A stretch of 64,000 nucleotides of DNA from Candidatus Zixiibacteriota bacterium (lineage in GTDB: Bacteria > Zixibacteria > MSB-5A5 > GN15 > FEB-12): the NCBI GenBank assembly GCA_028289585.1, contig JANQPI010000042.1:62001-126000 (forward strand), given 5' to 3'. This document shows, piece after piece, positions 1 to 64,000 of the stretch. The position numbers were made by a program, and so were the translations under genes. The number at the start of each line of letters is the position of its first letter. Position 1 is the stretch's first letter. The notes under the pieces are model-generated. The model was not told where the DNA came from. It did not search any database and saw only the letters and a list, made by a program, of their open reading frames with translations.

Positions 1-121
1 GCAGATTGAGATTCTGCGATGCGAGCACTATCAGAATCGAGACAAAGGTCAAAATGCCGAAGAGGATCAGGCCTTTACGCTGCACGAATTCTCGCCAGGT
101 ATCACCAAGGATGCCCCTCAT
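1..121 (-). CDS. ABC-2 type permease, N-terminal fragment
   Basis: Only the first 40 codons lie in the window; the gene runs off the left edge. The ATG at 121 overlaps the TGA of the upstream ATPase gene in an ATGA arrangement, so the two are translationally coupled. The visible protein begins MRGILGDTWREFVQRKG and then enters a hydrophobic stretch (LILFGILTFVSILIVL) that looks like the first membrane helix. A short cytoplasmic N-terminus followed by a helix is usual for ABC-2 permeases. The assignment rests on the partner ATPase and this fragment; the substrate is unknown. Confidence 0.7.
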   Translation of the reverse strand, partial: MRGILGDTWREFVQRKGLILFGILTFVSILIVLASQNLNL

Positions 122-1053
122 GAACCAACCTCATCTCCGCTCGCCTGGAGCATCTGCATAAACGACTGTTCAAGAGATATCCGCTGGGGCAGTATGGCCT
201 GAATCTCGATCTTGTTGAACCGGAGCAGGTCGATGATGTCGTTGAGCTGTGCCGTCGTATCAACCTCGACCACGAGAGCGTCTGACGAAATCGATACTCG
301 TTTGCCCATCTCAGCCGGGATATTCACCTGATTGTCACCAATCACCGCTTCGATGCGGTACTGATCCTGCTGGTGAGTCAGTTCATCAATCGAGCTCACC
401 CGCACTAGCCGTCCATTTTTAAGGATAGCGACACGATCCGCCACAGCCTCGACCTCGCCGAGGAGGTGCGAGTTAAGAAAAACCGTCGTTCCACCATCGC
501 GAATTCGTTTCAGCACTTCGCGAATTTCGACCCGGCCGACCGGATCGACACCGTCAGTCGGCTCATCGAGAATGATCAACTCTGGCTCGCCAACAAGTGA
601 TTGGGCTAACCCTATTCGCTGGGTCATTCCCTTTGAATATTTCGCAATTCGGGTCTGGGACCACTTCTCCATCCCCACAATGCCGAGCAGGTGATCGGTC
701 GTATCGTTAATCTTTGAGGTCGGGACACCGAACAGCCGGCAGGTCAGGCGAAGTAGACCACCTCCGGTCAAATGCGTCGGAAAGCGGTAGTTCTCGCCGA
801 GGAAGCCAACCCGCTGTCGAGAGCGAGGATCCTCAGGCTCTAGCCCGTTGATCGTGATCACGCCGGTATTGGGCCGAAGCATCCCCATGATCAGCTTAAC
901 CAACGTCGTTTTCCCCGCCCCATTGGGACCCAGGAGACCAAAGATCTCCCCAGGCCCAACCGTCAGAGAGACAGCATCGAGTGCGACTACGTTCCCCTTC
1001 TTCAGGCGGGTACGAAAGATCTTGGTTACGGTCTGGACGTCGATCAGGTGCAT
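118..1053 (-). CDS. ABC transporter ATP-binding protein (ABC-2/NatA type)
   Basis: A 311-residue ATPase with Walker A GPNGAGKT (residues 42-49), signature YSKGMTQ (139-145) and Walker B LIILDEP (159-165), then a switch histidine in FLNSHLLGEVE. The roughly 90 residues after the ATPase core form the extra C-terminal domain seen in ABC-2 export ATPases. It would energise the membrane protein encoded immediately downstream (4-bp overlap). It is divergent from the DUF1573 cluster, with 118 bp between the two start codons. Substrate cannot be read from sequence; drug or lipid export, or gliding-type ABC-2 systems, are all possible. Confidence 0.9.
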   Translation of the reverse strand: MHLIDVQTVTKIFRTRLKKGNVVALDAVSLTVGPGEIFGLLGPNGAGKTTLVKLIMGMLRPNTGVITINGLEPEDPRSRQRVGFLGENYRFPTHLTGGGLLRLTCRLFGVPTSKINDTTDHLLGIVGMEKWSQTRIAKYSKGMTQRIGLAQSLVGEPELIILDEPTDGVDPVGRVEIREVLKRIRDGGTTVFLNSHLLGEVEAVADRVAILKNGRLVRVSSIDELTHQQDQYRIEAVIGDNQVNIPAEMGKRVSISSDALVVEVDTTAQLNDIIDLLRFNKIEIQAILPQRISLEQSFMQMLQASGDEVGS

Positions 1054-1171
1054 GGCAATCGGGTTAACATCGGGTTACTGCTTGTCCCCCGCCAGATAGT
1101 CCTCCGCGGCCAGCAAAGACAAGATTTAAACAGTCTTGCCCCGGTCCTCGGGGTCATTCACTTTGCTACGT

Positions 1172-1906
1172 ATGCGAACTGTCCTGGCCCTCCTGGCTAT
1201 TGTGGTTGGTGGAGCGTACGGAAGCAGCATGCCGTCGGTTTCACCGGAAAGATTCGACTTCGGTCGGTCCCCCGAGGGTACGACCGTCTCGACCCTCATT
1301 CAGGTGACGAATCCGACTGAGGTTCCGGTCGTGATTACCGACATCAAGACTGGCTGTGGCTGTCTTGCCGCAATAGCTGCCGATTCGACGATCCTGCCTG
1401 ACGATTCACTGACTGTCCGAATCGAATGGGAGCTGCGGTCGTCCGACCTCACGCCGGTCGGCTGGGCAAAGACCCTCTACGTTTTTACCAGTTCGACACT
1501 AGACCCCATTCGTATCCCCGTAACGGCGACCCCGCCGACAGCCGCTTCCCGTCTCGCCCTACAGGGGGCCTTACCCCTCACCTTCAGCTTGAGAGCCACA
1601 GCGCAACGGGTGAGCGTCGGACTGATCAATCCGGATACGGCGGCGTTGGGGCTCACTGTCGTCTCGAAGGGCGGCCTGCCACTGCGTGTTGATCTACCCG
1701 ACTCGCTCGCTCCTCGTGGCCGTGTCGTGATAGCCATCGACTGGACCGACGAACCGTTTGAGCTACCGTGGCAAGGGTCGCTAACCATCGAGGCACGATC
1801 TCCCTCGGGAATGTCGGAACGGCTGTCAATCCCCCTTCGAGGTGGACCACCAGTACCGCGCCCTCGATCGACAGGTGCTGCAGGCAACCAGAGAGACAAC
1901 CGATAG
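1172..1906 (+). CDS. DUF1573 secreted protein, copy 1 of 4 in tandem
   Basis: About 244 residues. The ATG at 1172 is preferred over an upstream in-frame TTG because it places a signal peptide (MRTVLALLAIVVGGAYG) at the very N-terminus; no clear ribosome site precedes it. The mature part opens with the DUF1573 hallmark (a phenylalanine-aspartate-phenylalanine-glycine turn after a short strand) and carries the family GCGC cysteine motif in KTGCGCLAAI. DUF1573 proteins are predicted periplasmic or surface Ig-like folds of unknown function. This copy is the most diverged of the four: it lacks the HTFW-type segment and the R-Y-T/L motif of the others. It is first in a four-gene run with gaps of 11-18 bp, so probably one operon. 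Confidence 0.85.
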   Translation: MRTVLALLAIVVGGAYGSSMPSVSPERFDFGRSPEGTTVSTLIQVTNPTEVPVVITDIKTGCGCLAAIAADSTILPDDSLTVRIEWELRSSDLTPVGWAKTLYVFTSSTLDPIRIPVTATPPTAASRLALQGALPLTFSLRATAQRVSVGLINPDTAALGLTVVSKGGLPLRVDLPDSLAPRGRVVIAIDWTDEPFELPWQGSLTIEARSPSGMSERLSIPLRGGPPVPRPRSTGAAGNQRDNR

Positions 1907-1917
1907 TACAAACCGTA

Positions 1918-2688
1918 ATGATCACTCTTCGCATTCTGCTACTGGTCGGGCTAGGCCTGTCGTCGTCACTCACGGCCGGACCGGAGTTGACAATCCCCGA
2001 CTCATCGTTCGACTTTGGAGTGGTTCCCCAGCGGAGCCGGGTCACGTGCTCGTACTGGCTCCATTCAACCGGTACCGAGGCAGTGGAGATCACCAAGGTG
2101 GTGTCCGGGTGTGGGTGCTCGTCGCTTCCCTTGAAAGTGACCCGTCTGGACCCAGGGGATTCGACTCGCCTCGATCTGTTGTTCGATACCCGAATGTACA
2201 CCCAGCCGCTGCGCAAACACCCGTACCTTCTCGCGAACACCGCTGTCGGCCGCCATGACCTCAGCTTTGCCGCGATTCCAACCGCCAATATGGAGGCGAC
2301 CTACCCGGTGATCGTCTCGCCACCAGCGCTCCTCATGCATGATGATTCCGAGTCCCTTGCGATCGAGCTCCGAAACAACAGTCAGTCGGAGATCGTGGTT
2401 CGGCTGATCAACACCCCCGCAAGCTATCTCACCATTGGCGAGATTGAGCCACTTCCCCCCGGAGCGACGGCCAAAGTAGAGGTTGCCTTGACAGATCGAG
2501 GAAAAAACGAGACCTTTCGGGAGTCCGTGACGCTGGAATTTTCAGGCTGGCGTCAACCGGTACGTCAGACAATCCCTGTTTGGCGAACCGTTCGCCCCGC
2601 CGAGAGTAGAATAGACAAGACAGAAGTGACGCCTCCGGTGCTCATAGGCCCTCCCGCTCCGCGCGATCTGGAGCGCCGGATACGATAG
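1918..2688 (+). CDS. DUF1573 secreted protein, copy 2
   Basis: 256 residues from the ATG at 1918, which gives a clean signal peptide (MITLRILLLVGLGLSSSLTA). Reading further upstream would overlap copy 1 and put the signal peptide internally. The mature N-terminus has FDFGVVPQ, then a CSYWLHSTGTEAV segment, VVSGCGCSSL (the paired cysteines) and LDPGDSTRLDLLFDTR. The second half is another Ig-like domain. The C-terminus is extended by about 25 residues relative to copy 3 and is basic and proline-rich. It begins 11 bp after the stop of copy 1. Confidence 0.85.
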   Translation: MITLRILLLVGLGLSSSLTAGPELTIPDSSFDFGVVPQRSRVTCSYWLHSTGTEAVEITKVVSGCGCSSLPLKVTRLDPGDSTRLDLLFDTRMYTQPLRKHPYLLANTAVGRHDLSFAAIPTANMEATYPVIVSPPALLMHDDSESLAIELRNNSQSEIVVRLINTPASYLTIGEIEPLPPGATAKVEVALTDRGKNETFRESVTLEFSGWRQPVRQTIPVWRTVRPAESRIDKTEVTPPVLIGPPAPRDLERRIR

Positions 2689-2706
2689 AGAAAGGACCTG
2701 ACGGAT

Positions 2707-3435
2707 ATGCGTGTAACGCGAATGCTGCCCATGCTTGGCGCGGCCCTCATTGTTGCTGGCTCAGCGGCAGCGGGCCCGGAGATCTCAATCAGTGAAACCG
2801 AGTTCATCTTCGGCCTCGCCCCCCAGAATGCTAAGGTCACCCATACCTTCTGGATTCACTCCATCGGTACCGAAGCGGTAAATATCGAGCGCATTCAGAC
2901 CGGATGCGGCTGCACCAAGGCACCGCTTTCATCGAACACCATCGCTCCCGGCGATTCGGTAGCACTGGAAATCATTTTCGAAACCCGCCGGTACACGCGT
3001 GAAATCGTCAAGACACCGACGATCTTCAGTAACGCTCAGGGCCAGAACAAAGTCCGTATATCGACTACAGTCTATCGTCAGCCTGATTCGACCTACCCGA
3101 TCGTCGCGCGCCCCTACAAGCTCGACATTTCACAGTTTGGCGACAAAGTCCGTGACCGGATGTCGTTCGATCTGCGGAATGTCTCCGACGTAGAGCAGCC
3201 GATTACCATTTTATCGGTTCCGTCTGAGGTCGCCGAATTCTCCGTCCCGAAATCAATTCCGTCACGGGGTACGGTCTCGGCGGAGTTCGTACTGACGGAA
3301 GAAGCGGTTGGTCAGGAGTTTGAGAAGTCGATTACGCTCCAGATCGGAGATACGCGCTTCTCATTCCCACTCAAGCGTGAACTTCGGATGGTTGGTGGTC
3401 AGAAAACGCTCTCCGCGAGTCCGAGCGGTTCCTGA
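2707..3435 (+). CDS. DUF1573 secreted protein, copy 3
   Basis: 242 residues. AAGGA lies about 11 nt before the ATG at 2707. Signal peptide MRVTRMLPMLGAALIVAGSAAA. Motifs in order: FIFGLAPQNAKVTHTFW, IQTGCGCTKAPL, IAPGDSVALEIIFETRRYT. It is the copy closest to the fifth paralogue at 57149-57865 (same HTFW and GCGCTK motifs), so the dispersed gene and this one probably share a recent ancestor. It sits 18 bp after copy 2 and 17 bp before copy 4. Confidence 0.87.
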   Translation: MRVTRMLPMLGAALIVAGSAAAGPEISISETEFIFGLAPQNAKVTHTFWIHSIGTEAVNIERIQTGCGCTKAPLSSNTIAPGDSVALEIIFETRRYTREIVKTPTIFSNAQGQNKVRISTTVYRQPDSTYPIVARPYKLDISQFGDKVRDRMSFDLRNVSDVEQPITILSVPSEVAEFSVPKSIPSRGTVSAEFVLTEEAVGQEFEKSITLQIGDTRFSFPLKRELRMVGGQKTLSASPSGS

Positions 3436-3452
3436 TCCCATTTGCTAATCGG

Positions 3453-4160
3453 ATGAAGAGATTGTTCCGGCCGGGACCGTTGGGTCTCGGCCTTCTTCTT
3501 ACCTGTACTGGTCTGGCCTTCGCTCAGCCGCAGTTGCGATTGTCGACGCGTACCATCGACTTCGGCTATGCTCCACAGAAGGCTCATCTCAGAACCCATA
3601 TCTACCTCCATTCGAGTGGTCTCGACACGCTGCACATCATCCGTGTCATTCCGGGTTGTGCCTGTACGCGTACCGAGCTCGAGCATGCCGTCATTCCACC
3701 GGGGGATAGCGCAAGGCTCGACGTAACGTTCGCCACGCGCCGTTACCTTGGTGCGATGACGCGGCGACCGTCGATTCAATTCGAAGGTTCGGAAGTGGTT
3801 GGCCGATTCGCTATTGAGACCAACATCTATCGGCCGGAGGACTCAACGTTCCCGCTGGTGCTTTCCCCTCCGCTGATTGCGTGGCGAGATACAGCCACAC
3901 TCGCAGACACGGTCGTCATCCGCGCGACCAACCTCGGCACAGATGACATCAGTCCACGCGTGGTGTTCGGTGATTCCGCTCTTGTCTGGTGGCAACTGCC
4001 GAGCTCAATCCCTGCGGGTGAGACGGCGCTCTGGCGGATAGCGTCACGTGATCTCGATCAGGATGCTGAGTATCAGACCTCGCTGACAATCGAACTTGAT
4101 AATCGGGAGCGAACGCGGATAACGATACCGATCCTCCGGCACATCCCGGGTGGAAGCTAG
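3453..4160 (+). CDS. DUF1573 secreted protein, copy 4 (altered cysteine motif)
   Basis: 235 residues with signal peptide MKRLFRPGPLGLGLLLTCTGLAFA. Family elements are present (IDFGYAPQ, PPGDSARLDVTFATRRYLG), but the conserved GCGC has become GCAC (residues of VIPGCACTRTEL), keeping both cysteines and losing the glycine between them. No obvious ribosome site precedes the ATG, so coupling to copy 3 is likely. It is the last gene of the run; it converges tail to tail with the GWxTD gene 15 bp away, and no terminator hairpin is visible between them. Confidence 0.85.
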   Translation: MKRLFRPGPLGLGLLLTCTGLAFAQPQLRLSTRTIDFGYAPQKAHLRTHIYLHSSGLDTLHIIRVIPGCACTRTELEHAVIPPGDSARLDVTFATRRYLGAMTRRPSIQFEGSEVVGRFAIETNIYRPEDSTFPLVLSPPLIAWRDTATLADTVVIRATNLGTDDISPRVVFGDSALVWWQLPSSIPAGETALWRIASRDLDQDAEYQTSLTIELDNRERTRITIPILRHIPGGS

Positions 4161-4174
4161 AAAGAAGACGTCAG

Positions 4175-5644
4175 CTACTCGCCGATATCACCCGCGCGAA
4201 TACGGTTCTCCCAGAGCTCACTGAACAGCTCACCCGGGGCATTGGAATGTACTAACCGGTAATCGCCTGTTCCGCGCTCATCAACAAAGACAAAGACGTA
4301 CCCATCTTCGAGCTCCCAGTAGTACCAGAGTTCGTAGGGTTGCTCGCGGAGCGGCGAGGGGAAATTGTCACGAGCAGTGTATTCACCGTACGTCATGTAG
4401 ATGCGTCCACGATCCGTTCTCCAACCATCATCGCCACCCGGAATCGTTGAGTACATACGATTGGCATCCAGGTAGCGATTGAAAACCACGAGTCGGTTTT
4501 CGATCTGCCGTGTCTCCGGCCGGGTATCAATCTCACGCCAGAACTGATCCAGGAAGTTCGACTGTCCCTCGGGAGAGAGCTTGTCGACCGTTGTCTTCTG
4601 AGCCGGTGTCAGGAAATAGCGAGCGAGTCGCATGCGAACGTCCAACGACAACGTATCGTACGGATCTGCATCGGGTAACTCAAACGCCACCAGCTGTTGG
4701 ACTTCAATTGGCGAGATGATCCGAAACGGCAGAACCAGACTGTCGGACCGACCGGTCGTTAAGTCCAACGCCTGGACAGTGAGATCGTAGCGCCCGGTGG
4801 GCCAATCCTTGATCGGAAGAGCCTGGGTTTCCACGATCGCATTACCTGTCGCCTGACGGACCTTCCCTCCAAACGCGTTGAACAGCATTCCGGTATCGTC
4901 ATACGCCGTATACATGATCTGGTAGCTTACGGGATCTTCCGGCGAGCCAGCCAGATTGTAGAGTTCAAAATAGGTGTGCAGCGTTGAATCGCGGTTTGAG
5001 ATCGCCGACACCGGATTGGCAAGTACCTCGTAGCCGTTCTGTATCGGCCCGATCGCCTGGCTGACGCTGTCTCCCAGGTAACGAACGCGGTACGCCAGAA
5101 CACCGTCGCTCAACCGCAATTGATTAGTCTCGGGTGGCGTGACCTCGATCTCCTCGTAGAACCATTCTCCCTGCCGCTTGCTGACAACATCGATAAGTGT
5201 CAGGCGAGCGGTGTAGTGTCCGGGATCGACCAGCAGGGCCAGGCGCTGAAAAACCTGAATACCTACGCGTTCAGCCTCTCGCTTATTGGTTGCGGACAGG
5301 CCAAAGTAGATCGCGGCGGAATCTACCGCATACGCGGTCGTGTCGTAAAGTTTGACCTGTGCATAGACGCGACCTGTGACGGGTCCGCCCTCGTCCGCAA
5401 GGCTATCGGCACGGAAAAAGCCAAACTGGTGGCGTTCCACGTTGAATGGAAACGCCACGAGAACCTGAGGATGAAACTCGGGATTCGGATACTGAACGGC
5501 CCGGCTATAAAAGACCAGCGGACCGCCATCATCGGCCGGCGCGGGTGGCTGTGCCCAGCTGCCGGTTGATGCCAACAGAAGTACGCCCAGAAGCCGGATA
5601 CCGAGGTGGCTACGGCTCAAAAATTGGCGATTGATTCCGGCCAT
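4175..5644 (-). CDS. GWxTD domain-containing secreted protein A
   Basis: 489 residues if started at the ATG at 5644, which gives the signal peptide MAGINRQFLSRSHLGIRLLG followed by a hydrophobic stretch and an AQ cleavage site. Longer readings run antisense-like through the upstream gene and are rejected. The C-terminal 130 residues contain GWRTDRGRIYMTYGE, the motif that names the GWxTD family, then ELWYYWELEDGYVFVFVDERG. The N-terminal part is beta-rich and probably Ig-like. Function is unknown. The start overlaps the last 35 bp of the upstream GWxTD gene, suggesting coupled expression. Confidence 0.82.
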   Translation of the reverse strand: MAGINRQFLSRSHLGIRLLGVLLLASTGSWAQPPAPADDGGPLVFYSRAVQYPNPEFHPQVLVAFPFNVERHQFGFFRADSLADEGGPVTGRVYAQVKLYDTTAYAVDSAAIYFGLSATNKREAERVGIQVFQRLALLVDPGHYTARLTLIDVVSKRQGEWFYEEIEVTPPETNQLRLSDGVLAYRVRYLGDSVSQAIGPIQNGYEVLANPVSAISNRDSTLHTYFELYNLAGSPEDPVSYQIMYTAYDDTGMLFNAFGGKVRQATGNAIVETQALPIKDWPTGRYDLTVQALDLTTGRSDSLVLPFRIISPIEVQQLVAFELPDADPYDTLSLDVRMRLARYFLTPAQKTTVDKLSPEGQSNFLDQFWREIDTRPETRQIENRLVVFNRYLDANRMYSTIPGGDDGWRTDRGRIYMTYGEYTARDNFPSPLREQPYELWYYWELEDGYVFVFVDERGTGDYRLVHSNAPGELFSELWENRIRAGDIGE

Positions 5645-6956
5645 CGTACGGCCACTGAAGACGGTAGTCACCGTCTTCGAACTCATCAACGAATGTGAAC
5701 TGCAAGTATTCGCCATAGCGATAGTATTCCCAAATCTGATACGGCGGACCCGATAGCGAATAGGGAACATCGCGAATGAAGTCCGGCTCCCCAAGCTGAA
5801 TGTACTTCTCCCCCCGGTGAGTCTTCCATCCTTCGGTTCGACCATGCGAGTAACGCTGATTGGCGGTGTTAACGCGGCGATAGAACTCCCGTTTCCACTC
5901 GTTTTCCGGCGTGCCGGGAGTCGGATCTTTGGCCGCCCAGAAGTCATCAAACATCTCTCGACGCTCTTCCAGATCGCTCGCCTCCTTGAGCGGATCAAGC
6001 TCACCCGGGAGGGAGATGTACCCGAGACGCCGAAGTTCGTTATCCCAGTCGCGAGCCAGCAAGCCCTCTTGGGTCCAAAGCACGGTAAACTCATGGCGCT
6101 GGTGATCGAGCTTCTTCATCCGTCGTCCCCGGAGCCAGATGTCGAGCTCATATTGGCCGGGCGAGAACGTATCAAGGTTGATTGAGCGCAGCTGCCGTAC
6201 AATTGGGCTGGCCAGATCGGTATGCACGGTGTCTCGGTAGACCAGGCCGTCGGCAAAGTGACGAAGCCGGGTTTCAACAATGACCGCATCCTGACGATCC
6301 GAGCCGGGATAGATTTCCAGATAATAGACCAATCGAGCCGAGTCACCACCGCCGAACGACCGTGTCACCGACGGTATCAACCGGAGGTTCCCTTTGTCGA
6401 ACGGCCCCCGGTTCGCCCCGGCCATCGTCGATGCCTGAATGAACTGCACCGATGACATCAACGGCTTGCTGCTTTCAAACTCGCTAAGCTTTACCTTGAA
6501 GTCGCGGGTCGTGACCATACTTGAGTACTCATCATAGAGTGAGAACTCGACCTCGTAGTTACCGGGCTCCAGGTCAAAGTTGAATTGAGAGGTTCGGAAA
6601 TCGTAGTGTGATGACACACGCGTTGGGTCTTCAATCGTAATCGTGCGGCGACGTTCATCTGCCGCAGTCTGGATTCCTCCTCGTCCACGGACAATTACCT
6701 CGGCTCGATAGTTCGCCTCATACCGGCCGTTGGTATCGAGGAATGTCAATCCGAAGTTGTAGAACTGGTAGTACACCTCAAGGCGGGAGAGTTGCCCTTC
6801 CGCCTTGAAAACGGCATGATCGACATACAGAAGTGGCGCCTGACGGTCGCGCGTCTGTTCGCGAGGCCGAACCTGAGCCAGCGCATCGGCGACGAACACC
6901 AAGCACAGGATGCTGGCGAAAAGCAGTCTGGCAGAGTGACTACGAAGAAATCTCAT
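5610..6956 (-). CDS. GWxTD domain-containing secreted protein B
   Basis: 448 residues from the ATG at 6956; this puts the signal peptide (MRFLRSHSARLLFASILCLV) first. An earlier in-frame start would add 22 residues with no signal-like character. The C-terminal domain carries GWKTHRGEKYIQLGEPDF, so the aspartate of GWxTD is histidine here, then YQIWEYYRYGEYLQFTFVDEF. It is a paralogue of the gene downstream, with the same order of a beta-rich N-terminus and GWxTD C-terminus. An in-cell role cannot be given; secretion is the only confident statement. Confidence 0.82.
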   Translation of the reverse strand: MRFLRSHSARLLFASILCLVFVADALAQVRPREQTRDRQAPLLYVDHAVFKAEGQLSRLEVYYQFYNFGLTFLDTNGRYEANYRAEVIVRGRGGIQTAADERRRTITIEDPTRVSSHYDFRTSQFNFDLEPGNYEVEFSLYDEYSSMVTTRDFKVKLSEFESSKPLMSSVQFIQASTMAGANRGPFDKGNLRLIPSVTRSFGGGDSARLVYYLEIYPGSDRQDAVIVETRLRHFADGLVYRDTVHTDLASPIVRQLRSINLDTFSPGQYELDIWLRGRRMKKLDHQRHEFTVLWTQEGLLARDWDNELRRLGYISLPGELDPLKEASDLEERREMFDDFWAAKDPTPGTPENEWKREFYRRVNTANQRYSHGRTEGWKTHRGEKYIQLGEPDFIRDVPYSLSGPPYQIWEYYRYGEYLQFTFVDEFEDGDYRLQWPYDGRNQSPIFEP

Positions 6957-7020
6957 ATCTGTCTGTTGAACCCCGCTGTTGGAGCCCGGTTCCAATGGTA
7001 GGTAGCAGCATGAGTAAGGC

Positions 7021-7054
7021 AACTAAAAGGCCCAACCGGATGACGGTTGGGCCT
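7021..7054 (-). terminator. Rho-independent terminator of the export operon
   Basis: A perfect 11-bp stem (7028-7038 with 7044-7054, arm GGCCCAACCG) with a 5-nt loop is followed on the minus strand by TTTTAGTT. It lies 32 bp after the stop of the last permease gene. Confidence 0.85.
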
Positions 7055-7085
7055 CGGTGTCTGTTTAGTTGCTGCTCGCGGTCGA

Positions 7086-8333
7086 TTATTCGTAGCGCAG
7101 TGATTCGATTGGATCGAGACGCGAGGCCTTAATCGCCGGATAGATCCCCGACACCAACCCCACGCCAACGGCAACCACAAACCCCAGCGTCGCCCAGAAG
7201 ACCGGAACGGACACCGGGTAGCCGAGCAGATTGTTCACAATCAGGCCGAGACCGACCCCGAGGCCGACTCCGATCACCCCGCCAAAGCCCGACAGCGTCA
7301 TCGCTTCCGTGAGAAACTGAATAATGATGTTGATCCGTTTCGCACCGATCGCCTTGCGAACACCGATCTCTCGCGTGCGTTCGGTCACTGAGACGAGCAT
7401 GATATTCATCACACCGATTCCTCCCACCATCAGCCCGACCGAGGTGATCACGACCGCGGCAAGATACAGATAGGTTGTAATCTCACCGACTTCGTCACGA
7501 AGGTTATCCTGCGTGGACAGGCCAAAGCTGTTCGGGTCGCCGAAGCGATCGCCCCGGTACGCCCGCAGGGTATTGATGATCTCTTCCTTGGCCTGCTCAA
7601 TCACTTCATACGATCGTGCCATCACCATCAGTGACAGCTCTTCTTCCCACGGATGCAGCTTCTCGAATGTTGATAAGGGCAGGATGACAGCGCGGTTTTC
7701 GCCGTCATTTCCGAAGTTCGATTGGAATTCCTCAAGTACACCAATAACGGTGAACGCGTGGCCGTTGACACGAATCACTTTACCGATCGGTGACGTTTGC
7801 TCAAAGAGTGTTTCGGCAATCGTGCTACCGAGCACACAGACCATCGCGCGGAACTGCTCGTCGACTTCGGAGATGAACCGCCCTTCGGTCAGCTCCTTTG
7901 ATCGCACGCGCACGTAGTCAGGCCAGGTGCCAAAGAGTGTCGGACGATCGAAAACGATGTCACGATACTTGGCGGTGTTCCCGCCTGGCTTGAAACGGTA
8001 GTTTTGCGGAGCAACACCCGTCACCGTCGGGCAATTCTCCGTAATCGCACGCGCCTCGCCGGCCGAAATCGGCTCGCGGTTTCGCTCAGCTTCGGATAGG
8101 TTATCAAAGTCGGTATCGTCGGCCCACTTCGTAATCCGGATAACATTTTGGCCGATCGCGTTGATCTCCTCATCGACCGCGCCCTGCAGGCCGTTTACGA
8201 TTGCACCGAGTGCAATGACCGAGGAAACACCGACGAGTACTCCCAAGATCGTCAGAAACGAGCGGAACTTGTTCGCCCGGATCGATTGCAGCGCCATTTT
8301 GATTGCTTCGGAAACTTCAACGGTTGTCAGCAT
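7086..8333 (-). CDS. MacB-type ABC permease (FtsX family), third permease of operon
   Basis: 415 residues: one N-terminal helix (about 20-45), a periplasmic MacB_PCD domain, then three C-terminal helices with the FtsX motif TERTREIGVRKAIGAK between helices 2 and 3. These permeases do not pump across the inner membrane; they couple ATP hydrolysis to extrusion from periplasm through TolC. It is the last gene of the operon, 5 bp after the second permease. It differs from the other two in its periplasmic domain: it has a single cysteine (ENCPTVTG) where they have a CxxC pair. Confidence 0.9.
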   Translation of the reverse strand: MLTTVEVSEAIKMALQSIRANKFRSFLTILGVLVGVSSVIALGAIVNGLQGAVDEEINAIGQNVIRITKWADDTDFDNLSEAERNREPISAGEARAITENCPTVTGVAPQNYRFKPGGNTAKYRDIVFDRPTLFGTWPDYVRVRSKELTEGRFISEVDEQFRAMVCVLGSTIAETLFEQTSPIGKVIRVNGHAFTVIGVLEEFQSNFGNDGENRAVILPLSTFEKLHPWEEELSLMVMARSYEVIEQAKEEIINTLRAYRGDRFGDPNSFGLSTQDNLRDEVGEITTYLYLAAVVITSVGLMVGGIGVMNIMLVSVTERTREIGVRKAIGAKRINIIIQFLTEAMTLSGFGGVIGVGLGVGLGLIVNNLLGYPVSVPVFWATLGFVVAVGVGLVSGIYPAIKASRLDPIESLRYE

Positions 8334-8338
8334 ACTAT

Positions 8339-9556
8339 CTACTCGTAGCTAAGGGCCTTAATGGGATCCAACCGGGCAGCTTTCAGCGCCGGGTAGATGC
8401 CAAAGATCAGACCGATTCCGGTCGAGATTGAGAGCCCGATCGTTATCGCCAAAGTCGATGGTGTAATTTCCATACCGATGGCCTGGACCAGGAAGAAGGC
8501 GATTGAATAGCCCGCGGCGATGCCAACCAGCCCTCCTCCCAACGTCAACAGCAAAGACTCAAAGAGGAATTGCCAGAGAATATGTAATTTTCTGGCCCCC
8601 AATGATTTACGTATACCAATTTCACGCGTCCTCTCAGTCACGGCAACCATCATGATATTCATCACCACGATTCCGCCGACAACCACCGAGATCGACGAGA
8701 TTACCACGAGGGCAAGTCGAGCCAGTTGCGTGACGTTGTTGATGAACGAGATGAGATCATCGGCAGTCATGAAATTGAAGTTATCGGGTTCGTTGTATGG
8801 CACTTTGCGTTCGGACCGAAGGGCCAGGCGCACCTGATCCATCGCGTCGGGTAACGCCTCAATCGACCGTGCCTTGACCGCAAAGTCGAGACCCCAGCTG
8901 CGCGCACCGTATTTCTTCGCCCATGCTGAGTACGGCATGATGGCGAAGTTGTCCTGGGACTCGCCAAAAATGGACCCGAATTCCTGGGAAACGCCGATGA
9001 CCGTATAGCGATCGCCATCGATTCGGATGTTCTTGCCAATCGGGTCGGTGTTCTCGAAGAAGAGCTCGCGCAGCGATTCACCGATGAAGACGACCGGTGA
9101 GCCGTGGAGATCTTCATGAAAACTCAGGTATCTCCCCTGGGCGACCTCCATATCGACGATATCGATGTAGTCGGCGTTCGAGCCGAAGACGTAGATGTCG
9201 AGGGACGACTCCCGGTACGTTGCCGTCCCATTCTGGAAGGCACGAATCGAAATGCGTTCGCAATCGGGGCAGTAGTCTTCGATCAGATCAGCGTAGTGAG
9301 GTTCCAACGGTGGACGCTTAAGCATTTCGAACCACTCGTCACGGCTCGTGACAATACCAAAACGGTCGACGATGAACGTTTCACTGCCCAGCTGATTAAT
9401 GCGGCTGGAGAAGTTGTCCATGATTCCTTCGAGAGCGGAGACAATCGTCATCACCGATGTGACACCCAGAATCACACCGAGAAGTGTCAGGCCACTTCGT
9501 AGCTTATTGGCCCAAATCGCTCCCGCCGCTACTTTGAAGATCGATGGCAGTACCAT
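8339..9556 (-). CDS. MacB-type ABC permease, second permease of operon
   Basis: 405 residues with the MacB topology: helix at about 17-40, periplasmic domain, three C-terminal helices, and TERTREIGIRKSLGARK. It is close kin of the next gene upstream: the N-terminal GAIWANKLRSGLTLLGVILG and the C-terminal FGIYPALKAARLDPIKALSYE regions are almost the same, so a duplication is clear. The periplasmic domain has a CPDC motif (DYCPDCERISI). It probably forms homo- or heterodimers with the sister permeases, served by the single ATPase at 10818. Confidence 0.9.
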   Translation of the reverse strand: MVLPSIFKVAAGAIWANKLRSGLTLLGVILGVTSVMTIVSALEGIMDNFSSRINQLGSETFIVDRFGIVTSRDEWFEMLKRPPLEPHYADLIEDYCPDCERISIRAFQNGTATYRESSLDIYVFGSNADYIDIVDMEVAQGRYLSFHEDLHGSPVVFIGESLRELFFENTDPIGKNIRIDGDRYTVIGVSQEFGSIFGESQDNFAIMPYSAWAKKYGARSWGLDFAVKARSIEALPDAMDQVRLALRSERKVPYNEPDNFNFMTADDLISFINNVTQLARLALVVISSISVVVGGIVVMNIMMVAVTERTREIGIRKSLGARKLHILWQFLFESLLLTLGGGLVGIAAGYSIAFFLVQAIGMEITPSTLAITIGLSISTGIGLIFGIYPALKAARLDPIKALSYE

Positions 9557-9588
9557 GGTCGTGCCGCTTCGTAGCGAAGCCCTTTCCC

Positions 9589-10806
9589 CTATTCGTAACT
9601 CAGTGCCTTGATAGGATCGAGTCGCGCCGCCTTCAGTGCCGGGTAGATACCAAAGATGAGGCCGATACCGGTCGAGATTGAAAGCCCCACGCCGATCGCA
9701 AACGACGACGGCTCGATCTCCATGTTGATCTGTGTGACCAACCAGTAGGCTAACAGAAAGCCGATACCAATGCCAACCACTCCCCCGCCCAGCGTCAGGA
9801 ACAACGATTCGAAGAGAAACTGCCAGAGGATGTGTTTTTTTCGAGCCCCGATCGACTTACGAATACCGATCTCTCGGGTGCGTTCGGTGACAGCTACCAT
9901 CATGATGTTCATCACGACAATCCCGCCAACAACGACCGAGATTGATGAGATTGCCACCAGCGCCAGACGGGCCAACTGCGTGAAGCTATTGAAGAACGTG
10001 ATGATGTCATCCGCCGTCAGCATCGCGAAGTTGTCCTCGTCGTTGTACGGCACTTTTCGTTCGGATCGAAGCGCGAGTCGCACCTGATCCATCGCATCCG
10101 GCATTACCTCAAGCGATCGAGCGCGAACGGCAAACGCCATATCACTGTCGCGTGGACCAAAGAGCTTGGCCCAGGCACCATACGGCACAACAATGAAATT
10201 GTCCTGGTCATTGCCAAAGATGGCGCCCTGAGACTGGGCGACACCGATGACAAAGAACCGTTCGCCGTTTATCCGAATCGCTTGACCGATCGGATCAACC
10301 TCTGAAAAGAATGATTCTCGCACCGACTCGCCAATGAAGGCGACATTGCGACGTGCAAGGTCATCCTCGGTCGAATGAAACCGGCCCTGAGCAACCTCCA
10401 GATCGTAGATGTCGATATAGGACGATTCGCTACCGATAACAGACACTCTCCTGCTGGAGTTGCGATAGGTCACATTCGCACCACGATCCGTCATAATCGA
10501 AACGCGATCACAATCGTCGCATGCCTCTCGGATCAGGTCGCCATAGAAGTTTTCAACATTGGGCCGCTTGATCTGCTTAAGGAACTCTTCTCGACTGGTG
10601 ATGATCCCAAAACGCTGGACGTAGAACGTCTGCCCCCCGAGCCGTCCGATCTGATTCGCGAACGTATTCGTGATTCCCTCAAGAGCGGAGATGATCGTCA
10701 TGACCGACGTGACACCGAGAATCACGCCGAGCAACGTCAATCCGCTCCGTAGCTTATTGGCCCAAATGGCCGAAGCGGCGATACGGAAGATTGACGGGAC
10801 TACCAC
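9589..10806 (-). CDS. MacB-type ABC permease, first permease of operon
   Basis: 405 residues, the same length as its neighbour and largely collinear with it: SIFRIAASAIWANKLRSGL at the N-terminus, TERTREIGIRKSIGARK near helix 3, and the same KAARLDPIKALSYE end. The periplasmic CxxC motif is CDDC (REACDDCDRVSI) at the position of CPDC in the sister protein. It begins 11 bp after the ATPase gene. Most divergence between the duplicates is in the periplasmic domain, as expected if they recognise different substrates. Confidence 0.9.
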   Translation of the reverse strand: MVVPSIFRIAASAIWANKLRSGLTLLGVILGVTSVMTIISALEGITNTFANQIGRLGGQTFYVQRFGIITSREEFLKQIKRPNVENFYGDLIREACDDCDRVSIMTDRGANVTYRNSSRRVSVIGSESSYIDIYDLEVAQGRFHSTEDDLARRNVAFIGESVRESFFSEVDPIGQAIRINGERFFVIGVAQSQGAIFGNDQDNFIVVPYGAWAKLFGPRDSDMAFAVRARSLEVMPDAMDQVRLALRSERKVPYNDEDNFAMLTADDIITFFNSFTQLARLALVAISSISVVVGGIVVMNIMMVAVTERTREIGIRKSIGARKKHILWQFLFESLFLTLGGGVVGIGIGFLLAYWLVTQINMEIEPSSFAIGVGLSISTGIGLIFGIYPALKAARLDPIKALSYE

Positions 10807-10817
10807 TAAGATGTCTC

Positions 10818-11525
10818 CTAGGCACTCGCGCTCGCACGTGCCCGAGCGGTCGGTTCATCAGAAGCAATCAGTCCATCGCGGATAAAGAGAACCCGATGCG
10901 CACGCTCGGCAACATCCGGTTCGTGCGTCACCACGATCATCGTGTTACCGGCGCTATGGAGGTTCTCAAAAAGCTCCATGATTTCAATCGACGTCTTGGA
11001 ATCGAGGTTACCCGTCGGCTCATCGGCGAGAATAATCGAGGGATCGTTAACCAACGCTCGAGCGACGGCGACACGCTGACGCTGACCACCGGAGAGTTCG
11101 CTCGGCTTATGCGTCATGCGGTCACCCAGTCCCACGCGTTCCAAGGCGCGCTTAGCAGCTTCGAGACGTTCGCTGGACGGTGTCCCGTTGTAGATCAGTG
11201 GGAGTTCAACATTGTGAAGGGCGGTCGCTCGCGGAAGCAGATTGAACGTCTGAAAGACAAAGCCGATCTCGCGATTACGAATAGAGGCAAGCTCATCGTC
11301 GTTCATCCGTGCGACCGACTTGCCATTCAGGACATACTCGCCCGCCGTCGGTGTGTCCAGACACCCGATCAGGTTCATTAGAGTCGACTTACCTGACCCC
11401 GAAGGGCCGACGATCGCTACGTATTCACCGCGCTCAATCGAGATCGTCACGCCGCGCAGCGCCCGTACCGTCTCGGCGCCCATTTCGTATTCTTTGGTCA
11501 AATCTCGTGTGGCAATCAGGCTCAT
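10818..11525 (-). CDS. LolD/MacB-type ABC ATPase
   Basis: 235 residues with Walker [10 protein letters not shown] (40-48), signature [13 protein letters not shown], Walker [14 protein letters not shown] and the H-loop in [14 protein letters not shown]. The TGNLDS after Walker B is typical of the LolCDE/MacB/FtsE branch. It is the only ATPase in the operon and must energise up to three permeases. It lies 11 bp after the adaptor gene. Confidence 0.92.
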
Positions 11526-11536
11526 TCGGTCACCAC

Positions 11537-12865
11537 CTATGACTCGTCATCATCATTGTCAGATGCGTCATCAAGATCGCCTGAGATCGTCACAGCGTCG
11601 CCGTCATCAATCTGTCGAAGGACGCGATACGGGCCGCTGACCACCGTGTCACCAATCTGGACACCGGACGTGATCTCGATGTTACGGCGGTCAGCAATGC
11701 CGGTTTCGACCACCGCAAATTCAACCTGTTCACCCCGGATGATAAAGACACCACGAAGGTCCTGGGGGCCGTCATCGCCGTTCTCAGCACTGGCGAGTCG
11801 GCCGTCGGTCTCCTCCGGCTCAGCGGCAATCGCCTCACCGGCTCCCGGCCGATCGGTTTCATCATCCCGCTTCGTACGCGCATTGGAAAGTGAATCCAGA
11901 TTGTAGCTCCGGATCACGATCGCGCTGAACGGCACCGCGACTGCATCGTCACGACGGGCCGTTGTGATATCGACCGTAGCTGACATACCCGGTCGCAGTT
12001 CGACCTGAGCATCGGTGAACACGACCTTGACGCGGAAATTGGTTGATTGGTCCTGCGACGCGGTAGTGATCGCCGAATTGCCGATCTCAACGACCTGCCC
12101 GGCAAACGTCGTGTCCGGATACGCATCGACCTCAATCGTCGCATCCTGGCCGACATCGACCTTAATGACTTCGGTCTCGTCGACCTCGACTTCAACCTCG
12201 AAGACATCGAGATTCGAAATCGTCACCAGAGTCCGGCCCTGAGTGAACGACGTTTGAGCGGCGGCGATTTCGCCAACTTCGCAGTCAACCAGAGTCGCAA
12301 TTCCGGTCATCGGAGCCTGGATGACCGCCTTGGAGAAATTCTCCAGCTCGCGGTCGAGAGAGGCCTGTGCCTGGTCGGTCTGGGCCTGCAACGCTTCGTA
12401 ACTCGCTTTTGCCGAGATGTAACCTAATTCAGCGTCATCAAACGCCGCTTCCGACGACAGCTCCCTGGCCTTGAGTTGGGTCTGACGCTCAAACTCGCGC
12501 TCCGATTGCCGCAGTGCAGTCTGCGACGATATCAGTCGAGCGGAAACCTCATTGAGACGGTAGCGAGCCGCATCGACATTGTTGCGGAGAATCACGGTGT
12601 CGAGCACGATGAGAATTTCACCTTTCTCGACACGATCTCCTTCACGGACACGAAGGTCGATAATCTCGCCGTTGACCTCGGCCGTGATGTCGACCTTCGT
12701 CTCGGGCTGGATGCGTCCCGACGCTGAGACGATCTCGATCAGATCATTGCTCGCGACCAGTGCGGCATCGACCGACGTTCCCGTGCTGCTGTCACGACCC
12801 AACTGGACAACCACGATTATCCCCAGCAGGACCACGACACCAAAGATGATTAGAAACTTCTTCAT
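11537..12865 (-). CDS. Periplasmic adaptor (membrane fusion) subunit, HlyD/MacA family
   Basis: 442 residues: an N-terminal anchor helix (about 4-22), a split lipoyl domain (first half around [16 protein letters not shown]), a long alpha-hairpin rich in Q/A/E (about 90-190), the second lipoyl half ([13 protein letters not shown]), beta-barrel and membrane-proximal domains. It bridges the inner-membrane MacB-type pump and TolC. The stretch at about 325-365 is acidic, disordered and unusual for the family, and the last ten residues are almost all D/E/S/N. TolC is encoded just upstream and the ATPase just downstream. Confidence 0.92.
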
Positions 12866-12901
12866 AGCACGTTCTGTCTCTTTCTACCCCTGTGGAAGGT
12901 G

Positions 12902-14410
12902 CTAGATTTTGCCCATTGCGTTTTCGAGGTTCGCAACAGCGAGATTGAGATCGAAGCGAACCTGAACGAGCGATACCTCGGCAGTCTTCAGCGACACCTG
13001 CGATTCGAGCAGATCAAGAATCGTGGCAGCACCAAGGTCGTATCGTTCCTGAGTAATCTTGAGATCTTCCGCTGCCGATTCGACGTTTTCCTCCGAAACG
13101 ACAAGCTGCTCGCGAAGAACCTCGAAGTTCGCATAGAGCGATCGGATATCTTGAATCAGCAAATTTCGCGCATCTGCTTCAAACGCGCGCGCATTGTTCC
13201 GAGAGATCTCAGCAGCAAGCTCGACCGGCCGGGAGAACAAATTCTCGAAGAGATCCCACGAGACCCGAAAGCCGATTGTCTGCTGATTGTATGAGTCCTT
13301 ACTAAACGACTGCGTTCCATCGACTCGCGGACTGAAACCTTCACTCTCAAGCACATCGTACTGAGCAAACGCGGAAAACGTCGGCAATTGACGAACAGGC
13401 CGCCACGACGCATTCAGTCCGATTTGAACGTTTGAAAAGTCCGACTGGGAGACGAGCTGCTCGTAGTCATCTGTAGCCGGGACCACAGCCACAAACGGCC
13501 GTTCCGAGTTGTTGTCTACAAATGATCCGTAGGCTGACAGACTGGGGAGGTAAGCGGCGTTGGCGGAAGCAAAGTCCTTTTCCGCGGCCCGCGTTGACAG
13601 CAACGTGGAAAGAAATCCGGGTTGATTCTCCAATGCGAAAAGCACGGCGTCTTCGGCTGATCCTTCAAATTGCTCGGTCTGGTAATCAGTGGAAAACGAC
13701 CACTCCTGGCGGGGATCAACGCCAATCGTGTACGCCAGCAGTGCCTTGGCAGTTGTCACCGCGTTGTTTGCTCGCAGTAGAGCAAGACGATCGTTACCAA
13801 GACGGACCTTTTGGCGCAAGACGTCAGAACGTGATGCTGATCCAAGCTCGAACCGGGATTCGATGAGCTTGAGCTGCTCTTCGGACCGCTTTACGGCCTC
13901 GGCCTGAACATCAACGTTCTGCTGCTCAGCCAGATATCCAAAATAGCTGAGCTTCACTGAGTAGATAAGATCTTGTTCGGCGCCAATGACATCGAGGCTC
14001 GCTCGCTCGGCACGGAGCTTCGCTGCCGAGTACGCGTTCCAGACGCCAAAGTCAACGATCGGCTGTGTTGCCGTAACGTTGAGAACACGCGACTTGTACT
14101 GCACGTCAGCCAAGTCATCAGTGATTTGCACACTCGGGTCGGCAAAGCTCGGCGCTTCCACCTCATAATCAAGATCCTCGATTTGCTGCCAATCGAAGGT
14201 GGCATTGAGGCGAGGCAGAAATGCACCCAGTGCGGCGGTTTTGTCTGCCTTCGCCAGTTGCTCTGAACCCAGCGCCGAGACAATCACCGCGCGGTTTTTC
14301 AGGGCAAGATCAATACAGTCATCAAGAGTCAGTTCCTGGGACGACACGGTCGCCCCGATCAATGTGAAACTAAATAGTGTGGTTGCGATGAACTTACATG
14401 CGCGACGCAT
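12902..14410 (-). CDS. TolC-family outer-membrane efflux protein
   Basis: 502 residues from the ATG at 14410, which is preceded by GAGGAG and starts a signal peptide (MRRACKFIATTLFSFTLIGA). Longer readings overlap the upstream gene and are rejected. The mature protein starts with LTLDDCIDLALKNRAVIVSA, the standard outer-membrane efflux repeat, and has two related halves with long helices and short beta segments. It forms the exit duct for the tripartite pump encoded downstream. Confidence 0.92.
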   Translation of the reverse strand: MRRACKFIATTLFSFTLIGATVSSQELTLDDCIDLALKNRAVIVSALGSEQLAKADKTAALGAFLPRLNATFDWQQIEDLDYEVEAPSFADPSVQITDDLADVQYKSRVLNVTATQPIVDFGVWNAYSAAKLRAERASLDVIGAEQDLIYSVKLSYFGYLAEQQNVDVQAEAVKRSEEQLKLIESRFELGSASRSDVLRQKVRLGNDRLALLRANNAVTTAKALLAYTIGVDPRQEWSFSTDYQTEQFEGSAEDAVLFALENQPGFLSTLLSTRAAEKDFASANAAYLPSLSAYGSFVDNNSERPFVAVVPATDDYEQLVSQSDFSNVQIGLNASWRPVRQLPTFSAFAQYDVLESEGFSPRVDGTQSFSKDSYNQQTIGFRVSWDLFENLFSRPVELAAEISRNNARAFEADARNLLIQDIRSLYANFEVLREQLVVSEENVESAAEDLKITQERYDLGAATILDLLESQVSLKTAEVSLVQVRFDLNLAVANLENAMGKI

Positions 14411-14442
14411 GCCGTCTCCTCTCTTGAACCGATTTGGGTGGA

Positions 14443-15174
14443 CTACAGGAACATCGCCGGCATCATCTGGAACGCGGCGCCGACGAGCGCCATGAAGCCC
14501 AGCGTTATGACAGCTATGATGATTCCCTTGTTGCGAGAAAATCCAAAAGTTATCGCCAGACCAATCCCGGCGATTATGAGCTGACCGATATGTTGGACGC
14601 TGATGCGACTCAGCAGCGCATTCGTCCACGAAAAGACTCGCTGCTCAGGCAGGATGGCGGCGAGCGAAAGGCTCGCAGCGTAGTTTCCTGTTGCGATGAT
14701 GAGCGGTGCCAACAGCACGATGGAGATGAGCATCCACGCATACGCAGCCCACGCGTGAATCGACCACGTCGCTGAAAACGTCGCCTTACCACCCATCATG
14801 AAACTACCCACCAAAAAAGACAGCGAGGCGGCGATGAGCGGGATCAGAAACGCGAAGATAACTCCGCCGATTATCGACCCAATCAAGCCACCCTGCTGAT
14901 CAAAGCTCGCTCCCTCGGGCAGCGGTCGGCCATCCAGTAACTCACGAACCTCGGCCTCAATCGTTTCGTTCTGGATATCACCGATGAGTAACGCCCAGAC
15001 GATGAAGGCGAGCGCGATCAACAACGTGGGAAACCACCAATTCGGTTTCTCGCGTTGGCTTTCGAAAAACGATGCGGGTGAGAGAAAGACATTCCAAATA
15101 CCGCTGTAGAACGGCTCTTTGGGTGCCTGTGGTGTCGGTACCACCTCAGGCTGTGGTTGTGTTTGATCTGTCAT
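14443..15174 (-). CDS. Yip1-like five-helix membrane protein
   Basis: 243 residues from the ATG at 15174 (AGGAG 8 nt upstream). A cytoplasmic proline/glutamine-rich N-terminus leads into FYSGIWNVFLSPASFFESQREKP, a typical Yip1-domain entry, then about five hydrophobic helices. Bacterial Yip1 proteins have no settled role; many sit beside transport genes. It ends 32 bp before tolC and follows the promoter at 15271-15298, so it appears to lead the export operon. Confidence 0.75.
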   Translation of the reverse strand: MTDQTQPQPEVVPTPQAPKEPFYSGIWNVFLSPASFFESQREKPNWWFPTLLIALAFIVWALLIGDIQNETIEAEVRELLDGRPLPEGASFDQQGGLIGSIIGGVIFAFLIPLIAASLSFLVGSFMMGGKATFSATWSIHAWAAYAWMLISIVLLAPLIIATGNYAASLSLAAILPEQRVFSWTNALLSRISVQHIGQLIIAGIGLAITFGFSRNKGIIIAVITLGFMALVGAAFQMMPAMFL

Positions 15175-15270
15175 CGTCACGCTCCTGTCTCCCAAATTAA
15201 CGATAGCTCCCAGACTTTGTTTCACCTGTCACAAGCGTCCGGTCACATCGCCAAGTACGCATGGCCCAAC

Positions 15271-15298
15271 AACATATTCAGTCTCACACAGAGCACAA
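15271..15298 (-). promoter_or_regulatory. Probable promoter of Yip1-tolC-macB operon
   Basis: On the minus strand TTGTGC (15298-15293), a 16-bp spacer and TATGTT (15276-15271) followed by G. This leaves about 90 nt of leader before the ATG at 15174. Confidence 0.45.
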
Positions 15299-15310
15299 CC
15301 GGCAAAGTTA

Positions 15311-15344
15311 GACAAGAAACGCCCCCGGCTTGAACCGGGGGCGT
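15311..15344 (-). terminator. Rho-independent terminator after trxB
   Basis: A perfect 10-bp GC-rich stem (15319-15328 with 15335-15344, arm ACGCCCCCGG) with a 6-nt loop, followed on the minus strand by TTTCTTGT. It lies 27 bp after the trxB stop and just upstream of the export-operon promoter, insulating the two. Confidence 0.85.
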
Positions 15345-15370
15345 AAGATCACGACGAATTTGGGTGAGAA

Positions 15371-16336
15371 TCAGGTGGCAACCGCCCGGGTGGCCCGGTG
15401 CTTATCCTCCAGCGCCTCAAGATACTTCTCCGCGGCCACTGCGGCCGTCGTACCATCACCAACCGCATTGGTCACCTGGCGGACGAGCTGGGCGCGGACA
15501 TCACCGCACGCGAAGACCCCCTTAATCGAGGTCTCCATATGGTCGTTGGTGATGATATAGCCACCCTGATCGACGCGGAGCTTCTCGCGAGTGATGTCGG
15601 AGTTCGGATGGAAGCCGATGTACGGAAAGATTGCACCAACTTCCAACGTCGACTTCTCGTTCGTCTTGTTATTGTGCAGCTCCAGCTCAGTCACCTTGGT
15701 CCCGTTCCCACGGATCTCCTTCACCTCGGTATCCCAAATGAACTCGACATTCGGATTCTCAAAGGCCCGGGCCTGAATGATTTTCTGAGCGCGGAGTTGG
15801 TCCCGGCGATGGATCACGTAGACCTTAGTCGCGAACTTGGTGAGAAAGACACCTTCTTCCACGGCAGCATCACCACCACCGACGACGGCGATTACCTGAT
15901 CCTTGAAAAAGGCACCGTCGCATATCGCACAGTAAGAAACCCCCTTACCGCTGTACTCATCCTCTCCCGGAATACCCAAGCGCACGGGCGAGCCACCGGT
16001 CGAGAGAATGACCGCCTTGGCTCGGTAGGTTGTCCCCGAGGCGGTCGTCACAACTCGGTCGTCACCATCGACATAGACTTCGGTAGCCTCTTCGGAGGCA
16101 ATCTCAAGACCGAACTTCTTGGCATGGTTGGCGAAGCGCTCAGCCAGCTCACTGCCCGAGATGTGCTCAAAGCCAATGAAGTCTTCCACGTCGCCGGTCG
16201 CCGCGATCTGACCACCGGGGATGAACTTCTCGAGGCAAACGACCGAACGACGAGCGCGCGCCACATAAAGACCGGCGCATAACCCACCCGGGCCGCCACC
16301 GACAATTACTACATCATAGGTTTTTTCATTCGACAT
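15371..16336 (-). CDS. trxB: Thioredoxin-disulfide reductase
   Basis: 321 residues, the normal bacterial length. FAD site GGGPGG (13-18), redox-active CAIC (136-139) inside SYCAICDGAFF, NADPH-domain GGGDAAVEE, and the C-terminal FAD segment FACGDVRAQLVRQVTNAVGDG. It transfers electrons from NADPH to thioredoxin in the cytoplasm. GGGAG-type ribosome site 9 nt before the ATG. It follows cobO by 75 bp and is closed by a strong terminator. Confidence 0.97.
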   Translation of the reverse strand: MSNEKTYDVVIVGGGPGGLCAGLYVARARRSVVCLEKFIPGGQIAATGDVEDFIGFEHISGSELAERFANHAKKFGLEIASEEATEVYVDGDDRVVTTASGTTYRAKAVILSTGGSPVRLGIPGEDEYSGKGVSYCAICDGAFFKDQVIAVVGGGDAAVEEGVFLTKFATKVYVIHRRDQLRAQKIIQARAFENPNVEFIWDTEVKEIRGNGTKVTELELHNNKTNEKSTLEVGAIFPYIGFHPNSDITREKLRVDQGGYIITNDHMETSIKGVFACGDVRAQLVRQVTNAVGDGTTAAVAAEKYLEALEDKHRATRAVAT

Positions 16337-16411
16337 GCTGTCATCTCCCGAGTTTAGGGGCGCTTCCGCTCCCGACTCTTTTGGCCGTCTGTCGCAAGGC
16401 GGCCGGGCACC

Positions 16412-17011
16412 TTACCAGTCAATCCCCCGCTGAGCGAGAATTCCCTGCTGGTATGGGTGCTTGATTTCGGACATTTCGGTTACCAGATCAGCCTGTTCGA
16501 TCAGCCAATCAGTAGCCCCCCGGCCCGTTATCACTAAGTACTGCTTTTCCGTACGGGCGGCCACGATTTCCTCAAGTTCTTCTGTCGTCACCAGCCCCAG
16601 ATCAACCGCGACATTGAGCTCATCGAGAATCACAAGCGGATACTCACCGGACCTAATCTTCTCAAGGGCGAGCTCGACCCCCGCCTTGGCAGCGGCACGA
16701 TGCTCCTCGAACTCCTTCGTATCATCGAGAATACCGACAAATCCCTCCCCAATCGTGTGGCGCTCCACCAGCGGTTCTAAGGCCTTGAGACCTTTGAGCT
16801 CGCCGTACTTCCAGGATCCTTTAACGAATTGGATCAGACAGATCCGCCACTGATAGCCAAGAGCCCGAACACACATGCCAAGGGCTGCGGTCGTTTTCCC
16901 TTTGCCGTTTCCGGTATAGACGATGAGCAGTCCAACTGCTTCCTGCTTAGCCACGGTAGTGGTCCCCTTTCCGAGACTGACCAGCATAGGCTCCGGGCGT
17001 GCTTCCGCCAA
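16412..17011 (-). CDS. cobO: Cob(I)yrinic acid a,c-diamide adenosyltransferase
   Basis: 199 residues from a TTG at 17011, or 191 from an ATG at 16987 (GGAG only 3 nt upstream); the sequence does not settle which. The P-loop GNGKGKTTAALG, the IQFVKGSWKYGE segment and VILDELNVAVDLGL mark the BtuR/CobO family, which adenosylates corrinoids with ATP. It is isolated from other cobalamin genes here. A Crp/Fnr-like palindrome lies in the divergent region before it. The window also encodes a small zinc ribbon resembling the tail of B12-dependent ribonucleotide reductase (36828-37010). Confidence 0.93.
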   Translation of the reverse strand: MAEARPEPMLVSLGKGTTTVAKQEAVGLLIVYTGNGKGKTTAALGMCVRALGYQWRICLIQFVKGSWKYGELKGLKALEPLVERHTIGEGFVGILDDTKEFEEHRAAAKAGVELALEKIRSGEYPLVILDELNVAVDLGLVTTEELEEIVAARTEKQYLVITGRGATDWLIEQADLVTEMSEIKHPYQQGILAQRGIDW

Positions 17012-17070
17012 GCAGAACCAAGGCCGTCACCTGGAGAACCGCATTGCGCACGTAAAGGTGCGACGAAAGA

Positions 17071-17086
17071 TGTGAAAAATATCACA
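17071..17086. promoter_or_regulatory. Crp/Fnr-family-like operator
   Basis: Perfect inverted repeat TGTGA-N6-TCACA with an A/T-only spacer, in the divergent region between cobO and the Rrf2 gene. This matches the consensus for CRP and for HcpR-like members of the Crp/Fnr family. No such regulator gene is in the window, so the binder is inferred only from the site. Confidence 0.55.
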
Positions 17087-17117
17087 ATTTCTGCTGGATT
17101 CACTTGTGCCATCCTGC

Positions 17118-17124
17118 TATTTTG
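17118..17124 (+). promoter_or_regulatory. Possible -10 box of the Rrf2 gene
   Basis: TATTTTG fits the TA-N2-TT(G) pattern of other promoters in the window, but there is no recognisable -35 box 16-18 bp upstream. That would suit an activator-dependent promoter using the palindrome at 17071-17086. Confidence 0.3.
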
Positions 17125-17195
17125 GTAGCGAGGGAGAAATGGGGCCAATCCCGACCCCCTTCCGCCCTCACTGAACTGCTCGGTCGGAGGTCGCG

Positions 17196-17624
17196 ATGCA
17201 GTTTACCAAGGCCGAAGAGTACGGTATCTTCGGAGTCATGTACTTGGCCGAAAAGAAAGTGTCGACAGTAACACCACTGTCGGAAATCTCCCGGGCCCAG
17301 AACGTCCCCGAAAAGTTTCTCGCCAAGATCTTCCAGTCACTCGCCCGGTCGGGCATTATCCAATCGCACCGCGGGATCAAGGGTGGCTACACATTGGCCA
17401 AACCGGCTGGCGAGATCACCGTTCGGGATGTTGTCGAATCGATTCAGGGACCTTACCAGTTGATGAAAGATGCCCCCTCGGAGCGACAGGATTGCCCCGC
17501 GTTTCAGGCACTCCGCGAGGTCCTGTCGATTGCTGAGCATCAACTCGTGTCGGTCTTCGATCGATTCTCGCTCGACGATCTCGCTCGCTGGGAGGAACGA
17601 CAGAAGGCCGGCCACCCGGTCTAG
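17196..17624 (+). CDS. Rrf2-family transcriptional regulator
   Basis: 142 residues. GGAGG lies 6 nt before the ATG. The N-terminal winged helix is typical (MQFTKAEEYGIFGVMYLAE; recognition region RSGIIQSHRGIKGGYTLAKP). Iron-sulphur-sensing members such as IscR and NsrR carry three cysteines in the loop after the wing; here that loop (KDAPSERQDCPAFQAL) has one cysteine. It is therefore unlikely to bind a cluster in the IscR manner and may sense something else or act by thiol chemistry. The next gene, dcd, has its own promoter. Confidence 0.9.
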   Translation: MQFTKAEEYGIFGVMYLAEKKVSTVTPLSEISRAQNVPEKFLAKIFQSLARSGIIQSHRGIKGGYTLAKPAGEITVRDVVESIQGPYQLMKDAPSERQDCPAFQALREVLSIAEHQLVSVFDRFSLDDLARWEERQKAGHPV

Positions 17625-17666
17625 GTCACTGCACCAACGCTTTCTGGGCAGAGATCCGATTGCCCG

Positions 17667-17695
17667 TTTACACTTGCGGACCAACCCGCTAGTTT
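17667..17695 (+). promoter_or_regulatory. Promoter of dcd
   Basis: TTTACA (17667-17672), 17-bp spacer, TAGTTT (17690-17695) then G. The start codon is about 50 nt after the expected transcription start. Confidence 0.55.
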
Positions 17696-17751
17696 GCCCG
17701 CCGCTATTCGATTAGCCGTTTCCAGCAGTCGTTCCGCTTCGGAGGTGTGCT

Positions 17752-18324
17752 TTGGGTGTTAAGCCCGATCACTGGATCGTTACAATGTGTTCCGAGCATG
17801 GCATGATCGAGCCATTCGAGCCGGTTGCCGTTCGCGGCGGGGTGTCTTACGGACCTTCGAGCTATGGGTACGACTTTCGTCTGGCTGACGAATTCCAGAT
17901 TCCTCCGGACCCGACCCTCAGCGACGAGACGTTCGATCCCCATGATCCGCCGGCGGATCGGTTCGAACGGGTCACTGCCGATTCGATTGTCATCCCGGCT
18001 GGGGGCTACATCCTGGGGCGTTCTCTGGAGTATTTCCGAATCCCGCGAGATATTCTGACTATCTGCACCGGTAAGTCGACCTACGCTCGGCTCGGCCTGA
18101 TTGTAAACGTCACGCCGTTTGAACCGGAATGGGAAGGGTTCGCAACACTTTCACTGGTAAATGGCTCTGGACATCCGCTGCGTGTTCACGCTGGCGAGGG
18201 TATCGCTCAACTGGTGTTCCTAATCGCCGACGAGATATGCCAGACATCCTATGCCGATAAGGGCGGCAAGTACCAGGCCCAACAGGAGATTACGCACGCC
18301 CGGCGGGGTGATCTCCCGACCTAG
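17752..18324 (+). CDS. dcd: dCTP deaminase (Dcd)
   Basis: 190 residues from a TTG start at 17752, chosen because GGAGG ends 6 nt upstream and the family N-terminus begins just there. GKSTYARLGLIVNVTPFEPEWEGFATLSL carries the conserved family core; the glutamate in the EPEWEG part matches the catalytic acid of Dcd. The C-terminus has HAGEGIAQLVFL. It deaminates dCTP to dUTP on the way to dTMP. A bifunctional dCTP deaminase/dUTPase activity cannot be excluded from sequence. Confidence 0.92.
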   Translation: MGVKPDHWIVTMCSEHGMIEPFEPVAVRGGVSYGPSSYGYDFRLADEFQIPPDPTLSDETFDPHDPPADRFERVTADSIVIPAGGYILGRSLEYFRIPRDILTICTGKSTYARLGLIVNVTPFEPEWEGFATLSLVNGSGHPLRVHAGEGIAQLVFLIADEICQTSYADKGGKYQAQQEITHARRGDLPT

Positions 18325-18397
18325 CCCATCTCAAGCCGATCCGCACATCTGCCGATAGACCCCGTAAGCAGACTATCTATCTAAGGAGCAGAACAGT

Positions 18398-19237
18398 ATG
18401 CGGAAACTGGGATTTGGCATTCTCATGATCGCGGTGCTGGCGATCACCGGTTCGGCGCAGGATCGTCGCCCGGCAGAACTTCCCGACCTTGTTGAACAGT
18501 ATCTCTCAGGAGCGGAAGAGCGTCAGACCGACAAGCTCGGCTGGTTCTCCGTGAACGGATCGCTCAATCGCGTCTTCCAAGACAACGACTACAACTCGTT
18601 CCTCGAGGCTCAGAATTCGATCGTGCAAACCGGTGGTACGTACTCCACCTTCACATATGCGCCGTCGTTCGGTATTGATTTCGGTATCATGCTGAATGAC
18701 CGTTTCGGTCTCGGCCTGGGTGGCGATTTCTGGCTGAAGATCGGTGGTGATGTCGACGGTCCGATGACCACGACCAGCGAGCTTATTGAAGCCCCGACGT
18801 CCAACGTGTCGGTCATCGGCTTCCGTGCCGGCGTTCAGTATTACCTGCTGAACCCGCCGACGCCGGATCGCTTCCTCGAAGGCATGGCGGTCAAGGCGAT
18901 CAGCAGTATCGGCTTCTACTCGGCATCCTGGGAGTTCGTCGGACCGAGCAATACGCTGAATCTAGCGACCGAGATTGCCGAGGCTCCGGCCGAGGAGTTC
19001 CAGGACAGCAAGCCGGCGTTTGAGCTCGGTATTGGTGTGGACTATCCGTTCGCCAAGGGCTGGGGCGTCAGTTTTTCATCGAGCTACCTCTACCTGAACT
19101 TCACCGACGTCTCGTGGTATAACGACGCGGACGAGGAGATTGTCGCGAGCTTCAACGGAACCGAGTCGGGTCGAGTCGACCTTGACTTTTCGGGGTTCCG
19201 TGGACGGCTCGAAATCACGAAGTTCTTTGCTTGGTAG
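18398..19237 (+). CDS. Predicted outer-membrane beta-barrel protein
   Basis: 279 residues. AAGGAG lies 9 nt before the ATG. Signal peptide MRKLGFGILMIAVLAITGSA. The mature part alternates glycine- and aromatic-rich strands (FTYAPSFGIDFGIMLNDRFGLGLGG, then SFSSSYLYLNFTDVSW) and ends in LEITKFFAW, a terminal aromatic as in barrel proteins. No named family is recognised. It precedes a secreted TolB-like protein with its own promoter. Confidence 0.7.
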   Translation: MRKLGFGILMIAVLAITGSAQDRRPAELPDLVEQYLSGAEERQTDKLGWFSVNGSLNRVFQDNDYNSFLEAQNSIVQTGGTYSTFTYAPSFGIDFGIMLNDRFGLGLGGDFWLKIGGDVDGPMTTTSELIEAPTSNVSVIGFRAGVQYYLLNPPTPDRFLEGMAVKAISSIGFYSASWEFVGPSNTLNLATEIAEAPAEEFQDSKPAFELGIGVDYPFAKGWGVSFSSSYLYLNFTDVSWYNDADEEIVASFNGTESGRVDLDFSGFRGRLEITKFFAW

Positions 19238-19262
19238 ACCGGATAACGACGTCCGATTTCCG

Positions 19263-19290
19263 TTGACAGGATCGGGCCCCCCGCTACCTT
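19263..19290 (+). promoter_or_regulatory. Promoter of TolB-like gene
   Basis: TTGACA (19263-19268), 16-bp spacer, TACCTT (19285-19290) then G. The transcription start would be about 19 nt before the ATG. Confidence 0.55.
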
Positions 19291-19315
19291 GCCGGGCTTA
19301 CGACCTGGAGGAATA

Positions 19316-20341
19316 ATGCGTCGAGGAAACATCATTCTGACGGCCACCCTCGCGGCGGCCGTCTTTCTTTGTGGCATCGCCCCGAGCCACGCTCAGAGCC
19401 GCTTGACTGCCGAACAGGCAGGCACGATTAGCGACAACCCCGGCGGCCGAATCGCCTTCATCCGCGAACGCAATGTCTGGGTCATGGAGTGGTCCGGGGC
19501 TAACAAGCGTCTAGTCTCGGAAGTCGGCAATGCCGACGGCCGGATCGCCTGGTCGCCCGATGATACCCGTCTTCTGTTTCCTCGTTCGGGACGTGTTGAC
19601 CTGCGTCGCCCGGCCGGTCTGGGCGGCTTTCACAAAGTCTACGACCTGTTCATTGCCGATCTCGACTCCATGGACGTCAACACGTTCTGGTGGCGAGGAA
19701 TCACCGACGATATGGGCAGTCGCGACCCGGAGTGGTTGGACGACGGCCGGATTCTCTTCTTCAAAGACCTCAATGCCAATCTGGTCAATGCCGACGGTCC
19801 GAACTATCAGGTGTGTCTGATGGACTCGACAGGTTCGGGAATCGAGATTCTGCGCCAGGACTGGCAGACAGTGAACCTCATGACGCTGACACCGACGTAT
19901 CACCCGCAATCGGGCAAGGTCGCCTTCGAGGTAATGTTCGAGAACAATCGGCAGGGCTGGTATGTGCTTGATCAGGGCCAAATGACGATGCGGCCAGATT
20001 CGCTTCGGGTGCTCGCTCGGGGTAACCAAGGATACATCACGCCATCGTTCTCCCCCGACGGACAGTGGATCGCGCACATCTACAACTCACCGACCGAATC
20101 GGCAGTTTGGATATCGCCATCAGATGACATTACCCAGCGTTTCCTCGTCTATGAACCGCCGGTTAGTGCCAGCGTGAATCCGAACCCCCCGTCGTTCTCT
20201 CCCGACTCGAAGTGGTTGACGTTCTCCACCACCGACGGATCGATCTGGATTTGCGACATCACCGGTGGACAACTGCGGCGCGTTTCCGGTCCGGGTACAG
20301 ATGCTAATCCGACCTGGTCCAGCACCTCACGCTTACGGTAG
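19316..20341 (+). CDS. TolB-like secreted WD40-type (PD40) propeller protein
   Basis: 341 residues from the ATG at 19316 (GGAGG 5 nt upstream). Signal peptide MRRGNIILTATLAAAVFLCG. Five or more PD40 repeats are visible, each built around S-P-D/W-L-F: IAWSPDDTRLLF, PSFSPDGQWIAHI, PSFSPDSKWLTF, NPTWSSTSRLR. This is the propeller of TolB and many periplasmic sensor proteins; it lacks the N-terminal TolB domain, so calling it TolB would be wrong. It converges on pepA with 40 bp between the stops and no visible terminator. Confidence 0.82.
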   Translation: MRRGNIILTATLAAAVFLCGIAPSHAQSRLTAEQAGTISDNPGGRIAFIRERNVWVMEWSGANKRLVSEVGNADGRIAWSPDDTRLLFPRSGRVDLRRPAGLGGFHKVYDLFIADLDSMDVNTFWWRGITDDMGSRDPEWLDDGRILFFKDLNANLVNADGPNYQVCLMDSTGSGIEILRQDWQTVNLMTLTPTYHPQSGKVAFEVMFENNRQGWYVLDQGQMTMRPDSLRVLARGNQGYITPSFSPDGQWIAHIYNSPTESAVWISPSDDITQRFLVYEPPVSASVNPNPPSFSPDSKWLTFSTTDGSIWICDITGGQLRRVSGPGTDANPTWSSTSRLR

Positions 20342-20381
20342 TAAGCGTATCGGATTTGCCAGCAATCAGACTGTGTCGGCG

Positions 20382-21857
20382 TTACTTGACCGTCGACCAG
20401 TGCTGAGCAAGATCCGCGAGTAAACGGGCACCGAAACCAGTCCCCCCCTTCAGCTGATACGGCTTGTCGGAGAAGGCCATGTCCATATAAGCGATGTCGA
20501 TGTGCGCCCATGGCCAGTCCTTGACAAAGTTGGAGAGGAAACCTGCGGCGGTGCAGGTACCAGCAAATCCGCCACTGGCTGAGTTGACGAGATCCGCCAC
20601 CGTACCGTCCATCGCCTTCACGAAGTCATCCCAGAGTGGCAGCTCCCAAACCCGTTCGCTCGTCCGGTCAGCGGCATCTCGAATTTGATCCATCAGACGC
20701 GAATGAGTGCCGATTATTGGCGCCCCGGATGTGCCGAGAATGAACTTGGCAGCACCGGTAAGCGTGGCAATATCGATGACTGCCTGCGGCGCGAAACCGT
20801 CGGCATAGTCTAGGCAGTCGGCGAGTACCAGGCGGCCTTCGGCATCGGTATTGATAATCTCGACCGTCTTGCCTGATCGCATGCGGAGCACGTCGCCGGG
20901 CTTGTACGCGGTGCCGGACGGTGCGTTTTCGGTTGTACCGATGATACCGATCACGTTACGCGGGAGCTTCAGTCGAGCGATAGCGGTCATCGCACCGACA
21001 ACGGCCGCCGATCCTGACATATCTTGTTTCATTTCGTGCATGTTGAGGGCAGGCTTCAGCGAGATACCGCCGGTATCGAACGTTACCCCTTTGCCGATGA
21101 GAACAAGCGGCTTGTCTTTCGGTTTCCCACCCCGATGCTGCATGACAACAACACGCGGTGGTTCTGCCGATCCCTGGGCCACGCCGAGTATCCCGCCCAT
21201 CCGTTCACGCGCGATCGCCTTTTCATCGAGCACTTTAACGGTGAAGCCATGCGCTTTACCGAGTTTAGTTACCCGTTGGGCGTAGATCTTCGGCGTCAGA
21301 TCCGCCGAGGGTGTTTCCGCCAATTCACGAGCAGTGTTCTGTGCTTCGGCATAGATTAGGCCACGATCCACGGCGGCCTTGAGACTGGCAGATACCTTGT
21401 CAACGAACAGCATCGCTTTGTCGACTCGATGCGGTGGCGTCGCCGCTTCCCCGGTGCGAAACGCCGTCAGCTTGTAGCTGCCCAGGAGGTAGCCCTCAAT
21501 GGCGGCCTGGATGTTCTCAGGAGTAGTAGCTTCGCTCAGGTCGACTCCGAGTGACGTCGACGCGGTAATCGCCGCGTGACGAGATAAGCGCCCCAGGCAG
21601 CGGCGCCACGTATCGGGTGATACTGCCTTCGCTTCACCAACGCCGATCAACACCATCCGCTTGGCCTTGATACCCAAAGCCCCATAGAGCACTGCAGTCT
21701 GACCTTCCTTGCCGGTGAACTCCGACGTCGAATAGAGCAATTTGGTTCCGTCAATATCGCGTATTCGGGCCGGTACCTTAGTGCTTTGCGCTACCGGAAT
21801 GATCAGCGTGTCGAGCGATGCTGTTCTTGGATTACCACCGGAGAGTGTAAAGGACAT
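20382..21857 (-). CDS. pepA: Leucyl aminopeptidase (M17)
   Basis: 491 residues. The second ATG of an ATGATG pair (21857) is chosen because GGGAGG then lies 5 nt upstream. The M17 signature NTDAEGRLVLADCLDYA is intact, with KGVTFDTGGISLKP and KQDMSGSAAVVG supplying the remaining zinc ligands and the catalytic lysine region. A cytosolic hexameric two-metal aminopeptidase. The N-terminal domain is of normal size, so the protein is full length. Confidence 0.95.
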   Translation of the reverse strand: MSFTLSGGNPRTASLDTLIIPVAQSTKVPARIRDIDGTKLLYSTSEFTGKEGQTAVLYGALGIKAKRMVLIGVGEAKAVSPDTWRRCLGRLSRHAAITASTSLGVDLSEATTPENIQAAIEGYLLGSYKLTAFRTGEAATPPHRVDKAMLFVDKVSASLKAAVDRGLIYAEAQNTARELAETPSADLTPKIYAQRVTKLGKAHGFTVKVLDEKAIARERMGGILGVAQGSAEPPRVVVMQHRGGKPKDKPLVLIGKGVTFDTGGISLKPALNMHEMKQDMSGSAAVVGAMTAIARLKLPRNVIGIIGTTENAPSGTAYKPGDVLRMRSGKTVEIINTDAEGRLVLADCLDYADGFAPQAVIDIATLTGAAKFILGTSGAPIIGTHSRLMDQIRDAADRTSERVWELPLWDDFVKAMDGTVADLVNSASGGFAGTCTAAGFLSNFVKDWPWAHIDIAYMDMAFSDKPYQLKGGTGFGARLLADLAQHWSTVK

Positions 21858-21907
21858 CATGTCCTCCCATAGGCGAGAGCGTTTGGCCATCATTAGTACT
21901 GCCGCAG

Positions 21908-21936
21908 AGAAAACAGTGCTGCGACGATGCTGTCAA
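21908..21936 (-). promoter_or_regulatory. Possible promoter of pepA
   Basis: On the minus strand a perfect TTGACA (21936-21931), a 17-bp spacer and a weak TTTTCT (21913-21908), between the aroC stop and pepA. Confidence 0.4.
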
Positions 21937-21949
21937 TAGAAGCCGGAGG

Positions 21950-23149
21950 CTAGTAGGGGGTGTTCAGCCAGGAAGCAAAATTGCGTTCCGTTTCGGCGAT
22001 GTTGTCACCACCGAACTTGTCCAGAAAGGCATCCGCCAAGACCAGTGAAACGACAGCCTCACAGACGACCGCGAGGGCGGGGACAACACAATTGTCGGTC
22101 CGTTCCACCATCGCCTCTTCGGCCTCCTTGGTCACGACATTGACCGTGCGAAGGGGACGATTGAGCGTTGAAATCGGCTTCGACGCAACCCGAACCACGA
22201 GATCTTCGCCATTGGTCATGCCCCCCTCAAGACCGCCGGCACGATTCGACGTACGATGGAAACCTTTTCGCCGCGACTGGGCGTCCTCGTGATACACAAT
22301 TTCATCGTGTACTTCTGATCCGCGGAGCTCCGCTGATCGAAATCCCTGGCCGATTTCCACGCCCTTGGCCGAGTGGATCGACATCAGTGCCTGGGCCAGT
22401 TTGCCATCGAGGCGATCCGACCACTGCGAAAGCCCTCCGAGTCCGACCGGCAGGTTACGTACAACAACCTCGGCAACCCCTCCGACTGAATCCGACTTTT
22501 TCTTAGCCGCACGAATCGCCTCGATCATCCGGTTACCTGTCGCTTCGTCCAGGCACCGGACGTCAGAGGCTTCCGTGATCTCCCGGGCCGTTTCGAGATC
22601 GTCGATGACGTACTCATCGGCAAGCGTGACACCGGCGATCCGAACGACGTGTCCGATCATGTCAATATCGAAGTAGTGCAGAAGCTGACGAGCGGTTGCA
22701 CCGGCCGCCACCCGAGCCGTTGTCTCTCGTGCTGAGGCACGTTCCAGAACGTTGCGCAGGTCTTTGTGATTCCACTTGATACCGCCGGCCAGATCAGCGT
22801 GTCCGGGTCGTGGCCTAACGGTATGCTCGACCAGGCGCTGTTTCCGTAAGCCAATGTCCTCGGGGACCGGCACGAACGGATCCATGATCTCGGACCAATT
22901 CTCCCAGTCTTTGTTCGCGACGACGAGCGTTATCGGACCGCCCATCGTGAACCCGTGGCGAACTCCGGAGAGAACCTGGACGCGATCGGTCTCGATCTTC
23001 ATCCGTCCCCCTCGCCCGTAACCTTTCTGGCGGCGGGATAACTGATGATTGATCGCGTCGATAGAAATCGGAAGACCGGCCGGGAGACCGTCGACAATAG
23101 CCGTGACCTGCGGCCCGTGAGATTCCCCGGCAGTAAGGAACGTTAGCAT
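21950..23149 (-). CDS. aroC: Chorismate synthase
   Basis: 399 residues from the ATG at 23149 (MLTFLTAGESHGPQV), which is where the family starts; 12 further in-frame codons upstream look non-native. Family blocks: RRQKGYGRGGRMKIETD, RPGHADLAGGIKW, RASARETTARVAAGA and GGLEGGMTNGEDLVVR. It makes chorismate from 5-enolpyruvylshikimate-3-phosphate with reduced FMN. No other shikimate gene is adjacent. It lies 42 bp after the HDOD gene and seems to be the last gene of the miaB run. Confidence 0.96.
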   Translation of the reverse strand: MLTFLTAGESHGPQVTAIVDGLPAGLPISIDAINHQLSRRQKGYGRGGRMKIETDRVQVLSGVRHGFTMGGPITLVVANKDWENWSEIMDPFVPVPEDIGLRKQRLVEHTVRPRPGHADLAGGIKWNHKDLRNVLERASARETTARVAAGATARQLLHYFDIDMIGHVVRIAGVTLADEYVIDDLETAREITEASDVRCLDEATGNRMIEAIRAAKKKSDSVGGVAEVVVRNLPVGLGGLSQWSDRLDGKLAQALMSIHSAKGVEIGQGFRSAELRGSEVHDEIVYHEDAQSRRKGFHRTSNRAGGLEGGMTNGEDLVVRVASKPISTLNRPLRTVNVVTKEAEEAMVERTDNCVVPALAVVCEAVVSLVLADAFLDKFGGDNIAETERNFASWLNTPY

Positions 23150-23191
23150 GACAATGATAGTACGGGGACCGCGTGGCCGGGTCAAATACCT

Positions 23192-24529
23192 CTAGGCCTG
23201 CGGTGTTGGCATCTCGTCGAGTTCGTGCGGCAAGACGAGACCGGACTCGGTATCCATCTTCGTCACCCGCCGTTCAATCCGGTCGTCCATATTCATCGCG
23301 AGCGAAGCGTTGAGGAACTTGTCATGATCAAGCGGAGTAATCTCGCGCATCTCTGAGATGACAGCGACGATACGCTTGGTCGCACCATCGATAACGTCTA
23401 CCGTCTTCTCCATATCGGCAAGTACCGCCTCGGTATTGCCTCGCGCGATTCGGGCGCGAATCAACTGTGAGCGGCCATAGATCGCCATGATGGCGTTGTT
23501 GAGGTAATGCGACAACGTTGCCATGGCAATGTTCTTCGTTTCCAGTGCCCCGCGCAGCCGTTCTTGCTGCAGGAGCTTCTTAGACATCTCCTGACGATCC
23601 TTGAAGAGATTCTCAATCATGAGAAACGAACGCCAAAGCCGCTGGTTCGCCCGTCCGAGCATCTCCTCCATCGAACCGATATCGACTTCGAGGTACTCAG
23701 CCGTGTCAAGCGTCTTGCTGATCATCTCATTAAGCAGATCGCCTATGTCCGACTCGTCGATCTGCAGATTGGCCGTGAGTTGGTGGATGCGCTTTGCTCG
23801 GCTCTCCATATCGACAACGTAGTTGTCGATCGATTCGGTAGTCAGCGCCGAGGCCAGGGCGAGAACATTGGTCAACGTATCGTCGGGACGAATGTCGTTC
23901 AAAGATCGGTAGTCACGAATGGCAATCGCGAGACCGTCGGGCAACCGCCATCGTTGCGCCAGCTGATAACCAATAGTGGCATGACTAATGCCGAACACCG
24001 ACTCTTCGGCACCCAGCAAGGAAGTCGCCTCGACCTCGCCGCGAACCACGCGGCCGTAGTCGTCGGGGTAATCGGAAAGCAGATAGATAATCCCCACTTG
24101 ATGAAGCAGGCCGGCGACGAACGCCTCATCGGGTGACCGCAGACCAACTCGTCGCGCAATAATCTCCGCACCCGTAGCAACCGTGAGGATATCGGTGAAG
24201 AATTGCCGGGTGTCCAGAGCACCAACGCGCTCGATCGCTTCCTGACGGAAGATCGCTGAGGACAGGGCAAGACACTTCACAGTCATGAGCCCCAATACCT
24301 GGACCGCCTGACCAATTGATCGGCTCGGTGCAAAGCGCTGGTAGAACGGGGAGTTCGCCAATCGCAGCAGCCGAGCGGTCATTCCCGGATCTTTCATGAT
24401 GATCTTGGCAATACCGTCCGCTGACGCCTCTGGTTTGTCGACCTCACGCAGGACCTCAGCGAGGGCCTGGGGCAATGACAGCAGGTCATCTGATTCCGAG
24501 ATGCGGTCGAGAATAGTCTGCCGATCCAT
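23192..24529 (-). CDS. HDOD-domain signalling protein with orphan dimerisation/phosphoacceptor-like helix pair
   Basis: 445 residues. Residues about 15-215 are an HDOD domain (PQALAEVLREVDKPEA, MKDPGMTARLLRLANSPFY, GLLHQVGIIYLL, ISHATIGYQLAQRWRLP). After a helical linker comes ATLSHYLNNAIMAIYGRSQL with His341, closely resembling the H-box of HisKA kinases (HDFNNLLTAILG type), and a second helix (about 365-395). No ATP-binding kinase domain follows. It lies 59 bp downstream of a gene encoding GAF and receiver domains, so a shared pathway is likely. Confidence 0.8.
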   Translation of the reverse strand: MDRQTILDRISESDDLLSLPQALAEVLREVDKPEASADGIAKIIMKDPGMTARLLRLANSPFYQRFAPSRSIGQAVQVLGLMTVKCLALSSAIFRQEAIERVGALDTRQFFTDILTVATGAEIIARRVGLRSPDEAFVAGLLHQVGIIYLLSDYPDDYGRVVRGEVEATSLLGAEESVFGISHATIGYQLAQRWRLPDGLAIAIRDYRSLNDIRPDDTLTNVLALASALTTESIDNYVVDMESRAKRIHQLTANLQIDESDIGDLLNEMISKTLDTAEYLEVDIGSMEEMLGRANQRLWRSFLMIENLFKDRQEMSKKLLQQERLRGALETKNIAMATLSHYLNNAIMAIYGRSQLIRARIARGNTEAVLADMEKTVDVIDGATKRIVAVISEMREITPLDHDKFLNASLAMNMDDRIERRVTKMDTESGLVLPHELDEMPTPQA

Positions 24530-24588
24530 GGAGCGCCTTTGCAGGATACCGGTTTCTCTGAAACTATCGGCGCAATCGGGAGCCAGAC

Positions 24589-27471
24589 TTAGGAGATTGT
24601 CCTCGATTTCACGGTGGCCTCAATCAGATCGGAGAGCTGCTCAAGGCGAAATGGCTTACGCAGGATGCCTCGGATACCCATCCGCTGGAGTTCTGCGCTG
24701 CTGGAGGGCACGTCATACCCGGTAACGAGCACAATCGGCAGATTGGGGTATTCACCAGCAATCCGGCGTGCTAGCTCGATTCCGGACTCGCCCGGCATCG
24801 CCAGATCCGTCAGGACGAGGTCATAGTCATTCTCTGATAGCAACGTGTAACCGCTGGTGGCATCGGGGGCTCGAGTGACGCGATAACCAAGAGACTGCCC
24901 CATCGCCTCAATGAGATCCAGGATCACCGCTTGGTCGTCGATTGCCAAAATGCGAATCGAAGACGTGGACGGTGTCGGCGTCGACGTGGCTTCCGGTCGT
25001 TCCAGCGGAAAGCGAAGGGACAACCAGGCCGGGCGGGGTTCTGAGGGATCAAGGGCAACCTCTCCCCCCTCGCGGGCGACCGTCTGCCAGTGGCGTTCGG
25101 CAGGGCGTTCCGTGACGAGGTCATTCCCATTGCGGTACGGCGCCAATCCAGCCAGTCGGTCTCGGGTGGGGAAGTGCCGCGGGTGACGAACCACATCAAG
25201 ATACAGCCACTGTCCTTCCTGGTAGGTAACGACCGACATCATGTCGTCATCCGCCGCTAAAGCTGCCAGCTTGTTCAGCATTGTTTCCAAGAGCTGGGCC
25301 GAGTGCGGATCGGCAAGGCGGGCGGTCCGAATGTCACCCGGTCGAAAGTCGATCTCTCGTGGACGACCACCGGCCATGTAGAGTGAATCGGAGATTCGCC
25401 GGCTATTGAGAACCTGACTGAGTGCGTCATTGATCGTTCGATCCGTCTCGACATCTCCCGGCTCGGGCTGCGCGATACGGCGGGTGAGTGAAGTCGCCGC
25501 CTCGGAGCTTGAGACGATCCGCCTCAGGTGCGGTGCGACTTCCGAAGTTTCGTCGATCTTCGATTCAGCCAACTGAGCTGATCCGAGGATAGCAAACAGG
25601 TGATTGCTGAGCTCATTGAAGAGACTACCGTCCTGAACGACAGATTCCGGACTCGAACCGGCGACACCTATCGCTTGGCGCGTCGTCACTGCCAGCAGAA
25701 CTCCAGAGACCGCCAGCGCCGCCATCTGTTCGTTTTCTGTCGCGGTCGAATCCGGTTCAAGGTGCGCAATAACCAAGAGCGTGCCTGAGCTAAGCGGTTC
25801 GAGCGGGAGCCAACTAACTCGCTGAACATTACCGGTCGGGGGAAGAACTCCCGTTCCGCTCAGCACGCCAACCAAGGCCTGGCGCGGTCCCTCATCGGTG
25901 ATTGATGCAAGCTTCCGTTGGGCGAGAGCATTAGCCGCTCCAACGAGTTCAGCAACCGGGACCGAACCCTCGACCACGGTCGATTCGCGCAGACAGGAAA
26001 GTGTCGCCATCCCCTCTTCCCCGGGAAGCGAGACCAGACAGACGACCGCCTCAGACGTCAACAACCGCTGAATCTCATCGCGCATCCGTTCCGCTTGTTG
26101 GTCCGCAGTAAGGTGATCAGGCACGGGCTGCGCCCAGAGATCAAGAAGCGAGCTGAGCCGTTGGCGACGGGCCAATGATAGCCGTCGGGCATCCCGAGCA
26201 ATGAGAGCAATACTGATCAGCCCACCCAGATATTCGCAAAGACGAAGATCAAAATCAGTCAAATCCAGGGTCGTGTCTTCCCGGCGAATCACCAGCGCCG
26301 ACGGCGGCAGAGCATCGGGAAGTTGAACCGGGACAACCAACGTTGAAGCGAGATGAAAGCGATTCCCGGAACTGTCTGTTCCCTCTTGATTGATAACCAT
26401 CGGACGCCCCTTACCGAGAACGTCCGGCAAAGCCGCTGCGAACTGCGGCGAAATACTCTGGTCCGGCAGAGCGTTCACCAGCCAGTCGATTCCTGCTGAT
26501 GTCGCCTTCAGAATTGCGACCATCGAGCCCGGGAAACGTTCCGCGGCAATCTGCTGCACCTCGGTCAACGGATCCGGCGCGAGCATCGCGTCGTGCGATG
26601 AGGCGAGAACAGATTCAAGGATGCCGCGTTGATTGTCAGCCATCTCTTGTGAGGAGCGTGCAACTTCGACCTCCCGCTGACGCCGCGTTAGGTCGATGCG
26701 GTCGGCGAGCCAGACACAGACCGAAGTAACCGCGGAAAGTGTCGCCGTATCGAATGACCCGCGGGATCGCCCGGTGATGATCAACAGTCCGACGGCATCG
26801 GTATCGCTGACGAGAGGTGCAATCAGAGCGGCATGGTTTCCGGAAAGGCGAAGTGACGCCAGCGTTGCGGCATCGTCGATTACTGCTGGAGCGCCAAGAC
26901 CAAGAGCGTCGCGAATCGGGCCGATCTGCGTTCCCGTCTCCTCCAATGTCGACAGTGCTTCTCGGTCGAGTCGATGCTCCGCCGCGAGAACAAGGCGGGC
27001 CCGGCGACGGTGAATGAGAAAGATTGCCCCACCTGTTCCATCGAGTCGCGATACGAGTGCCGTCAAGGCACGTTGGAGGATAACCGGGAGAGCTCGCTGT
27101 CCGGTGGCGGCGACACGAACTTCGGCCGCGAGTCCCTGGCGTGCCTCGCGCCCGACAAACTCGTCCTCCCGAGACGCCCAGAGCTGTGCAAACTGTACGA
27201 TCGCAACAGCGAGAAGGATAACTCCGATCAAGGCCACCACGCCATGCGTGATGGACAGGATGGGATACGCCGGTTCAATAAAGAGATCTCGATAGGTTGG
27301 CGTGACGACGAACGCCTGCCACCCAACCGCGGCGATTGTCAGCACCGACCCCAGACCGAACAGCCAGGCAACCGAGCGGCTGCTGACGATCTGAGACAAT
27401 CGTTGCCAGACGGCAATCAGCACGACCGTCAGAACCGATGCCGCTACGACAACAACCCACGGTGAATCCAT
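24589..27471 (-). CDS. Membrane-anchored GAF protein with degenerate histidine-kinase core and C-terminal receiver
   Basis: 960 residues. Two or three N-terminal helices (to about 110), several GAF-like domains (about 125-600), then a kinase-like block: FNELSNHLFAILGSAQLAE has asparagine where the phosphoacceptor histidine should be, and the ATPase-like part that follows (ETMLNKLAALAADDDMM) shows none of the G-boxes. The C-terminus (841-960) is a complete receiver with ILAIDDQ, phosphoacceptor Asp889 in VLTDLAMPG, the switch threonine in LVTGYD and lysine in ILRKPF. The ATG overlaps the miaB stop by one base. Confidence 0.82.
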   Translation of the reverse strand: MDSPWVVVVAASVLTVVLIAVWQRLSQIVSSRSVAWLFGLGSVLTIAAVGWQAFVVTPTYRDLFIEPAYPILSITHGVVALIGVILLAVAIVQFAQLWASREDEFVGREARQGLAAEVRVAATGQRALPVILQRALTALVSRLDGTGGAIFLIHRRRARLVLAAEHRLDREALSTLEETGTQIGPIRDALGLGAPAVIDDAATLASLRLSGNHAALIAPLVSDTDAVGLLIITGRSRGSFDTATLSAVTSVCVWLADRIDLTRRQREVEVARSSQEMADNQRGILESVLASSHDAMLAPDPLTEVQQIAAERFPGSMVAILKATSAGIDWLVNALPDQSISPQFAAALPDVLGKGRPMVINQEGTDSSGNRFHLASTLVVPVQLPDALPPSALVIRREDTTLDLTDFDLRLCEYLGGLISIALIARDARRLSLARRQRLSSLLDLWAQPVPDHLTADQQAERMRDEIQRLLTSEAVVCLVSLPGEEGMATLSCLRESTVVEGSVPVAELVGAANALAQRKLASITDEGPRQALVGVLSGTGVLPPTGNVQRVSWLPLEPLSSGTLLVIAHLEPDSTATENEQMAALAVSGVLLAVTTRQAIGVAGSSPESVVQDGSLFNELSNHLFAILGSAQLAESKIDETSEVAPHLRRIVSSSEAATSLTRRIAQPEPGDVETDRTINDALSQVLNSRRISDSLYMAGGRPREIDFRPGDIRTARLADPHSAQLLETMLNKLAALAADDDMMSVVTYQEGQWLYLDVVRHPRHFPTRDRLAGLAPYRNGNDLVTERPAERHWQTVAREGGEVALDPSEPRPAWLSLRFPLERPEATSTPTPSTSSIRILAIDDQAVILDLIEAMGQSLGYRVTRAPDATSGYTLLSENDYDLVLTDLAMPGESGIELARRIAGEYPNLPIVLVTGYDVPSSSAELQRMGIRGILRKPFRLEQLSDLIEATVKSRTIS

Positions 27472-28817
27472 CAGACGACCAGTTCTCCGTGGAGCGTAAA
27501 TGCGTCCGCCGAGCTTACTTGTACGGGAACGATCGTCCCAATCGTCGGAGAACCGTTAGCAATAAGCACCGTCTTGTTGGTTTCAGTCCGCACCCGAATG
27601 ATATCTTGCGAACGCTTCGACGTTCCCTCAACAAGGCATCGATGAACACGACCGATCTCGGCCTGATTACATTCATACGATATCTGCTGCTGCACTTGGA
27701 TCAACTTGGTTAATCGCCGAATCTTCTCAGCCTCGGGGATGTCATCCTCGAATTCCCGAGCGGAGAGCGTTCCCGGTCGAACCGAATAGCGAAACATGAA
27801 TGCGGTATCGTAGCGAACCCGACGGACCGCATCGAGGGTCATTTCGAACTCCGCCTCGGTTTCGGTGGGAAATCCGACAATAATATCGGTCGACAGCGCG
27901 ACGTTGGGCAGCTGTTCCTTGATGTAGTCAACAACGCGCAGGTAATGAGCTACGCTGTAGAAACGACCCATCTTGCGCAACACACGATCCGAACCGCACT
28001 GGATCGGAAGATGGATGTGCGGCAGGATCTTTGGTTCATCGCGCATCGCATGAATAAGCTTCTTGGAGCAGTCTTTCGGATGCGACGTCATGTAGCGAAT
28101 ACGAGCGATTCCCGTTTCGCGAGCGACACGTAAGAGCAGATCAGCGAAATCGGTGTCGCCCGAATGATAGCTATTGACGTTCTGCCCAAGCAGATTGACT
28201 TCCACAACCCCCTCGGCAACCATGTCGCGAACGGCCGCAACAATGTAATCGGGCGAGTGGCTACGCTCCTTGCCGCGAACGAACGGTACAATGCAATACG
28301 TACAGTAGTTGTTACACCCGCGAGCAATGGTGACAAAGCCGGAGAACGGTGTCTCCTTGATTGGCTCGATCGCATCCATATCTTCATGCCCGAAGGCCGT
28401 CATGACGCGATCGGTTCCCTCGCGTCCTTCCAGAACATCGGGGAGCTCAAACTGTCGGTCGGTACCGAGCACGAAGTCGACGTGCGGGACTTGCCGAATC
28501 AGCTCATCACCCAGCCGCTGAGCCATGCAACCGACCACCGCGACCTGGAGATCAGGACGTTCCTTCTTGAACCGATAGATCTCCCCCAGTCGGCCGTAGA
28601 TACGGTCCTCAGCCTTTTCCCGAACCGAGCAGGTATTCAGAATGATGATATCAGCATCCTCCTCCCGCTCCGCCCGCACATAGCCGCGGGTCAGAAGCGA
28701 CTGCGCAATCGTGGAGGAATCGGCGAGGTTCATCTGGCACCCGTAGGTGCTGATATGAAACCGCCGACCGGTCTCAGGCTGGTAGGTAGTGCTCGTCATT
28801 CGCGGTAACTTTGCCAT
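27471..28817 (-). CDS. miaB: tRNA (N6-isopentenyl adenosine(37)-C2)-methylthiotransferase
   Basis: 448 residues. The N-terminal UPF0004 domain has its three cluster cysteines (STYGCQMN, LNTCSVREKAEDR, VVGCMAQR), the radical-SAM core has GCNNYCTYCIVPFVRG, and a TRAM domain ends the protein. It methylthiolates i6A37 of tRNAs. SVREKA and the CIVPF spacing favour MiaB over MtaB or RimO. The start may be the ATG at 28817 or 28799; neither has a clear ribosome site. It overlaps the next gene by one base (TGATG), an odd housekeeping lead for a signalling gene pair. Confidence 0.95.
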   Translation of the reverse strand: MAKLPRMTSTTYQPETGRRFHISTYGCQMNLADSSTIAQSLLTRGYVRAEREEDADIIILNTCSVREKAEDRIYGRLGEIYRFKKERPDLQVAVVGCMAQRLGDELIRQVPHVDFVLGTDRQFELPDVLEGREGTDRVMTAFGHEDMDAIEPIKETPFSGFVTIARGCNNYCTYCIVPFVRGKERSHSPDYIVAAVRDMVAEGVVEVNLLGQNVNSYHSGDTDFADLLLRVARETGIARIRYMTSHPKDCSKKLIHAMRDEPKILPHIHLPIQCGSDRVLRKMGRFYSVAHYLRVVDYIKEQLPNVALSTDIIVGFPTETEAEFEMTLDAVRRVRYDTAFMFRYSVRPGTLSAREFEDDIPEAEKIRRLTKLIQVQQQISYECNQAEIGRVHRCLVEGTSKRSQDIIRVRTETNKTVLIANGSPTIGTIVPVQVSSADAFTLHGELVV

Positions 28818-28880
28818 GGTTGGTGAGGCGTATCTGTACTATCTCATCAAGAAACCGTCGTGGATCGACCGAGCAAGCAC

Positions 28881-28913
28881 AAAAGAGAGCCGCCAATCAA
28901 TCCGATTGGCGGC
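28881..28913 (-). terminator. Rho-independent terminator of the BACON-dockerin gene
   Basis: A perfect 10-bp stem (28889-28898 with 28904-28913, arm GCCGCCAATC) with a 5-nt loop, followed on the minus strand by TCTCTTTTG. Confidence 0.82.
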
Positions 28914-28944
28914 CCGGGCTACGTCCTTGACTGTGAGATCGAAG

Positions 28945-31323
28945 CTACGGCAGCTCTGCTCCCTGGATGTCATCGTTGCACGGTGGCGGTCCATTCAGGA
29001 ACAGATAGGAAATCAGTACCGTCAGATCCGGCAGCTCGACGAGATTATTGCAATCGGTGTCGCCGATGAGCAGCGACGGCTGCGGAGCGGCATTGACAAA
29101 CGGTGAGATGAACAGGAAGCTGATTAACCGCGATAGATCGGCGAGGTTGATCGTGCTGTCATAATTGACATCGCCGCGGAATCGCCAGACACGCAGGACG
29201 ACCGGCACCTCCACCGGACTGTTGCTCGCTCCGGATGATGACACAAGCAGCGTATCGAAATACTCGCCAAAGGGGAATCCAGCCCCATTGATATCGGCTC
29301 GATGAATCTCGCCGGCTTCTCCCGTCTGATTAACGGGGAACCACCAATCGACATCCTCGACAATCTCCCAACTCAGACACCCTCCATTCGGATTCTGAAC
29401 GGTGAAGGCATTTTGTGTGTACGGCCCGCCGCCCTCCTTGTAAGGGATACCGACCTGACTCGTAGAGAGTTCGATCTCGGGAGCAATCGCCGGGGCAGCG
29501 ACCGTAAACTCGACGATCACCTCAACCGGGCCACTCGGGTCTTTCGGCGAATCGAACGTGATCGTGTCGTAGTACACTCCGATCGGTAGTGTCGTTTGGA
29601 GTGGTGTGACCAGGAATGTTCGCGGAGCCGTTGCCGCGGTCGGCGACACGACAAAGTTGCTACTCGAGAATTGAGGAATGAGATCGACAGGATTGTCGCC
29701 ACCAATGTTCGAGATAGAGAACGAACTCGGGAGATACACCGAGTCACCCGACTGGCACTCGAACGTCCGCAGGCGAACCGTGTCCCGAGACGTGATAAGA
29801 TTCGCCGGAGTCGCGACAAAGCGCAGGACAACCTCAACGTCGAGTGGTGAGTTGATCGCTTCAGGGGACGTGATGGTGATCGTATCGCGAACCTCGGTCC
29901 CACCGAAGGCGGTCGGAACGTCGAAATCGAGGCGAACGCTATCGGGCGCAACACCCGAACCATTGTCAACGTTCACAATCCGAGCGGCGCTCTCTGTAAC
30001 GGAGTAGGTGAGCGACCCAATGCCGCCATTACGGACCTCAAATGACCGCGAAAAGTTCGGCAGCTCAGCAAGGGCGACAACGAAGAACAGCGTCGACGAA
30101 TCGAGTTCAATCGTCGGCAAGTTGCTGCCCAGATTCACAGTTACCGGAATCTTGACCGGATCGTTCGTCGCTCCGGATGCGGTGACTGTAATCGTATCGG
30201 TGAACGTACCAAGTCCCAATGAGCTAATGTCAACCACGACAGAGACGTCACCGGAGTCGACACCGGCCATCGGCATCAACGTTAACCACGGCTCCATATT
30301 GCTGACCGACCAGTTGAGCGTCCCGCCCCCCGCGTTCGTAATCGTCAATGTCCGTGGCGCCGGATTCGGATCACCAACCAACGCGTTGAACGTAAACGAG
30401 GGATCACTCACACCGATTTCCGGCAGCGGTTCAGCCAACGTGAATTCGACGTAAATATACTGCGGGTTGTTAGCCGCCGACGGAGCGTCCACCTCAATCG
30501 AATCGATGTAGAGACCAGGTGTCAATCCGGCCTGCGATACCGACACCGAGACGTTACGCGGCGTCGTTCCAAACGACGGTACTTTGGATAGCCAGGGAGC
30601 GTTTTCGATAAGCGTGAACGGGAGTTGCTGTGCGGACGATGTGATGTCAACCGACTGAGGCAACGGATTCCCTTCGCCGGCCACAGCAGCGAAGAAAAGA
30701 CTGTCCGGAGCAACCTGGATGTTTGCCGGAGGCACAAACGCTGTGTCCCGGATGACAAGCGTGCCGGAGAACGCCGGGACGTACGGAATGTTATTCGGCG
30801 GTGGCGCAGCGATGATAAACTGCAACTCGGCCGCTGAGTTGAACGCATTGGTATCGATGACAACCGAGTCCGACAGTCCCCAGGACGTCGCAGTAAAATA
30901 GTAGGTCGCCATCAGCTGACGACCCGGATCGGGTTGGAGATTTGCTGCAAGTGCGACACCGGCAAACTGAAACAGTTGATTGGCGTTGGAGGAGTCGATG
31001 TTGTTCGCGAAGAAGACAAACCGCTGCAAATCAAAGGCAGCTAATGCGGCGGGCGAGAACACCGCCGAATCGAGTACGAAGTTGGGGTTGTCCCACGAGA
31101 AGCCACCGCCGGTCAAACCGATCGTGTTGGCATCATTGAAGTACGATAACTCCAGAATGAGATCGGTCTGCGCCGTCGCAACATCGGGAATCGCCACCGC
31201 CTCGATAATGACGGTATCCGCAGCCCCCAAATCAGCGGGATCCTGCATGAATTGCGCCGGCACCGTTCCGCCCAGGCCGACGAGAAGAAGTGTGAGAAGA
31301 AGGCAAGTTCGCACGCGTGACAT
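28945..31323 (-). CDS. Secreted BACON-repeat protein with cohesin-like N-domain and dockerin-like C-terminus
   Basis: 792 residues from the ATG at 31323 (GGAGG 7 nt upstream; signal peptide MSRVRTCLLLTLLLVGLGGT). Residues about 30-190 resemble a cohesin-type beta-sandwich. Then come about five repeats of 90-100 residues of BACON type, with FNALVGDPNPAPRTLTI and AGGGTLNWSVSN as the best example. The last 70 residues form a dockerin-like pair of calcium loops (GDVNYDSTINLADLSRLI, then GDTDCNNLVELPDLTVLI). Probably surface-exposed or extracellular. Its own promoter (31489-31518) and terminator make it monocistronic with a leader of about 160 nt. Confidence 0.85.
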   Translation of the reverse strand: MSRVRTCLLLTLLLVGLGGTVPAQFMQDPADLGAADTVIIEAVAIPDVATAQTDLILELSYFNDANTIGLTGGGFSWDNPNFVLDSAVFSPAALAAFDLQRFVFFANNIDSSNANQLFQFAGVALAANLQPDPGRQLMATYYFTATSWGLSDSVVIDTNAFNSAAELQFIIAAPPPNNIPYVPAFSGTLVIRDTAFVPPANIQVAPDSLFFAAVAGEGNPLPQSVDITSSAQQLPFTLIENAPWLSKVPSFGTTPRNVSVSVSQAGLTPGLYIDSIEVDAPSAANNPQYIYVEFTLAEPLPEIGVSDPSFTFNALVGDPNPAPRTLTITNAGGGTLNWSVSNMEPWLTLMPMAGVDSGDVSVVVDISSLGLGTFTDTITVTASGATNDPVKIPVTVNLGSNLPTIELDSSTLFFVVALAELPNFSRSFEVRNGGIGSLTYSVTESAARIVNVDNGSGVAPDSVRLDFDVPTAFGGTEVRDTITITSPEAINSPLDVEVVLRFVATPANLITSRDTVRLRTFECQSGDSVYLPSSFSISNIGGDNPVDLIPQFSSSNFVVSPTAATAPRTFLVTPLQTTLPIGVYYDTITFDSPKDPSGPVEVIVEFTVAAPAIAPEIELSTSQVGIPYKEGGGPYTQNAFTVQNPNGGCLSWEIVEDVDWWFPVNQTGEAGEIHRADINGAGFPFGEYFDTLLVSSSGASNSPVEVPVVLRVWRFRGDVNYDSTINLADLSRLISFLFISPFVNAAPQPSLLIGDTDCNNLVELPDLTVLISYLFLNGPPPCNDDIQGAELP

Positions 31324-31488
31324 CGGAAGGCCTCCCTGTGCTGTGTCCAATTCGTTACGTTTACCTAACAGTCCCTGGCGACGAGAAGCGACAACTGAAC
31401 CCGGACGCATGAACGGTATTATCGAGAGCATTGAAACGAGAATATGCGTGACCGAGGGACGGCCGTCGCCGACTTGTCCCTATACACA

Positions 31489-31518
31489 AATATAGAGCGG
31501 AGGGTAGCTAACTGTCAA
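31489..31518 (-). promoter_or_regulatory. Strong promoter of the BACON-dockerin gene
   Basis: On the minus strand a perfect TTGACA (31518-31513), 18-bp spacer and TATATT (31494-31489) followed by TG, so the -10 reads TATATTTG. Confidence 0.7.
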
Positions 31519-31542
31519 GGGGTGGTCTACCCCCGCACAGTT
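31510..31542. promoter_or_regulatory. Two-tier inverted repeat overlapping the -35 box
   Basis: Outer arms AACTGT/ACAGTT (31510-31515 and 31537-31542) enclose inner arms GGGGT/ACCCC. The left outer arm lies in the -35 region of the BACON gene promoter. No T-tract follows on either strand, so an operator is more likely than a terminator, though it also lies 18 bp after the lon stop. Confidence 0.4.
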
Positions 31543-31560
31543 ACCTGTTCGTGTGGATAA

Positions 31561-34056
31561 CTAGCGTCGTGACGAACGGCGACGGCGAGGAGATTTAGCC
31601 GCAGGTGAAGGGCGCCCTGTTTTACGGCCCCGTCGATTGCGGGTGCGCGCTTTGTCGATCTCCTCGTGAAACAGTTTCTCGAGTGTGAAGCTGGACGGCT
31701 GGAAATCAAGCAAACAGATCGCAAACAATTCGTCGACCCGTTCAACCAGGTGAAACGTTGTCTCACCAATGACTTCCGCGGGTAACTCCTTCAGATCCTT
31801 CTCATTCCCTTTCGGCAACACGATCTCGGTAATCCCCGCGCGGAACGCCGCCGCGACCTTCTCCTTGATCCCCGCCACCGGAAGAATGCGGCCACGCAAC
31901 GTCATTTCACCGGTCATCGCGATGTCATTACGAATCGGCCGTTCGGCCAACACCGATGCGATAACCATGCAGACCGCTACACCGGCCGATGGACCGTCTT
32001 TGGGAATCGCCCCCGACGGAAAATGAATGTGGAGATCAAACTCCCGAAAATCGTTCGGATCGATGCCCAGCACATCGGCTTTGGAGCGAACGTACGAGTG
32101 TGCAGCCTGGATCGATTCGCGCATCACATCGCCAAGCGATCCGGTCGTAATAATCTGCGCATCGCCGCGCATCTTCAGCCCTTCGATGAACATCAGTTCG
32201 CCCCCGGCCCCGGTCCAGGCCAGACCCGCGGCGGTTCCGATCTCGGGTGCTGTTTCCGCTACTTCAGGCATGTAGAGTGGGGTGCCAAGATAGCCGTCGA
32301 GATTCCGCTCAGTCAGTGTCCAGACCCGCTTCCGTCCCTCTGCCTTTTCGAGCGCAATCTTGCGGCAGATCTTCTCAATCTGCTGCGAGAATGCCAGCAA
32401 ACCCGCCTCGCGCGTGTAGCCGGTGATAATCAGTGACAGCGTACGATCGGAAAGTCGGACCTCTTTCCGCCTCAAACCATGGCGCTCGCAAATCTGCGGC
32501 AGGATGTACTTCTTCGCGATTTGGATCTTCTCACGCTCGATGAAGCTCGGCATTTCCAGGATGTCAAAGCGGGGAATGAACGGCTCCGGAAGATCCTCAT
32601 AAGATTGCACCGAACAGATGAACAGAGCCTGACTAAAGTCAAAGGGGACACCAAGATACTCGTCGATGAAGCGATGATTCCGGCGGGCGTCGATGATGCT
32701 CAGCAACGCCATGTTCACGGCGGCATCGTTGTCGAGATTGAAGACGTCGATATCCTCGACGAGAATGACGGGGTCGACAGTTCGACACTGGCGGAGCCGT
32801 CGCAGGAACCGACCGGACTGAGCTCCTAAGAAGGTCCGGGATACCCCCCGCAATGCCGTGGGATCATTGACACCGCCCACGGAGATACGAACAAACTCAC
32901 GACCCATGGCACGAGCGACCGCTCGCGCCAACGAAGCCTTGCCCGTTCCGGGTGCTCCGACCAGACAGAGTGTCGGTCCGCGATCGGTCCCCCCCAGAAG
33001 TTGTCGCACCGAAAGTCGCTGAAGCACCTGTTCACGAACCGTCCTTGGGCCAAAGTAGTCCTGGACAAGGATGCCCTCAGCAACCCCAATATCGAGCCGC
33101 TGATTGGAGGTCTTTCCCCACGGCAAGTTGAGCAGGAGGTCGAGGTAGCTCTTGATAACGCCGAATTCGGATGAACCCGGCGAGAGTTCTTTCAAACGGT
33201 CGATCTCGATCCGGGCGCGGTTCACCACCTCCGGCGGCAGCTCCGTCCGCTCGGTCAGGATCTTAGTCCAGCGGGCAGCCTCTTTCTCCTCCCGAAAGTC
33301 CTCTCCCAACTGACGTTTGATCTCGACCAGTTGTTGGCGAAGCACGTGCCGCCGTTGGTCTTCCTCAATCTGCTTGCGAGCGTTCTCGTTGATCGAGAGA
33401 ACAGTCGCGATCCGTGACCGCTCCTGCTCAAGACACGATATCAGCTGCTCGTAGCGACTTTCCAGCGGGAGCGTTTCGAGAAGTTCCTGCTTGGCGCTCA
33501 GTGAGAAGTGGAACGATGCCGCCACCCGATCGGCTAACAGGTCGGGATCCTCGCGGTTGTGCTCCAATACCCGGGACAACTCCGGCGAGTAGATCGGATC
33601 GAGCTGCGTGATCTCCGCAATCAGACGGAACGTCGTCGCGATTGCGTCCTGAAGACCGATCGATACCGAAGCTGCCGGCTCGAGTCGAGCCACGGCGGCC
33701 TGCAGCACCGGCTCGCCGGTTGCCACCGATTGGATGGCGACCCGCTCCCGCCCCTCGATGGTCGCCGACACCGAGCGCCCGGGTCCCTCCTGGAGATCGC
33801 GAACGATTGCGAGCGTACCAACCTGGTGGAGCGGCTGGCCGGTCGGGATCTCAATGTCGGCATGGGAATAGGCGCAGATGAACGAGGAATTGGACCGCAG
33901 GGCGGAGCGAAGCAGGCGCAGGTTCTCAGGACGGCCGATCTGCAACGTCAAGGTTGTTCGGGGGAAGAGTACCGCCGTCATGAGCGGCAATAGTGGGTAG
34001 ACGGTATCCCGGTCGGCCGAGATGATAGGCAATGGATGACGGCTACGTATAATCAT
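31561..34056 (-). CDS. lon: Divergent Lon-family ATP-dependent protease
   Basis: 831 residues in Lon order: N-terminal LON substrate domain (YPLLPLMTAVLFPRTTL), coiled linker, AAA+ module, protease domain. The Ser690-Lys731 dyad is intact (KDGPSAGVAV, AGIKEKVAAAFRAG). The ATPase differs from typical Lon: Walker A is GAPGTGKAS rather than GPPGVGKTS, the Walker B D-E pair is swapped to E-D (VILVEDIDVF), the sensor-1 asparagine appears replaced (FICSVQS), and the pore loop is FLGAQSGRF. The last 30 residues are mostly Arg/Lys/Ser/Pro, a basic tail not seen in ordinary Lon. It follows the helicase gene by 95 bp. It may be a second, specialised Lon. Confidence 0.88.
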   Translation of the reverse strand: MIIRSRHPLPIISADRDTVYPLLPLMTAVLFPRTTLTLQIGRPENLRLLRSALRSNSSFICAYSHADIEIPTGQPLHQVGTLAIVRDLQEGPGRSVSATIEGRERVAIQSVATGEPVLQAAVARLEPAASVSIGLQDAIATTFRLIAEITQLDPIYSPELSRVLEHNREDPDLLADRVAASFHFSLSAKQELLETLPLESRYEQLISCLEQERSRIATVLSINENARKQIEEDQRRHVLRQQLVEIKRQLGEDFREEKEAARWTKILTERTELPPEVVNRARIEIDRLKELSPGSSEFGVIKSYLDLLLNLPWGKTSNQRLDIGVAEGILVQDYFGPRTVREQVLQRLSVRQLLGGTDRGPTLCLVGAPGTGKASLARAVARAMGREFVRISVGGVNDPTALRGVSRTFLGAQSGRFLRRLRQCRTVDPVILVEDIDVFNLDNDAAVNMALLSIIDARRNHRFIDEYLGVPFDFSQALFICSVQSYEDLPEPFIPRFDILEMPSFIEREKIQIAKKYILPQICERHGLRRKEVRLSDRTLSLIITGYTREAGLLAFSQQIEKICRKIALEKAEGRKRVWTLTERNLDGYLGTPLYMPEVAETAPEIGTAAGLAWTGAGGELMFIEGLKMRGDAQIITTGSLGDVMRESIQAAHSYVRSKADVLGIDPNDFREFDLHIHFPSGAIPKDGPSAGVAVCMVIASVLAERPIRNDIAMTGEMTLRGRILPVAGIKEKVAAAFRAGITEIVLPKGNEKDLKELPAEVIGETTFHLVERVDELFAICLLDFQPSSFTLEKLFHEEIDKARTRNRRGRKTGRPSPAAKSPRRRRSSRR

Positions 34057-34151
34057 AAACAGGAAGCGGTTCGGAGGTTATACCGATCCGCTCCCTGTAG
34101 GTATCGGCCGGAAAGCCGTTTTGATCCATGGTCTCCGCGAGGGAAAGACGA

Positions 34152-36824
34152 TCAATGCACGGCTGAACTCTCTTCGCTGAAGAGCGAGCGAATTTCCCAG
34201 TCCGGATGAGCGGCCAGAAGTTGACGATTGAGCCGAATCTGATTCGGGTCGACGGCCAGCCGGTAATAGCCAAGGCGATTGTTTTCAACCAAGCCACCGG
34301 CGTCAACACCCGAAGGGGCAAGCTCTGATTTCATCCGATACAGGTAGCGGGCTTGATTGAAGCCGGTCTCCAGGTCGTCCTTGTAAACCCAGCCACTGTC
34401 TCCGTGGACTCGTCCGTGGGCGAGTTTGGTCAGATATTTGAACGACTTGCCGGTCAACCGTACCGGTTGACCGTTCACCTTGATCAGAAATCGATCCCCC
34501 TCAAAACTTCCATCGATATCCAGCGACAGGTGATCATCACCGGCGGAGACGATTGCCGTTGCACTTGGATACGCCATAGAATCCTCCTCTACATCACGTT
34601 GAATAAGCTTATCGATGTCCTGACATATCTGCTTGTTGCCGAGAATGGATTCGCGCCGGCTGAGAGACGCCTGACGCCAATCGTCGAGTGACCGAATTCC
34701 GGCGTGCCAGAGCGCCCCACAATCGCGTCGACCCAAGCGGTCCCCGGCCCGACGAACGAGATCCCGATACACCCGCGGCACGCCCATCTGACAAGCGAAC
34801 GCTTCGTTTTCGAGATCGGACGCAACCTCATCGCTCAGACGCGCCGCTCGCATCAGCCCTGCCATGCCGCGCAGGCGATGAGCCACATCACGACCGAGCT
34901 GCTGAAACGCTCCCAACGACGCCCCGAAGTTCGCTTCCAAATCGGCAATTGATGTCAGTTGCTGCCACTCGCGGAAGGCGAGAATTGCTTTGATTCGCGC
35001 GGCCTCATGGAACGCAAGAGGCACGGTGGCGTGGGTGGTCGGAAGATGACCGGCAATCTCTGATAGCTTGGCATCGTCCGCGAATTCCTGATAGAGCCGC
35101 CGCACCCAGAGATTGGTGCGCCGTTCCAACGATGACAACCAACCGGATGGTGCCCGCCAGCTTGGTGTATCGAGTGCCTCGGCCCACCAGGCCTCGGGCG
35201 CGGTCGGCCATCCCTGCCGCCAGCGATCAAGCAGACGAATCGCCTCATCGACCGCAAAAATTGAATCGACGGTCGCCGCCCCGACATCGGTCGGCTCCCA
35301 GCAGACCGTTTCACCGAACGGACGCACCCGAATCATGCCGGCGGCAACAAGCTGCCGGGCAGCAGCAGCAATAACCGAGTCGGTCGACTCTCGATCGGGG
35401 TCCAAAGCGTGCTGCCACAGACGAGAGGCATCTTCGGGCGTTCGGCAGCAACCGGTCACGATGAAGGCCAGCAGGCGATCCACCACCGGGCGAGAGGCCC
35501 ATACCGACGTAATCTCCGGTTGCTGAGTGGGTGAAAAATACATCTCCCACACCCCCTCAGCATCGAGGCGATTCGCAGCCATCACGATCGCCCGGCCCGG
35601 TTGATCGGATAGTCCGAAGCGACCAGCTCGACCAATCATGTTATCGAGATCAAGCGCCGGTACCGGAACGGGAACGGGTTCACCATTCCCGGTTCCGGCG
35701 TGATACCGTAGCGCTTCAAGGAAGACCGACGTGGCCGGAAGATTGACACCAAGCGCGAGCGTTGATGTTGCACAGATCAATCGAATGTCACCTCGCCGAA
35801 ATCCGTGTTCAACGGCTCGACGTTGCGTCACGGAGAGATCTGCCGTGTGAAACGCAACCCCCGCAGAAAGCACCTGGCGCAATTGTGCCAGTAACCGCGA
35901 GGGCTCCTCCCCCGAGAGCGCGTGGAGTGTCGTTTCCGAAAGGCGGGACGGCAGACGACTGGCCAACGTTTGGGCAAGACGAACCGCCTCGGCCCGTGAT
36001 TTGACAAAGACGAGCGTCGGCGGTGGCGCAGCAACCATCGCATCGACAACCGCCTCGCGGATATCCTCCCACGTATCTCCATCCCCAAACGGTTCTTCGA
36101 CTTCGGTACCGGTATTGAATGAGCGCAGCCGCAACTCGCCGGGTGATGCAACACCGTGCCAGAGATCAACCGGCCGCTGGTCGACAGCAACAACTCCGGC
36201 ATCCAACCAGGTAGCCAGCTGCCGACAGGATCGATCGGACACGCGGCCAGCGAGAGCAAGAAGGCGCGGCCCCTCGTGACGCGCCCGGAGTGAGATAAGC
36301 AGCTGCTCGAGTTCACTCCCGCGCGCGCTGTCGGCCAGCATCTGCAGTTCATCGATCACCACCAGACCGAGTGACTCGAAGAGGGTGGGGAATCGACGCC
36401 ACAACCGAATCCCCTTCTCGATAACCGCGACCACGATCTCGAAATCTCCCCGTCCGATCTGCCGAACGGCGGAGGTGGCGTGATCGGCGGTCAGTCCCCG
36501 ACAGCGGACATTCAGGGGCGCAAAGACGGTCTGCCAGCGCTCGACCAGCTCCTCGACCAAGGATTTGGTGGGAACGACAACGAGCGCCTTGCGGCGATCA
36601 AGGAGCGTTCTGGCGATCGCCAGTTCGGCGCAGAATGACTTCCCCGACGACGTCGGACCGGAGATCAGGAGATTACCCAGAGATGCCTGTTGACCGGGAA
36701 AGCCGATCAATCCATTCTGGATCGCCGCGACCTGAAGCGGTAGCAACTCCCCCCGCTGCCGCCCCTGCCAGCCCTCAATCAGTACTCGAGGGAGGCCGTA
36801 TGCAGTTACCTCGGCGAGTTGCAT
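34152..36824 (-). CDS. Ski2-like DEAD/DEAH helicase with OmpR-type winged helix at the C-terminus
   Basis: 890 residues. Motif I GPTSSGKS (56-63), motif Ia VVVPTKSLVEE, motif II DELQ (158-161), later CATSTLALGVNLPA (motif V) and MIGRAGRFG (motif VI); the arrangement is that of Ski2/Hel308-type helicases, with a helical region after the core. The last roughly 110 residues fit an OmpR/PhoB Trans_reg_C domain: PVRLTGKSFKYLTKLA, then YLYRMKSEL and NRLGYYRLA, in the order of the family. Such a fusion is new to me. The ATG is 3 bp after the zinc-ribbon stop and lon follows 95 bp downstream. Confidence 0.83.
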   Translation of the reverse strand: MQLAEVTAYGLPRVLIEGWQGRQRGELLPLQVAAIQNGLIGFPGQQASLGNLLISGPTSSGKSFCAELAIARTLLDRRKALVVVPTKSLVEELVERWQTVFAPLNVRCRGLTADHATSAVRQIGRGDFEIVVAVIEKGIRLWRRFPTLFESLGLVVIDELQMLADSARGSELEQLLISLRARHEGPRLLALAGRVSDRSCRQLATWLDAGVVAVDQRPVDLWHGVASPGELRLRSFNTGTEVEEPFGDGDTWEDIREAVVDAMVAAPPPTLVFVKSRAEAVRLAQTLASRLPSRLSETTLHALSGEEPSRLLAQLRQVLSAGVAFHTADLSVTQRRAVEHGFRRGDIRLICATSTLALGVNLPATSVFLEALRYHAGTGNGEPVPVPVPALDLDNMIGRAGRFGLSDQPGRAIVMAANRLDAEGVWEMYFSPTQQPEITSVWASRPVVDRLLAFIVTGCCRTPEDASRLWQHALDPDRESTDSVIAAAARQLVAAGMIRVRPFGETVCWEPTDVGAATVDSIFAVDEAIRLLDRWRQGWPTAPEAWWAEALDTPSWRAPSGWLSSLERRTNLWVRRLYQEFADDAKLSEIAGHLPTTHATVPLAFHEAARIKAILAFREWQQLTSIADLEANFGASLGAFQQLGRDVAHRLRGMAGLMRAARLSDEVASDLENEAFACQMGVPRVYRDLVRRAGDRLGRRDCGALWHAGIRSLDDWRQASLSRRESILGNKQICQDIDKLIQRDVEEDSMAYPSATAIVSAGDDHLSLDIDGSFEGDRFLIKVNGQPVRLTGKSFKYLTKLAHGRVHGDSGWVYKDDLETGFNQARYLYRMKSELAPSGVDAGGLVENNRLGYYRLAVDPNQIRLNRQLLAAHPDWEIRSLFSEESSAVH

Positions 36825-36827
36825 ACG

Positions 36828-37010
36828 CTATCCACAGCAACCATAGCCACAGCCCGGACAGACACTGCAACCGGACTGACGAATCATTCCGGCGCCACAA
36901 TCAGGACAGGTTTCGGCATTGACAAAGGTCACCGGTGAGTGCTTGGCCACCCCCCAATCGAGGTCGTCACGAGTCTCAACGGCAGGTTTGATGGCGATCT
37001 GGTCTTCCAT
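36828..37010 (-). CDS. Zinc-ribbon microprotein resembling the C-terminus of B12-dependent ribonucleotide reductase
   Basis: 60 residues from the ATG at 37010 (GGAG 8 nt upstream). The second half holds two CxxC pairs, CPDCGAGM and CSVCPGCGYGCCG, as in the zinc ribbon that ends NrdJ-type reductases (CPxCG...GCxxCxxCGYSxC). Stand-alone it could bind DNA, RNA or a partner protein. The TAG stop is 3 bp before the helicase start, which makes co-expression almost certain. A strong sigma70-type promoter lies 48 bp upstream. Confidence 0.8.
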   Translation of the reverse strand: MEDQIAIKPAVETRDDLDWGVAKHSPVTFVNAETCPDCGAGMIRQSGCSVCPGCGYGCCG

Positions 37011-37057
37011 GTTGGCTCTCCCAGTCTGCGATAGGCTGACTATCAGTGGTGCCCGGA

Positions 37058-37086
37058 TGTATACTGCACATTTGAGCATCTGTCAA
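37058..37086 (-). promoter_or_regulatory. Strong promoter of zinc-ribbon/helicase/lon unit
   Basis: On the minus strand a perfect TTGACA (37086-37081), 17-bp spacer, TATACA (37063-37058). Transcription would start about 41 nt before the zinc-ribbon ATG. Confidence 0.7.
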
Positions 37087-37343
37087 GCCGAAGGAGGCTT
37101 TTTTTATCGATTCTGAAGAGTGCTCGGCTGTAGTCGGTGGGAATTGAGCGTTGACGAAACCCGGCGTTCGGCCCTATCTTATTGTCTGTGGTTGGCTTAC
37201 CTCACCTCACGCTGCCACCCACCAGTAAGATTCAGTTTACCCGAAACTGCCTGACTCCATGGACGTTTATAGATGTATGCCGGTGGGCGTAGCGCCCCCC
37301 GCCTCACTGTGTGACAGTCCGCCGAACATTTGAAGGAGCCGAA
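37087..37343. other. Intergenic region between divergent units
   Basis: Between the zinc-ribbon promoter and the choice-of-anchor gene. A weak 5-bp hairpin (AAGCC/GGCTT) followed by seven T lies at about 37085-37106, pointing rightwards; it is too short to call a terminator. The plus-strand promoter at 37151-37180 leaves a leader of about 155 nt. Nothing else is recognised. Confidence 0.5.
37151..37180 (+). promoter_or_regulatory. Promoter of choice-of-anchor B gene
   Basis: TTGACG (37151-37156), 18-bp spacer, TATCTT (37175-37180). Confidence 0.5.
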
Positions 37344-39194
37344 ATGACTCGGAAGTCGATCTCTTGCCATCTGATTGTCGCCGCGACGATTTTAGGACTC
37401 GCCATGGTCGCCGGGCCCGTAGGCGCCATTCCGCCACCGCATCTCGTTGATTCGGCTCAGGCAGCGATGGAGGCGGCCGCGAACGGGCGAACGACTCCCA
37501 CGACGCAGTCTGCCGCACAGGCGAGTGAGGCCGGAGATTATCAGTTCTGTCTGCTCGATGAGGTGCAATTCACCAACTTTGGCGGAAGCGACATCTGGGG
37601 CTGGCAGCATCCGGATGGCCGAGAATACGCCTTCATGGGGGTTTTTGAAGGGATCGCGGTCTACAACGTCACCGATCAGGTCCTTGTCGAGACGGTCATC
37701 GGTCCGCAGAACAACTGTGGCGGATCGTTCTGGCGCGATTTTAAGAACTACCAGAATTACCTCTACGCAGTCACCGAATGCACGGGTACCAATCAGGGGA
37801 TTATCATTCTCGATCTGTCGACCCTGCCGAACTCGGTGACGTTTGTTGATCGCTTCGCCACCAGCTTCAATAACAACACCCACCACAATGTCTCAATCGA
37901 TACCGTTCAGGGGTACCTGTACGCGGTCAACCCGCCCGACAACGGCGTCCGGGTGTGGAGCCTGGCGGATCCGGAAAACCCGCAGTTGATCGGTGACATC
38001 TTTACTGGTGATTGTCATGACATGTTCGCTCACAACGACACTTTGTACGTTGCTGAGGGGAACAATAGTAGCTGGTCGATCTGGGATGTTTCCGACAAGC
38101 TGAATCCGGTTGAAATCGTCAATGTTATTATTCCCAATTCAGGCTACGTTCACAACGTATGGCCAACTGCCGATCGCCGCTATGCGGGCACGACGGAGGA
38201 GACCGTTGGCAAGACGGTTAAAATCTGGGACATTCAGGACCTTCAAAACATCCAGCTGGTGGGCGAATATCCGGCGGTGAACAGCCTCGCCCACAACATT
38301 CATTTTGAAAATGGTCGCGGTTACATCTCATCGTACAGCGCCGGCGTCGTGATTCTTGATATCTCCGACCCCAACAATCCCGTCGAGTCCGACCGCTTCG
38401 ATACGTTTACCGCAAATGACAATCCGGCGTTCGATGGGTGCTGGGGGATCTACCCACACACAGCAACAGGCAAGATTTACGCATCGAATGACGACGGACG
38501 GCTCTTCATTTTCCAGGAAGTGCTGATCGCCGACGGTGATACGCTCAGAGCCGGATTCGAAACGGTCGAACCAGCCTCGCTCGTCTCGATCGACATCAAC
38601 CTGACCAATGCCAATTCCGTAAACGAGATCGTTCTCCCCATCGACTGGAACGGGCCGTTCAATCTGCTGTTTGATTCGGTTTCCGTAGCTGGAACGCGGG
38701 CCGATGGATTCACACTGGCGCTTATCGCCGATGGTCGCGCGAGTGGCCGCGTTGTGTACGATCTCCTCGGAAACGGCCTCGAAATTCCGCCGGGTGATGG
38801 ACCGATTGCGCGGGCCCACTTCCGCTTCCCCGGTGGAACACCGGCCGGTGACACGAATGTCGTACGCGTCGACGCAGCTCTCCTGCAGACGGCGAAGATT
38901 GCGAACGACTGTTTCTCGGTGAATCTCCCGAGCGTGGCGGGGGCGTTCGTTCTCCCCCCCGATCCTGCAACCTGCTGTGTTGGAACGACCGGGAATGTCG
39001 ATTTCGATGGCGGCGATACGGTTGGGCTCCCCGACCTCTCGGCACTGATCGACCATCTCTTCATCTCGTTCGCACCGCTGTCATGTCCCGACGAGGGTGA
39101 TATTAATGCCGATGGCGACGTTGGTCTTCCCGATCTCTCGGCGCTGATCGACAACCTCTTCATCACCTTCACGCCGTTGCCCAACTGTCCGTAG
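37344..39194 (+). CDS. Secreted choice-of-anchor B (LVIVD-type) protein with cohesin-like and dockerin-like domains
   Basis: 616 residues from the ATG at 37344 (AAGGAG 7 nt upstream; an earlier in-frame GTG has no ribosome site). Signal peptide MTRKSISCHLIVAATILGLA. Residues about 55-390 are LVIVD-type propeller repeats, each near I-D-I/L-S-D-P-x-N-P, with conserved His in NTHHNVSID and SLAHNIHFENG, matching choice-of-anchor B proteins. Then a beta-sandwich of about 140 residues like cohesin, and two calcium loops (VDFDGGDTVGLPDLSALI and GDINADGDVGLPDLSALI) like dockerin. Probably exported to the surface. Terminated by the hairpin at 39229. Confidence 0.85.
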   Translation: MTRKSISCHLIVAATILGLAMVAGPVGAIPPPHLVDSAQAAMEAAANGRTTPTTQSAAQASEAGDYQFCLLDEVQFTNFGGSDIWGWQHPDGREYAFMGVFEGIAVYNVTDQVLVETVIGPQNNCGGSFWRDFKNYQNYLYAVTECTGTNQGIIILDLSTLPNSVTFVDRFATSFNNNTHHNVSIDTVQGYLYAVNPPDNGVRVWSLADPENPQLIGDIFTGDCHDMFAHNDTLYVAEGNNSSWSIWDVSDKLNPVEIVNVIIPNSGYVHNVWPTADRRYAGTTEETVGKTVKIWDIQDLQNIQLVGEYPAVNSLAHNIHFENGRGYISSYSAGVVILDISDPNNPVESDRFDTFTANDNPAFDGCWGIYPHTATGKIYASNDDGRLFIFQEVLIADGDTLRAGFETVEPASLVSIDINLTNANSVNEIVLPIDWNGPFNLLFDSVSVAGTRADGFTLALIADGRASGRVVYDLLGNGLEIPPGDGPIARAHFRFPGGTPAGDTNVVRVDAALLQTAKIANDCFSVNLPSVAGAFVLPPDPATCCVGTTGNVDFDGGDTVGLPDLSALIDHLFISFAPLSCPDEGDINADGDVGLPDLSALIDNLFITFTPLPNCP

Positions 39195-39228
39195 ACGGGC
39201 TGTACGCACCGCTTTCAGATAACGATTC

Positions 39229-39269
39229 AACACCGCTCGGTAAGCGTAAGCACCGAGCGGTGTTTCTTT
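39229..39269 (+). terminator. Rho-independent terminator of choice-of-anchor gene
   Basis: A 13-bp perfect stem (39229-39241 with 39252-39264, arm AACACCGCTCGGT), 10-nt loop, then TTTCTTTG on the plus strand. Confidence 0.85.
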
Positions 39270-39402
39270 GGTCCGTCGGTAGTCCACCACGATTTGTGTT
39301 GATACACTCGGCATCTGCCGCGCTCCCGACCCGTGGTCGAACCATCGGCGAGAGAGATGGACGTCATTGGGCAACCGTCGACACGCCAGACGTGGACCAT
39401 AA

Positions 39403-39435
39403 GAAAACGCCCCGGGGGATAACCCGCGGGGCGTT
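39403..39435 (-). terminator. Rho-independent terminator of the tonB operon
   Basis: Stem 39407-39414 with 39427-39434 (arm ACGCCCCG), with further GGG/CCC pairing across one bulge, followed on the minus strand by TTTTCTTA. It is 30 bp after the tonB stop. Confidence 0.82.
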
Positions 39436-39464
39436 GGTACTGGCAGGTGCTTTGTCGCTGACGC

Positions 39465-40202
39465 CTAGTTCAACGTGAACTCATAGGTCCAAACAACCCA
39501 GACAAAGACCGGATTACCGTTCTGAATGCCGGGTTTGAACTTGCACTTGTAGGCAGCCTCTTCAGCGGCCAGGTCAAGACTTTCGACACCCGACGAGCGA
39601 GCGATCTTCACGTCCTGGACTTCGCCCTTCGGATTCACCAGGCCCTGCACCGCAACCGTCCCGGTTAACCCGGCTTGGCGCGCCAACTGCGGGTAGTCAG
39701 GTTGTGCTCGTTCGAGCATCTCCGGCTGAATCTCCAGCGGCACAAAGTCCTCGGGAGCCGGGATGAAATCTTCCTGGATGTCGATGACGAGATCATCGCC
39801 CGGTCCCGCGCCTTGGTCGAACGTCGGCACAGAGATATCGGCCAGCTCCTGCTGAGTCGCAATGACGACATCCTCATCCATCAACTCGTCGTCGGCAACC
39901 GGGGTCGGAATACCGACTTTCGGCACCTGGACCTGCTGCTGGACCTGAACTTTGGGCGGCCGACGCTCAATCTGCGGCGGCGGCGGGATGTCGCGGATCG
40001 TCTGAATAACGACCGGCGCGGCGATAATCTCGGCCTCATCGGCGGCCGTCAGAATTTTATAGAGCACTGCCGAGCCGATAATCGTGAGGACGAGTCCGAG
40101 GGCGATCAGCGTCGCGAACGTGAAGTTCCGCTGGTACTTCGCCTTTAGCTCGAACGCCCCGTACGGGGAGTAGAGCGGATTGTATTTATCTTTGTTGGCC
40201 AT
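39465..40202 (-). CDS. tonB: TonB-family energy transducer
   Basis: 245 residues: cytoplasmic N-terminus with YSPYGAFELKAKYQRNF, one membrane helix (about 30-50), a Pro/Val/Gln-rich periplasmic linker with PPPPQIERRPP, an acidic stretch, and a C-terminal TonB domain (RAQPDYPQLARQAGLTGTV, FKPGIQNGNPVFVWV). It would transmit ExbB/ExbD proton-motive energy to outer-membrane receptors. It is the last gene of the module, 47 bp after the larger exbD. No TonB-dependent receptor is encoded in the window. Confidence 0.93.
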   Translation of the reverse strand: MANKDKYNPLYSPYGAFELKAKYQRNFTFATLIALGLVLTIIGSAVLYKILTAADEAEIIAAPVVIQTIRDIPPPPQIERRPPKVQVQQQVQVPKVGIPTPVADDELMDEDVVIATQQELADISVPTFDQGAGPGDDLVIDIQEDFIPAPEDFVPLEIQPEMLERAQPDYPQLARQAGLTGTVAVQGLVNPKGEVQDVKIARSSGVESLDLAAEEAAYKCKFKPGIQNGNPVFVWVVWTYEFTLN

Positions 40203-40249
40203 ACTGTTACCCCACCTTTTTGGCGGTTATCTATCCGTTATACACCGGA

Positions 40250-40900
40250 CTACAGTTTTCCTTCCGTCTGCGCCTGGTCGACGGCAGCCACCATAACCCG
40301 ATCGTCGCGGTCCTCCCAGTTGCCAACCGCATATCGATATGAAAAGCGCTCATTGCGCTCGAGGTCGAGAACATCCTTGTCCAGATCATTCGCGATCCGA
40401 GCGTTCCAGGATCGTTCAATAAGATCGATTTCGTCGAGAAGATTAATCAAATCTCCGTATGTGCCATCGGGATGAATCAGAATCAACGTCGACAGACGAG
40501 GATTCTCGCGGTTCTGGCCGATCAGCAGCGACTGCAGCGTATCGGCCCAGAACTGATAGGTGACCGTGTCCGGAGTGGCCGGTGCGGTCGGCAGCAGGTT
40601 CGGCAAGTTGCCACCCTCGGCGATCCCGAGATGCCACCAGTAACGGCTTTCGCTGTCGACTCGGAGCGTGAGTAGGTTCGACTCACGAACCTCAAGTTCA
40701 CCTTCCTGCTGCTCTTTCGGCGGCAGGTTGATCTCCATCGCCTGCGGCATGGAGAAGACGGTCGTAACCATGTAGAAAATGAGAAGGAGAAACGCGATAT
40801 CGACCATGGGGGTCATGTCGAGAATGATCGAGATTCGTCGTTTTGGCCGGCGCTTACCCTTTTGGGGTTTTTGTGCGCGTTCAGCTACTTCACCGCCCAT
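40250..40900 (-). CDS. exbD: ExbD/TolR-family protein, enlarged copy
   Basis: 216 residues, about 60 more than the adjacent copy. Basic N-terminus, then ISIILDMTPMVDIAFLLLIFYMVTTVF, the ExbD/TolR helix with its proton-carrying aspartate (MVDIAF). The periplasmic domain is longer, with an insert (about 90-150) and a charged tail. AAGGA lies 8 nt before the ATG. It is separated from the shorter copy by 104 bp, the widest gap in this operon, which holds a 7-bp inverted repeat (40923-40929/40959-40965). Confidence 0.92.
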   Translation of the reverse strand: MGGEVAERAQKPQKGKRRPKRRISIILDMTPMVDIAFLLLIFYMVTTVFSMPQAMEINLPPKEQQEGELEVRESNLLTLRVDSESRYWWHLGIAEGGNLPNLLPTAPATPDTVTYQFWADTLQSLLIGQNRENPRLSTLILIHPDGTYGDLINLLDEIDLIERSWNARIANDLDKDVLDLERNERFSYRYAVGNWEDRDDRVMVAAVDQAQTEGKL

Positions 40901-41004
40901 ACCGGCTATCCTTTATCTGGCGACTGTCATGTCAGTCTCTCCTACAGGGGCGACGACGTGACAGTATCTTTCGTTCAATGTGAACTGACGATCCCCATTT
41001 GGGA

Positions 41005-41475
41005 TCACTCAAGCTCGTTACTCGTGATGACCAGGATCTGGTTGATATTGATATCCTGCATCTGACTCATCACGTCCTGCATCCGACCGAATGACGCTCC
41101 GGCATCGGCCTTGACAACAACCAGTGCCTTGGGGTTGACGGCACGTCCACGGCCAATTTCGACTGCGATTGAGTTATCCTGCACAGTCCGGACGCGACGC
41201 GCCTTGACTTCCTGCTGGACACCCTCAACGATCATCGGGACACGTTCGATCCAGTCGACATAGATCGAATCAAGCGCAGACACGGTAACGTTGATAATGT
41301 CTTTTTTAGGCAGCTCAATCTGGGAATGCGACGTCGGCAACTCGACGGCCTTCGCCTCCGGTGGTTTGAACTGAGTCGTCGCCATGTAGAAGATCAAGAG
41401 GAGGAACGCGATGTCTACCATCGGCGTCATATCCAGCTTGATCGAAACGCGGCGTTTCTTCTTGATCTTAGACAT
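41005..41475 (-). CDS. exbD: ExbD/TolR-family protein, standard copy
   Basis: 156 residues. KKRRVSIKLDMTPMVDIAFLL followed by the rest of the helix is the same as in the larger copy, again with the conserved aspartate. The periplasmic part ends in MQDVMSQMQDININQILV. It lies 19 bp after exbB. Two ExbD-type subunits per ExbB suggest a heteromeric stator plug. Confidence 0.93.
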   Translation of the reverse strand: MSKIKKKRRVSIKLDMTPMVDIAFLLLIFYMATTQFKPPEAKAVELPTSHSQIELPKKDIINVTVSALDSIYVDWIERVPMIVEGVQQEVKARRVRTVQDNSIAVEIGRGRAVNPKALVVVKADAGASFGRMQDVMSQMQDININQILVITSNELE

Positions 41476-41494
41476 AGTCGCTTACGCTTTGAGT

Positions 41495-42256
41495 TTAGCG
41501 TCCTTCTTTCGCCCGCAACAACTGCATGACTTCGAACGATGCTTCGTCGGTCGTGTAGTTAAACGAGTCTACTTTGTTCACAAAGAAGTTGTAAAAGAAA
41601 ATACCACCAATACCGGAGGCCAATCCACCAGCGGTGTTGATCAACGCTTCGGAGATTCCAACGGCGAGCTGCTGAGCATCGATGACTCCGCCCTCAACGT
41701 TACCGGTGGCAGCAAAGGCGCGAATCATACCGATCGTCGTTCCCAGAAGACCGACCATCGTAGCGATCGACGCAATCGTCGACATGGCAATCAGGTTACG
41801 TTCCAACAGCGGCCCTTCGAGCGCGTTCGCTTCCTCGATGGCGGCCTGCGTCATTTCGAGGCGCTTTTCGCCGTCAACCGACTCATCACCACGCAACGCC
41901 CGATACTGCTCAATGCCGGCACGCAGAACGTTGGCGGTGGTACCGCGCTGCTTGTCGCAGGCGGCCAGGGCACCGTCGTAGTCGTCGTTCTGAATCAGGG
42001 TGACAAGCTTCTTGAAGAAGACCTGCACCGACGATTTACCCTTGGCGACGCCGTAGAGGGAAAAGTAGCGCTCGATGGCGAAGACGATCAACATGATGAG
42101 GATCGCAATGAGCACGATAACGAGCGGGCCACCGTGGTAGATCGACTGCAAGATCGTACCCGGTTCGGCCTGCGCAAAGATACCATAGAACAGGCCAGCG
42201 CCGATCCCAAAAGCGACCAACGTGTTGAGAGTGATAAAGAGTGTTTGCTTAACCAC
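41495..42256 (-). CDS. exbB: ExbB/TolQ/MotA-family proton-channel protein
   Basis: 253 residues with three helices: about 10-30, 38-62 (VLIAILIMLIVFAIERYFSL), and the long pair at 140-215 containing STIASIATMVGLLGTTIGMIRAF and ALINTAGGLASGIGGIFFYNFF. The threonines of the proton path are visible in GTTIGM. It carries protons with ExbD. It is 34 bp after the 371-residue membrane protein gene. Confidence 0.94.
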   Translation of the reverse strand: MVKQTLFITLNTLVAFGIGAGLFYGIFAQAEPGTILQSIYHGGPLVIVLIAILIMLIVFAIERYFSLYGVAKGKSSVQVFFKKLVTLIQNDDYDGALAACDKQRGTTANVLRAGIEQYRALRGDESVDGEKRLEMTQAAIEEANALEGPLLERNLIAMSTIASIATMVGLLGTTIGMIRAFAATGNVEGGVIDAQQLAVGISEALINTAGGLASGIGGIFFYNFFVNKVDSFNYTTDEASFEVMQLLRAKEGR

Positions 42257-42290
42257 GAGTCTGATTCCTCCAAACTATCTGCAGATTTCC

Positions 42291-43406
42291 CTAAATCTCA
42301 ACTCCCTTGACCGCCAGCAGAATGAATCCGGCCATCGACACCAGAAGACCGATGGAGAGCGTGCCAAGATAGACAGCGACTCCATAGGCATCGCCGAGGC
42401 TGTTGTAGACGCTGGCGGCGTCAATTGCATACGTTCCCCCAAGGAACGACAGAGCGAATGTCAGGCTAACCACGATTGGCGCCACCCATCCGATTTTCAG
42501 CATCTTCTTGAGTTTCAAGGCAACGCTGTCGGCGTCCCCTTTCAGACCCCAGATTCCGTAGAGGCAATAGAACGGGCCAACGATGCAGAGCACCGTGTAA
42601 AGGACCAGTAAAACCGTCGTGAGAAGTATGCCGATTCCCGATCCAAAGAGCACCGATCCGGCGGGACCAAGCAAGCCGAATCCGCTGATACCGTTCCAGG
42701 TCGTGCGGTCGCGAATGACCTCCGTCCGCTGGATTGCGGCCGTAATCAACTGTTCCTGCGGATCCTCAGTCGGAATCGCTGCCGGCTCTGCGGGGGTGGC
42801 CGCCGCCGTGTCGGCAAGCGGGTCGATCTCCCCGGCCGGCATCAGAAGCGCAACGACGGGTTCACTCGCTGTTTCCACGAGCGCTGTCGCCGCCACCGTA
42901 TCACCCACCGCAAGCAGATTGCGGACAGAGTCGATAGCCCCGACCGGAAGCAGCCCGGCGACTTGCGCCTGAACCTCTACCGAGGCGGCATCAAACTGCC
43001 CCAGCATAGTCGCGACATCAAATGGCGCCGCCGTTTCTGTCGGCGGCGGTGTTGGCGGCTCGTTCTCGACGATCGTTTCGTTGTAGACCGAATACCACGG
43101 CAGGAAGAGCGATGCGAGCACGAGGAGAGCCGCAAATGTCATTACGACACGCTCGGAGAAGGAGACGCGCGGTTGCAGCAGCGTCGCATCCTCGCGGATA
43201 ATATCCTGCTTGGACCGCTTCTCAGCGACCGTGGCGCGGAGTTTATCCTCCTCGCCGGGCCGGAACAATTCTCGGGGGTTACCGGGAAAGACATCGAAGC
43301 CGATATATGTCAGTCGCTGACGTTCGCTGACGCGATTTTCGGCTTGCCCTGCGGAATCGTCACCCGACGATGATCCGCTCTCTTTTTCCATCTCGGTTTC
43401 AGCCAT
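42291..43406 (-). CDS. Membrane protein of unknown function in the TonB operon
   Basis: 371 residues, not recognised as a named family. The N-terminal 85 residues are charged and probably cytoplasmic. A first helix at about 88-108 (MTFAALLVLASLFLPWYSVY) leads to a periplasmic, alanine/proline-rich segment (about 110-240), then about four helices to the C-terminus. It lies between the TPR gene and exbB in an otherwise tight operon, so a role in assembling the energy-transducing complex is possible but is only inference. Confidence 0.75.
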   Translation of the reverse strand: MAETEMEKESGSSSGDDSAGQAENRVSERQRLTYIGFDVFPGNPRELFRPGEEDKLRATVAEKRSKQDIIREDATLLQPRVSFSERVVMTFAALLVLASLFLPWYSVYNETIVENEPPTPPPTETAAPFDVATMLGQFDAASVEVQAQVAGLLPVGAIDSVRNLLAVGDTVAATALVETASEPVVALLMPAGEIDPLADTAAATPAEPAAIPTEDPQEQLITAAIQRTEVIRDRTTWNGISGFGLLGPAGSVLFGSGIGILLTTVLLVLYTVLCIVGPFYCLYGIWGLKGDADSVALKLKKMLKIGWVAPIVVSLTFALSFLGGTYAIDAASVYNSLGDAYGVAVYLGTLSIGLLVSMAGFILLAVKGVEI

Positions 43407-43438
43407 CGGTCTCCTGACGGCCGCTCCCGCATTCGAGT

Positions 43439-45397
43439 CTAATTGAACTCGAACTGGGTTTCGTCGCGGCCTTTCTGCGCATCTGCATTCCCCGGATCAC
43501 ATTTCAGCGTCCGACCATACCACTCGAACGCATTCTTGAAATCCGAATTCACCTGTGCCTTGTCCGTTGTATTACCGGCGGCGCGCAGGTGATGAGCCTG
43601 TGCGATACTCAGCAACAACGCGGCATCCTCACAGGACGACCCGGCCGCCACGTGACGATCGTACGCCTGCTTGAGATACCGTAGGGCGCGACTATAATCA
43701 GTACCACACTGCCCGGTCAAGTAGGCAATGCCTAGAGTCTTGTAGGGTTCCGGATTCTCCGGCTGTAACTGCGCCCAGCTTTCAAACCAGCTGACCGCGT
43801 CGGAGCAGCGATCCTGCTGCATGTAAATCGAGGCAACAAACCGAACGGCATCTTCGTCCTCGGGCGAGCAGGCAAGAAACTTCTCAAGATACTCGGCCGA
43901 CGCTGTCAGATAATCTCGATTCGGATCAAATGCTCCCTCATCAGCAGCCACCTCAACAGGGGCCTCGAAGCCAAAATCGTCATCCAGGAAGTCGTCAACT
44001 CCTTCGTCGCCACCACCCGTTGCAACCTTGTAGGCCGCAAAACCAGCGTTGCGGTAGATTCGGCACTCGGCCGAGTCAACACCCAGCGCAATCCGCTTGT
44101 CATAGTACGCTACCGCCTCGGCCGGCTTGTTCTGGCGCTGATACGCGAACGCGACGTTGTTGAGGAGTCGCTTCTGTTCCGGACGTGATTCGAGAGACTG
44201 CGTGTAAAAGCGAATGGCCGAGGTGAGGTCCTGCGGCTTCTTGTAGAATGCGGCATCGCCCCGCAACTGCGCGTACTCGGCCTGGCTAAAGGTCGGTGAA
44301 TACTCAGTCGTCTGATTCCGCACCCACGACTCGTGTTGGGTAAAGGACGCCTGGGCACCGGCATAATCACCGAGATAGACTTTGGCCCGCCCGATATTGT
44401 AGTAGATATCACGCGGCTCGAACGGAATCGCGAGGACCTTCTCAAGATTCTCAAGCGCCTGCTCGAATCCGTTCAGATTGATGTAGGCAAGACCGGTTTC
44501 GAAGAACGGGCGGACATTGGCCGAATCCACGGTTACCGACGCCAGCTCAAAATATCGTTCGTAGGAACCAACAACGTTCTTGAACAGCTCCGTCCGCTCG
44601 GAAATCGAACGCGACGAGCGTGCGGCTTTCATGTAAATCTCACCCGCCCGCCGCCAGGCCGGAGCAAACGTCGAGTCCTGCTGCAGCACAATCGCCAGCT
44701 TATCCAGAGCGCACTGGTAATCGCGGAGATCAAGACAGGCCTCAGCCCAGTGGAAGTACGCCTCGGTCGACCCCTCACCCCCAATCGCCAACGCCTCTTC
44801 GTAGTACTGAATAGCCAACGGCGGAACACCCATCTTGAAATTGGCGTCGCCGAGGTTGATCAGGTACTCGGTATTGGTATCGTCAGCGAGATTCGCTTTG
44901 CGGAAGAAGGTATCAGCGTCGCTGTACTCGCCACGCGCCAAGGCAACCAAGCCCATGCCGTTATTGAAGCGCGCCTGATCAAGTTCCTTCTTGGCTCGCT
45001 TCAATCCCTCGGCGAGAACTTCATCAGCCTCGTCGACTCGATCCAAACGCAGTAGCGCTCGACCGAGATAGTAGGCGGCATCGAGATTCTTCTTGTTCTT
45101 GTCCCGCGCGACCGAAAGTTGCTCGACAGCCTGAAGCCACGACTGACGCTGATAGTAGATATAGCCGAGGAGGGCATTGTTACCGTCCTCTCGCTCATCT
45201 TCAATCATCGCCGCCTGGAGCAATTCAATGGCGGTGGCGGTATCGCCAGCCCGAATCGCGTCCTCAATCGGCCGATCAACGTCAAGGTCGAACGAACTGA
45301 CGTTTGGTGACAAAACCACGAGCGCCACGAGGACGCCCCACAGGAGCCCGCGATGGGCATGCAGTTGACGGTATAGCAAGGTGTTACGAATGTTCAT
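43439..45397 (-). CDS. Secreted TPR-repeat protein
   Basis: 652 residues from the ATG at 45397; the signal-like helix (LLWGVLVALVVLSPNVSSF) lies at about 17-37. At least ten TPR-type helical pairs follow, e.g. NALLGYIYYQRQSWLQAVEQL, AAYYLGRALLRLDRVDEADEV, KTLGIAYLTG. Periplasmic TPR proteins are common next to TonB/ExbBD in the FCB group. It is the first gene of the operon; the promoter lies only about 10 nt upstream of the ATG and there is no ribosome site. Confidence 0.88.
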   Translation of the reverse strand: MNIRNTLLYRQLHAHRGLLWGVLVALVVLSPNVSSFDLDVDRPIEDAIRAGDTATAIELLQAAMIEDEREDGNNALLGYIYYQRQSWLQAVEQLSVARDKNKKNLDAAYYLGRALLRLDRVDEADEVLAEGLKRAKKELDQARFNNGMGLVALARGEYSDADTFFRKANLADDTNTEYLINLGDANFKMGVPPLAIQYYEEALAIGGEGSTEAYFHWAEACLDLRDYQCALDKLAIVLQQDSTFAPAWRRAGEIYMKAARSSRSISERTELFKNVVGSYERYFELASVTVDSANVRPFFETGLAYINLNGFEQALENLEKVLAIPFEPRDIYYNIGRAKVYLGDYAGAQASFTQHESWVRNQTTEYSPTFSQAEYAQLRGDAAFYKKPQDLTSAIRFYTQSLESRPEQKRLLNNVAFAYQRQNKPAEAVAYYDKRIALGVDSAECRIYRNAGFAAYKVATGGGDEGVDDFLDDDFGFEAPVEVAADEGAFDPNRDYLTASAEYLEKFLACSPEDEDAVRFVASIYMQQDRCSDAVSWFESWAQLQPENPEPYKTLGIAYLTGQCGTDYSRALRYLKQAYDRHVAAGSSCEDAALLLSIAQAHHLRAAGNTTDKAQVNSDFKNAFEWYGRTLKCDPGNADAQKGRDETQFEFN

Positions 45398-45413
45398 TGG
45401 CCCAAATTGCGGC

Positions 45414-45441
45414 AGTATATTCCGCTCTGGTCGGTTGTCAA
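45414..45441 (-). promoter_or_regulatory. Strong promoter of TPR-exbBD-tonB operon
   Basis: On the minus strand perfect TTGACA (45441-45436), 16-bp spacer, TATACT (45419-45414). Transcription should start near 45407, about 10 nt before the ATG, implying a nearly leaderless mRNA. Confidence 0.7.
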
Positions 45442-45725
45442 GTGCCAATGTCGGCAGCGGATTGTACCGGTCTATTCACGTCGCGGCGACCCGACTGCAG
45501 CCGTCGCAGCAAACGACCAATCCCTCGTACCAACACGCCAAGGATTGTCAGTGCCACAATCGGCAAGAGCGGTCGCCACGCTGTTACCAGGAGCCAGACA
45601 ATCGTCGCACTGTTAAGCCAATGCGCAACTGTTTGGATTTGGTTAGCGAGACGCCATAACCGTGCGGCTCTAGTCGTTGTACACGCTACCGATCGAGTTC
45701 TTTCCGATTGCCGGTCAGACGTCAT
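45438..45725 (-). CDS. Possible small membrane protein
   Basis: 95 residues; unrecognised. The middle has one long or two short hydrophobic helices (SATIVWLLVTAWRPLLPIVAL, ILGVLVRGIGRLL) flanked by Arg-rich ends, a plausible membrane topology. GAGG lies about 9 nt before the ATG. The stop overlaps the -35 box of the TPR gene promoter. It could equally be a chance frame. Confidence 0.33.
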   Translation of the reverse strand: MTSDRQSERTRSVACTTTRAARLWRLANQIQTVAHWLNSATIVWLLVTAWRPLLPIVALTILGVLVRGIGRLLRRLQSGRRDVNRPVQSAADIGT

Positions 45726-45926
45726 GAACCAATCCTCATCCCGTTCTTATCAACCATAGGGGGACAAGATCGATGCCAACGCTCACCAAGCGCGCGCCAA
45801 GGCCGTGAACTTGTTATCGTTCAGGCAGATAGCTTCGATTCCTGCAAACTGCCGGAGCATCCGGCCGAGTCGATTCGCAGATTCTGCGATACGAGACGGG
45901 GCGATTCGGCGATGCGTACGAATTGA
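45726..45926. other. Intergenic stretch without a recognised feature
   Basis: With the doubtful frame at 45438-45725 this makes about 530 bp without a firm gene between the TPR gene and the TonB-C-like gene. I looked for tRNA arms (a GCTTCGATTCCTGC hairpin at about 45830-45846 is suggestive only of a T-loop) and found no cloverleaf. Confidence 0.5.
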
Positions 45927-47030
45927 CTAGGGTTCGGGGTCGAGCCACCGGGGGCGAAACGTGGCCATACGAGGGGGGTGAAACTCAAGATCAATGACCC
46001 CGTCGAACGAAACAGCGGAGCCGTCGAAGCGACGCGCTGGCCAGAACGACAGATCATCAACTAACCGACCGAGCACACCACCGGAAGGGTCCTGACCCAA
46101 CATGCGGGCACGACCCAACGTATCCACGCGCACGGCCACCCGCTCACGACCTTGCCACGAACCTCGCTGATCGAGTGACAGGGAGAGGGACGGTGACCGT
46201 GGTAACGGTGGCCACAGAAGTAACGACGTATCGGGCAGCACTTGCAGCCGCCATGCCTCCAGCGGTGCGCTCACTCCGTTATCCCCAGTCGCAGTCCACG
46301 CTGGCACCGGTTTGTCCCCTGCCTGCGGGTGGATCACGACGATCCAGGCAGTGTCGGCAACTGCTGTGCCTTGCCACCGTCCCGTAGCAAAGTCGGCATA
46401 CAGCGAGGCGCTCACCAAGTGGGCTGGTGACACCATCGCGACCGACCACAGTAGATCATTGGCGATCAAACCGCCCGTTGAATCGACGATGACACGCATC
46501 ACCGCATGAGGCGGGACGCTTTCAACAGAGGTCGTATCGGTTGCCATGAAGTACGAAGGAAAACGCTCGATTGCTGGCAGCCGATAGCCATGATGAGCTG
46601 CGTAGGAACGCCAGTAGCGACTATCCACACTGGCAACCGGATACGCGACTCGCAGCGCGGATTGACCCGAGAGAGCGATCAGACGTATCGCCACCTCTTG
46701 AATCGTAGGTCGTCCGAAGAGGGTCCCCGCACGAAAGGCAGAGTCGGTCCAGGCGGCACGGATGCTCGCGAGTCGGCTCGGAGCAGCGATCGAATGTTCG
46801 CTCTTGAGATCCCTGAGATCCCCACCCGGGCCAATCACAGCCGTCAGCCGAATCTCATCAGCCGTAAAATCGATCGGAAGGGTGGGGGTGACGCGAAGTA
46901 TGTTCTGACGAACTTCAGGGAGCTGGAGTGGACTGCTCGCATTGGCCATTCCGGCGAGTGCTACGACGACTAGCAGAGCGGGCGCCCAACAATTGCCCCG
47001 TCCGAAATGCCGCCGTATGGTACTTTGCAT
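45927..47030 (-). CDS. Secreted protein with three degenerate TonB-C-like domains
   Basis: 367 residues from the ATG at 47030, which places the signal peptide (GNCWAPALLVVVALAGMANA) near the start. No database family is recognised with certainty. Three segments each fit the TonB C-terminal pattern of a strand with [VI]-x-[VI]-x-x-x-G-x-[LV], a helix, then W/F-x-A-x-x-x-G-x-x: LTAVIGPGGDLRDLKSE, VMRVIVDSTGGLIANDLL and VAVRVDTLGRARMLG...FWPARRFDG. It may be a periplasmic adaptor or decoy for TonB-type contacts. The start codon abuts that of the divergent flippase. Confidence 0.6.
   Translation of the reverse strand: MQSTIRRHFGRGNCWAPALLVVVALAGMANASSPLQLPEVRQNILRVTPTLPIDFTADEIRLTAVIGPGGDLRDLKSEHSIAAPSRLASIRAAWTDSAFRAGTLFGRPTIQEVAIRLIALSGQSALRVAYPVASVDSRYWRSYAAHHGYRLPAIERFPSYFMATDTTSVESVPPHAVMRVIVDSTGGLIANDLLWSVAMVSPAHLVSASLYADFATGRWQGTAVADTAWIVVIHPQAGDKPVPAWTATGDNGVSAPLEAWRLQVLPDTSLLLWPPLPRSPSLSLSLDQRGSWQGRERVAVRVDTLGRARMLGQDPSGGVLGRLVDDLSFWPARRFDGSAVSFDGVIDLEFHPPRMATFRPRWLDPEP
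46993..47021 (+). promoter_or_regulatory. Possible promoter of the flippase gene
   Basis: TTGCCC (46993-46998), 17-bp spacer, TATGGT (47016-47021), ending 9 nt before the ATG at 47031. It would give a leaderless mRNA and lies inside the coding region of the divergent gene. Confidence 0.3.
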
Positions 47031-48566
47031 ATGTCGGAAGCAACGGAGCAGCGCCCGCTGCGGCAACAAGTTTCCCGTAACCTCGGTGTCGGCTGGTTGG
47101 CCTACGCCGGCCGCATCCTTATCCTGCTGCTCTTCATACCGTACATTACCTCTCTTCTGGGCACGGATGGCTATGGCGTATGGGCCCTTGTGTTCCAAAC
47201 CGCAGCCTACCTCGCTCTTCTTGATTTCGGCCTCCAGTCAGCAGTCGCTCGGTTCGTGGCCCGATTCACGTCATCCGATGGTCCCTCGCGGGTCTCGCGG
47301 GTGCTGGGAACGGCCACCAGTTTGTACCTTCTGATTGCAGCTGCGACCATCCTAGTTACCGCGGTCTTGGCTTTCGGACTCTTCGACCTGTTTCGCATCG
47401 AGGATGCCAACTGGAGGAACGACGGTCGGTGGGCGCTCCTGCTGATTGGCTGCCGCCAGGCGATTGTCTTTCTCCAGACACCGGTTACCGCCGCCCTCGC
47501 CGGCTGGCAACGTCACGATCTGCTTCAGGGGTGGTCACTTGTCGAAGAGGTCACACGAGTCATTGCCATGGTGCTGCTGCTCTCGATGGGCGCCGGGCTG
47601 ACCGCCCTCGCCATCGCCGTGGTTGGCGCGCACGTTGGTTATCAGGCCGTAGTTTTCATCTACTGGCGACGACGGCGCGGTCAGGTATCGCGCCATCTCA
47701 CGTTCCGGGATCGCAGTGAAGCGCATGAGCTCTGGCGATTCGGGCGGGTTTCCTTTGCCGTTACCGGTCTCTATCTACTGCTCCTGAATCTGGACGGCGT
47801 CTGGCTCGGATTGACAATTTCTGCCACCGCTACCGGCCTCTATATTCCGGCCGCTCAACTGTGGTTGCATTTGCGAAACGCTGTCAATGTTGCGGCTGGA
47901 CCGATCATGACCGCTGCGGCAAGATTGCAGAGCGACCAGAACGGTTCGGGGATCGCTCAGCTCTATACGCGGGGCCTTCGCTACGGCTCATTCTTTGCGT
48001 TCTCTGTTGCATCCGGCACCCTCCTCTACGCTGAGCCGTTCGTACGCTTGTGGCTACCGGAAACGTTTTCTGCAACCGCCTCCGTTATGCGGATCCTGGC
48101 CCTCGGTCACGCCTTCTTCATCCCGCAGATCGTTGGCAATGCGATACTGGTCGGAACCAATCGCCACGCCGTGCTGGCGCGCTTACTCGTGGTGGAGTTA
48201 ACGCTGAAAATCGTATTGGCCGTGGTCCTGATTCCGACGTACGGATTAATTGGGATGGCATACGCTGCGGCAATCCCGCAAATGGCAATCTACGGTCTGG
48301 CCTATCCCCTTGCAATCAGTCGCGTGCTGAATCTTGATTTGATTGCGACCGTCTGGTCGGGGCTCATTCCGGGCGGGGTGGCCCTGGCGACCATGGCACT
48401 CGCGGGAGGCGTCATGCGCATGGTCGTACCGCCGACATCGTGGCTGAGCTTCACAGGCAATATCAGCGTCTGCCTGCTGGCAGCATTGGCAACCGGCTGG
48501 TTTCTTGTCGATGCTCGGGATCGTGAGATCATCCTCAGTGCGCTTCGACGGCGACCACAGGCATGA
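47031..48566 (+). CDS. Polysaccharide flippase (MOP/Wzx-like)
   Basis: 511 residues with about 12-14 helices. The opening block GWLAYAGRILILLLFIPYITSLLGTDGYGVWALVFQ and later GLYLLLLNLDGVWLGLTIS fit the polysaccharide biosynthesis/MurJ-Wzx superfamily, which flips lipid-linked sugars across the inner membrane. The ATG at 47031 is preferred to one at 47007 because the extra eight residues are not conserved-looking and overlap the other gene further; neither has a ribosome site. No glycosyltransferase lies nearby, so the substrate is open. Confidence 0.85.
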   Translation: MSEATEQRPLRQQVSRNLGVGWLAYAGRILILLLFIPYITSLLGTDGYGVWALVFQTAAYLALLDFGLQSAVARFVARFTSSDGPSRVSRVLGTATSLYLLIAAATILVTAVLAFGLFDLFRIEDANWRNDGRWALLLIGCRQAIVFLQTPVTAALAGWQRHDLLQGWSLVEEVTRVIAMVLLLSMGAGLTALAIAVVGAHVGYQAVVFIYWRRRRGQVSRHLTFRDRSEAHELWRFGRVSFAVTGLYLLLLNLDGVWLGLTISATATGLYIPAAQLWLHLRNAVNVAAGPIMTAAARLQSDQNGSGIAQLYTRGLRYGSFFAFSVASGTLLYAEPFVRLWLPETFSATASVMRILALGHAFFIPQIVGNAILVGTNRHAVLARLLVVELTLKIVLAVVLIPTYGLIGMAYAAAIPQMAIYGLAYPLAISRVLNLDLIATVWSGLIPGGVALATMALAGGVMRMVVPPTSWLSFTGNISVCLLAALATGWFLVDARDREIILSALRRRPQA

Positions 48567-48567
48567 A

Positions 48568-48599
48568 GAAACCGCCGATCCCACAATCGGGACCGGCGG
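48568..48599 (-). terminator. Rho-independent terminator of the E1 dehydrogenase gene
   Basis: Stem 48572-48582 with 48589-48599 (10 of 11 pairs, one A-C mismatch), 6-nt loop, followed on the minus strand by TTTCTTC. It lies between convergent genes and may serve both. Confidence 0.75.
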
Positions 48600-48623
48600 C
48601 TGGTACTCCAGGCTTCAACAAGG

Positions 48624-50933
48624 CTAGGCGTAGGAAAGCACTTCCTGAATCGCGTCGGTGATCTTCTCGGCTGTCGGCAAGCACGCGGCATCGCCGTCCA
48701 TGCCGTAGGCGACGCGCGAGTTGATTGCATGAACGATCTTGACGGGCGCCTCAAGGTGGAAGAGCGATTCGCCCTCGGTAATCAGCGAGGCGATTGACGG
48801 ACCGATACCGCCCCAGAAACGATCTTCGGTAACGATCACGACTTTGCCACACTCTTTGACCGCGGTGTGGATCGCCTCCTCGTCCATCGGCCGGATTGAG
48901 CGAAGGTCAACGATACGAACGTTAATGCCCTGCGCTGCCAGTGCCTCGGCGGACTTGTGCGCCATCCAGACCGTCGGTCCGAATGTAATGACCGCAATAT
49001 CGGTAGCGTCGGCATTGTAAACCTCCGCCTTGCCGAACGGGATCAGTTCCTCAAACGGCGGAATCTCCCGCTCAATGGTGATGCCCTCCCAATCGCGACG
49101 ATTGTAAAGCGCCACCGACTCACAGAAGAGAACCGGATCATCCGAAGCCCAAGCGGTCCTCAGCATACCGGCGGCGTCGTAGGCATTGGATGGAACCACG
49201 ATCTGCAGACCGGGGATCTGCGAGAAGGTTCCGAGGTTCGCCTCGGAGTGCCAGAATGCCCCGGCGCCCTGCTTATAGCCACCATAGGTGCAGCGAATGA
49301 CCATCGGCATCCGAACAACGCCTCCTGAACGCTGGAACGTCGTACAGATGCGGTCTTTCAGCAGCTGATAAGCCGGCGAGATGTAATCGAGGAACTGGAT
49401 CTCCGGCATTGGTCGACGGCCCTGGTAGACATGACCGGAAGCAATCGCCAGAATACCAACCTCATCAAGCGGTGTATTGAAGCAGCGGTGATTCCCAAAC
49501 TCCATCTGGAGGTGTTTGGACACGAGGAAAACACCACCCTTACCCTTCAGCTTCGCCTGCTTCTCCTTCTCCTCGACCATGTGGCCTGAGAAGTCCGCAA
49601 CATCCTCACCGAACAACAGACAGTCGGTCGACAGCTGGAAGAGGTCGAACAGCGTGTAGTTGATCGCATGACGCATCGTCATCGGACCGGTTTTCTCCGG
49701 AACCTCCGGCGAGGTGAAGTACTTCTTCTCGTGGTACTCGCGATAGTTCTTGGCACGATCAAAGCCGTCGCGCTTCGCGATATCGAGATACTTCTCCCAC
49801 GTCATCTTCGTAACATCCCAGCTGTAGGCATTGACGATCGAGAGAATCCAGTCTTTCGTCTTGGGCTTAAAGCCCTCGACGGCGACTGCGGAAAGCTCGG
49901 AGATTTCCGTGTCGAGTTCCGACCACATCGTCTCGATATCTTTCGGCGTCAGAATCCCATCTTCAATGAGCGTGTTCGCCGTCTTGTAGATGCAATCGTT
50001 ATAGACGTGCCAGTCGAGTTCGTCCGGATCCATGTAGAACGACTGATCATCGGAGCCCGAGTGCGATCCTTCCCGAGTCGTCTTGATGTTCATCAGAACC
50101 GGCCCGTTGCCCTCTTTCGTGTAGGCGTACGCCTCTTTGTAGGCAGCGAGCGTATCTTTCACGTCGGTACCGTCGACATGCATGATCTTCAGGCCGTGCT
50201 TGGTCAATCCGGCGAGTTGTACCGTGGGGTCACCATCGGGATACTGCTCATGGACATTGACCGAAATTGCCCAGCCACAATTGTAGATCGCAAAGATCGC
50301 CCGGCACTTCTTGAATACCGTGTAGAAAACGGCTCGCGCAAACTCGACCTCCGACGTCGATCCTTCTCCGATAGCGAGTAGTGAAACGCCATCTTCGGGA
50401 AAAGCACCGCCGGGGAACTGTGACAGCTCCGAGACCGTATCGGGGTGCTGCATGGCGATCGCGACACCGGCGGCCTCCATGGCGTGCGCGCCTGTTGGCG
50501 AGGCCTGCGGAATGATCGCCAGTTCGGGAATACCGGGGTGCGCGGGGATCTGCATCCCTTTGTTGATCGCGCGCGGATCACCGATCGCCTCAAGCATCTT
50601 GTCCCAGAGCGTCACACCGCGAGCGAGATCGAATGTCTTGTTGCGGTAGTAGCCAGAGAACGGATCAAACGGATCCGAGAACTCGGCCAGCGCGACATCG
50701 GCAAGCTCCTTACCGCCGCAACCGATAAAGAAGCGGTTATAGCCTTTGCGGAGCAGCAGCTTCTCTTCGCGTTCAACGCGGCGAGCCGAAAGCATCGTGC
50801 GCATCATGCGCTTTAAGTCATTCGGTGTCTTACCGGAATACTCTTTCAGCGGCGCATTCGGATCGAGTTTCTTCTCGTCGGGAAGCGGACCATCGTAATT
50901 TGTCAGTGAGTCAATCAGGGCCAGCGTTTCCAA
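48624..50933 (-). CDS. Fused alpha/beta E1 component of a 2-oxoacid dehydrogenase
   Basis: 769 residues from a TTG at 50933 (AGGAGG 7 nt upstream). Residues about 40-400 are the E1-alpha part; the thiamine-diphosphate motif is GEGSTSEVEF...IYNCGWAIS. GEG is the form used in branched-chain dehydrogenases, but the usual NN is NC. Residues about 425-769 are E1-beta (NYTLFDLFQLSTDCLLFGEDVA, RCFNTPLDEVGILAIASG, CTYGGYKQGAGAFWHSE). It would decarboxylate pyruvate or branched-chain oxoacids and pass the acyl group to an E2 lipoyl protein; no E2 or E3 gene is nearby. Confidence 0.88.
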   Translation of the reverse strand: METLALIDSLTNYDGPLPDEKKLDPNAPLKEYSGKTPNDLKRMMRTMLSARRVEREEKLLLRKGYNRFFIGCGGKELADVALAEFSDPFDPFSGYYRNKTFDLARGVTLWDKMLEAIGDPRAINKGMQIPAHPGIPELAIIPQASPTGAHAMEAAGVAIAMQHPDTVSELSQFPGGAFPEDGVSLLAIGEGSTSEVEFARAVFYTVFKKCRAIFAIYNCGWAISVNVHEQYPDGDPTVQLAGLTKHGLKIMHVDGTDVKDTLAAYKEAYAYTKEGNGPVLMNIKTTREGSHSGSDDQSFYMDPDELDWHVYNDCIYKTANTLIEDGILTPKDIETMWSELDTEISELSAVAVEGFKPKTKDWILSIVNAYSWDVTKMTWEKYLDIAKRDGFDRAKNYREYHEKKYFTSPEVPEKTGPMTMRHAINYTLFDLFQLSTDCLLFGEDVADFSGHMVEEKEKQAKLKGKGGVFLVSKHLQMEFGNHRCFNTPLDEVGILAIASGHVYQGRRPMPEIQFLDYISPAYQLLKDRICTTFQRSGGVVRMPMVIRCTYGGYKQGAGAFWHSEANLGTFSQIPGLQIVVPSNAYDAAGMLRTAWASDDPVLFCESVALYNRRDWEGITIEREIPPFEELIPFGKAEVYNADATDIAVITFGPTVWMAHKSAEALAAQGINVRIVDLRSIRPMDEEAIHTAVKECGKVVIVTEDRFWGGIGPSIASLITEGESLFHLEAPVKIVHAINSRVAYGMDGDAACLPTAEKITDAIQEVLSYA

Positions 50934-51149
50934 AGTACGGCCTCCTGTGGGGCAGTCTGCTATCGGGATCGCAGGTAATCATTCGCTTATCGTTGTTTTT
51001 CGGTATGCGGACAGACCGCACCGTCCGGAGAGTATACCGATTTCTACCATCGAGACAATGCTTATCACACCGGTCGATGCAAAATCCGGACGCTACCCAG
51101 GGAAACGGCCGAAAAGCCGACTCGGTTCTCCGACAATCGGTAAAATCGC

Positions 51150-51179
51150 TTGAACCGACCGGCTCCCACACCCTAGGTT
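51150..51179 (+). promoter_or_regulatory. Promoter of S9 peptidase gene
   Basis: TTGAAC (51150-51155), 18-bp spacer, TAGGTT (51174-51179) then G; about 33 nt of leader. Confidence 0.5.
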
Positions 51180-51218
51180 GCTGGTAGAACGTCACTTTGA
51201 CGCAAGGGGATCTGACTT

Positions 51219-53231
51219 ATGCCACCGCGTGCTACCCGCCGTTCTCCACTCACCGCCAACGACCTCCTCCGCTTGCGGGTTGCGACCGGTGTCGCCCTGT
51301 CGCCGGACGAAGACCGGATCGCTTACGTGATCGAACGGATGGACCAAGAGGAGAAACGCAAGTACTATAGCAACATTGAGGTCTACGACATCGATCTTGG
51401 CCGGTCGATCACGTATACCCACGGTGATCATAGCGATGCCACGCCAACGTGGTCACATGATTCGGGTCTGCTCGCCTTTGTCTCTAACCGGAATAAGAAG
51501 ACCGGTATCTACATCATACCCGCCGATGGCGGGAGCGAACGGCGGTTGATCGAACTCGATGCGTCGATCGCGTCGCTACAGTTCACTCCGGACGACCGGG
51601 AACTCGTTTTTGCGATGCGCTACAATGATAGCCATGCGGAAGCGGACGAGAAGAAGAAGAAAGATGCTCCGCTCTATCGGCATATCGATCGCCTGTTCTA
51701 TCGCCTAGACGGCTCGGGCTTCAACCCAAAAGACCGCTTCGACATCTACGCCGTCGATATCGACTCCGGTCAACTGCGACAAGTAACTCGCAGCAGCCGG
51801 GACAACCACTCGCCGCACGTTTCGCCCGACGGCAAACTGGTCGTCTATGTCAGTAACCGGGCTCAGAACGAGGACGTCAATCAGTCTCACGATGATCTCT
51901 TTGTCACCCCGCTTGCGGGCGGCAAGGAACGCAAACTCGCGACGCCGCTGGGACCAAAAACATCACCGCGTTTCTCTCCCAACGGTAAGTCGGTAGCATG
52001 GATCGGGCACGACAATACCGACGACGGCTGGGGAATCACCAACCACCACGTCTGGACCGTTGGTCTCAACGGGCGGCCCAAAGCGACTGATCTAATGCCA
52101 GGATTTGACCGCTGGGCTGTCGACCTGACGATCGGTGATCTCTCCGACGTTCATGATTCGGCGACCCTCTTCTGGTCCGATGACGGCAAACGCATCTACT
52201 TCCTGGCCTCCGATACCGGAAACACCAACGCGTACTATGTGCCGTCAAAGGGTGGCAAGCCAACCCGCGTCTTCCGTGGCGACGTCCACATCCAGGCGAT
52301 GGCGATGAACGGCGCGACCAAGCGAATTGCCTATGCCCTTTCGGACCTTAACACACCGTCAAAGGTCGCCTATGCCCCGGCCAAATACGAAGGCGAGAAG
52401 TCGGCCCAGGCGATTGGCGACTTCAATCCGTGGGTTAAATCTGAGAAAGTACTCGGCAAGACTAAGGAGGTGATGTTCGAGTCGTTCGACGGCACCCAGG
52501 TACAGGGGTTCGTGATCACGCCACCGGGCTTCAAGAAGACGCGAAAGTATCCGGCGGTTCTCATGATCCACGGCGGCCCGCGCGTACAATACGGCTATTC
52601 GTTCTTCCACGAGTTTCAGTATCTGGCAGCGATGGGCTATGTCGTCTTTTACACCAATCCGCGGGGTGGCCAGGGCCGCGGCGAGACCTGGGCCGCCGCA
52701 ATCCACGGTGGCTGGGGGGAACTCGACTACAAAGACTGCATGGCCGCTGCCGACTGGATGGAGAAACAACCGTACATCAACAGCAAAAAGATCGGTGTCG
52801 CCGGCGGGTCGTATGGCGGGTTCATGACCAACTGGATTGTCGGACACACGCACCGATTTGCCGCCGCGATTACGATGCGATGTGTGTACGACCTCGATAC
52901 GTTTGTCGGCACGTCGGATATCGGCTGGGAGTTACGGCGAGAATTCGATGGTCTCCCCTGGACCAATCCGGAGAACTACGCCAAGTGCTCACCCAAAACG
53001 TATGTGGGCAACATCAAGACACCGCTGATGATTTTCCATTCGGAGAACGACCTTCGCTGTGCGATTGAGCAGAGTGAACAGCTGTTCGTACGCTTGAAGC
53101 TCGACGGCAAGAAAGTCGAGATGGTCCGCTTTCCGGAAGAGTCACACGGTCTCTCGCGTCATGGCCGTCCTGATCGACGGATCGCACGACTGGAGTGGAT
53201 TGACCGCTGGTTCGCAAAGTTTCTGAAGTAA
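51219..53231 (+). CDS. S9-family prolyl oligopeptidase-like (acylaminoacyl-peptidase) enzyme
   Basis: 670 residues, no signal peptide, so cytoplasmic. The N-terminal two thirds is a propeller with PD-type repeats (PTWSHDSGLLAFVSNRN, PHVSPDGKLVVYVSNR, PRFSPNGKSVAWI). The C-terminal hydrolase has the nucleophile Ser531 in GGSYGGFMTNW, the acid in FHSENDLRC and the histidine in EESHGLSRHG. AAGGGG precedes the ATG by about 9 nt. The P-type ATPase gene starts 17 bp after its stop, suggesting co-transcription. Confidence 0.93.
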   Translation: MPPRATRRSPLTANDLLRLRVATGVALSPDEDRIAYVIERMDQEEKRKYYSNIEVYDIDLGRSITYTHGDHSDATPTWSHDSGLLAFVSNRNKKTGIYIIPADGGSERRLIELDASIASLQFTPDDRELVFAMRYNDSHAEADEKKKKDAPLYRHIDRLFYRLDGSGFNPKDRFDIYAVDIDSGQLRQVTRSSRDNHSPHVSPDGKLVVYVSNRAQNEDVNQSHDDLFVTPLAGGKERKLATPLGPKTSPRFSPNGKSVAWIGHDNTDDGWGITNHHVWTVGLNGRPKATDLMPGFDRWAVDLTIGDLSDVHDSATLFWSDDGKRIYFLASDTGNTNAYYVPSKGGKPTRVFRGDVHIQAMAMNGATKRIAYALSDLNTPSKVAYAPAKYEGEKSAQAIGDFNPWVKSEKVLGKTKEVMFESFDGTQVQGFVITPPGFKKTRKYPAVLMIHGGPRVQYGYSFFHEFQYLAAMGYVVFYTNPRGGQGRGETWAAAIHGGWGELDYKDCMAAADWMEKQPYINSKKIGVAGGSYGGFMTNWIVGHTHRFAAAITMRCVYDLDTFVGTSDIGWELRREFDGLPWTNPENYAKCSPKTYVGNIKTPLMIFHSENDLRCAIEQSEQLFVRLKLDGKKVEMVRFPEESHGLSRHGRPDRRIARLEWIDRWFAKFLK

Positions 53232-53248
53232 GCGATTCTGACGAACCA

Positions 53249-55102
53249 ATGGGCGCCGCATTGTGGCAGCGTAAGGAGCTGATCATCGCGATTCTGGCTA
53301 CCGCCGGGATCGCGATTCACTTGGTGCTGCGCTATGCGGTCGCTCTGCCCGATAACACCACCAACTGGCCGCTCTACGCGGTCCTGCTTCTGGGTGGCAT
53401 CCCACTGATTGTCGAGTTGCTCGGTCACGTCGTGCGGCTACAGTTTGGCGCTGATCTCCTCGCCGGCATCGCAATCGTAACCGCCGTCCTCCTCGGTGAG
53501 TACCTGGCCGGAGCACTGGTTGTCCTGATGCTGTCCGGCGGCGAAACGATCGAGGCGTTGGCTGTCCGACGAGCGTCGTCGACTCTCGCCACTCTCGCCG
53601 CTCGCATGCCGTCGATCGCTCACCGGAAAGTGAACGGAGAGATTCGCGATATCAACGTCGCCGATGTCGCAGTTGGCGACTCGCTCGTTGTCTATCCGCA
53701 CGAAGTCTGTCCGGTCGACGGTGAGGTGACTGAGGGTCATGGGGTCATGGATGAATCGTACCTTACCGGCGAACCGTACATGATGAACAAGACCCCCGGA
53801 TCGGAGGTACTCTCCGGTTCGGTCAATGGGCAGTCAGCGTTGACAATTGTGGCAACGCGTCTGGCGGCCGACTCGCGCTACGCCCAGATCATGAAAGTGA
53901 TGGAGGAAGCGGAGGCGAACCGCCCGCCAATTCGCCGTCTGGCCGATCAACTCGGCGCCTGGTTCACGCCGATCGCGCTGATTCTCGCCGGTGCGGCGTG
54001 GGCTGTTTCGGGAGATTCACTCCGGTTCCTAGCGGTCCTGGTAATCGCCACCCCCTGTCCGCTTCTGATTGGTATTCCAGTGACCATTATTGGCGCGATA
54101 TCGATCGCGGCGAAGCGGGGAATTATTGTTCGTGACCCCGCCGCGCTCGAACAGATCGACCGCGTTAAAACACTTATTCTCGATAAGACCGGAACTGTCA
54201 CCTTCGGACGCCCGACCCTGACCGGCGAAACGTACCTCAATGGCTTCACTGCCGAATCCGTTTTCCCGCTCGTTGCAGCGCTGGAGCAATACAGCAAGCA
54301 TCCGCTCGGAACAGTGATTCTGCGCACCGCCCGGGAGCGTTCGCTCGCCGTGCCTGAAGCTTCCGAAGTCCATGAGCATCCACACGAAGGGCTCTTTGGT
54401 AAGGTCAACGGTCGTCAGGTAGTCATCGGAGGGCGACGCGGACTTGAACAAGAACATGCTGCCGCCATCAACGCGCTCGCGTCCCACCGCGAGGGGCTCG
54501 AGTGCCTGGTGGTGATCGATGGCGACCTGGCAGCGCACTTTCGTTTTCGTGATACGCCACGGTCCGAAACCGAACCATTTCTCGCCCACCTCGAACCCAA
54601 GCACGCCGTTAATCGAATCCTGCTGGTCTCCGGCGATCGTCGTTCAGAAGTCGAATACGTGGCTCAGCAGATACCGTTCTCAGAAATAGTCGCCGAGGCG
54701 ACTCCAGAGCGAAAGGTCGACATCGTTACGCGCGAGGCAGGGCAGCAGCCGACGATGTTTGTGGGTGACGGCATCAACGACGCCCCGGCGTTGGCCGCCG
54801 CAACCGTTGGTGTCGCCTTCGGGCAGCATTCGGATATCACCTCTCGAGCCGCGCCGATCGTCCTCACGGATCCCTCGTTGGCCAAGATCGATGAACTGAT
54901 ACACATTGGTCGCCGGATGCGGCGAATCGCGCTTCAGTCGGCAGGCGGCGGGATGATTCTATCCATTATTGGGATGGTGATAGCAGCCGCGGGATACCTT
55001 CCCCCCGTGGCCGGCGCAGTAACGCAGGAGATCATCGATCTCCTGGTCGTGTTTAATGCCGCACGCATGGCGGTCCCACCCGGGACCATTAGTGACTTCT
55101 AA
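53249..55102 (+). CDS. P1B-type metal-transporting ATPase with TPC membrane motif
   Basis: 617 residues. Phosphorylation site DKTGT (Asp312), TGE in YLTGEPYMM, GDGINDAPALAAA hinge, and SKHPLG, the HP signature of P1B ATPases. The ion-binding motif in the membrane is TPC (268-270, IATPCPLLIG) rather than CPC or SPC. TPC is described for a minor P1B group that includes Ni/Fe exporters, but those carry a C-terminal haemerythrin domain that is absent here, as is an N-terminal metal-binding domain. Substrate is therefore open. The stop overlaps the convergent neighbour by 4 bp. Confidence 0.87.
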   Translation: MGAALWQRKELIIAILATAGIAIHLVLRYAVALPDNTTNWPLYAVLLLGGIPLIVELLGHVVRLQFGADLLAGIAIVTAVLLGEYLAGALVVLMLSGGETIEALAVRRASSTLATLAARMPSIAHRKVNGEIRDINVADVAVGDSLVVYPHEVCPVDGEVTEGHGVMDESYLTGEPYMMNKTPGSEVLSGSVNGQSALTIVATRLAADSRYAQIMKVMEEAEANRPPIRRLADQLGAWFTPIALILAGAAWAVSGDSLRFLAVLVIATPCPLLIGIPVTIIGAISIAAKRGIIVRDPAALEQIDRVKTLILDKTGTVTFGRPTLTGETYLNGFTAESVFPLVAALEQYSKHPLGTVILRTARERSLAVPEASEVHEHPHEGLFGKVNGRQVVIGGRRGLEQEHAAAINALASHREGLECLVVIDGDLAAHFRFRDTPRSETEPFLAHLEPKHAVNRILLVSGDRRSEVEYVAQQIPFSEIVAEATPERKVDIVTREAGQQPTMFVGDGINDAPALAAATVGVAFGQHSDITSRAAPIVLTDPSLAKIDELIHIGRRMRRIALQSAGGGMILSIIGMVIAAAGYLPPVAGAVTQEIIDLLVVFNAARMAVPPGTISDF

Positions 55103-55524
55103 ACGACTGAGATTTCGCCGGGCTTACGGGCTGCGGGCCAGTGTGCTTTGAGGTAGGTGACCGCTTCGGGAAACGTTCGAAAGGTGTGAGAACTGTCAGT
55201 CACGCGACCGGTGCGGAACATCTCATTGAGCTGCCGAAACGTGCTCGGATTGTTCAGGACATACAGCGACATCTCACAACCACTATCGACTCCCCAGCGC
55301 ATATGCTTGCCGAGGACGCCGACGACATCCTGGTATGACGTTCGCCAGTTGGTGAGGTCAACCAGCTTGGCCCATGGGGCCCCGGTCAATGGAGCAACCT
55401 CGGAGCGAAACGCCTCGCGGTATTCATCGGCAATCTCCCGTTTCCAGAGGCCGAAGATTTTGCAATAGACAATGCGTCGCTTCTGATCGACGTCGATCGT
55501 AAAAGACAGCGAAAAGCTGCTCAT
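55099..55524 (-). CDS. STAS/SpoIIAA-like small protein
   Basis: 141 residues, no signal peptide. The pattern of alternating strands and helices (FTIDVDQKRRIVYCKIFGLW, then WAKLVDLTNWRTSY, and CEMSLYVLNN) is like the SpoIIAA/STAS-like fold of small soluble proteins with unknown partners; no catalytic motif is visible. It overlaps the P-type ATPase stop tail to tail by 4 bp. It is the last minus-strand gene downstream of ccmD, with 134 bp between, so membership in that operon is uncertain. Confidence 0.65.
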   Translation of the reverse strand: MSSFSLSFTIDVDQKRRIVYCKIFGLWKREIADEYREAFRSEVAPLTGAPWAKLVDLTNWRTSYQDVVGVLGKHMRWGVDSGCEMSLYVLNNPSTFRQLNEMFRTGRVTDSSHTFRTFPEAVTYLKAHWPAARKPGEISVV

Positions 55525-55658
55525 GAGTTGTAGTACCTCGTCGTAGTGTTCGGTCCCGGAGATGCGGACCAGCCCCCATTACGTACCTATAACGTGCGAG
55601 ACGAAAGAAAGTGCGGTGAGTTCGTCGATAACGGCGGAGAATCGCAACTCGGGTGACG

Positions 55659-55766
55659 CTATCGTCGCTCCCAGTCACGAACACGCTTGTCGACTCGCCA
55701 GATATACCAAAAGAGGCCGAGCCAGACAAGCACTGCCACTATCATTGCAACGTAGTTATCAGCCAT
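55659..55766 (-). CDS. ccmD: CcmD-like haem exporter small protein
   Basis: 35 residues: MADNYVAMIVAVLVWLGLFW then YIWRVDKRVRDWERR. One membrane helix followed by a basic, aromatic tail is the form of CcmD, the small helper of the CcmABC haem exporter. AGGA lies about 7 nt before the ATG. It begins 29 bp after the ccmB stop, which is the usual neighbourhood. Position and topology carry the call, since such short proteins share little sequence. Confidence 0.72.
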   Translation of the reverse strand: MADNYVAMIVAVLVWLGLFWYIWRVDKRVRDWERR

Positions 55767-55795
55767 CTAGGTTCCTATCTTATTCATCGCTGTCG

Positions 55796-56500
55796 CTAGT
55801 CTTCCCAGACAAACCGGAATAGCATCAACGACGCCGTAATCATAACCACCGAGTACGAAAGGACAACTTGAAGTTCGCCCAGAATGTCGCTTGTTCCCTC
55901 GCCAACCAGCAGTTTGGTCGTTCCGCTGACGAGCGACAGAAGTGGTACGATGATTAGCGGTAGTGTCAGTACGCCAAGCAACGCTCCCCGGCTCGCCGCT
56001 CGGGCGATGATCGCAGCGACGAGAGTCGTACCCGCGGAGAGGGCAACCGTTCCCCCGCCTGCCAGCAGCAGCAGTCCGAGGAGATCGCCGATGTCCGACG
56101 GGAAAAGTGTCAGGACCAGGGTAAAAACGGTCAGGGTGATCAGCCCGAGCAGCAGCAGATTAAACACCAGCTTGCCGAGATAGATCGCTGTGGCGTCGGC
56201 GGTCAACCTCAGCAGCAGGGCGGTGCCGGTCTCCTCCTCGCGAACGAACGCGTGAGCCAATCCGGAAAGTCCCGCAAAAAGCACCAGGATCCAGACGAGC
56301 GCCCCGAGCAGTGGCGGGCCAATGGCCGTATTCCGAAAGGCATACGAAACAACCGCAACCGTTGTGAACGCGAACAACAACTGGGTCGACAACGCTGTCC
56401 GGGAGCGCAGTTCCTGCCGGACATCTTTCGCCAACATAGCGAAGGCGCGGCTAGCTAAGCTGGATGCGGGACTTGGCGAGACCAAGATCTTCCTCATCAT
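55796..56500 (-). CDS. ccmB: CcmB-like haem exporter membrane subunit
   Basis: 234 residues from the first ATG (56500), which overlaps ccmA by 50 bp; the ATG at 56437 would give 213 residues, leave a 13-bp gap and fit homologues better. Neither start has a ribosome site. Six helices, with the CcmB block FVREEETGTALLLRLTADATAIYLGKLVFN after helix 2. It forms the membrane part of the ATP-driven step that releases haem-loaded CcmE. No ccmC, ccmE, ccmF, ccmG or ccmH is present. Confidence 0.83.
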   Translation of the reverse strand: MMRKILVSPSPASSLASRAFAMLAKDVRQELRSRTALSTQLLFAFTTVAVVSYAFRNTAIGPPLLGALVWILVLFAGLSGLAHAFVREEETGTALLLRLTADATAIYLGKLVFNLLLLGLITLTVFTLVLTLFPSDIGDLLGLLLLAGGGTVALSAGTTLVAAIIARAASRGALLGVLTLPLIIVPLLSLVSGTTKLLVGEGTSDILGELQVVLSYSVVMITASLMLFRFVWED

Positions 56501-57071
56501 TCGACGCGATCACAATAGCAGCACGGTCACGTTGTTCCTCGATTAGAGCTGTCACGGCCGCTCGCCCCTGTTGATCTAGTGTCGCCGTCGGCTCATCGAG
56601 AAGCATTACCGGCGGCATACGTAACGTCAGCAGTACAAACTGCAACCGCTGCTTCATGCCAGTGGAAAATGAACCAACTGGATCGACGCCTCGGCCCTTG
56701 AGGCCAAAGCGATCCAAAGCGTTATCGAGCTCTTTCCCTTCGACATGGCAACCAACCGCCGACGTGAAGAAAACCAAGTTTTCCTCAGCACTCAGTTCGT
56801 CGTACCAGGCGATATACGGACCGACCAAACCGATGCGGATTTTCCAGCTCGACCGGCCGACATCAGCATCGCCACTGCGTAGCGTGACGCTACCGGCGCT
56901 CGGACGGAACAGGCCGGCCAGGCATTTAAGCAATGTCGTCTTGCCCGAACCATTCGACCCGGCGAGCCCCAGTGATGATCCGGTCGACACCTCAAGAGAG
57001 ACGTTCTGCAGGACAAGACGGTCGGGATAGCGATAGGTCAGCTTGGTCGTCGATAGTTGGTGACGAGTCAT
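56451..57071 (-). CDS. ccmA: CcmA-like ABC ATPase
   Basis: 206 residues, short as CcmA usually is. Walker A GSNGSGKTT, signature FSTGMKQRL, Walker B VMLLDEPTATLD. The final H-loop histidine appears replaced by asparagine (IVIASNDEED). Assignment to CcmA rather than a generic ABC ATPase rests on the ccmB and ccmD genes directly downstream. The gene lies after a terminator that closes the DUF1573 gene, so it needs its own promoter in the 38 bp before the ATG or read-through. Confidence 0.8.
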   Translation of the reverse strand: MTRHQLSTTKLTYRYPDRLVLQNVSLEVSTGSSLGLAGSNGSGKTTLLKCLAGLFRPSAGSVTLRSGDADVGRSSWKIRIGLVGPYIAWYDELSAEENLVFFTSAVGCHVEGKELDNALDRFGLKGRGVDPVGSFSTGMKQRLQFVLLTLRMPPVMLLDEPTATLDQQGRAAVTALIEEQRDRAAIVIASNDEEDLGLAKSRIQLS

Positions 57072-57103
57072 GGCTTAGAGAATGGCGGCAATTGCGGGTG
57101 CGA

Positions 57104-57137
57104 AAGATAAAACGCGGCAACAAAAGTCACCGCGTTT
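57104..57137 (-). terminator. Rho-independent terminator of the fifth DUF1573 gene
   Basis: An 8-bp stem (57110-57117 with 57130-57137, arm AAACGCGG), 12-nt loop, followed on the minus strand by TTATCTTT. Confidence 0.72.
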
Positions 57138-57148
57138 CGAAGGCATAC

Positions 57149-57865
57149 TCAGCGCTGGCCAAGCGCACCAGGAGGTCGGAACATGCGCGTTATCGGAAGC
57201 GACAACCGCGTCTTCAACCCATCGTTCAATTCAATCGTAAACGACTGTTCGAAGGACGTTTCGATGGCATCATCGAGGATCGTTACGATCCCCTCAACCC
57301 GCTCTCCGGCCTTGATCTTGCGGGGAAGCTCGACCTCGAATGACCGCCCAGCATCGTAGATCAGAGAGATTTCGTAATCAGTCTCGGAAAGATTATCGAG
57401 GAAGAACTTCGCTTTGGTGCGAGGTCGAGTCGTAAACTGGGAGACATCGAGTTTCAACGGGCGAAAACGAATCGGTGCCCACTTGGTGGTATCGTTGACA
57501 ACCTGCGCATTGATACCCATGGCGACCCGCTCGTCGGCCAGGTTCGTGTAGAAGTATGGCTTCTTGGTCACCGCGCCACGGAACCGGCCAGAGGCAAAAA
57601 TGATGTCGAGGCGAACTGAATCGCCAGGAGCGATCGTCGAATCGGGCAAACTCGACTTGGTACAGCCACAACCGGGAACAAAACGCGTGATCCGCACTTC
57701 CTCAGAAGCGGTCGACTTCACCCAGAACGTGTGAGTGAGCGTCGACGCCTGCGGGACGAAACCAAAGTTGAAGCTTGGCTCGGTAACCACGACCGGGGCT
57801 TCGGCCTGAGATGAGCTAACCAGGACCAAGGTAAGTAGACTACAAGCGAGGGTTCGTTTCATCAT
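57149..57865 (-). CDS. DUF1573 secreted protein, dispersed fifth copy
   Basis: 238 residues from the first of two adjacent ATGs (57865; the second is at 57862). Signal peptide MKRTLACSLLTLVLVSSSQA. Motifs FNFGFVPQASTLTHTFW, FVPGCGCTKSSL and IAPGDSVRLDIIFASGRFRG match copy 3 of the tandem cluster closely. It lies alone between lepB and the ccm genes and is followed by its own terminator. The separation from the cluster by 53 kb suggests a duplication followed by transposition or rearrangement. Confidence 0.87.
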   Translation of the reverse strand: MMKRTLACSLLTLVLVSSSQAEAPVVVTEPSFNFGFVPQASTLTHTFWVKSTASEEVRITRFVPGCGCTKSSLPDSTIAPGDSVRLDIIFASGRFRGAVTKKPYFYTNLADERVAMGINAQVVNDTTKWAPIRFRPLKLDVSQFTTRPRTKAKFFLDNLSETDYEISLIYDAGRSFEVELPRKIKAGERVEGIVTILDDAIETSFEQSFTIELNDGLKTRLSLPITRMFRPPGALGQR

Positions 57866-57961
57866 CTCCACTCTCCGCGAATTGCTCGCCGGACGCATAT
57901 CGCCAGATCGCTCTCGGGGCTATTTGCCAGTTGTAGTGTCGAGATCGGCAGAGGTTCCGTC

Positions 57962-58765
57962 TCACTTCAGCGACGTAAAAATCCGCTCCCAGCGCACTTT
58001 GTCAACAAAGTGGACGAGGCTATGGGCAAACGACCGCGGAACCGACAGCGGATCCTCCAGAGAGACCTCCGGCGCTGGCAGCGCATTGTCGTCCCACGAC
58101 CAGTGGATCATGAACGCCTTGCCAAGAATCAGATGGCGCGGAACAGCGCCCCAGATCCGGGAATCAGAGGAACGATCACGGTTATCACCAAGGACGAAGT
58201 ACTTTGCCTCCGGTACGACGAACGGACCGTAGTTGTCGCGACGACCGCTATCATCAAGATCAAACGTATAGATATGCTGAGTCCCGTCGGCGAGCGTATC
58301 GATATTCTTGGCGAATGCGCTGTCGATCCGTAACTCGCCGTTGACATAGAGGCGCTTGTCAATGACCTGCACCGTATCCCCCGGAACGGCGACGATTCTC
58401 TTGATGATCTTGGTATCGCCGAGTCCAGCATTCGGATTCTGAAAAATAACGATGTCGCCAACGACCGGCTCGCGAAGCGCGGGTAGTCGCAGGTTCGTCA
58501 GGGGAATTCGAGAGCCGTAGATGTACTTGTTCGCGAGTAGATAGTCGCCTACCAGCAGCGTGTCGGCCATCGATTCCGAAGGAATCCGATAGGCCTCGAC
58601 GACCGAAACCTTGAGCACCAGCGCGACAACGATGGCAAGAATAACCTGCTTGCTACTGTCCCAAAAAGCCCGTCCGGGCGATCGGCGAAGCGACTGCGGC
58701 TCCGGAGGTGGTGTCAGTCGTGGTAGGCGATTTGTTGCCGGAGCATCGGAACGGTTACCGGACAT
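57962..58765 (-). CDS. lepB: Signal peptidase I
   Basis: 267 residues. N-terminal helix (about 35-55), catalytic Ser in PSESMADTLLVGD, catalytic Lys in KIIKRIVAVPGD, and VLGDNRDRSSDSR (box E). It cleaves signal peptides on the periplasmic side of the inner membrane, and this window encodes many secreted substrates. The first 30 residues are a basic, proline-rich cytoplasmic extension. It starts 4 bp after the rseP stop. Confidence 0.96.
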   Translation of the reverse strand: MSGNRSDAPATNRLPRLTPPPEPQSLRRSPGRAFWDSSKQVILAIVVALVLKVSVVEAYRIPSESMADTLLVGDYLLANKYIYGSRIPLTNLRLPALREPVVGDIVIFQNPNAGLGDTKIIKRIVAVPGDTVQVIDKRLYVNGELRIDSAFAKNIDTLADGTQHIYTFDLDDSGRRDNYGPFVVPEAKYFVLGDNRDRSSDSRIWGAVPRHLILGKAFMIHWSWDDNALPAPEVSLEDPLSVPRSFAHSLVHFVDKVRWERIFTSLK

Positions 58766-58769
58766 GCGG

Positions 58770-59840
58770 TCAGATGCCTCGGAAAAAGCGAAGAATGTCG
58801 TTATACGTCACATACACGATGAGTCCGAGCAAGAGCACCATACCGACCTGTTGAGCCCACAAACGGGCTTTCATCGACAGCGGGGATCCCTTGATCGCCT
58901 CGATCGCCAGAAAGATAAGATGGCCACCGTCGAGGACCGGAATCGGCAGAATATTCAGGATTGCGAGATTCACCGACAGCAGCGCCATGAAGAAGAAGAG
59001 CGACTGCGCTCCTTTCCGGGCCTCGCGTCCGGATTGCTGGGCAATGAACAGCGGTCCGCCAATCATGCTCGATGACATCTGGCCGGTAACGAGCTTACCA
59101 AGAAATCGGACTGTTTCAGTAACAATCAGGTGCGTGGCCCCGACCCCCCGGGCGACGGCCTCACCAAAACCGTACCGTTCGTACCCGACCGGCTGCTGAT
59201 TGACACCGAGAATACCAACGGTATCAACATCCCCTTCCGGGGTGAGGGCAGGTTGTGCTTTGGTGGTAATCGTGACGGTCTGACTGTCCGTGCCGCGGAG
59301 AAAGGTAACCGCAATCGGTTCCTCGACGCGCGCGTTGACGTACATGCGCAGCGAATCAAAGTTTGTGACAGGGAGACCATCGAGAGCAACAATCTGATCA
59401 CCCTCCAACAAGCCGGCGTCCAACGCCGGTCCGTCGTCACTCACCGCTCCGACAACAATCCGCTCTGAATCGAAGATCGGCGTTCCGGCGAAGAGAAAGA
59501 TCCCGATCAGAATGACAATGGCCAGGATGTAGTTCATGAACGGACCGGCAAAGATGACTGCGGCGCGCGCGGGAACCGACTTGGACATGAATTCATCAGG
59601 CGCACCGGAAGCTTCTTCATCCGGGTTCTCTCCGGCCATCTTGACATAACCGCCGAGGGGAATAATGCCAATCGCGTACTCGGTGCCTCGCCACTTACGG
59701 GCAAAGATGTTCGGCGGAAAACCGACCGAAAACCGATCGACTCGAATCCCTACCCACTTGGCGACCAGGAAGTGTCCCAACTCGTGAATAAACACGAGAA
59801 TACCGAGGACGAAGATAAATGAGAGCAGCGTTGTTACCAT
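58770..59840 (-). CDS. rseP: Site-2 membrane metalloprotease RseP
   Basis: 356 residues with HELGH (zinc ligands and catalytic Glu) in helix 1, one PDZ domain (about 110-200; family members often have two), and the LDG motif PIPVLDGGHL in the third core helix. It cleaves anti-sigma factors and remnant signal peptides within the membrane. The ATG overlaps the dxr stop by 7 bp, and lepB follows 4 bp downstream, a compact isoprenoid/secretion operon known from many bacteria. Confidence 0.95.
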   Translation of the reverse strand: MVTTLLSFIFVLGILVFIHELGHFLVAKWVGIRVDRFSVGFPPNIFARKWRGTEYAIGIIPLGGYVKMAGENPDEEASGAPDEFMSKSVPARAAVIFAGPFMNYILAIVILIGIFLFAGTPIFDSERIVVGAVSDDGPALDAGLLEGDQIVALDGLPVTNFDSLRMYVNARVEEPIAVTFLRGTDSQTVTITTKAQPALTPEGDVDTVGILGVNQQPVGYERYGFGEAVARGVGATHLIVTETVRFLGKLVTGQMSSSMIGGPLFIAQQSGREARKGAQSLFFFMALLSVNLAILNILPIPVLDGGHLIFLAIEAIKGSPLSMKARLWAQQVGMVLLLGLIVYVTYNDILRFFRGI

Positions 59841-61009
59841 TTGACCTTTTCCATCCCCCTACGCGCAGTCTCGCGAGCGGTTGCATCGGCGGTCAGAATA
59901 TCATCCAATGACGGATGGTCAACAAGTGTCGAGGCTTCGAGGGTCCGCTCAATAATGCGCGGAATCTCAATGAAACCGATCGACCGTTCGAGGAAGGCTG
60001 CGACCGCCGTCTCATTAGCAGCGTTGTATATGGCCGGAGCGGTACCGCCACGACGCGCGACCTCAACAGCCAGACCCAGAGCCGGGAACCGTTCCCAATC
60101 CGGAGGTTCAAACGTCAAACTGCGCAACTCGTTCCAATCGATTCGACCATCGTCTCCGGGGACGCGATCTGGCCAAAAGAGGGCGTACCGAATCGGCAGG
60201 ACCATTGTTGGTCGCGAGAGCTGCGCCACAATCGATGAATCAACGAATTCGATCATTGAATGGATAATCGATTGCGGATGAACGACAATCTCAATCGCGT
60301 CGATCGGTACCTGGAAGAGGTTAACGGCCTCAATGACTTCCAAACCCTTGTTCACGAGGGTCGCTGAATCGACAGTGATCTTCGGACCCATTTGCCAGGT
60401 AGGATGGGCAAGCGCCTCCTCAACAGTGATATCGGCAAACGCATCGGTTGGTAGCTGACGAAACGGACCGCCTGACGCGGTGAGCAGGATCCGGCGGATC
60501 GATTCCCGGCGTTCGCCGTTCAACACCTGCCAGAGGGCGGAGTGTTCCGAATCGATTGGAAGGATGGGTGGTTTACCGACGGCAATGGCTTCCTGAAAAA
60601 GCGGTCCACCGGCCACCAGGGATTCCTTATTCGCCAGTGCGAGCGGGATTCCAGCAGCGACCGTCGCCAGTGAAGCGCGCAGACCGGCCGCACCAACAAC
60701 CGCGTTCACGACAATGTCAGCATCAGCTGCGGCAGCAAGTTCGGTTAGTCCGGACTGTCCGGATAGGATCTCGATCGAGGAGTCGTCCACCTGCGACTGA
60801 AATCGCTCGGCGGCGCCGGGGTCGACCAAGCAGACTCGCTTGGGAGAAAACTCGCGACAGATTTCGAGGAGCACTGAGACCGAAGAATACGCCGCTATGC
60901 CAGTTAAGCGAAACGCTTCGGGATGGGCCCGCAGAACCGCCAACGTCGACCGCCCGATCGAGCCGGTCGCGCCCAGGAGAATCAGATTTCGTGTTGAGCG
61001 TGTGACCAA
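59834..61009 (-). CDS. dxr: 1-deoxy-D-xylulose 5-phosphate reductoisomerase
   Basis: 391 residues from a TTG at 61009 (GAGG 9 nt upstream). NADPH site LLGATGSIGRSTL near the N-terminus, metal/substrate motif PIDSEHSALWQ, ASGGPFRQ, then HPTWQMGPKITVDSATLVNKGLEVIEA and VHPQSIIHSMIEF. It commits DXP to the MEP isoprenoid pathway. The start lies 12 nt downstream of the T-tract of the terminator after the cyclophilin gene, leaving no room for a separate promoter. Confidence 0.96.
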   Translation of the reverse strand: MVTRSTRNLILLGATGSIGRSTLAVLRAHPEAFRLTGIAAYSSVSVLLEICREFSPKRVCLVDPGAAERFQSQVDDSSIEILSGQSGLTELAAAADADIVVNAVVGAAGLRASLATVAAGIPLALANKESLVAGGPLFQEAIAVGKPPILPIDSEHSALWQVLNGERRESIRRILLTASGGPFRQLPTDAFADITVEEALAHPTWQMGPKITVDSATLVNKGLEVIEAVNLFQVPIDAIEIVVHPQSIIHSMIEFVDSSIVAQLSRPTMVLPIRYALFWPDRVPGDDGRIDWNELRSLTFEPPDWERFPALGLAVEVARRGGTAPAIYNAANETAVAAFLERSIGFIEIPRIIERTLEASTLVDHPSLDDILTADATARETARRGMEKVKW

Positions 61010-61020
61010 TACAGCGGGCC

Positions 61021-61062
61021 TCGAAAAAAGAACGGGCGGAGCCGAAGACTGACTCCGCCCGT
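61021..61062 (-). terminator. Strong terminator between cyclophilin gene and dxr
   Basis: A perfect 10-bp GC-rich stem (61032-61041 with 61053-61062, arm ACGGGCGGAG), 11-nt loop, followed on the minus strand by TCTTTTTTCG. Confidence 0.88.
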
Positions 61063-61081
61063 CAGAACCTCTGTGAGTAGC

Positions 61082-61765
61082 TTACGAATCGAGCCGGTTG
61101 CCGTCGGCGTCTGAGACGTATGCCTCAATCAGCCTCACATCCTCGGCCGGCCGGGAGATCTCCTGTCCCCCGGGCTGGGCGACCGTCGGTACGGTGGCGA
61201 TCTGCTGCAGAACCTCATAGCCCTTGAGCAACTGACCGAAGACAGTGTATTGACCGTCGAGCACGGCGGTACGCTCACGACTCAGACAGATGAAGAACTG
61301 GCAGGACGCAGAATTGGGATCCGGACCCCGCGCCATCGAGAGCGTCCCCTCCTGATGCGGCAAATCTGAGAACTCGGCATCAAGAAGGTACCCGGCATTC
61401 CCCATCCCGGAACCCGTCGGGTCGCCCCCCTGAATCACAAACTCAGGCAGCACACGATGAAAGATCGTATTGTCGTAGAAGCCCTTCTCGGTCAGGGAAA
61501 GGAAGGAATCAGCGTGAGCCGGCGCGACATCGCGCCAGAGCTCGAGCGTCATCAGACCGAAATTGGTACGAAGGGTAACGATGGCGTTCCCCTCATCGCG
61601 GACAGGTGTCGTACGGGCATTAGGGTCGTGGGTCATGGGTGAATCATCCGCCACAGCTTCCGGGGTGGTCGTCTCCTCGGCCTCGGTCTGCGGCTCCTCC
61701 GAAGAACAGCCGAGGCCTACCAGGAAGCCAAGGGCGCATAAGTAAGTTATTGTCGTTCTTCGCAT
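61082..61765 (-). CDS. Cyclophilin-type peptidyl-prolyl isomerase lipoprotein
   Basis: 227 residues. GAAGGAG lies 7 nt before the ATG. Lipobox FLVGLGC ends the signal peptide; a disordered Glu/Thr/Ala-rich linker follows (about 23-60), then the cyclophilin domain with FHRVLPEFVIQGGDPTGSGMG, SMARGPDPNSASCQFFICL and DGQYTVFGQLLKG. The catalytic arginine (FHRVL) is present. Anchored in a membrane facing the periplasm; likely helps fold exported proteins. Confidence 0.93.
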   Translation of the reverse strand: MRRTTITYLCALGFLVGLGCSSEEPQTEAEETTTPEAVADDSPMTHDPNARTTPVRDEGNAIVTLRTNFGLMTLELWRDVAPAHADSFLSLTEKGFYDNTIFHRVLPEFVIQGGDPTGSGMGNAGYLLDAEFSDLPHQEGTLSMARGPDPNSASCQFFICLSRERTAVLDGQYTVFGQLLKGYEVLQQIATVPTVAQPGGQEISRPAEDVRLIEAYVSDADGNRLDS

Positions 61766-61797
61766 AAGGCTCCTTCATCCGATGTTTCGCGAGCGCG

Positions 61798-61826
61798 AAT
61801 ATGCGCCTCCCGCGAATACCGGTCAA
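61798..61826 (-). promoter_or_regulatory. Probable promoter of cyclophilin gene
   Basis: On the minus strand TTGACC (61826-61821), 17-bp spacer, CATATT (61803-61798); about 25 nt of leader before the ATG. Confidence 0.5.
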
Positions 61827-61872
61827 GCTTTTAGGGGACGAGGACGGGCGCTCGCGAGCCTCGATTTTATAC

Positions 61873-61900
61873 TTGGCGGATCAGTTCTTTTGTGTATAAC
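61873..61900 (+). promoter_or_regulatory. Promoter of orphan small transcript
   Basis: TTGGCG (61873-61878), 16-bp spacer, TATAAC (61895-61900), pointing right. There is no conventional gene on this strand before the terminator at 62028-62061. Confidence 0.55.
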
Positions 61901-61934
61901 TCCCGTACACTCGGAAAGGAGGTGGTCAACATAT

Positions 61935-61970
61935 ATGAGTTTTGACTGTAGTGAGGTGACTGCTAGCTAG
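61935..61970 (+). CDS. 11-residue ORF MSFDCSEVTAS in the orphan transcript
   Basis: ATG-to-TAG, 12 codons, with GGAGG 12 nt upstream (rather far for efficient initiation). It contains one cysteine and no hydrophobic run. It could be a leader-type peptide, a precursor, or a ribosome-docking site with no functional product. Confidence 0.4.
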   Translation: MSFDCSEVTAS

Positions 61971-62027
61971 TTGCCGACCCCATCGATTTCCGTTGGGAGC
62001 GCTAGCTAAAACCCAACAGAATCACCG

Positions 62028-62061
62028 AACGAGCCCTCCTTTCCGGACGGCTCGTTTTTTT
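62028..62061 (+). terminator. Terminator of the orphan small transcript
   Basis: Stem AACGAGCC/GGCTCGTT (62028-62035 with 62049-62056), 13-nt loop, then an unbroken run of T on the plus strand. On the minus strand no T-run follows, so it acts rightwards. The last bases overlap the stop of the neighbouring lipoprotein gene. Confidence 0.82.
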
Positions 62062-62932
62062 ATGGCTGGTGCGGCTTGGCAATGCCCCCCGGTGCGGTCA
62101 ATTCGAAGACATCGATCTGCCGTACAGTTGAATCTCCCAGCGTATCGGTGAAGACGACCAGGCCGACGGCATCCCACTGAAACTCAAACGCCGGCACCGC
62201 TGGATCGGTCAAATCGAGGAAGGCACGGTCCGGGGGACCATAGACGGCCTCAACGTCGCGATACGGAGAGACATCCACTTGCAATGAATCCAGCGTCGGA
62301 TGCACGTAGGCATTGGGGGTGTCGTACGCGGTGGCAAGGACCCCACGTACCGGTTCGGTGTCTTCGATCTGGCTGTTCGAATTGACATCCCAGACCATCA
62401 CGACGAGACCTTCAGCTTGGTCGTAGAGAGCCAAGTTGTATGCACGTCCGCTCAACGGTACCGTCCCTGCCGGATTGCCCTTCCACGTCTTGACATCGGC
62501 GTACCGATCCGAAAACAGAATCAGGTCACCCTGACCGTTGTTGCCGGGGATGAGCACCGGCGCCCGGAGAACAAACGTCAGCGTATCGTCCTCGTGCGTT
62601 GCCTCAACAACCGCCTGACCGAGTGAGCCGGTGAAGGCATAGGAGAACGTCGCAACTCCGGAGACGTTGGTAACCGTATCGCTGCTGAATAGCCCGTCTC
62701 CCGAAAGCACCCGAAACGTGACACGAGCACCGGGCACCGGATTATTGGACGCATCTCGCACGGTTACCTGTGGCGACGGTGTCAGTGTCGATTGGCCGAT
62801 GCGCCCCACGATTCGTGTGGCATTGGCGGACAACGATCCAGAGGCGGGTGGCGGATCAACCGGGTTGTCCTCAGGACAACCCGCAACTAAAAGTCCAGCG
62901 ATGACTATCGAGGCAATCGATACGTATCTCAA
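62060..62932 (-). CDS. Lipoprotein with bacterial Ig-like (Big-1-type) domain
   Basis: 290 residues from a TTG at 62932, chosen because it overlaps the stop of the upstream gene in a TTGA arrangement with GGGGG 5 nt upstream; an earlier TTG at 62944 is possible. Lipobox LLVAGC. Residues about 25-115 follow the Big-1 pattern (VTVRDASNNPVPGARVTFRVLSG, then GVATFSYAFTG). The C-terminal 170 residues are unrecognised, beta-rich, with no catalytic motif. Coupled to the barrel gene upstream, so possibly a surface partner of it. Confidence 0.78.
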   Translation of the reverse strand: MRYVSIASIVIAGLLVAGCPEDNPVDPPPASGSLSANATRIVGRIGQSTLTPSPQVTVRDASNNPVPGARVTFRVLSGDGLFSSDTVTNVSGVATFSYAFTGSLGQAVVEATHEDDTLTFVLRAPVLIPGNNGQGDLILFSDRYADVKTWKGNPAGTVPLSGRAYNLALYDQAEGLVVMVWDVNSNSQIEDTEPVRGVLATAYDTPNAYVHPTLDSLQVDVSPYRDVEAVYGPPDRAFLDLTDPAVPAFEFQWDAVGLVVFTDTLGDSTVRQIDVFELTAPGGIAKPHQP

Positions 62933-63657
62933 TACAACCCCCAATAACGAACCGCAGCGCCGATGTGCAGATATTGCGGTCGATCGTTTGTCGCGACAGC
63001 ATTCCAGGAAACCTGTGGTGAGACCGACCAGGCGCCGCGTGGCGAACGGCCAAACACGAACTCAACACCCGCGTTCAGGTTGATCCCCGTGCTGACATAG
63101 TATTCGGACTCAAATCCGTCGAGCGTCTGAGCGAGCAAACCCACCTGTCCCCCGGCACCGAACCAGGGCGCGATCGGCGATTGAGTGGGCGACAACAGGT
63201 ACCAGGCGAGGTTCAACTCCAGGTCCCAGACGTTAAAAGTCGGCACTTCGGGAACCCAGGAATAGAAGACGGTATCGCCGACCACCGGACCCGGAACGGC
63301 ATAGTCTTCGAAGGAGACCGTTGAGCCATCATCAAAGCGAAACCGTCCTGCATCCGGAGTTGTAGCTCGCGTGAAGCGAATGCCGATTGAGGCCGCGAAG
63401 TTGTTACCGGTCAGGCGACCCGCAGCGAGTCCAATCGAGAAGCCATTATCCCAGACCTCATCTGCATCGAGAGCCCGGGGAAAGTTAGCGGCATCGAGAA
63501 AGTCGATAACCCCAATACGGGTGTAGTCACCAACCGGTGATGTGGCTGATCCCGATAGTTCGAAGAACGTGTACGAACGTTCCTTTCGTGTCAGGGCCGA
63601 AGCGTCGGCGACCATGGCGGCAAGCAGAACGATACAGAGAACGCGAAAGCCGGACAC
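62929..63657 (-). CDS. Predicted outer-membrane beta-barrel protein
   Basis: 242 residues from a GTG at 63657, with GAGGAGAG 5 nt upstream. Signal peptide MSGFRVLCIVLLAAMVADASA. Amphipathic strands with glycine and aromatics alternate through the chain (FSIGLAAGRLTGNNFAASIGI, NLAWYLLSP, LHIGAAVRYWGLY), ending in an aromatic residue as barrels do. No family name is recognised. It overlaps the lipoprotein gene by 4 bp. Confidence 0.72.
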   Translation of the reverse strand: MSGFRVLCIVLLAAMVADASALTRKERSYTFFELSGSATSPVGDYTRIGVIDFLDAANFPRALDADEVWDNGFSIGLAAGRLTGNNFAASIGIRFTRATTPDAGRFRFDDGSTVSFEDYAVPGPVVGDTVFYSWVPEVPTFNVWDLELNLAWYLLSPTQSPIAPWFGAGGQVGLLAQTLDGFESEYYVSTGINLNAGVEFVFGRSPRGAWSVSPQVSWNAVATNDRPQYLHIGAAVRYWGLY

Positions 63658-63785
63658 AATTACTCTCCTCTCCCCTGTCGCACTGGGGGGTTCGATTAAC
63701 AGTCGTGTCGATTCGCCGATCCGTCAATCGTCGAATCACGCGCTCCCCCTTATACACGTCTACCGGCCAGCAAACGTCGTCTCAT

Positions 63786-63813
63786 TAGATATTTGTTAAT
63801 CGTACTTTGTGAA
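63786..63813 (-). promoter_or_regulatory. Possible promoter of the barrel/lipoprotein pair
   Basis: On the minus strand TTCACA (63813-63808), 16-bp spacer, TATCTA (63791-63786), about 125 nt before the GTG. Confidence 0.35.
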
Positions 63814-63912
63814 AAGATTTTCGAGCTAACACTGTTGTACCCTTGATTAAGCGCCGAATCACCCATTAGATGAGGTGGATCGGGGATATGCTAGAAAAGG
63901 GAGGCAAGCGCC

Positions 63913-64000
63913 ATGCCTAATCCTGCAATTGTCATTGTCGGTGCCGGGGCGATGGGTCAGGGACTCGCCGAGGCAATCGCGACGCAGGGATCTGAACTGT
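63913..64000 (+). CDS. 3-hydroxyacyl-CoA dehydrogenase-like protein, N-terminal fragment
   Basis: The first 29 codons before the window ends: MPNPAIVIVGAGAMGQGLAE and on. A strand followed by GAGAMGQG is the NAD-binding Rossmann motif in the form typical of 3-hydroxybutyryl-CoA dehydrogenases; related 6-phosphogluconate or ketopantoate-type reductases cannot be excluded from the fragment. GGGAGG lies about 8 nt before the ATG. Confidence 0.7.
   Translation, partial: MPNPAIVIVGAGAMGQGLAEAIATQGSEL

Follow-up and report, generated by a model that had tools for sequence, protein, structure and literature searches.

In the 64,000-nucleotide stretch of DNA analyzed here (the window), a single helicase gene quite likely yields two proteins from one reading frame, judging from its sequence and that of its relatives: a Hel308-type helicase ending in a winged helix, and the winged helix on its own. 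We consider it rather probable that the gene serves genome maintenance, is specific to Zixibacteria, and is passed on vertically, with a motor-dead Lon protease as its neighbor. The features on which this reading is built are as follows.

37059..37087, minus strand: putative promoter-like pattern TTGACA-17-TATACA 5' of the ribbon gene, 10/12 matches
36828..37010, minus strand: zinc-ribbon gene, 60 aa; stop at 36828, ATG at 37010, farther in-frame ATG at 37079
34152..36824, minus strand: helicase gene, 890-aa ORF; Ski2-like helicase of Hel308 type over residues 1 to ~745, followed by a winged helix of OmpR/PhoB type (~768-882), by profiles, model, and structure matches
34583..34588, minus strand: internal Shine-Dalgarno (SD) sequence AGGAGG within the helicase gene, 5 nt 5' of an in-frame ATG
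34152..34577, minus strand: predicted second product, the free winged helix, 141 aa, with the internal ATG at 34577 (Met750)
31561..34056, minus strand: Lon gene (Lon3), 831-aa ORF
32752..32958, minus strand: Lon3 segment spanning two degenerate motifs, Walker A (GAPGTGKAS, with Ala in place of Thr/Ser) and Walker B (Glu-Asp in place of Asp-Glu), by Lon alignment

The earlier note on this DNA described three minus-strand genes with gaps of 3 bp (ribbon to helicase) and 95 bp (helicase to Lon), and the ORF list of the window bears this out. It also described a strong promoter; the TTGACA-17-TATACA pattern is indeed present on the minus strand just 5' of the ATG at 37010, and from its letters "strong" is a plausible description. 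Six sites in the 64-kb window score 10/12 or better, and the pattern is one of them—our promoter scan had omitted it because its -10 hexamer has no T at position 6—and it is overlapped by a plus-strand terminator-like stem (37085-37100). The ATG at 37010, which has GGAGAG 5' of it, is the likelier ribbon start because the -10 hexamer falls downstream of the ATG at 37079. The window scan listed no terminator-like site in the 95-bp gap between helicase and Lon, and a second promoter-like site (TTGACA-18-TATATT, 31518-31489) lies ahead of the gene that follows Lon. The gene order is more than chance, since it is kept in relatives whose helicases are only ~32-42% identical. The source genome measures 3.15 Mb in 55 contigs.

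The body of the helicase carries an SF2 core (Walker A GPTSSGKS, motif II DELQ, and GRAGR; Pfam DEAD and Helicase_C), is matched by the full length of the PRK02362 model over residues 4-747, and has Hel308 (2p6r, 9b15) as its closest solved relatives by sequence. An AlphaFold model made from 20 sequences reaches a pLDDT of 84.9; its residues 1-743 align with 9b15_B at Z 32.7 (672 of 680 residues, 2.8 A), and the five domains of the Hel308 fold—RecA1, RecA2, winged helix, ratchet, and C-terminal domain—are present over the full length of the predicted structure. We nevertheless call the protein Hel308-type rather than a Hel308 member, because motif IVa is altered and the family cut-off is far off: the motif, given as F/YHHAGL in PMC10484726, reads FHTADL in the window and mostly FHNADL or FHSADL in relatives, and the helicase scores 161-163 bits against the 1200 bits demanded by NCBIfam NF040935. 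The same source describes Hel308 for archaea and metazoa. The window's protein thus shares with Hel308/Hjm/HELQ the predicted five-domain body, the helicase core, and the full-length profile match; it differs in belonging to a bacterial phylum, in motif II (DELQ) and motif IVa, and in its extra C-terminal OmpR-type winged helix and internal start codon. A role in DNA repair or recombination fits a helicase with this sequence.

The winged helix occupies the last ~115 residues, which form the most conserved part of the protein in the alignment. Modelled alone it reaches a pLDDT of 88.5, and the 50 VIA-align matches listed are all OmpR/PhoB-type or related regulators, the best being BaeR (Z 10.1, 90 aligned, 2.6 A). 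It shares with OmpR/PhoB effector domains the predicted fold, matching many members at Z 8-10, and differs from them in its fusion partner, a helicase where they have a receiver domain, and in the absence of a Pfam match; the window's winged helix has none, and neither a winged-helix model nor Trans_reg_C appeared among the 30 members scanned. In the model, the helix at the position of the OmpR recognition helix has Asn-Gln at its start in nearly all members, a hint that the DNA target is conserved.

The helicase body and the winged helix are separated by a linker (750-764) that is disordered in the model, and Glu747 and Met750 are the sole invariant linker residues (20/20 rows). At this point the DNA of the window reads GTAGAGGAGGATTCTATG, and that of an example relative reads AAAGAGGAGGTTGATATG. 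The window's order comprises families f1-f4 in the codes (f1-f19) that we use for families and orders from the genome search. An in-frame ATG with an SD-like sequence lies at the same place, the domain boundary, in all 41 distinct helicase ORFs of the order that contain both domains, as a two-product gene would have it; these come from 41 of 42 order loci, with L052, which ends before the winged helix, left out, and where a gene offered several candidate Mets the one with the strongest SD was taken. Pairing with the anti-SD averages -10.9 kcal/mol and reaches -8 or below in 38 of the 41, with a spacing of 4-6 nt to the ATG in 35. The SD at the helicase's own start is weaker on average (mean -7.8; -8 or below in 21/41), and in the window the values are -12.0 for the internal SD and -3.1 for the start of the gene.

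One may instead read the winged helix as a fused DNA-binding tail only, with a single protein made and the SD-like sequence a by-product of a Lys/Glu-rich helix end—an account that we regard as improbable, though it explains a good part of the signal. Lys-Glu-Glu peptides favor AGGAGG, and when codons are resampled for the same peptide the mean is already -6.8 versus the observed -10.9; the Fisher-combined p is 9.5e-4 over rows that are not independent, and single genes fall below 0.05 in 2 of 41 cases. The resampling by itself is only modestly significant, so that much of the SD signal sits in conserved Lys/Glu residues. A by-product of the peptide does not, however, explain why Met750 is invariant within a disordered linker, or why Glu codons ahead of the internal Met are GAG rather than GAA by 67:9 when the ratio elsewhere is 1380:1306. 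Of 47 further Glu-x-x-Met sites in these genes, just 2 have an energy of -8 or below (for other ATGs, order and class together, 42 of 907), and in one gene (L071) the SD is preserved although the codon phase shifts. The mRNA is also open at the internal ATG, measured as local RNA structure energy relative to the gene's mean: z averages +1.45 and is positive in 41/41, versus -0.07 for 567 other ATGs (p 4e-19), a measure that depends partly on the SD itself, as purine-rich sequence reduces RNA structure anyway.

The genes of other families in the class bear on both accounts. An ATG with an energy of -8 or below is found in 14 of these 37 genes, and its occurrence follows family: f5 (3/3), f9 (2/2), f10 (1/2, the remaining gene having GTG at the internal site), f18 (2/2), and f19 (6/6), with 0/22 in f6-f8 and f12-f17. 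That the fusion exists without a strong ATG site in 22 of 37 genes speaks for the single-protein account; the same families also show that the joining of the two domains alone does not create such a sequence. The winged helix generally occurs once, with a single match in 37 of the 39 genomes searched, and in families lacking the internal start no separate winged-helix gene was found in 20 of 21 genomes (the G067-G070 and G099-G122 sets); there is therefore no obvious separate gene where the internal start is missing. Two genomes show additional matches: G069 has an extra short one at a contig end, and G090, a start-bearing genome, has a second ORF (237 aa) with a winged helix.

If the two-product reading is right, the long product would be a Hel308-type helicase bearing a C-terminal OmpR/PhoB-type winged helix, and the short product would be the free winged helix, begun at the internal SD and ATG exactly at the domain boundary. 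OmpR-family domains pair on direct repeats. The free winged helix may accordingly bind the same DNA as the tethered copy and pair with it; that the two bind DNA together is a tentative proposal, to which we give slightly less than an even chance. The amount of the free form could then tune the site at which the helicase is loaded, or repress the operon. The NrdJ-like ribbon would be an upstream partner gene, and the LonA-shaped Lon3, which likely cleaves already unfolded substrates, would stand outside the core as a neighbor and perhaps a partner. We think it unlikely, but set out as the most far-reaching version, that these parts form a two-protein complex new to bacteria, in which free and tethered winged helices assemble on DNA and bring a Hel308-type motor to defined sites or stalled forks and the motor-dead Lon is fed by another unfolding engine—the helicase being one candidate—coupling nucleic-acid remodelling to ATP-independent proteolysis.

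The free winged helix might also act as a stoichiometric subunit, by analogy with Cas8/Cas11. PMC11899642 describes Cas11 as arising from an internal start in the cas8/cas10 genes of type I-B, I-C, and I-D CRISPR systems, and the small Cas part as required for full activity in H. volcanii. In both cases an in-frame start inside the gene would let it encode a large protein and, separately, the C-terminal portion of that protein; the present case differs in that it is not CRISPR and the short part is a winged helix, and whereas Cas11b was demonstrated by mutation and mass spectrometry (same source), the two-product helicase is here a prediction from sequence. Should the internal start be real, a conserved DNA-binding protein escapes automatic annotation across a whole bacterial order, and the gene offers a simple, testable case of one frame that supplies a motor together with its own DNA-binding subunit.

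Among 61 close genomes, 59 have a match to the helicase; across the phylum the figure is 124 of 132, or 76 of 78 when only good-quality genomes are counted. On its tree, made without rows shorter than 450 aa, the 19 family groups are accounted for by 18 label changes, which is the minimum possible; every family stays together, and inheritance is therefore vertical. The near-universal presence of a Hel308-type helicase in a bacterial phylum bears on the spread of fork helicases of the archaeal/metazoan type. The window's own helicase sits on an unusually long branch (1.52 versus a median of 0.37). A contig scan with order-specific patterns, which distant relatives would escape, returned 62 loci; almost every relative that carries a name is labelled Candidatus Zixiibacteriota or GN15. 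Within that scope the scan gave no convincing case outside the phylum: five of the 62 loci, labelled Calditrichota, Calditrichaeota, FCB group (two), and Ignavibacterium, coincide in contig number and position with contigs of genomes of the window's order, and the lone Vampirovibrionales match (L140) is without the winged helix. A mobile or phage origin was set aside, as order-specific patterns, to which distant relatives would be invisible, found no relatives in viral contigs.

The third gene of the locus was described earlier as an AAA+ protease, a misleading label in light of its motifs. Besides two canonical Lons, which score 941 and 917 bits, the genome encodes Lon3 (657 bits, above the TIGR00763 cut-off of 608), which has the LonA architecture by Pfam (LON_substr_bdg, AAA, Lon_lid, Lon_C). 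In the window Lon3 retains the Ser690/Lys733 dyad and has a Lys/Arg-rich tail; it lacks the functional residues of Walker A, Walker B, and sensor 1, with A374, E434-D435, and Gln at sensor 1. We compared 63 Lon3-type rows (those under 500 aa dropped; L151 and L201 are one gene) with six canonical Lons, from which they are split by a fully supported branch. The Walker B Asp-Glu pair is kept in 0/63, with Glu first in 58 and the second residue Asp in 52, Gly in 6, Glu in 3, and Gln in 2; the Walker A Thr/Ser is Ala in 43/63 and the sensor-1 Asn is present in 2/63. The catalytic Ser and Lys are found in 62 of 62 readable rows, and the six canonical rows keep every motif. The loss is graded: Walker A carries Ala in the window's order and in f5, whereas in f9 and f10 its Thr/Ser is retained and Walker B reads Asp-Asp, and deep families have Glu-Gly, Glu-Glu, Glu-Gln, or Glu-Asp in Walker B.

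Lon3 is thus probably an ATP-independent peptidase whose ATP motor is dead, as far as its motifs indicate. The closest comparison is LonC, a Lon without ATPase activity that, according to PMC3391209, degrades unfolded substrates only (MtaLonC). The two share the Ser-Lys dyad and the decay of Walker B and sensor 1, as well as of the Arg finger in some rows, and they differ in that LonC is without the LonA N-domain, which Lon3 has (LON_substr_bdg, E 6e-33) along with full LonA length. The sequences look like an independent loss of the motor inside the LonA lineage, and they offer a natural series, stepping from an intact Walker A to a lost one, in which an AAA+ protease sheds its motor and keeps the LonA shape and the peptidase. 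Our literature searches found nothing on degenerate LonA, on Zixibacteria with Lon protease, or on Zixibacteria with Hel308, and no statement that bacteria lack Hel308, the one phrase of that kind being about RecA; every piece of the locus has a known relative, and the combination is without precedent in the literature searched.

The earlier note proposed that ribbon, helicase, and Lon form one nucleoprotein remodelling and degradation machine, possibly stress- or damage-related, and named a neighborhood survey as its check, with helicases found mostly without ribbon or Lon nearby as its refutation. Inside the order the survey favors the idea: of 41 loci with enough sequence, 38 have the ribbon upstream of the helicase (the three f3 loci lack it), and 35 have Lon downstream, on the same strand and no more than 400 bp away; Lon3 and the helicase are both conserved, and a Hel308-type enzyme suits the damage-related part of the proposal. 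Yet sequence intervenes in five order loci, where Lon is 1.0-4.8 kb from the helicase, and in one the orientation is opposite. Outside the order the ribbon adjoins the helicase in 12 of 34 loci and Lon is within 400 bp in only 5 of 36 (two more at 542 and 789 bp), so that for Lon the refuting pattern is what was found there; these Lon linkages outside the order, within 400 bp and within 800 bp alike, are all in f5, f9, and f10. The Lon family occurs in other families without the helicase linkage, and of 8 loci examined in f18 and f19, 7 have the Lon3-type gene next to one for a TldD-like protein, one for an M1 peptidase, or one for each. Lon is unlinked in most deep families, and Lon and helicase are therefore separable genes that became neighbors. 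The synteny also extends to a larger block, with TPR, MotA/TolQ-, ExbD-, and TonB-like genes upstream (TolQ, ExbD, and TonB named by eye) and a BACON/dockerin protein, an M1 peptidase, and a MiaB-like gene downstream; since such unrelated genes are syntenic too, adjacency is weak evidence for joint function. With the Lon motor motifs gone as well, a single three-part machine seems unlikely to us, and the ribbon-helicase-Lon arrangement is a lineage-specific neighborhood, not an obligatory three-gene system.

Much further from our expectations is an anti-phage defense system related to Hachiman (HamAB) or BREX, which we rejected as highly improbable. It would draw on PADLOC HamB models that match the helicase core (best 4.1e-29) and on a BrxL match to the Lon protease domain (5.8e-15). 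Against this stand the near-universality of the gene in 124 of 132 species, its vertical tree, and missing partners—with PADLOC, neither the ribbon nor the Lon protein matched HamA. Among solved structures the best sequence relatives are Hel308 proteins rather than HamB, and the search of viral contigs with order-specific patterns turned up no relative.

The remaining gene, the zinc ribbon, encodes a C-terminal CPxCG...CxxCPxCG...C pattern resembling the end of B12-dependent ribonucleotide reductase (NrdJ); positions 722-759 of NCBIfam NF006417, its last 38 residues, match the protein with an E of 1.4e-7, and the same genome has an NrdJ-like protein with a similar terminal ribbon. The window's ribbon shares with the NrdJ tail this cysteine pattern and profile match, and differs in being a free 60-aa protein ahead of a helicase. 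Its N-terminus varies among the 35 aligned rows; eight positions are invariant, six of which are cysteines, and a nucleic-acid or redox role is possible. In a 5-mer search of ~38 stretches upstream of the ribbon, no direct-repeat operator stood out; GTGCA recurred at 10-bp spacing in 4 of them (shuffled maximum 2).

The window helicase (34152-36824, minus strand) has by far the longest branch in the tree of its family, at 1.52 against a median of 0.37; the window Lon branch, unlike that of the helicase, was not flagged as unusually long. In one related locus (L148, genome G070, about 8736-11423) there are two open frames, one of 581 aa for the helicase body and one of 315-319 aa for the winged helix, separated by a stop codon; either the gene is naturally split close to where the two domains meet, or the sequence was misassembled there. 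Additionally, an extra winged-helix copy lies within a 237-aa open frame apart from the helicase gene in another genome (G090:C20:38135-38518, minus strand), the only clear second copy in the 39 genomes searched.

The unit is bordered on both sides by secreted-looking proteins, with a further cluster lying upstream of the helicase block:

28945-31431, minus strand: secreted-looking flank, BACON domain and a weak dockerin match
37311-39194, plus strand: secreted-looking flank, LVIVD repeats
39465-42310 and beyond: TPR, TolQ/ExbD/TonB-like cluster (TolQ/ExbD/TonB names read by eye)

Synteny of this cluster with the helicase block holds across much of the order to which the window belongs, and similar dockerin-ended proteins occupy the equivalent position in many loci. 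An M1 peptidase is found downstream in many relatives and is absent from the window.

The ribbon preceding the helicase is related to the C-terminal ribbon of an NrdJ-like protein, part of a ribonucleotide reductase, encoded elsewhere in the same genome (contig C21, L142, 1489-3132, minus strand). The -35 hexamer of the ribbon's promoter-like pattern is overlapped by a plus-strand terminator-like stem and T run (37085-37100).

Finally, the window holds an Rfam match to Ms_IGR-5 (61907-62063, plus strand), scoring 52 bits against a gathering threshold of 45; this is an actinobacterial sRNA family, and a match in Candidatus Zixiibacteriota is unexpected.

Follow-up and report, generated by a model that had tools for sequence, protein, structure and literature searches.

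A free-standing Ms_IGR-5 small RNA in Zixibacteria with a conserved short ORF and a fold that may be gated by a ribosome at its stop codon

Results

Layout of the locus

The window, by which we mean the whole stretch of 64,000 nucleotides analysed from a Candidatus Zixiibacteriota genome, carries on its + strand a small RNA of ~157 nt (61907–62063), which was identified with the Rfam covariance model RF02471 (Ms_IGR-5) and scores 116.6 bits with our own model, R1. Both neighbouring genes lie on the − strand, one of them encoding a peptidyl-prolyl isomerase whose nearest named relatives come from Candidatus Zixiibacteriota, and all of the elements that the original prediction had named here were found in place. 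The putative promoter consists of a −35 element, TTGGCG (61873–61878), with a T-rich tract directly upstream, and a −10 element, TATAAC (61895–61900), separated by a 16-nt spacer. The same arrangement of T-tract, TTG, −10 and GTACAC was seen again upstream of 43 homologues, in which the TTG and T-tract recur at the same place and the TAT-like −10 positions are 70–80% conserved. The 5' end at 61907 was placed by the conserved (GT)ACAC.

The Shine-Dalgarno (SD) sequence CGGAAAGGAGG (61912–61922) runs into an extended tract, GGAAAGGAGGTGGTC (61913–61927), that is complementary to the 3' tail of 16S rRNA with one G.U pair. A hairpin, P1 (GUCAA/UUGAC, 61925–61946; covariation helix 1), holds in its loop the start codon of an 11-codon ORF (ATG...TAG, 61935–61970) that would encode MSFDCSEVTAS*. 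The ORF contains an internal SD-like GAGGTG (61953–61958), 9 nt 5' of the stop codon, whose GGU pairs in the RNA with ACC at 62024–62026 to form H1 (covariation helices 2 and 3). The stop codon itself is part of UAGCUAG (61964–61970), the 5' strand of helix H2, and the 3' strand is CUAGCUA (62002–62008; covariation helix 4). A candidate switch strand, GUUGGG (61992–61997), was assigned two partners from duplex energies and ensembles: a variable strand upstream (P3up) or the near-invariant CCCAAC (62012–62017; P3alt), which is changed in 2 of 43 homologues. Palindromic GCTAGCTA repeats are also present. The RNA ends in an intrinsic terminator (ACGAGCC, a 13-nt loop and GGCTCGT followed by a T run, 62029–62061; covariation helix 5), and its loop (62036–62048) contains the anti-SD-like CTCCTTTCCG, which is specific to this genome, the loop sequence varying among homologues. 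The SD complement CCTCCTTTCCG (62035–62045) begins one position earlier, its first C sitting in the terminator stem. A mechanical scan listed neither the promoter nor the terminator, because it accepts a −10 element only with a T at the end and terminator loops of at most 8 nt, although both recur in homologues.

Family membership and distribution

With cmscan, 61907–62063(+) matched RF02471 (Ms_IGR-5, "Actinobacteria sRNA") at 52 bits, against a gathering cut-off of 45, and the match was full length (model positions 1–184, not truncated). By the family's own cut-off, the window RNA belongs to RF02471, a known family to which the original prediction had not assigned it. The host is a Candidatus Zixiibacteriota bacterium, so the actinobacterial host of the family name does not apply here; the host is not part of the model. 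When the Nocardia farcinica, Nonomuraea and fecal-scaffold copies were compared side by side, the actinobacterial members were found to share with the window RNA an SD tract, a GAGGUG block, a helix enclosing the stop codon and a terminator.

The window genome has a single copy of the RNA, and the Rfam model matched 29 of 61 relatives. R1, which was built from 26 Zixibacterial copies, matched 46 of 132 Zixibacteria genomes, most of them at 110–160 bits and each with one copy. A two-element pattern (AAAGGAGGTGRTY, 8–38 nt, GAGGTG) was likewise found in 46 of the 132, versus 2 with the reversed pattern. More than half of the Zixibacterial genomes lack the RNA, including near-complete ones and highly complete members of the same family, and it is therefore patchy in occurrence and dispensable rather than essential. 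The pattern was at background in Verrucomicrobiota (2 of 195) and Pseudomonadota (2 of 299), and Firmicutes-type matches reached E ~0.06. A stringent version returned no viral homologue in 2.9 million viral contigs; the 29 matches to a looser viral pattern resembled ordinary coding or phage sequence and were rejected.

Several database records deserve comment. MT835602.1, labelled "Bacteriophage sp." and derived from feces, holds a full RF02471 RNA at 76.9 bits (locus L129:3001–3176) and is probably a mislabelled actinobacterial contig. NZ_LN868939.1 and NZ_LT559118.1 (loci L127 and L271) are listed in PLSDB as plasmids, yet at 2.66 and 11.85 Mb they are chromosome-like. DYGG01000011.1 (L041) is titled Ignavibacterium sp., and the genome taxonomy used here places it in Zixibacteria. 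In one genome (L227; G027:C1, ~984,850–984,943), the 3' half of the RNA falls in a run of Ns, and this copy was found by the pattern and missed by the model search.

Ms_IGR-5 has for years been catalogued as an expressed sRNA of Actinobacteria. The Streptomyces lividans copy has been validated by RNA-seq as a discrete small RNA (PMC8079986), and ribosome-protected reads have been reported on the Mycobacterium abscessus and M. smegmatis copies (PMC4974804). The passages on Ms_IGR-5 in the literature examined assign the RNA no function and mention neither a conserved ORF nor a second SD-like element.

Translation signals

The 16S gene of the window genome ends in GGATCACCTCCTTTCT. GGAAAGGAGGTGGTC pairs with this tail over 15 nt with one G.U, compared with a maximum of 11 elsewhere in the 64 kb. 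The SD tract, which had been singled out in the original prediction, proved to be the most conserved part of the RNA; it spans the whole 16S tail, and its GAAAGGAGGTG is invariant in alignment A1. As a separate observation, tandem AAAGGAGGTGATCCCATTAACTTTAG, that is, extended SD tracts in a row, occur in a Verrucomicrobiota genome (G869:C13:34829–34910; loci L275–L277).

In alignment A2, comprising 43 homologues, the frame leading to the conserved stop is open in every copy, and the other two frames are closed in 43 and 41 of them. A canonical in-frame start was found at SD distance in 36 (TTG in 24, ATG in 11 and GTG in 1), and the remaining seven lack a canonical start but have an AUU in frame. 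SD-to-start spacing varies freely, and the distance from start to GAG always amounts to 5, 6, 7 or 8 complete codons. The actinobacterial ORFs read alike: MDSSRTREVAVR in Nocardia farcinica, MISDRTCEVARR in the fecal scaffold, MVNFRTEEVAAA in Tsukamurella and MVSHSRASEVVVR in Nonomuraea, with MIDLWTCEVAAR* as the Rfam consensus. These comparisons indicate that the tiny ORF of the original prediction is real and that its frame is under selection. By eye, no longer ORF that would arise from frameshifting or readthrough at the stop was seen in the copies checked. The AUU-only copies (L011, L025, L027, L029, L120, L126 and L146) have the AUU at the same SD distance; AUU starts are rare and known from infC.

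The distance from the end of GAGGUG to the stop codon is exactly 9 nt in 43 of 43 Zixibacterial copies. The two-element pattern also occurs in Planctomycetota, in 25 of 199 genomes against 1 control match. All 26 planctomycete loci examined have a start at SD distance and a stop 7–10 nt after GAGGUG; this combination was expected in 2–7% of shuffled versions (16% in one case). Given that these loci were found through both elements, the independent evidence they offer is the ORF, the stop and the distance. Common descent with Ms_IGR-5 appears likely, with seven of 79 matching R1 at E <= 0.01. Across the planctomycete loci, GAGGUG is read as E-V, R-R-W or R-G, which represents all three frames, in otherwise different peptides. 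Since GAGGUG and its spacing from the stop persist whichever frame is used, they are kept as RNA and not as peptide. GAGGUG could also be kept only for the H1 pairing, and not for anti-SD binding.

Two simpler accounts of these signals were weighed. The first is that the RNA is a plain ribosome decoy, whose extended SD titrates 30S subunits and whose ORF is translated as a by-product. An SD tract that covers the whole 16S tail and is conserved above everything else in the RNA is what a decoy would show, yet a decoy needs no frame, and the frame, a well-spaced start and the GAGGUG-to-stop distance are kept throughout (43 of 43 homologues and 26 of 26 planctomycete loci). We consider this account unlikely. 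The second, that the locus is a microprotein gene whose relevant product is the 11-residue peptide, could draw on the C-terminal E-V-[A/T], which is kept in Zixibacteria, Actinobacteria and some Planctomycetota. Other Planctomycetota, however, read GAGGUG in the two remaining frames, as RRW or RGG, with the rest of the peptide unrelated, and the strongly conserved 3' half of the RNA is non-coding. A microprotein is thus a poor candidate, and the peptide itself is probably incidental.

Terminator loop and genomic context

The headline of the original prediction was that the terminator loop mimics the 16S anti-SD, with CTCCTTTCCG either sequestering the SD tract or pairing with the SD sites of other mRNAs. 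Within the window this has some appeal. The 11-nt Watson-Crick match between loop and SD is exact, a distant self-complement of that length occurs in just 3 of 1277 overlapping 157-nt windows, the duplex is predicted at −25.1 kcal/mol, and the minimum-energy fold of 61900–62070 pairs the loop with the SD. When the exact transcript ends are used, however, the predicted minimum retains the terminator hairpin. The exact complement is found at the terminator loop of the window copy and in none of the other 42 homologues, whose loops differ freely in sequence and length; their best duplex energy is −18.3 kcal/mol, with most at −8 to −15. A conserved anti-SD loop with a CCUCC-type seed was rejected on the same count (1 of 43). 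The match is therefore unusual locally and absent from the rest of the family, which makes this explanation very improbable for the RNA in general. An SD/loop switch or a role of the loop in trans would be at most special to the window genome, where an effect of the loop on SD access is possible.

A downstream ORF was called at 35 Zixibacterial loci, and the gene there is co-oriented with the RNA in 18 and opposed in 17. Neighbouring proteins cluster between close relatives only, and the flanking genes are otherwise unconserved. Because the orientation of flanking genes is random and the neighbours are not conserved, the comparison shows that the RNA is free-standing and does not serve any given gene as its leader or attenuator, in agreement with the original prediction, which had argued from the two − strand neighbours. 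A cis-acting leader, to which the SD, short ORF, alternative helices and terminator bear an outward likeness, can practically be discarded, as the downstream gene is opposed in the window and in those 17 loci and no downstream gene is conserved across loci.

Alternative folds

Covariation was counted in A2, an alignment fitted to the same helices that were later counted. In it, 95.6% of cells are paired and two-sided changes occur in 16 of 26 pairs, and no measure was equalled in any of 500 shuffles or in any of the slid versions. P1 has 85% of cells paired and two-sided changes in 2 of 3 pairs; H2, which holds the stop codon, has 95% of cells paired and two-sided changes in 6 of 8; and the terminator helix has two-sided changes in 8 of 9. 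Conservation beyond the terminator, on which the original prediction had hinged, turned out to be strongest there, the reverse of a signal confined to the terminator.

The variable upstream strand can pair with GUUGGG (P3up) at a summed duplex energy of −402.5 kcal/mol, compared with −257 ± 12.7 kcal/mol in shuffles. The 3' arm, AAAUCCCAACAG, is nearly invariant in Zixibacteria, and P3alt is beyond a covariation test within that group because its strands hardly change there. At the corresponding place, Nocardia and Nonomuraea have different but complementary strands (UGGUAU/AUACCA and GUUGUCUCGU/ACGAGGCAAC; P = 0.02 and 0.007 against shuffles). Such complementarity was not observed in the fecal copy and was not clear in a divergent Zixibacterial family. 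Thermodynamic ensembles split between the folds from copy to copy, with mean pairing of 0.38 for P3alt and 0.75 for H2; the values for the window copy are 0.36 and 0.76. Since GUUGGG:CCCAAC crosses H2, the two must either alternate or be present together in a pseudoknot.

The switch proposed in the original prediction thus survives in part: two alternative folds are indicated, and the strands that would exchange are GUUGGG/CCCAAC and the stop-codon helix rather than the SD and the loop. Its suggestion of ribosome engagement is likewise supported.

Discussion

Our preferred reading is that the locus encodes a free-standing, translated small RNA, a mini-mRNA, in which a ribosome detained at the stop codon governs the fold, and we would give this reading an even chance of being right. 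The comparison behind it covers the SD tract, the ORF frame, the GAGGUG-to-stop distance, H2, the terminator, the two partners of GUUGGG and the free-standing locus. A ribosome would bind at the extended SD, make a peptide of no further use and arrive at the stop. There it would be slowed as its anti-SD re-paired with GAGGUG, which lies ~6 nt away from the final sense codon, a spacing like that of initiation, and its footprint would hold H1 and H2 open. Occupancy would then decide between the long closed fold (H1, H2 and P3up) and the GUUGGG:CCCAAC fold. In this way, the RNA would report on ribosome loading or act through it, most likely by retaining ribosomes or in trans via the 3' arm. What we infer is the slowing at the stop, the choice of fold by occupancy and an effect exerted by the retained ribosome or through the 3' arm. 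As a target for the 3' arm, the genome's rRNA segment was unremarkable, with longest exact complements of 9 nt.

A broader version can be put forward tentatively, and we regard it as rather doubtful: Zixibacteria, Actinobacteria and Planctomycetota may share a class of free-standing mini-mRNAs in which a ribosome parked at the stop by the internal SD-like element is the regulatory signal. Such an RNA would gauge how many initiating or terminating ribosomes are available, flip between two conserved folds and expose a trans-acting arm. Sensing of initiation factor 3 would be in keeping with the recurrent weak starts behind an extended SD, which are UUG or, in 7 of 43 copies, solely AUU.

These results extend the reach of Ms_IGR-5 to Zixibacteria, with a counterpart of the same layout in Planctomycetota, and the conserved ORF with its stop-proximal SD-like element provides a first testable idea of what the RNA may do. 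An RNA apparently designed for translation and for detaining a ribosome at its end would also bear on whether internal SD elements control termination. Genetically tractable carriers are available in M. smegmatis and Streptomyces.

The closest known system is RF02471 itself, with which the window RNA shares a full-length model match, the SD tract, the GAGGUG block, the ORF frame, the stop-codon helix and the position of the terminator. It differs in its 3' arm (AAAUCCCAACAG in the window, GCGAAUNCNNGGCAG in the actinobacterial family), in ORF length (11 codons compared with 12–13) and in host phylum, which is Zixibacteria and not Actinobacteria. The window RNA is a family member far outside the phylum for which the family was named.

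The alphaproteobacterial sRNA CC2171 (RF01867) has the same extended SD start (CGAAAGGAGGUGAUCC), with a short ORF and a terminator downstream of it. Unlike the window RNA, it usually has no GAGGUG near the stop, its peptide begins MSH... and its 3' half is different; its covariance model had no match to the window at E <= 1. The CC2171 loci L177–L186, L188, L189 and L194 have an extended SD and an ORF of 14–25 residues, mostly with an MS(H/D/S) start, and judging from these reading frames, that family may be coding too.

SgrS is a dual-function small RNA, both coding and regulatory. Pos19 is another (PMC5036791). Both resemble the window RNA in being small RNAs with a translated short ORF, whereas the window family is set apart by its extended SD, an ORF of only 9–16 codons and a stop codon that lies within a conserved helix.
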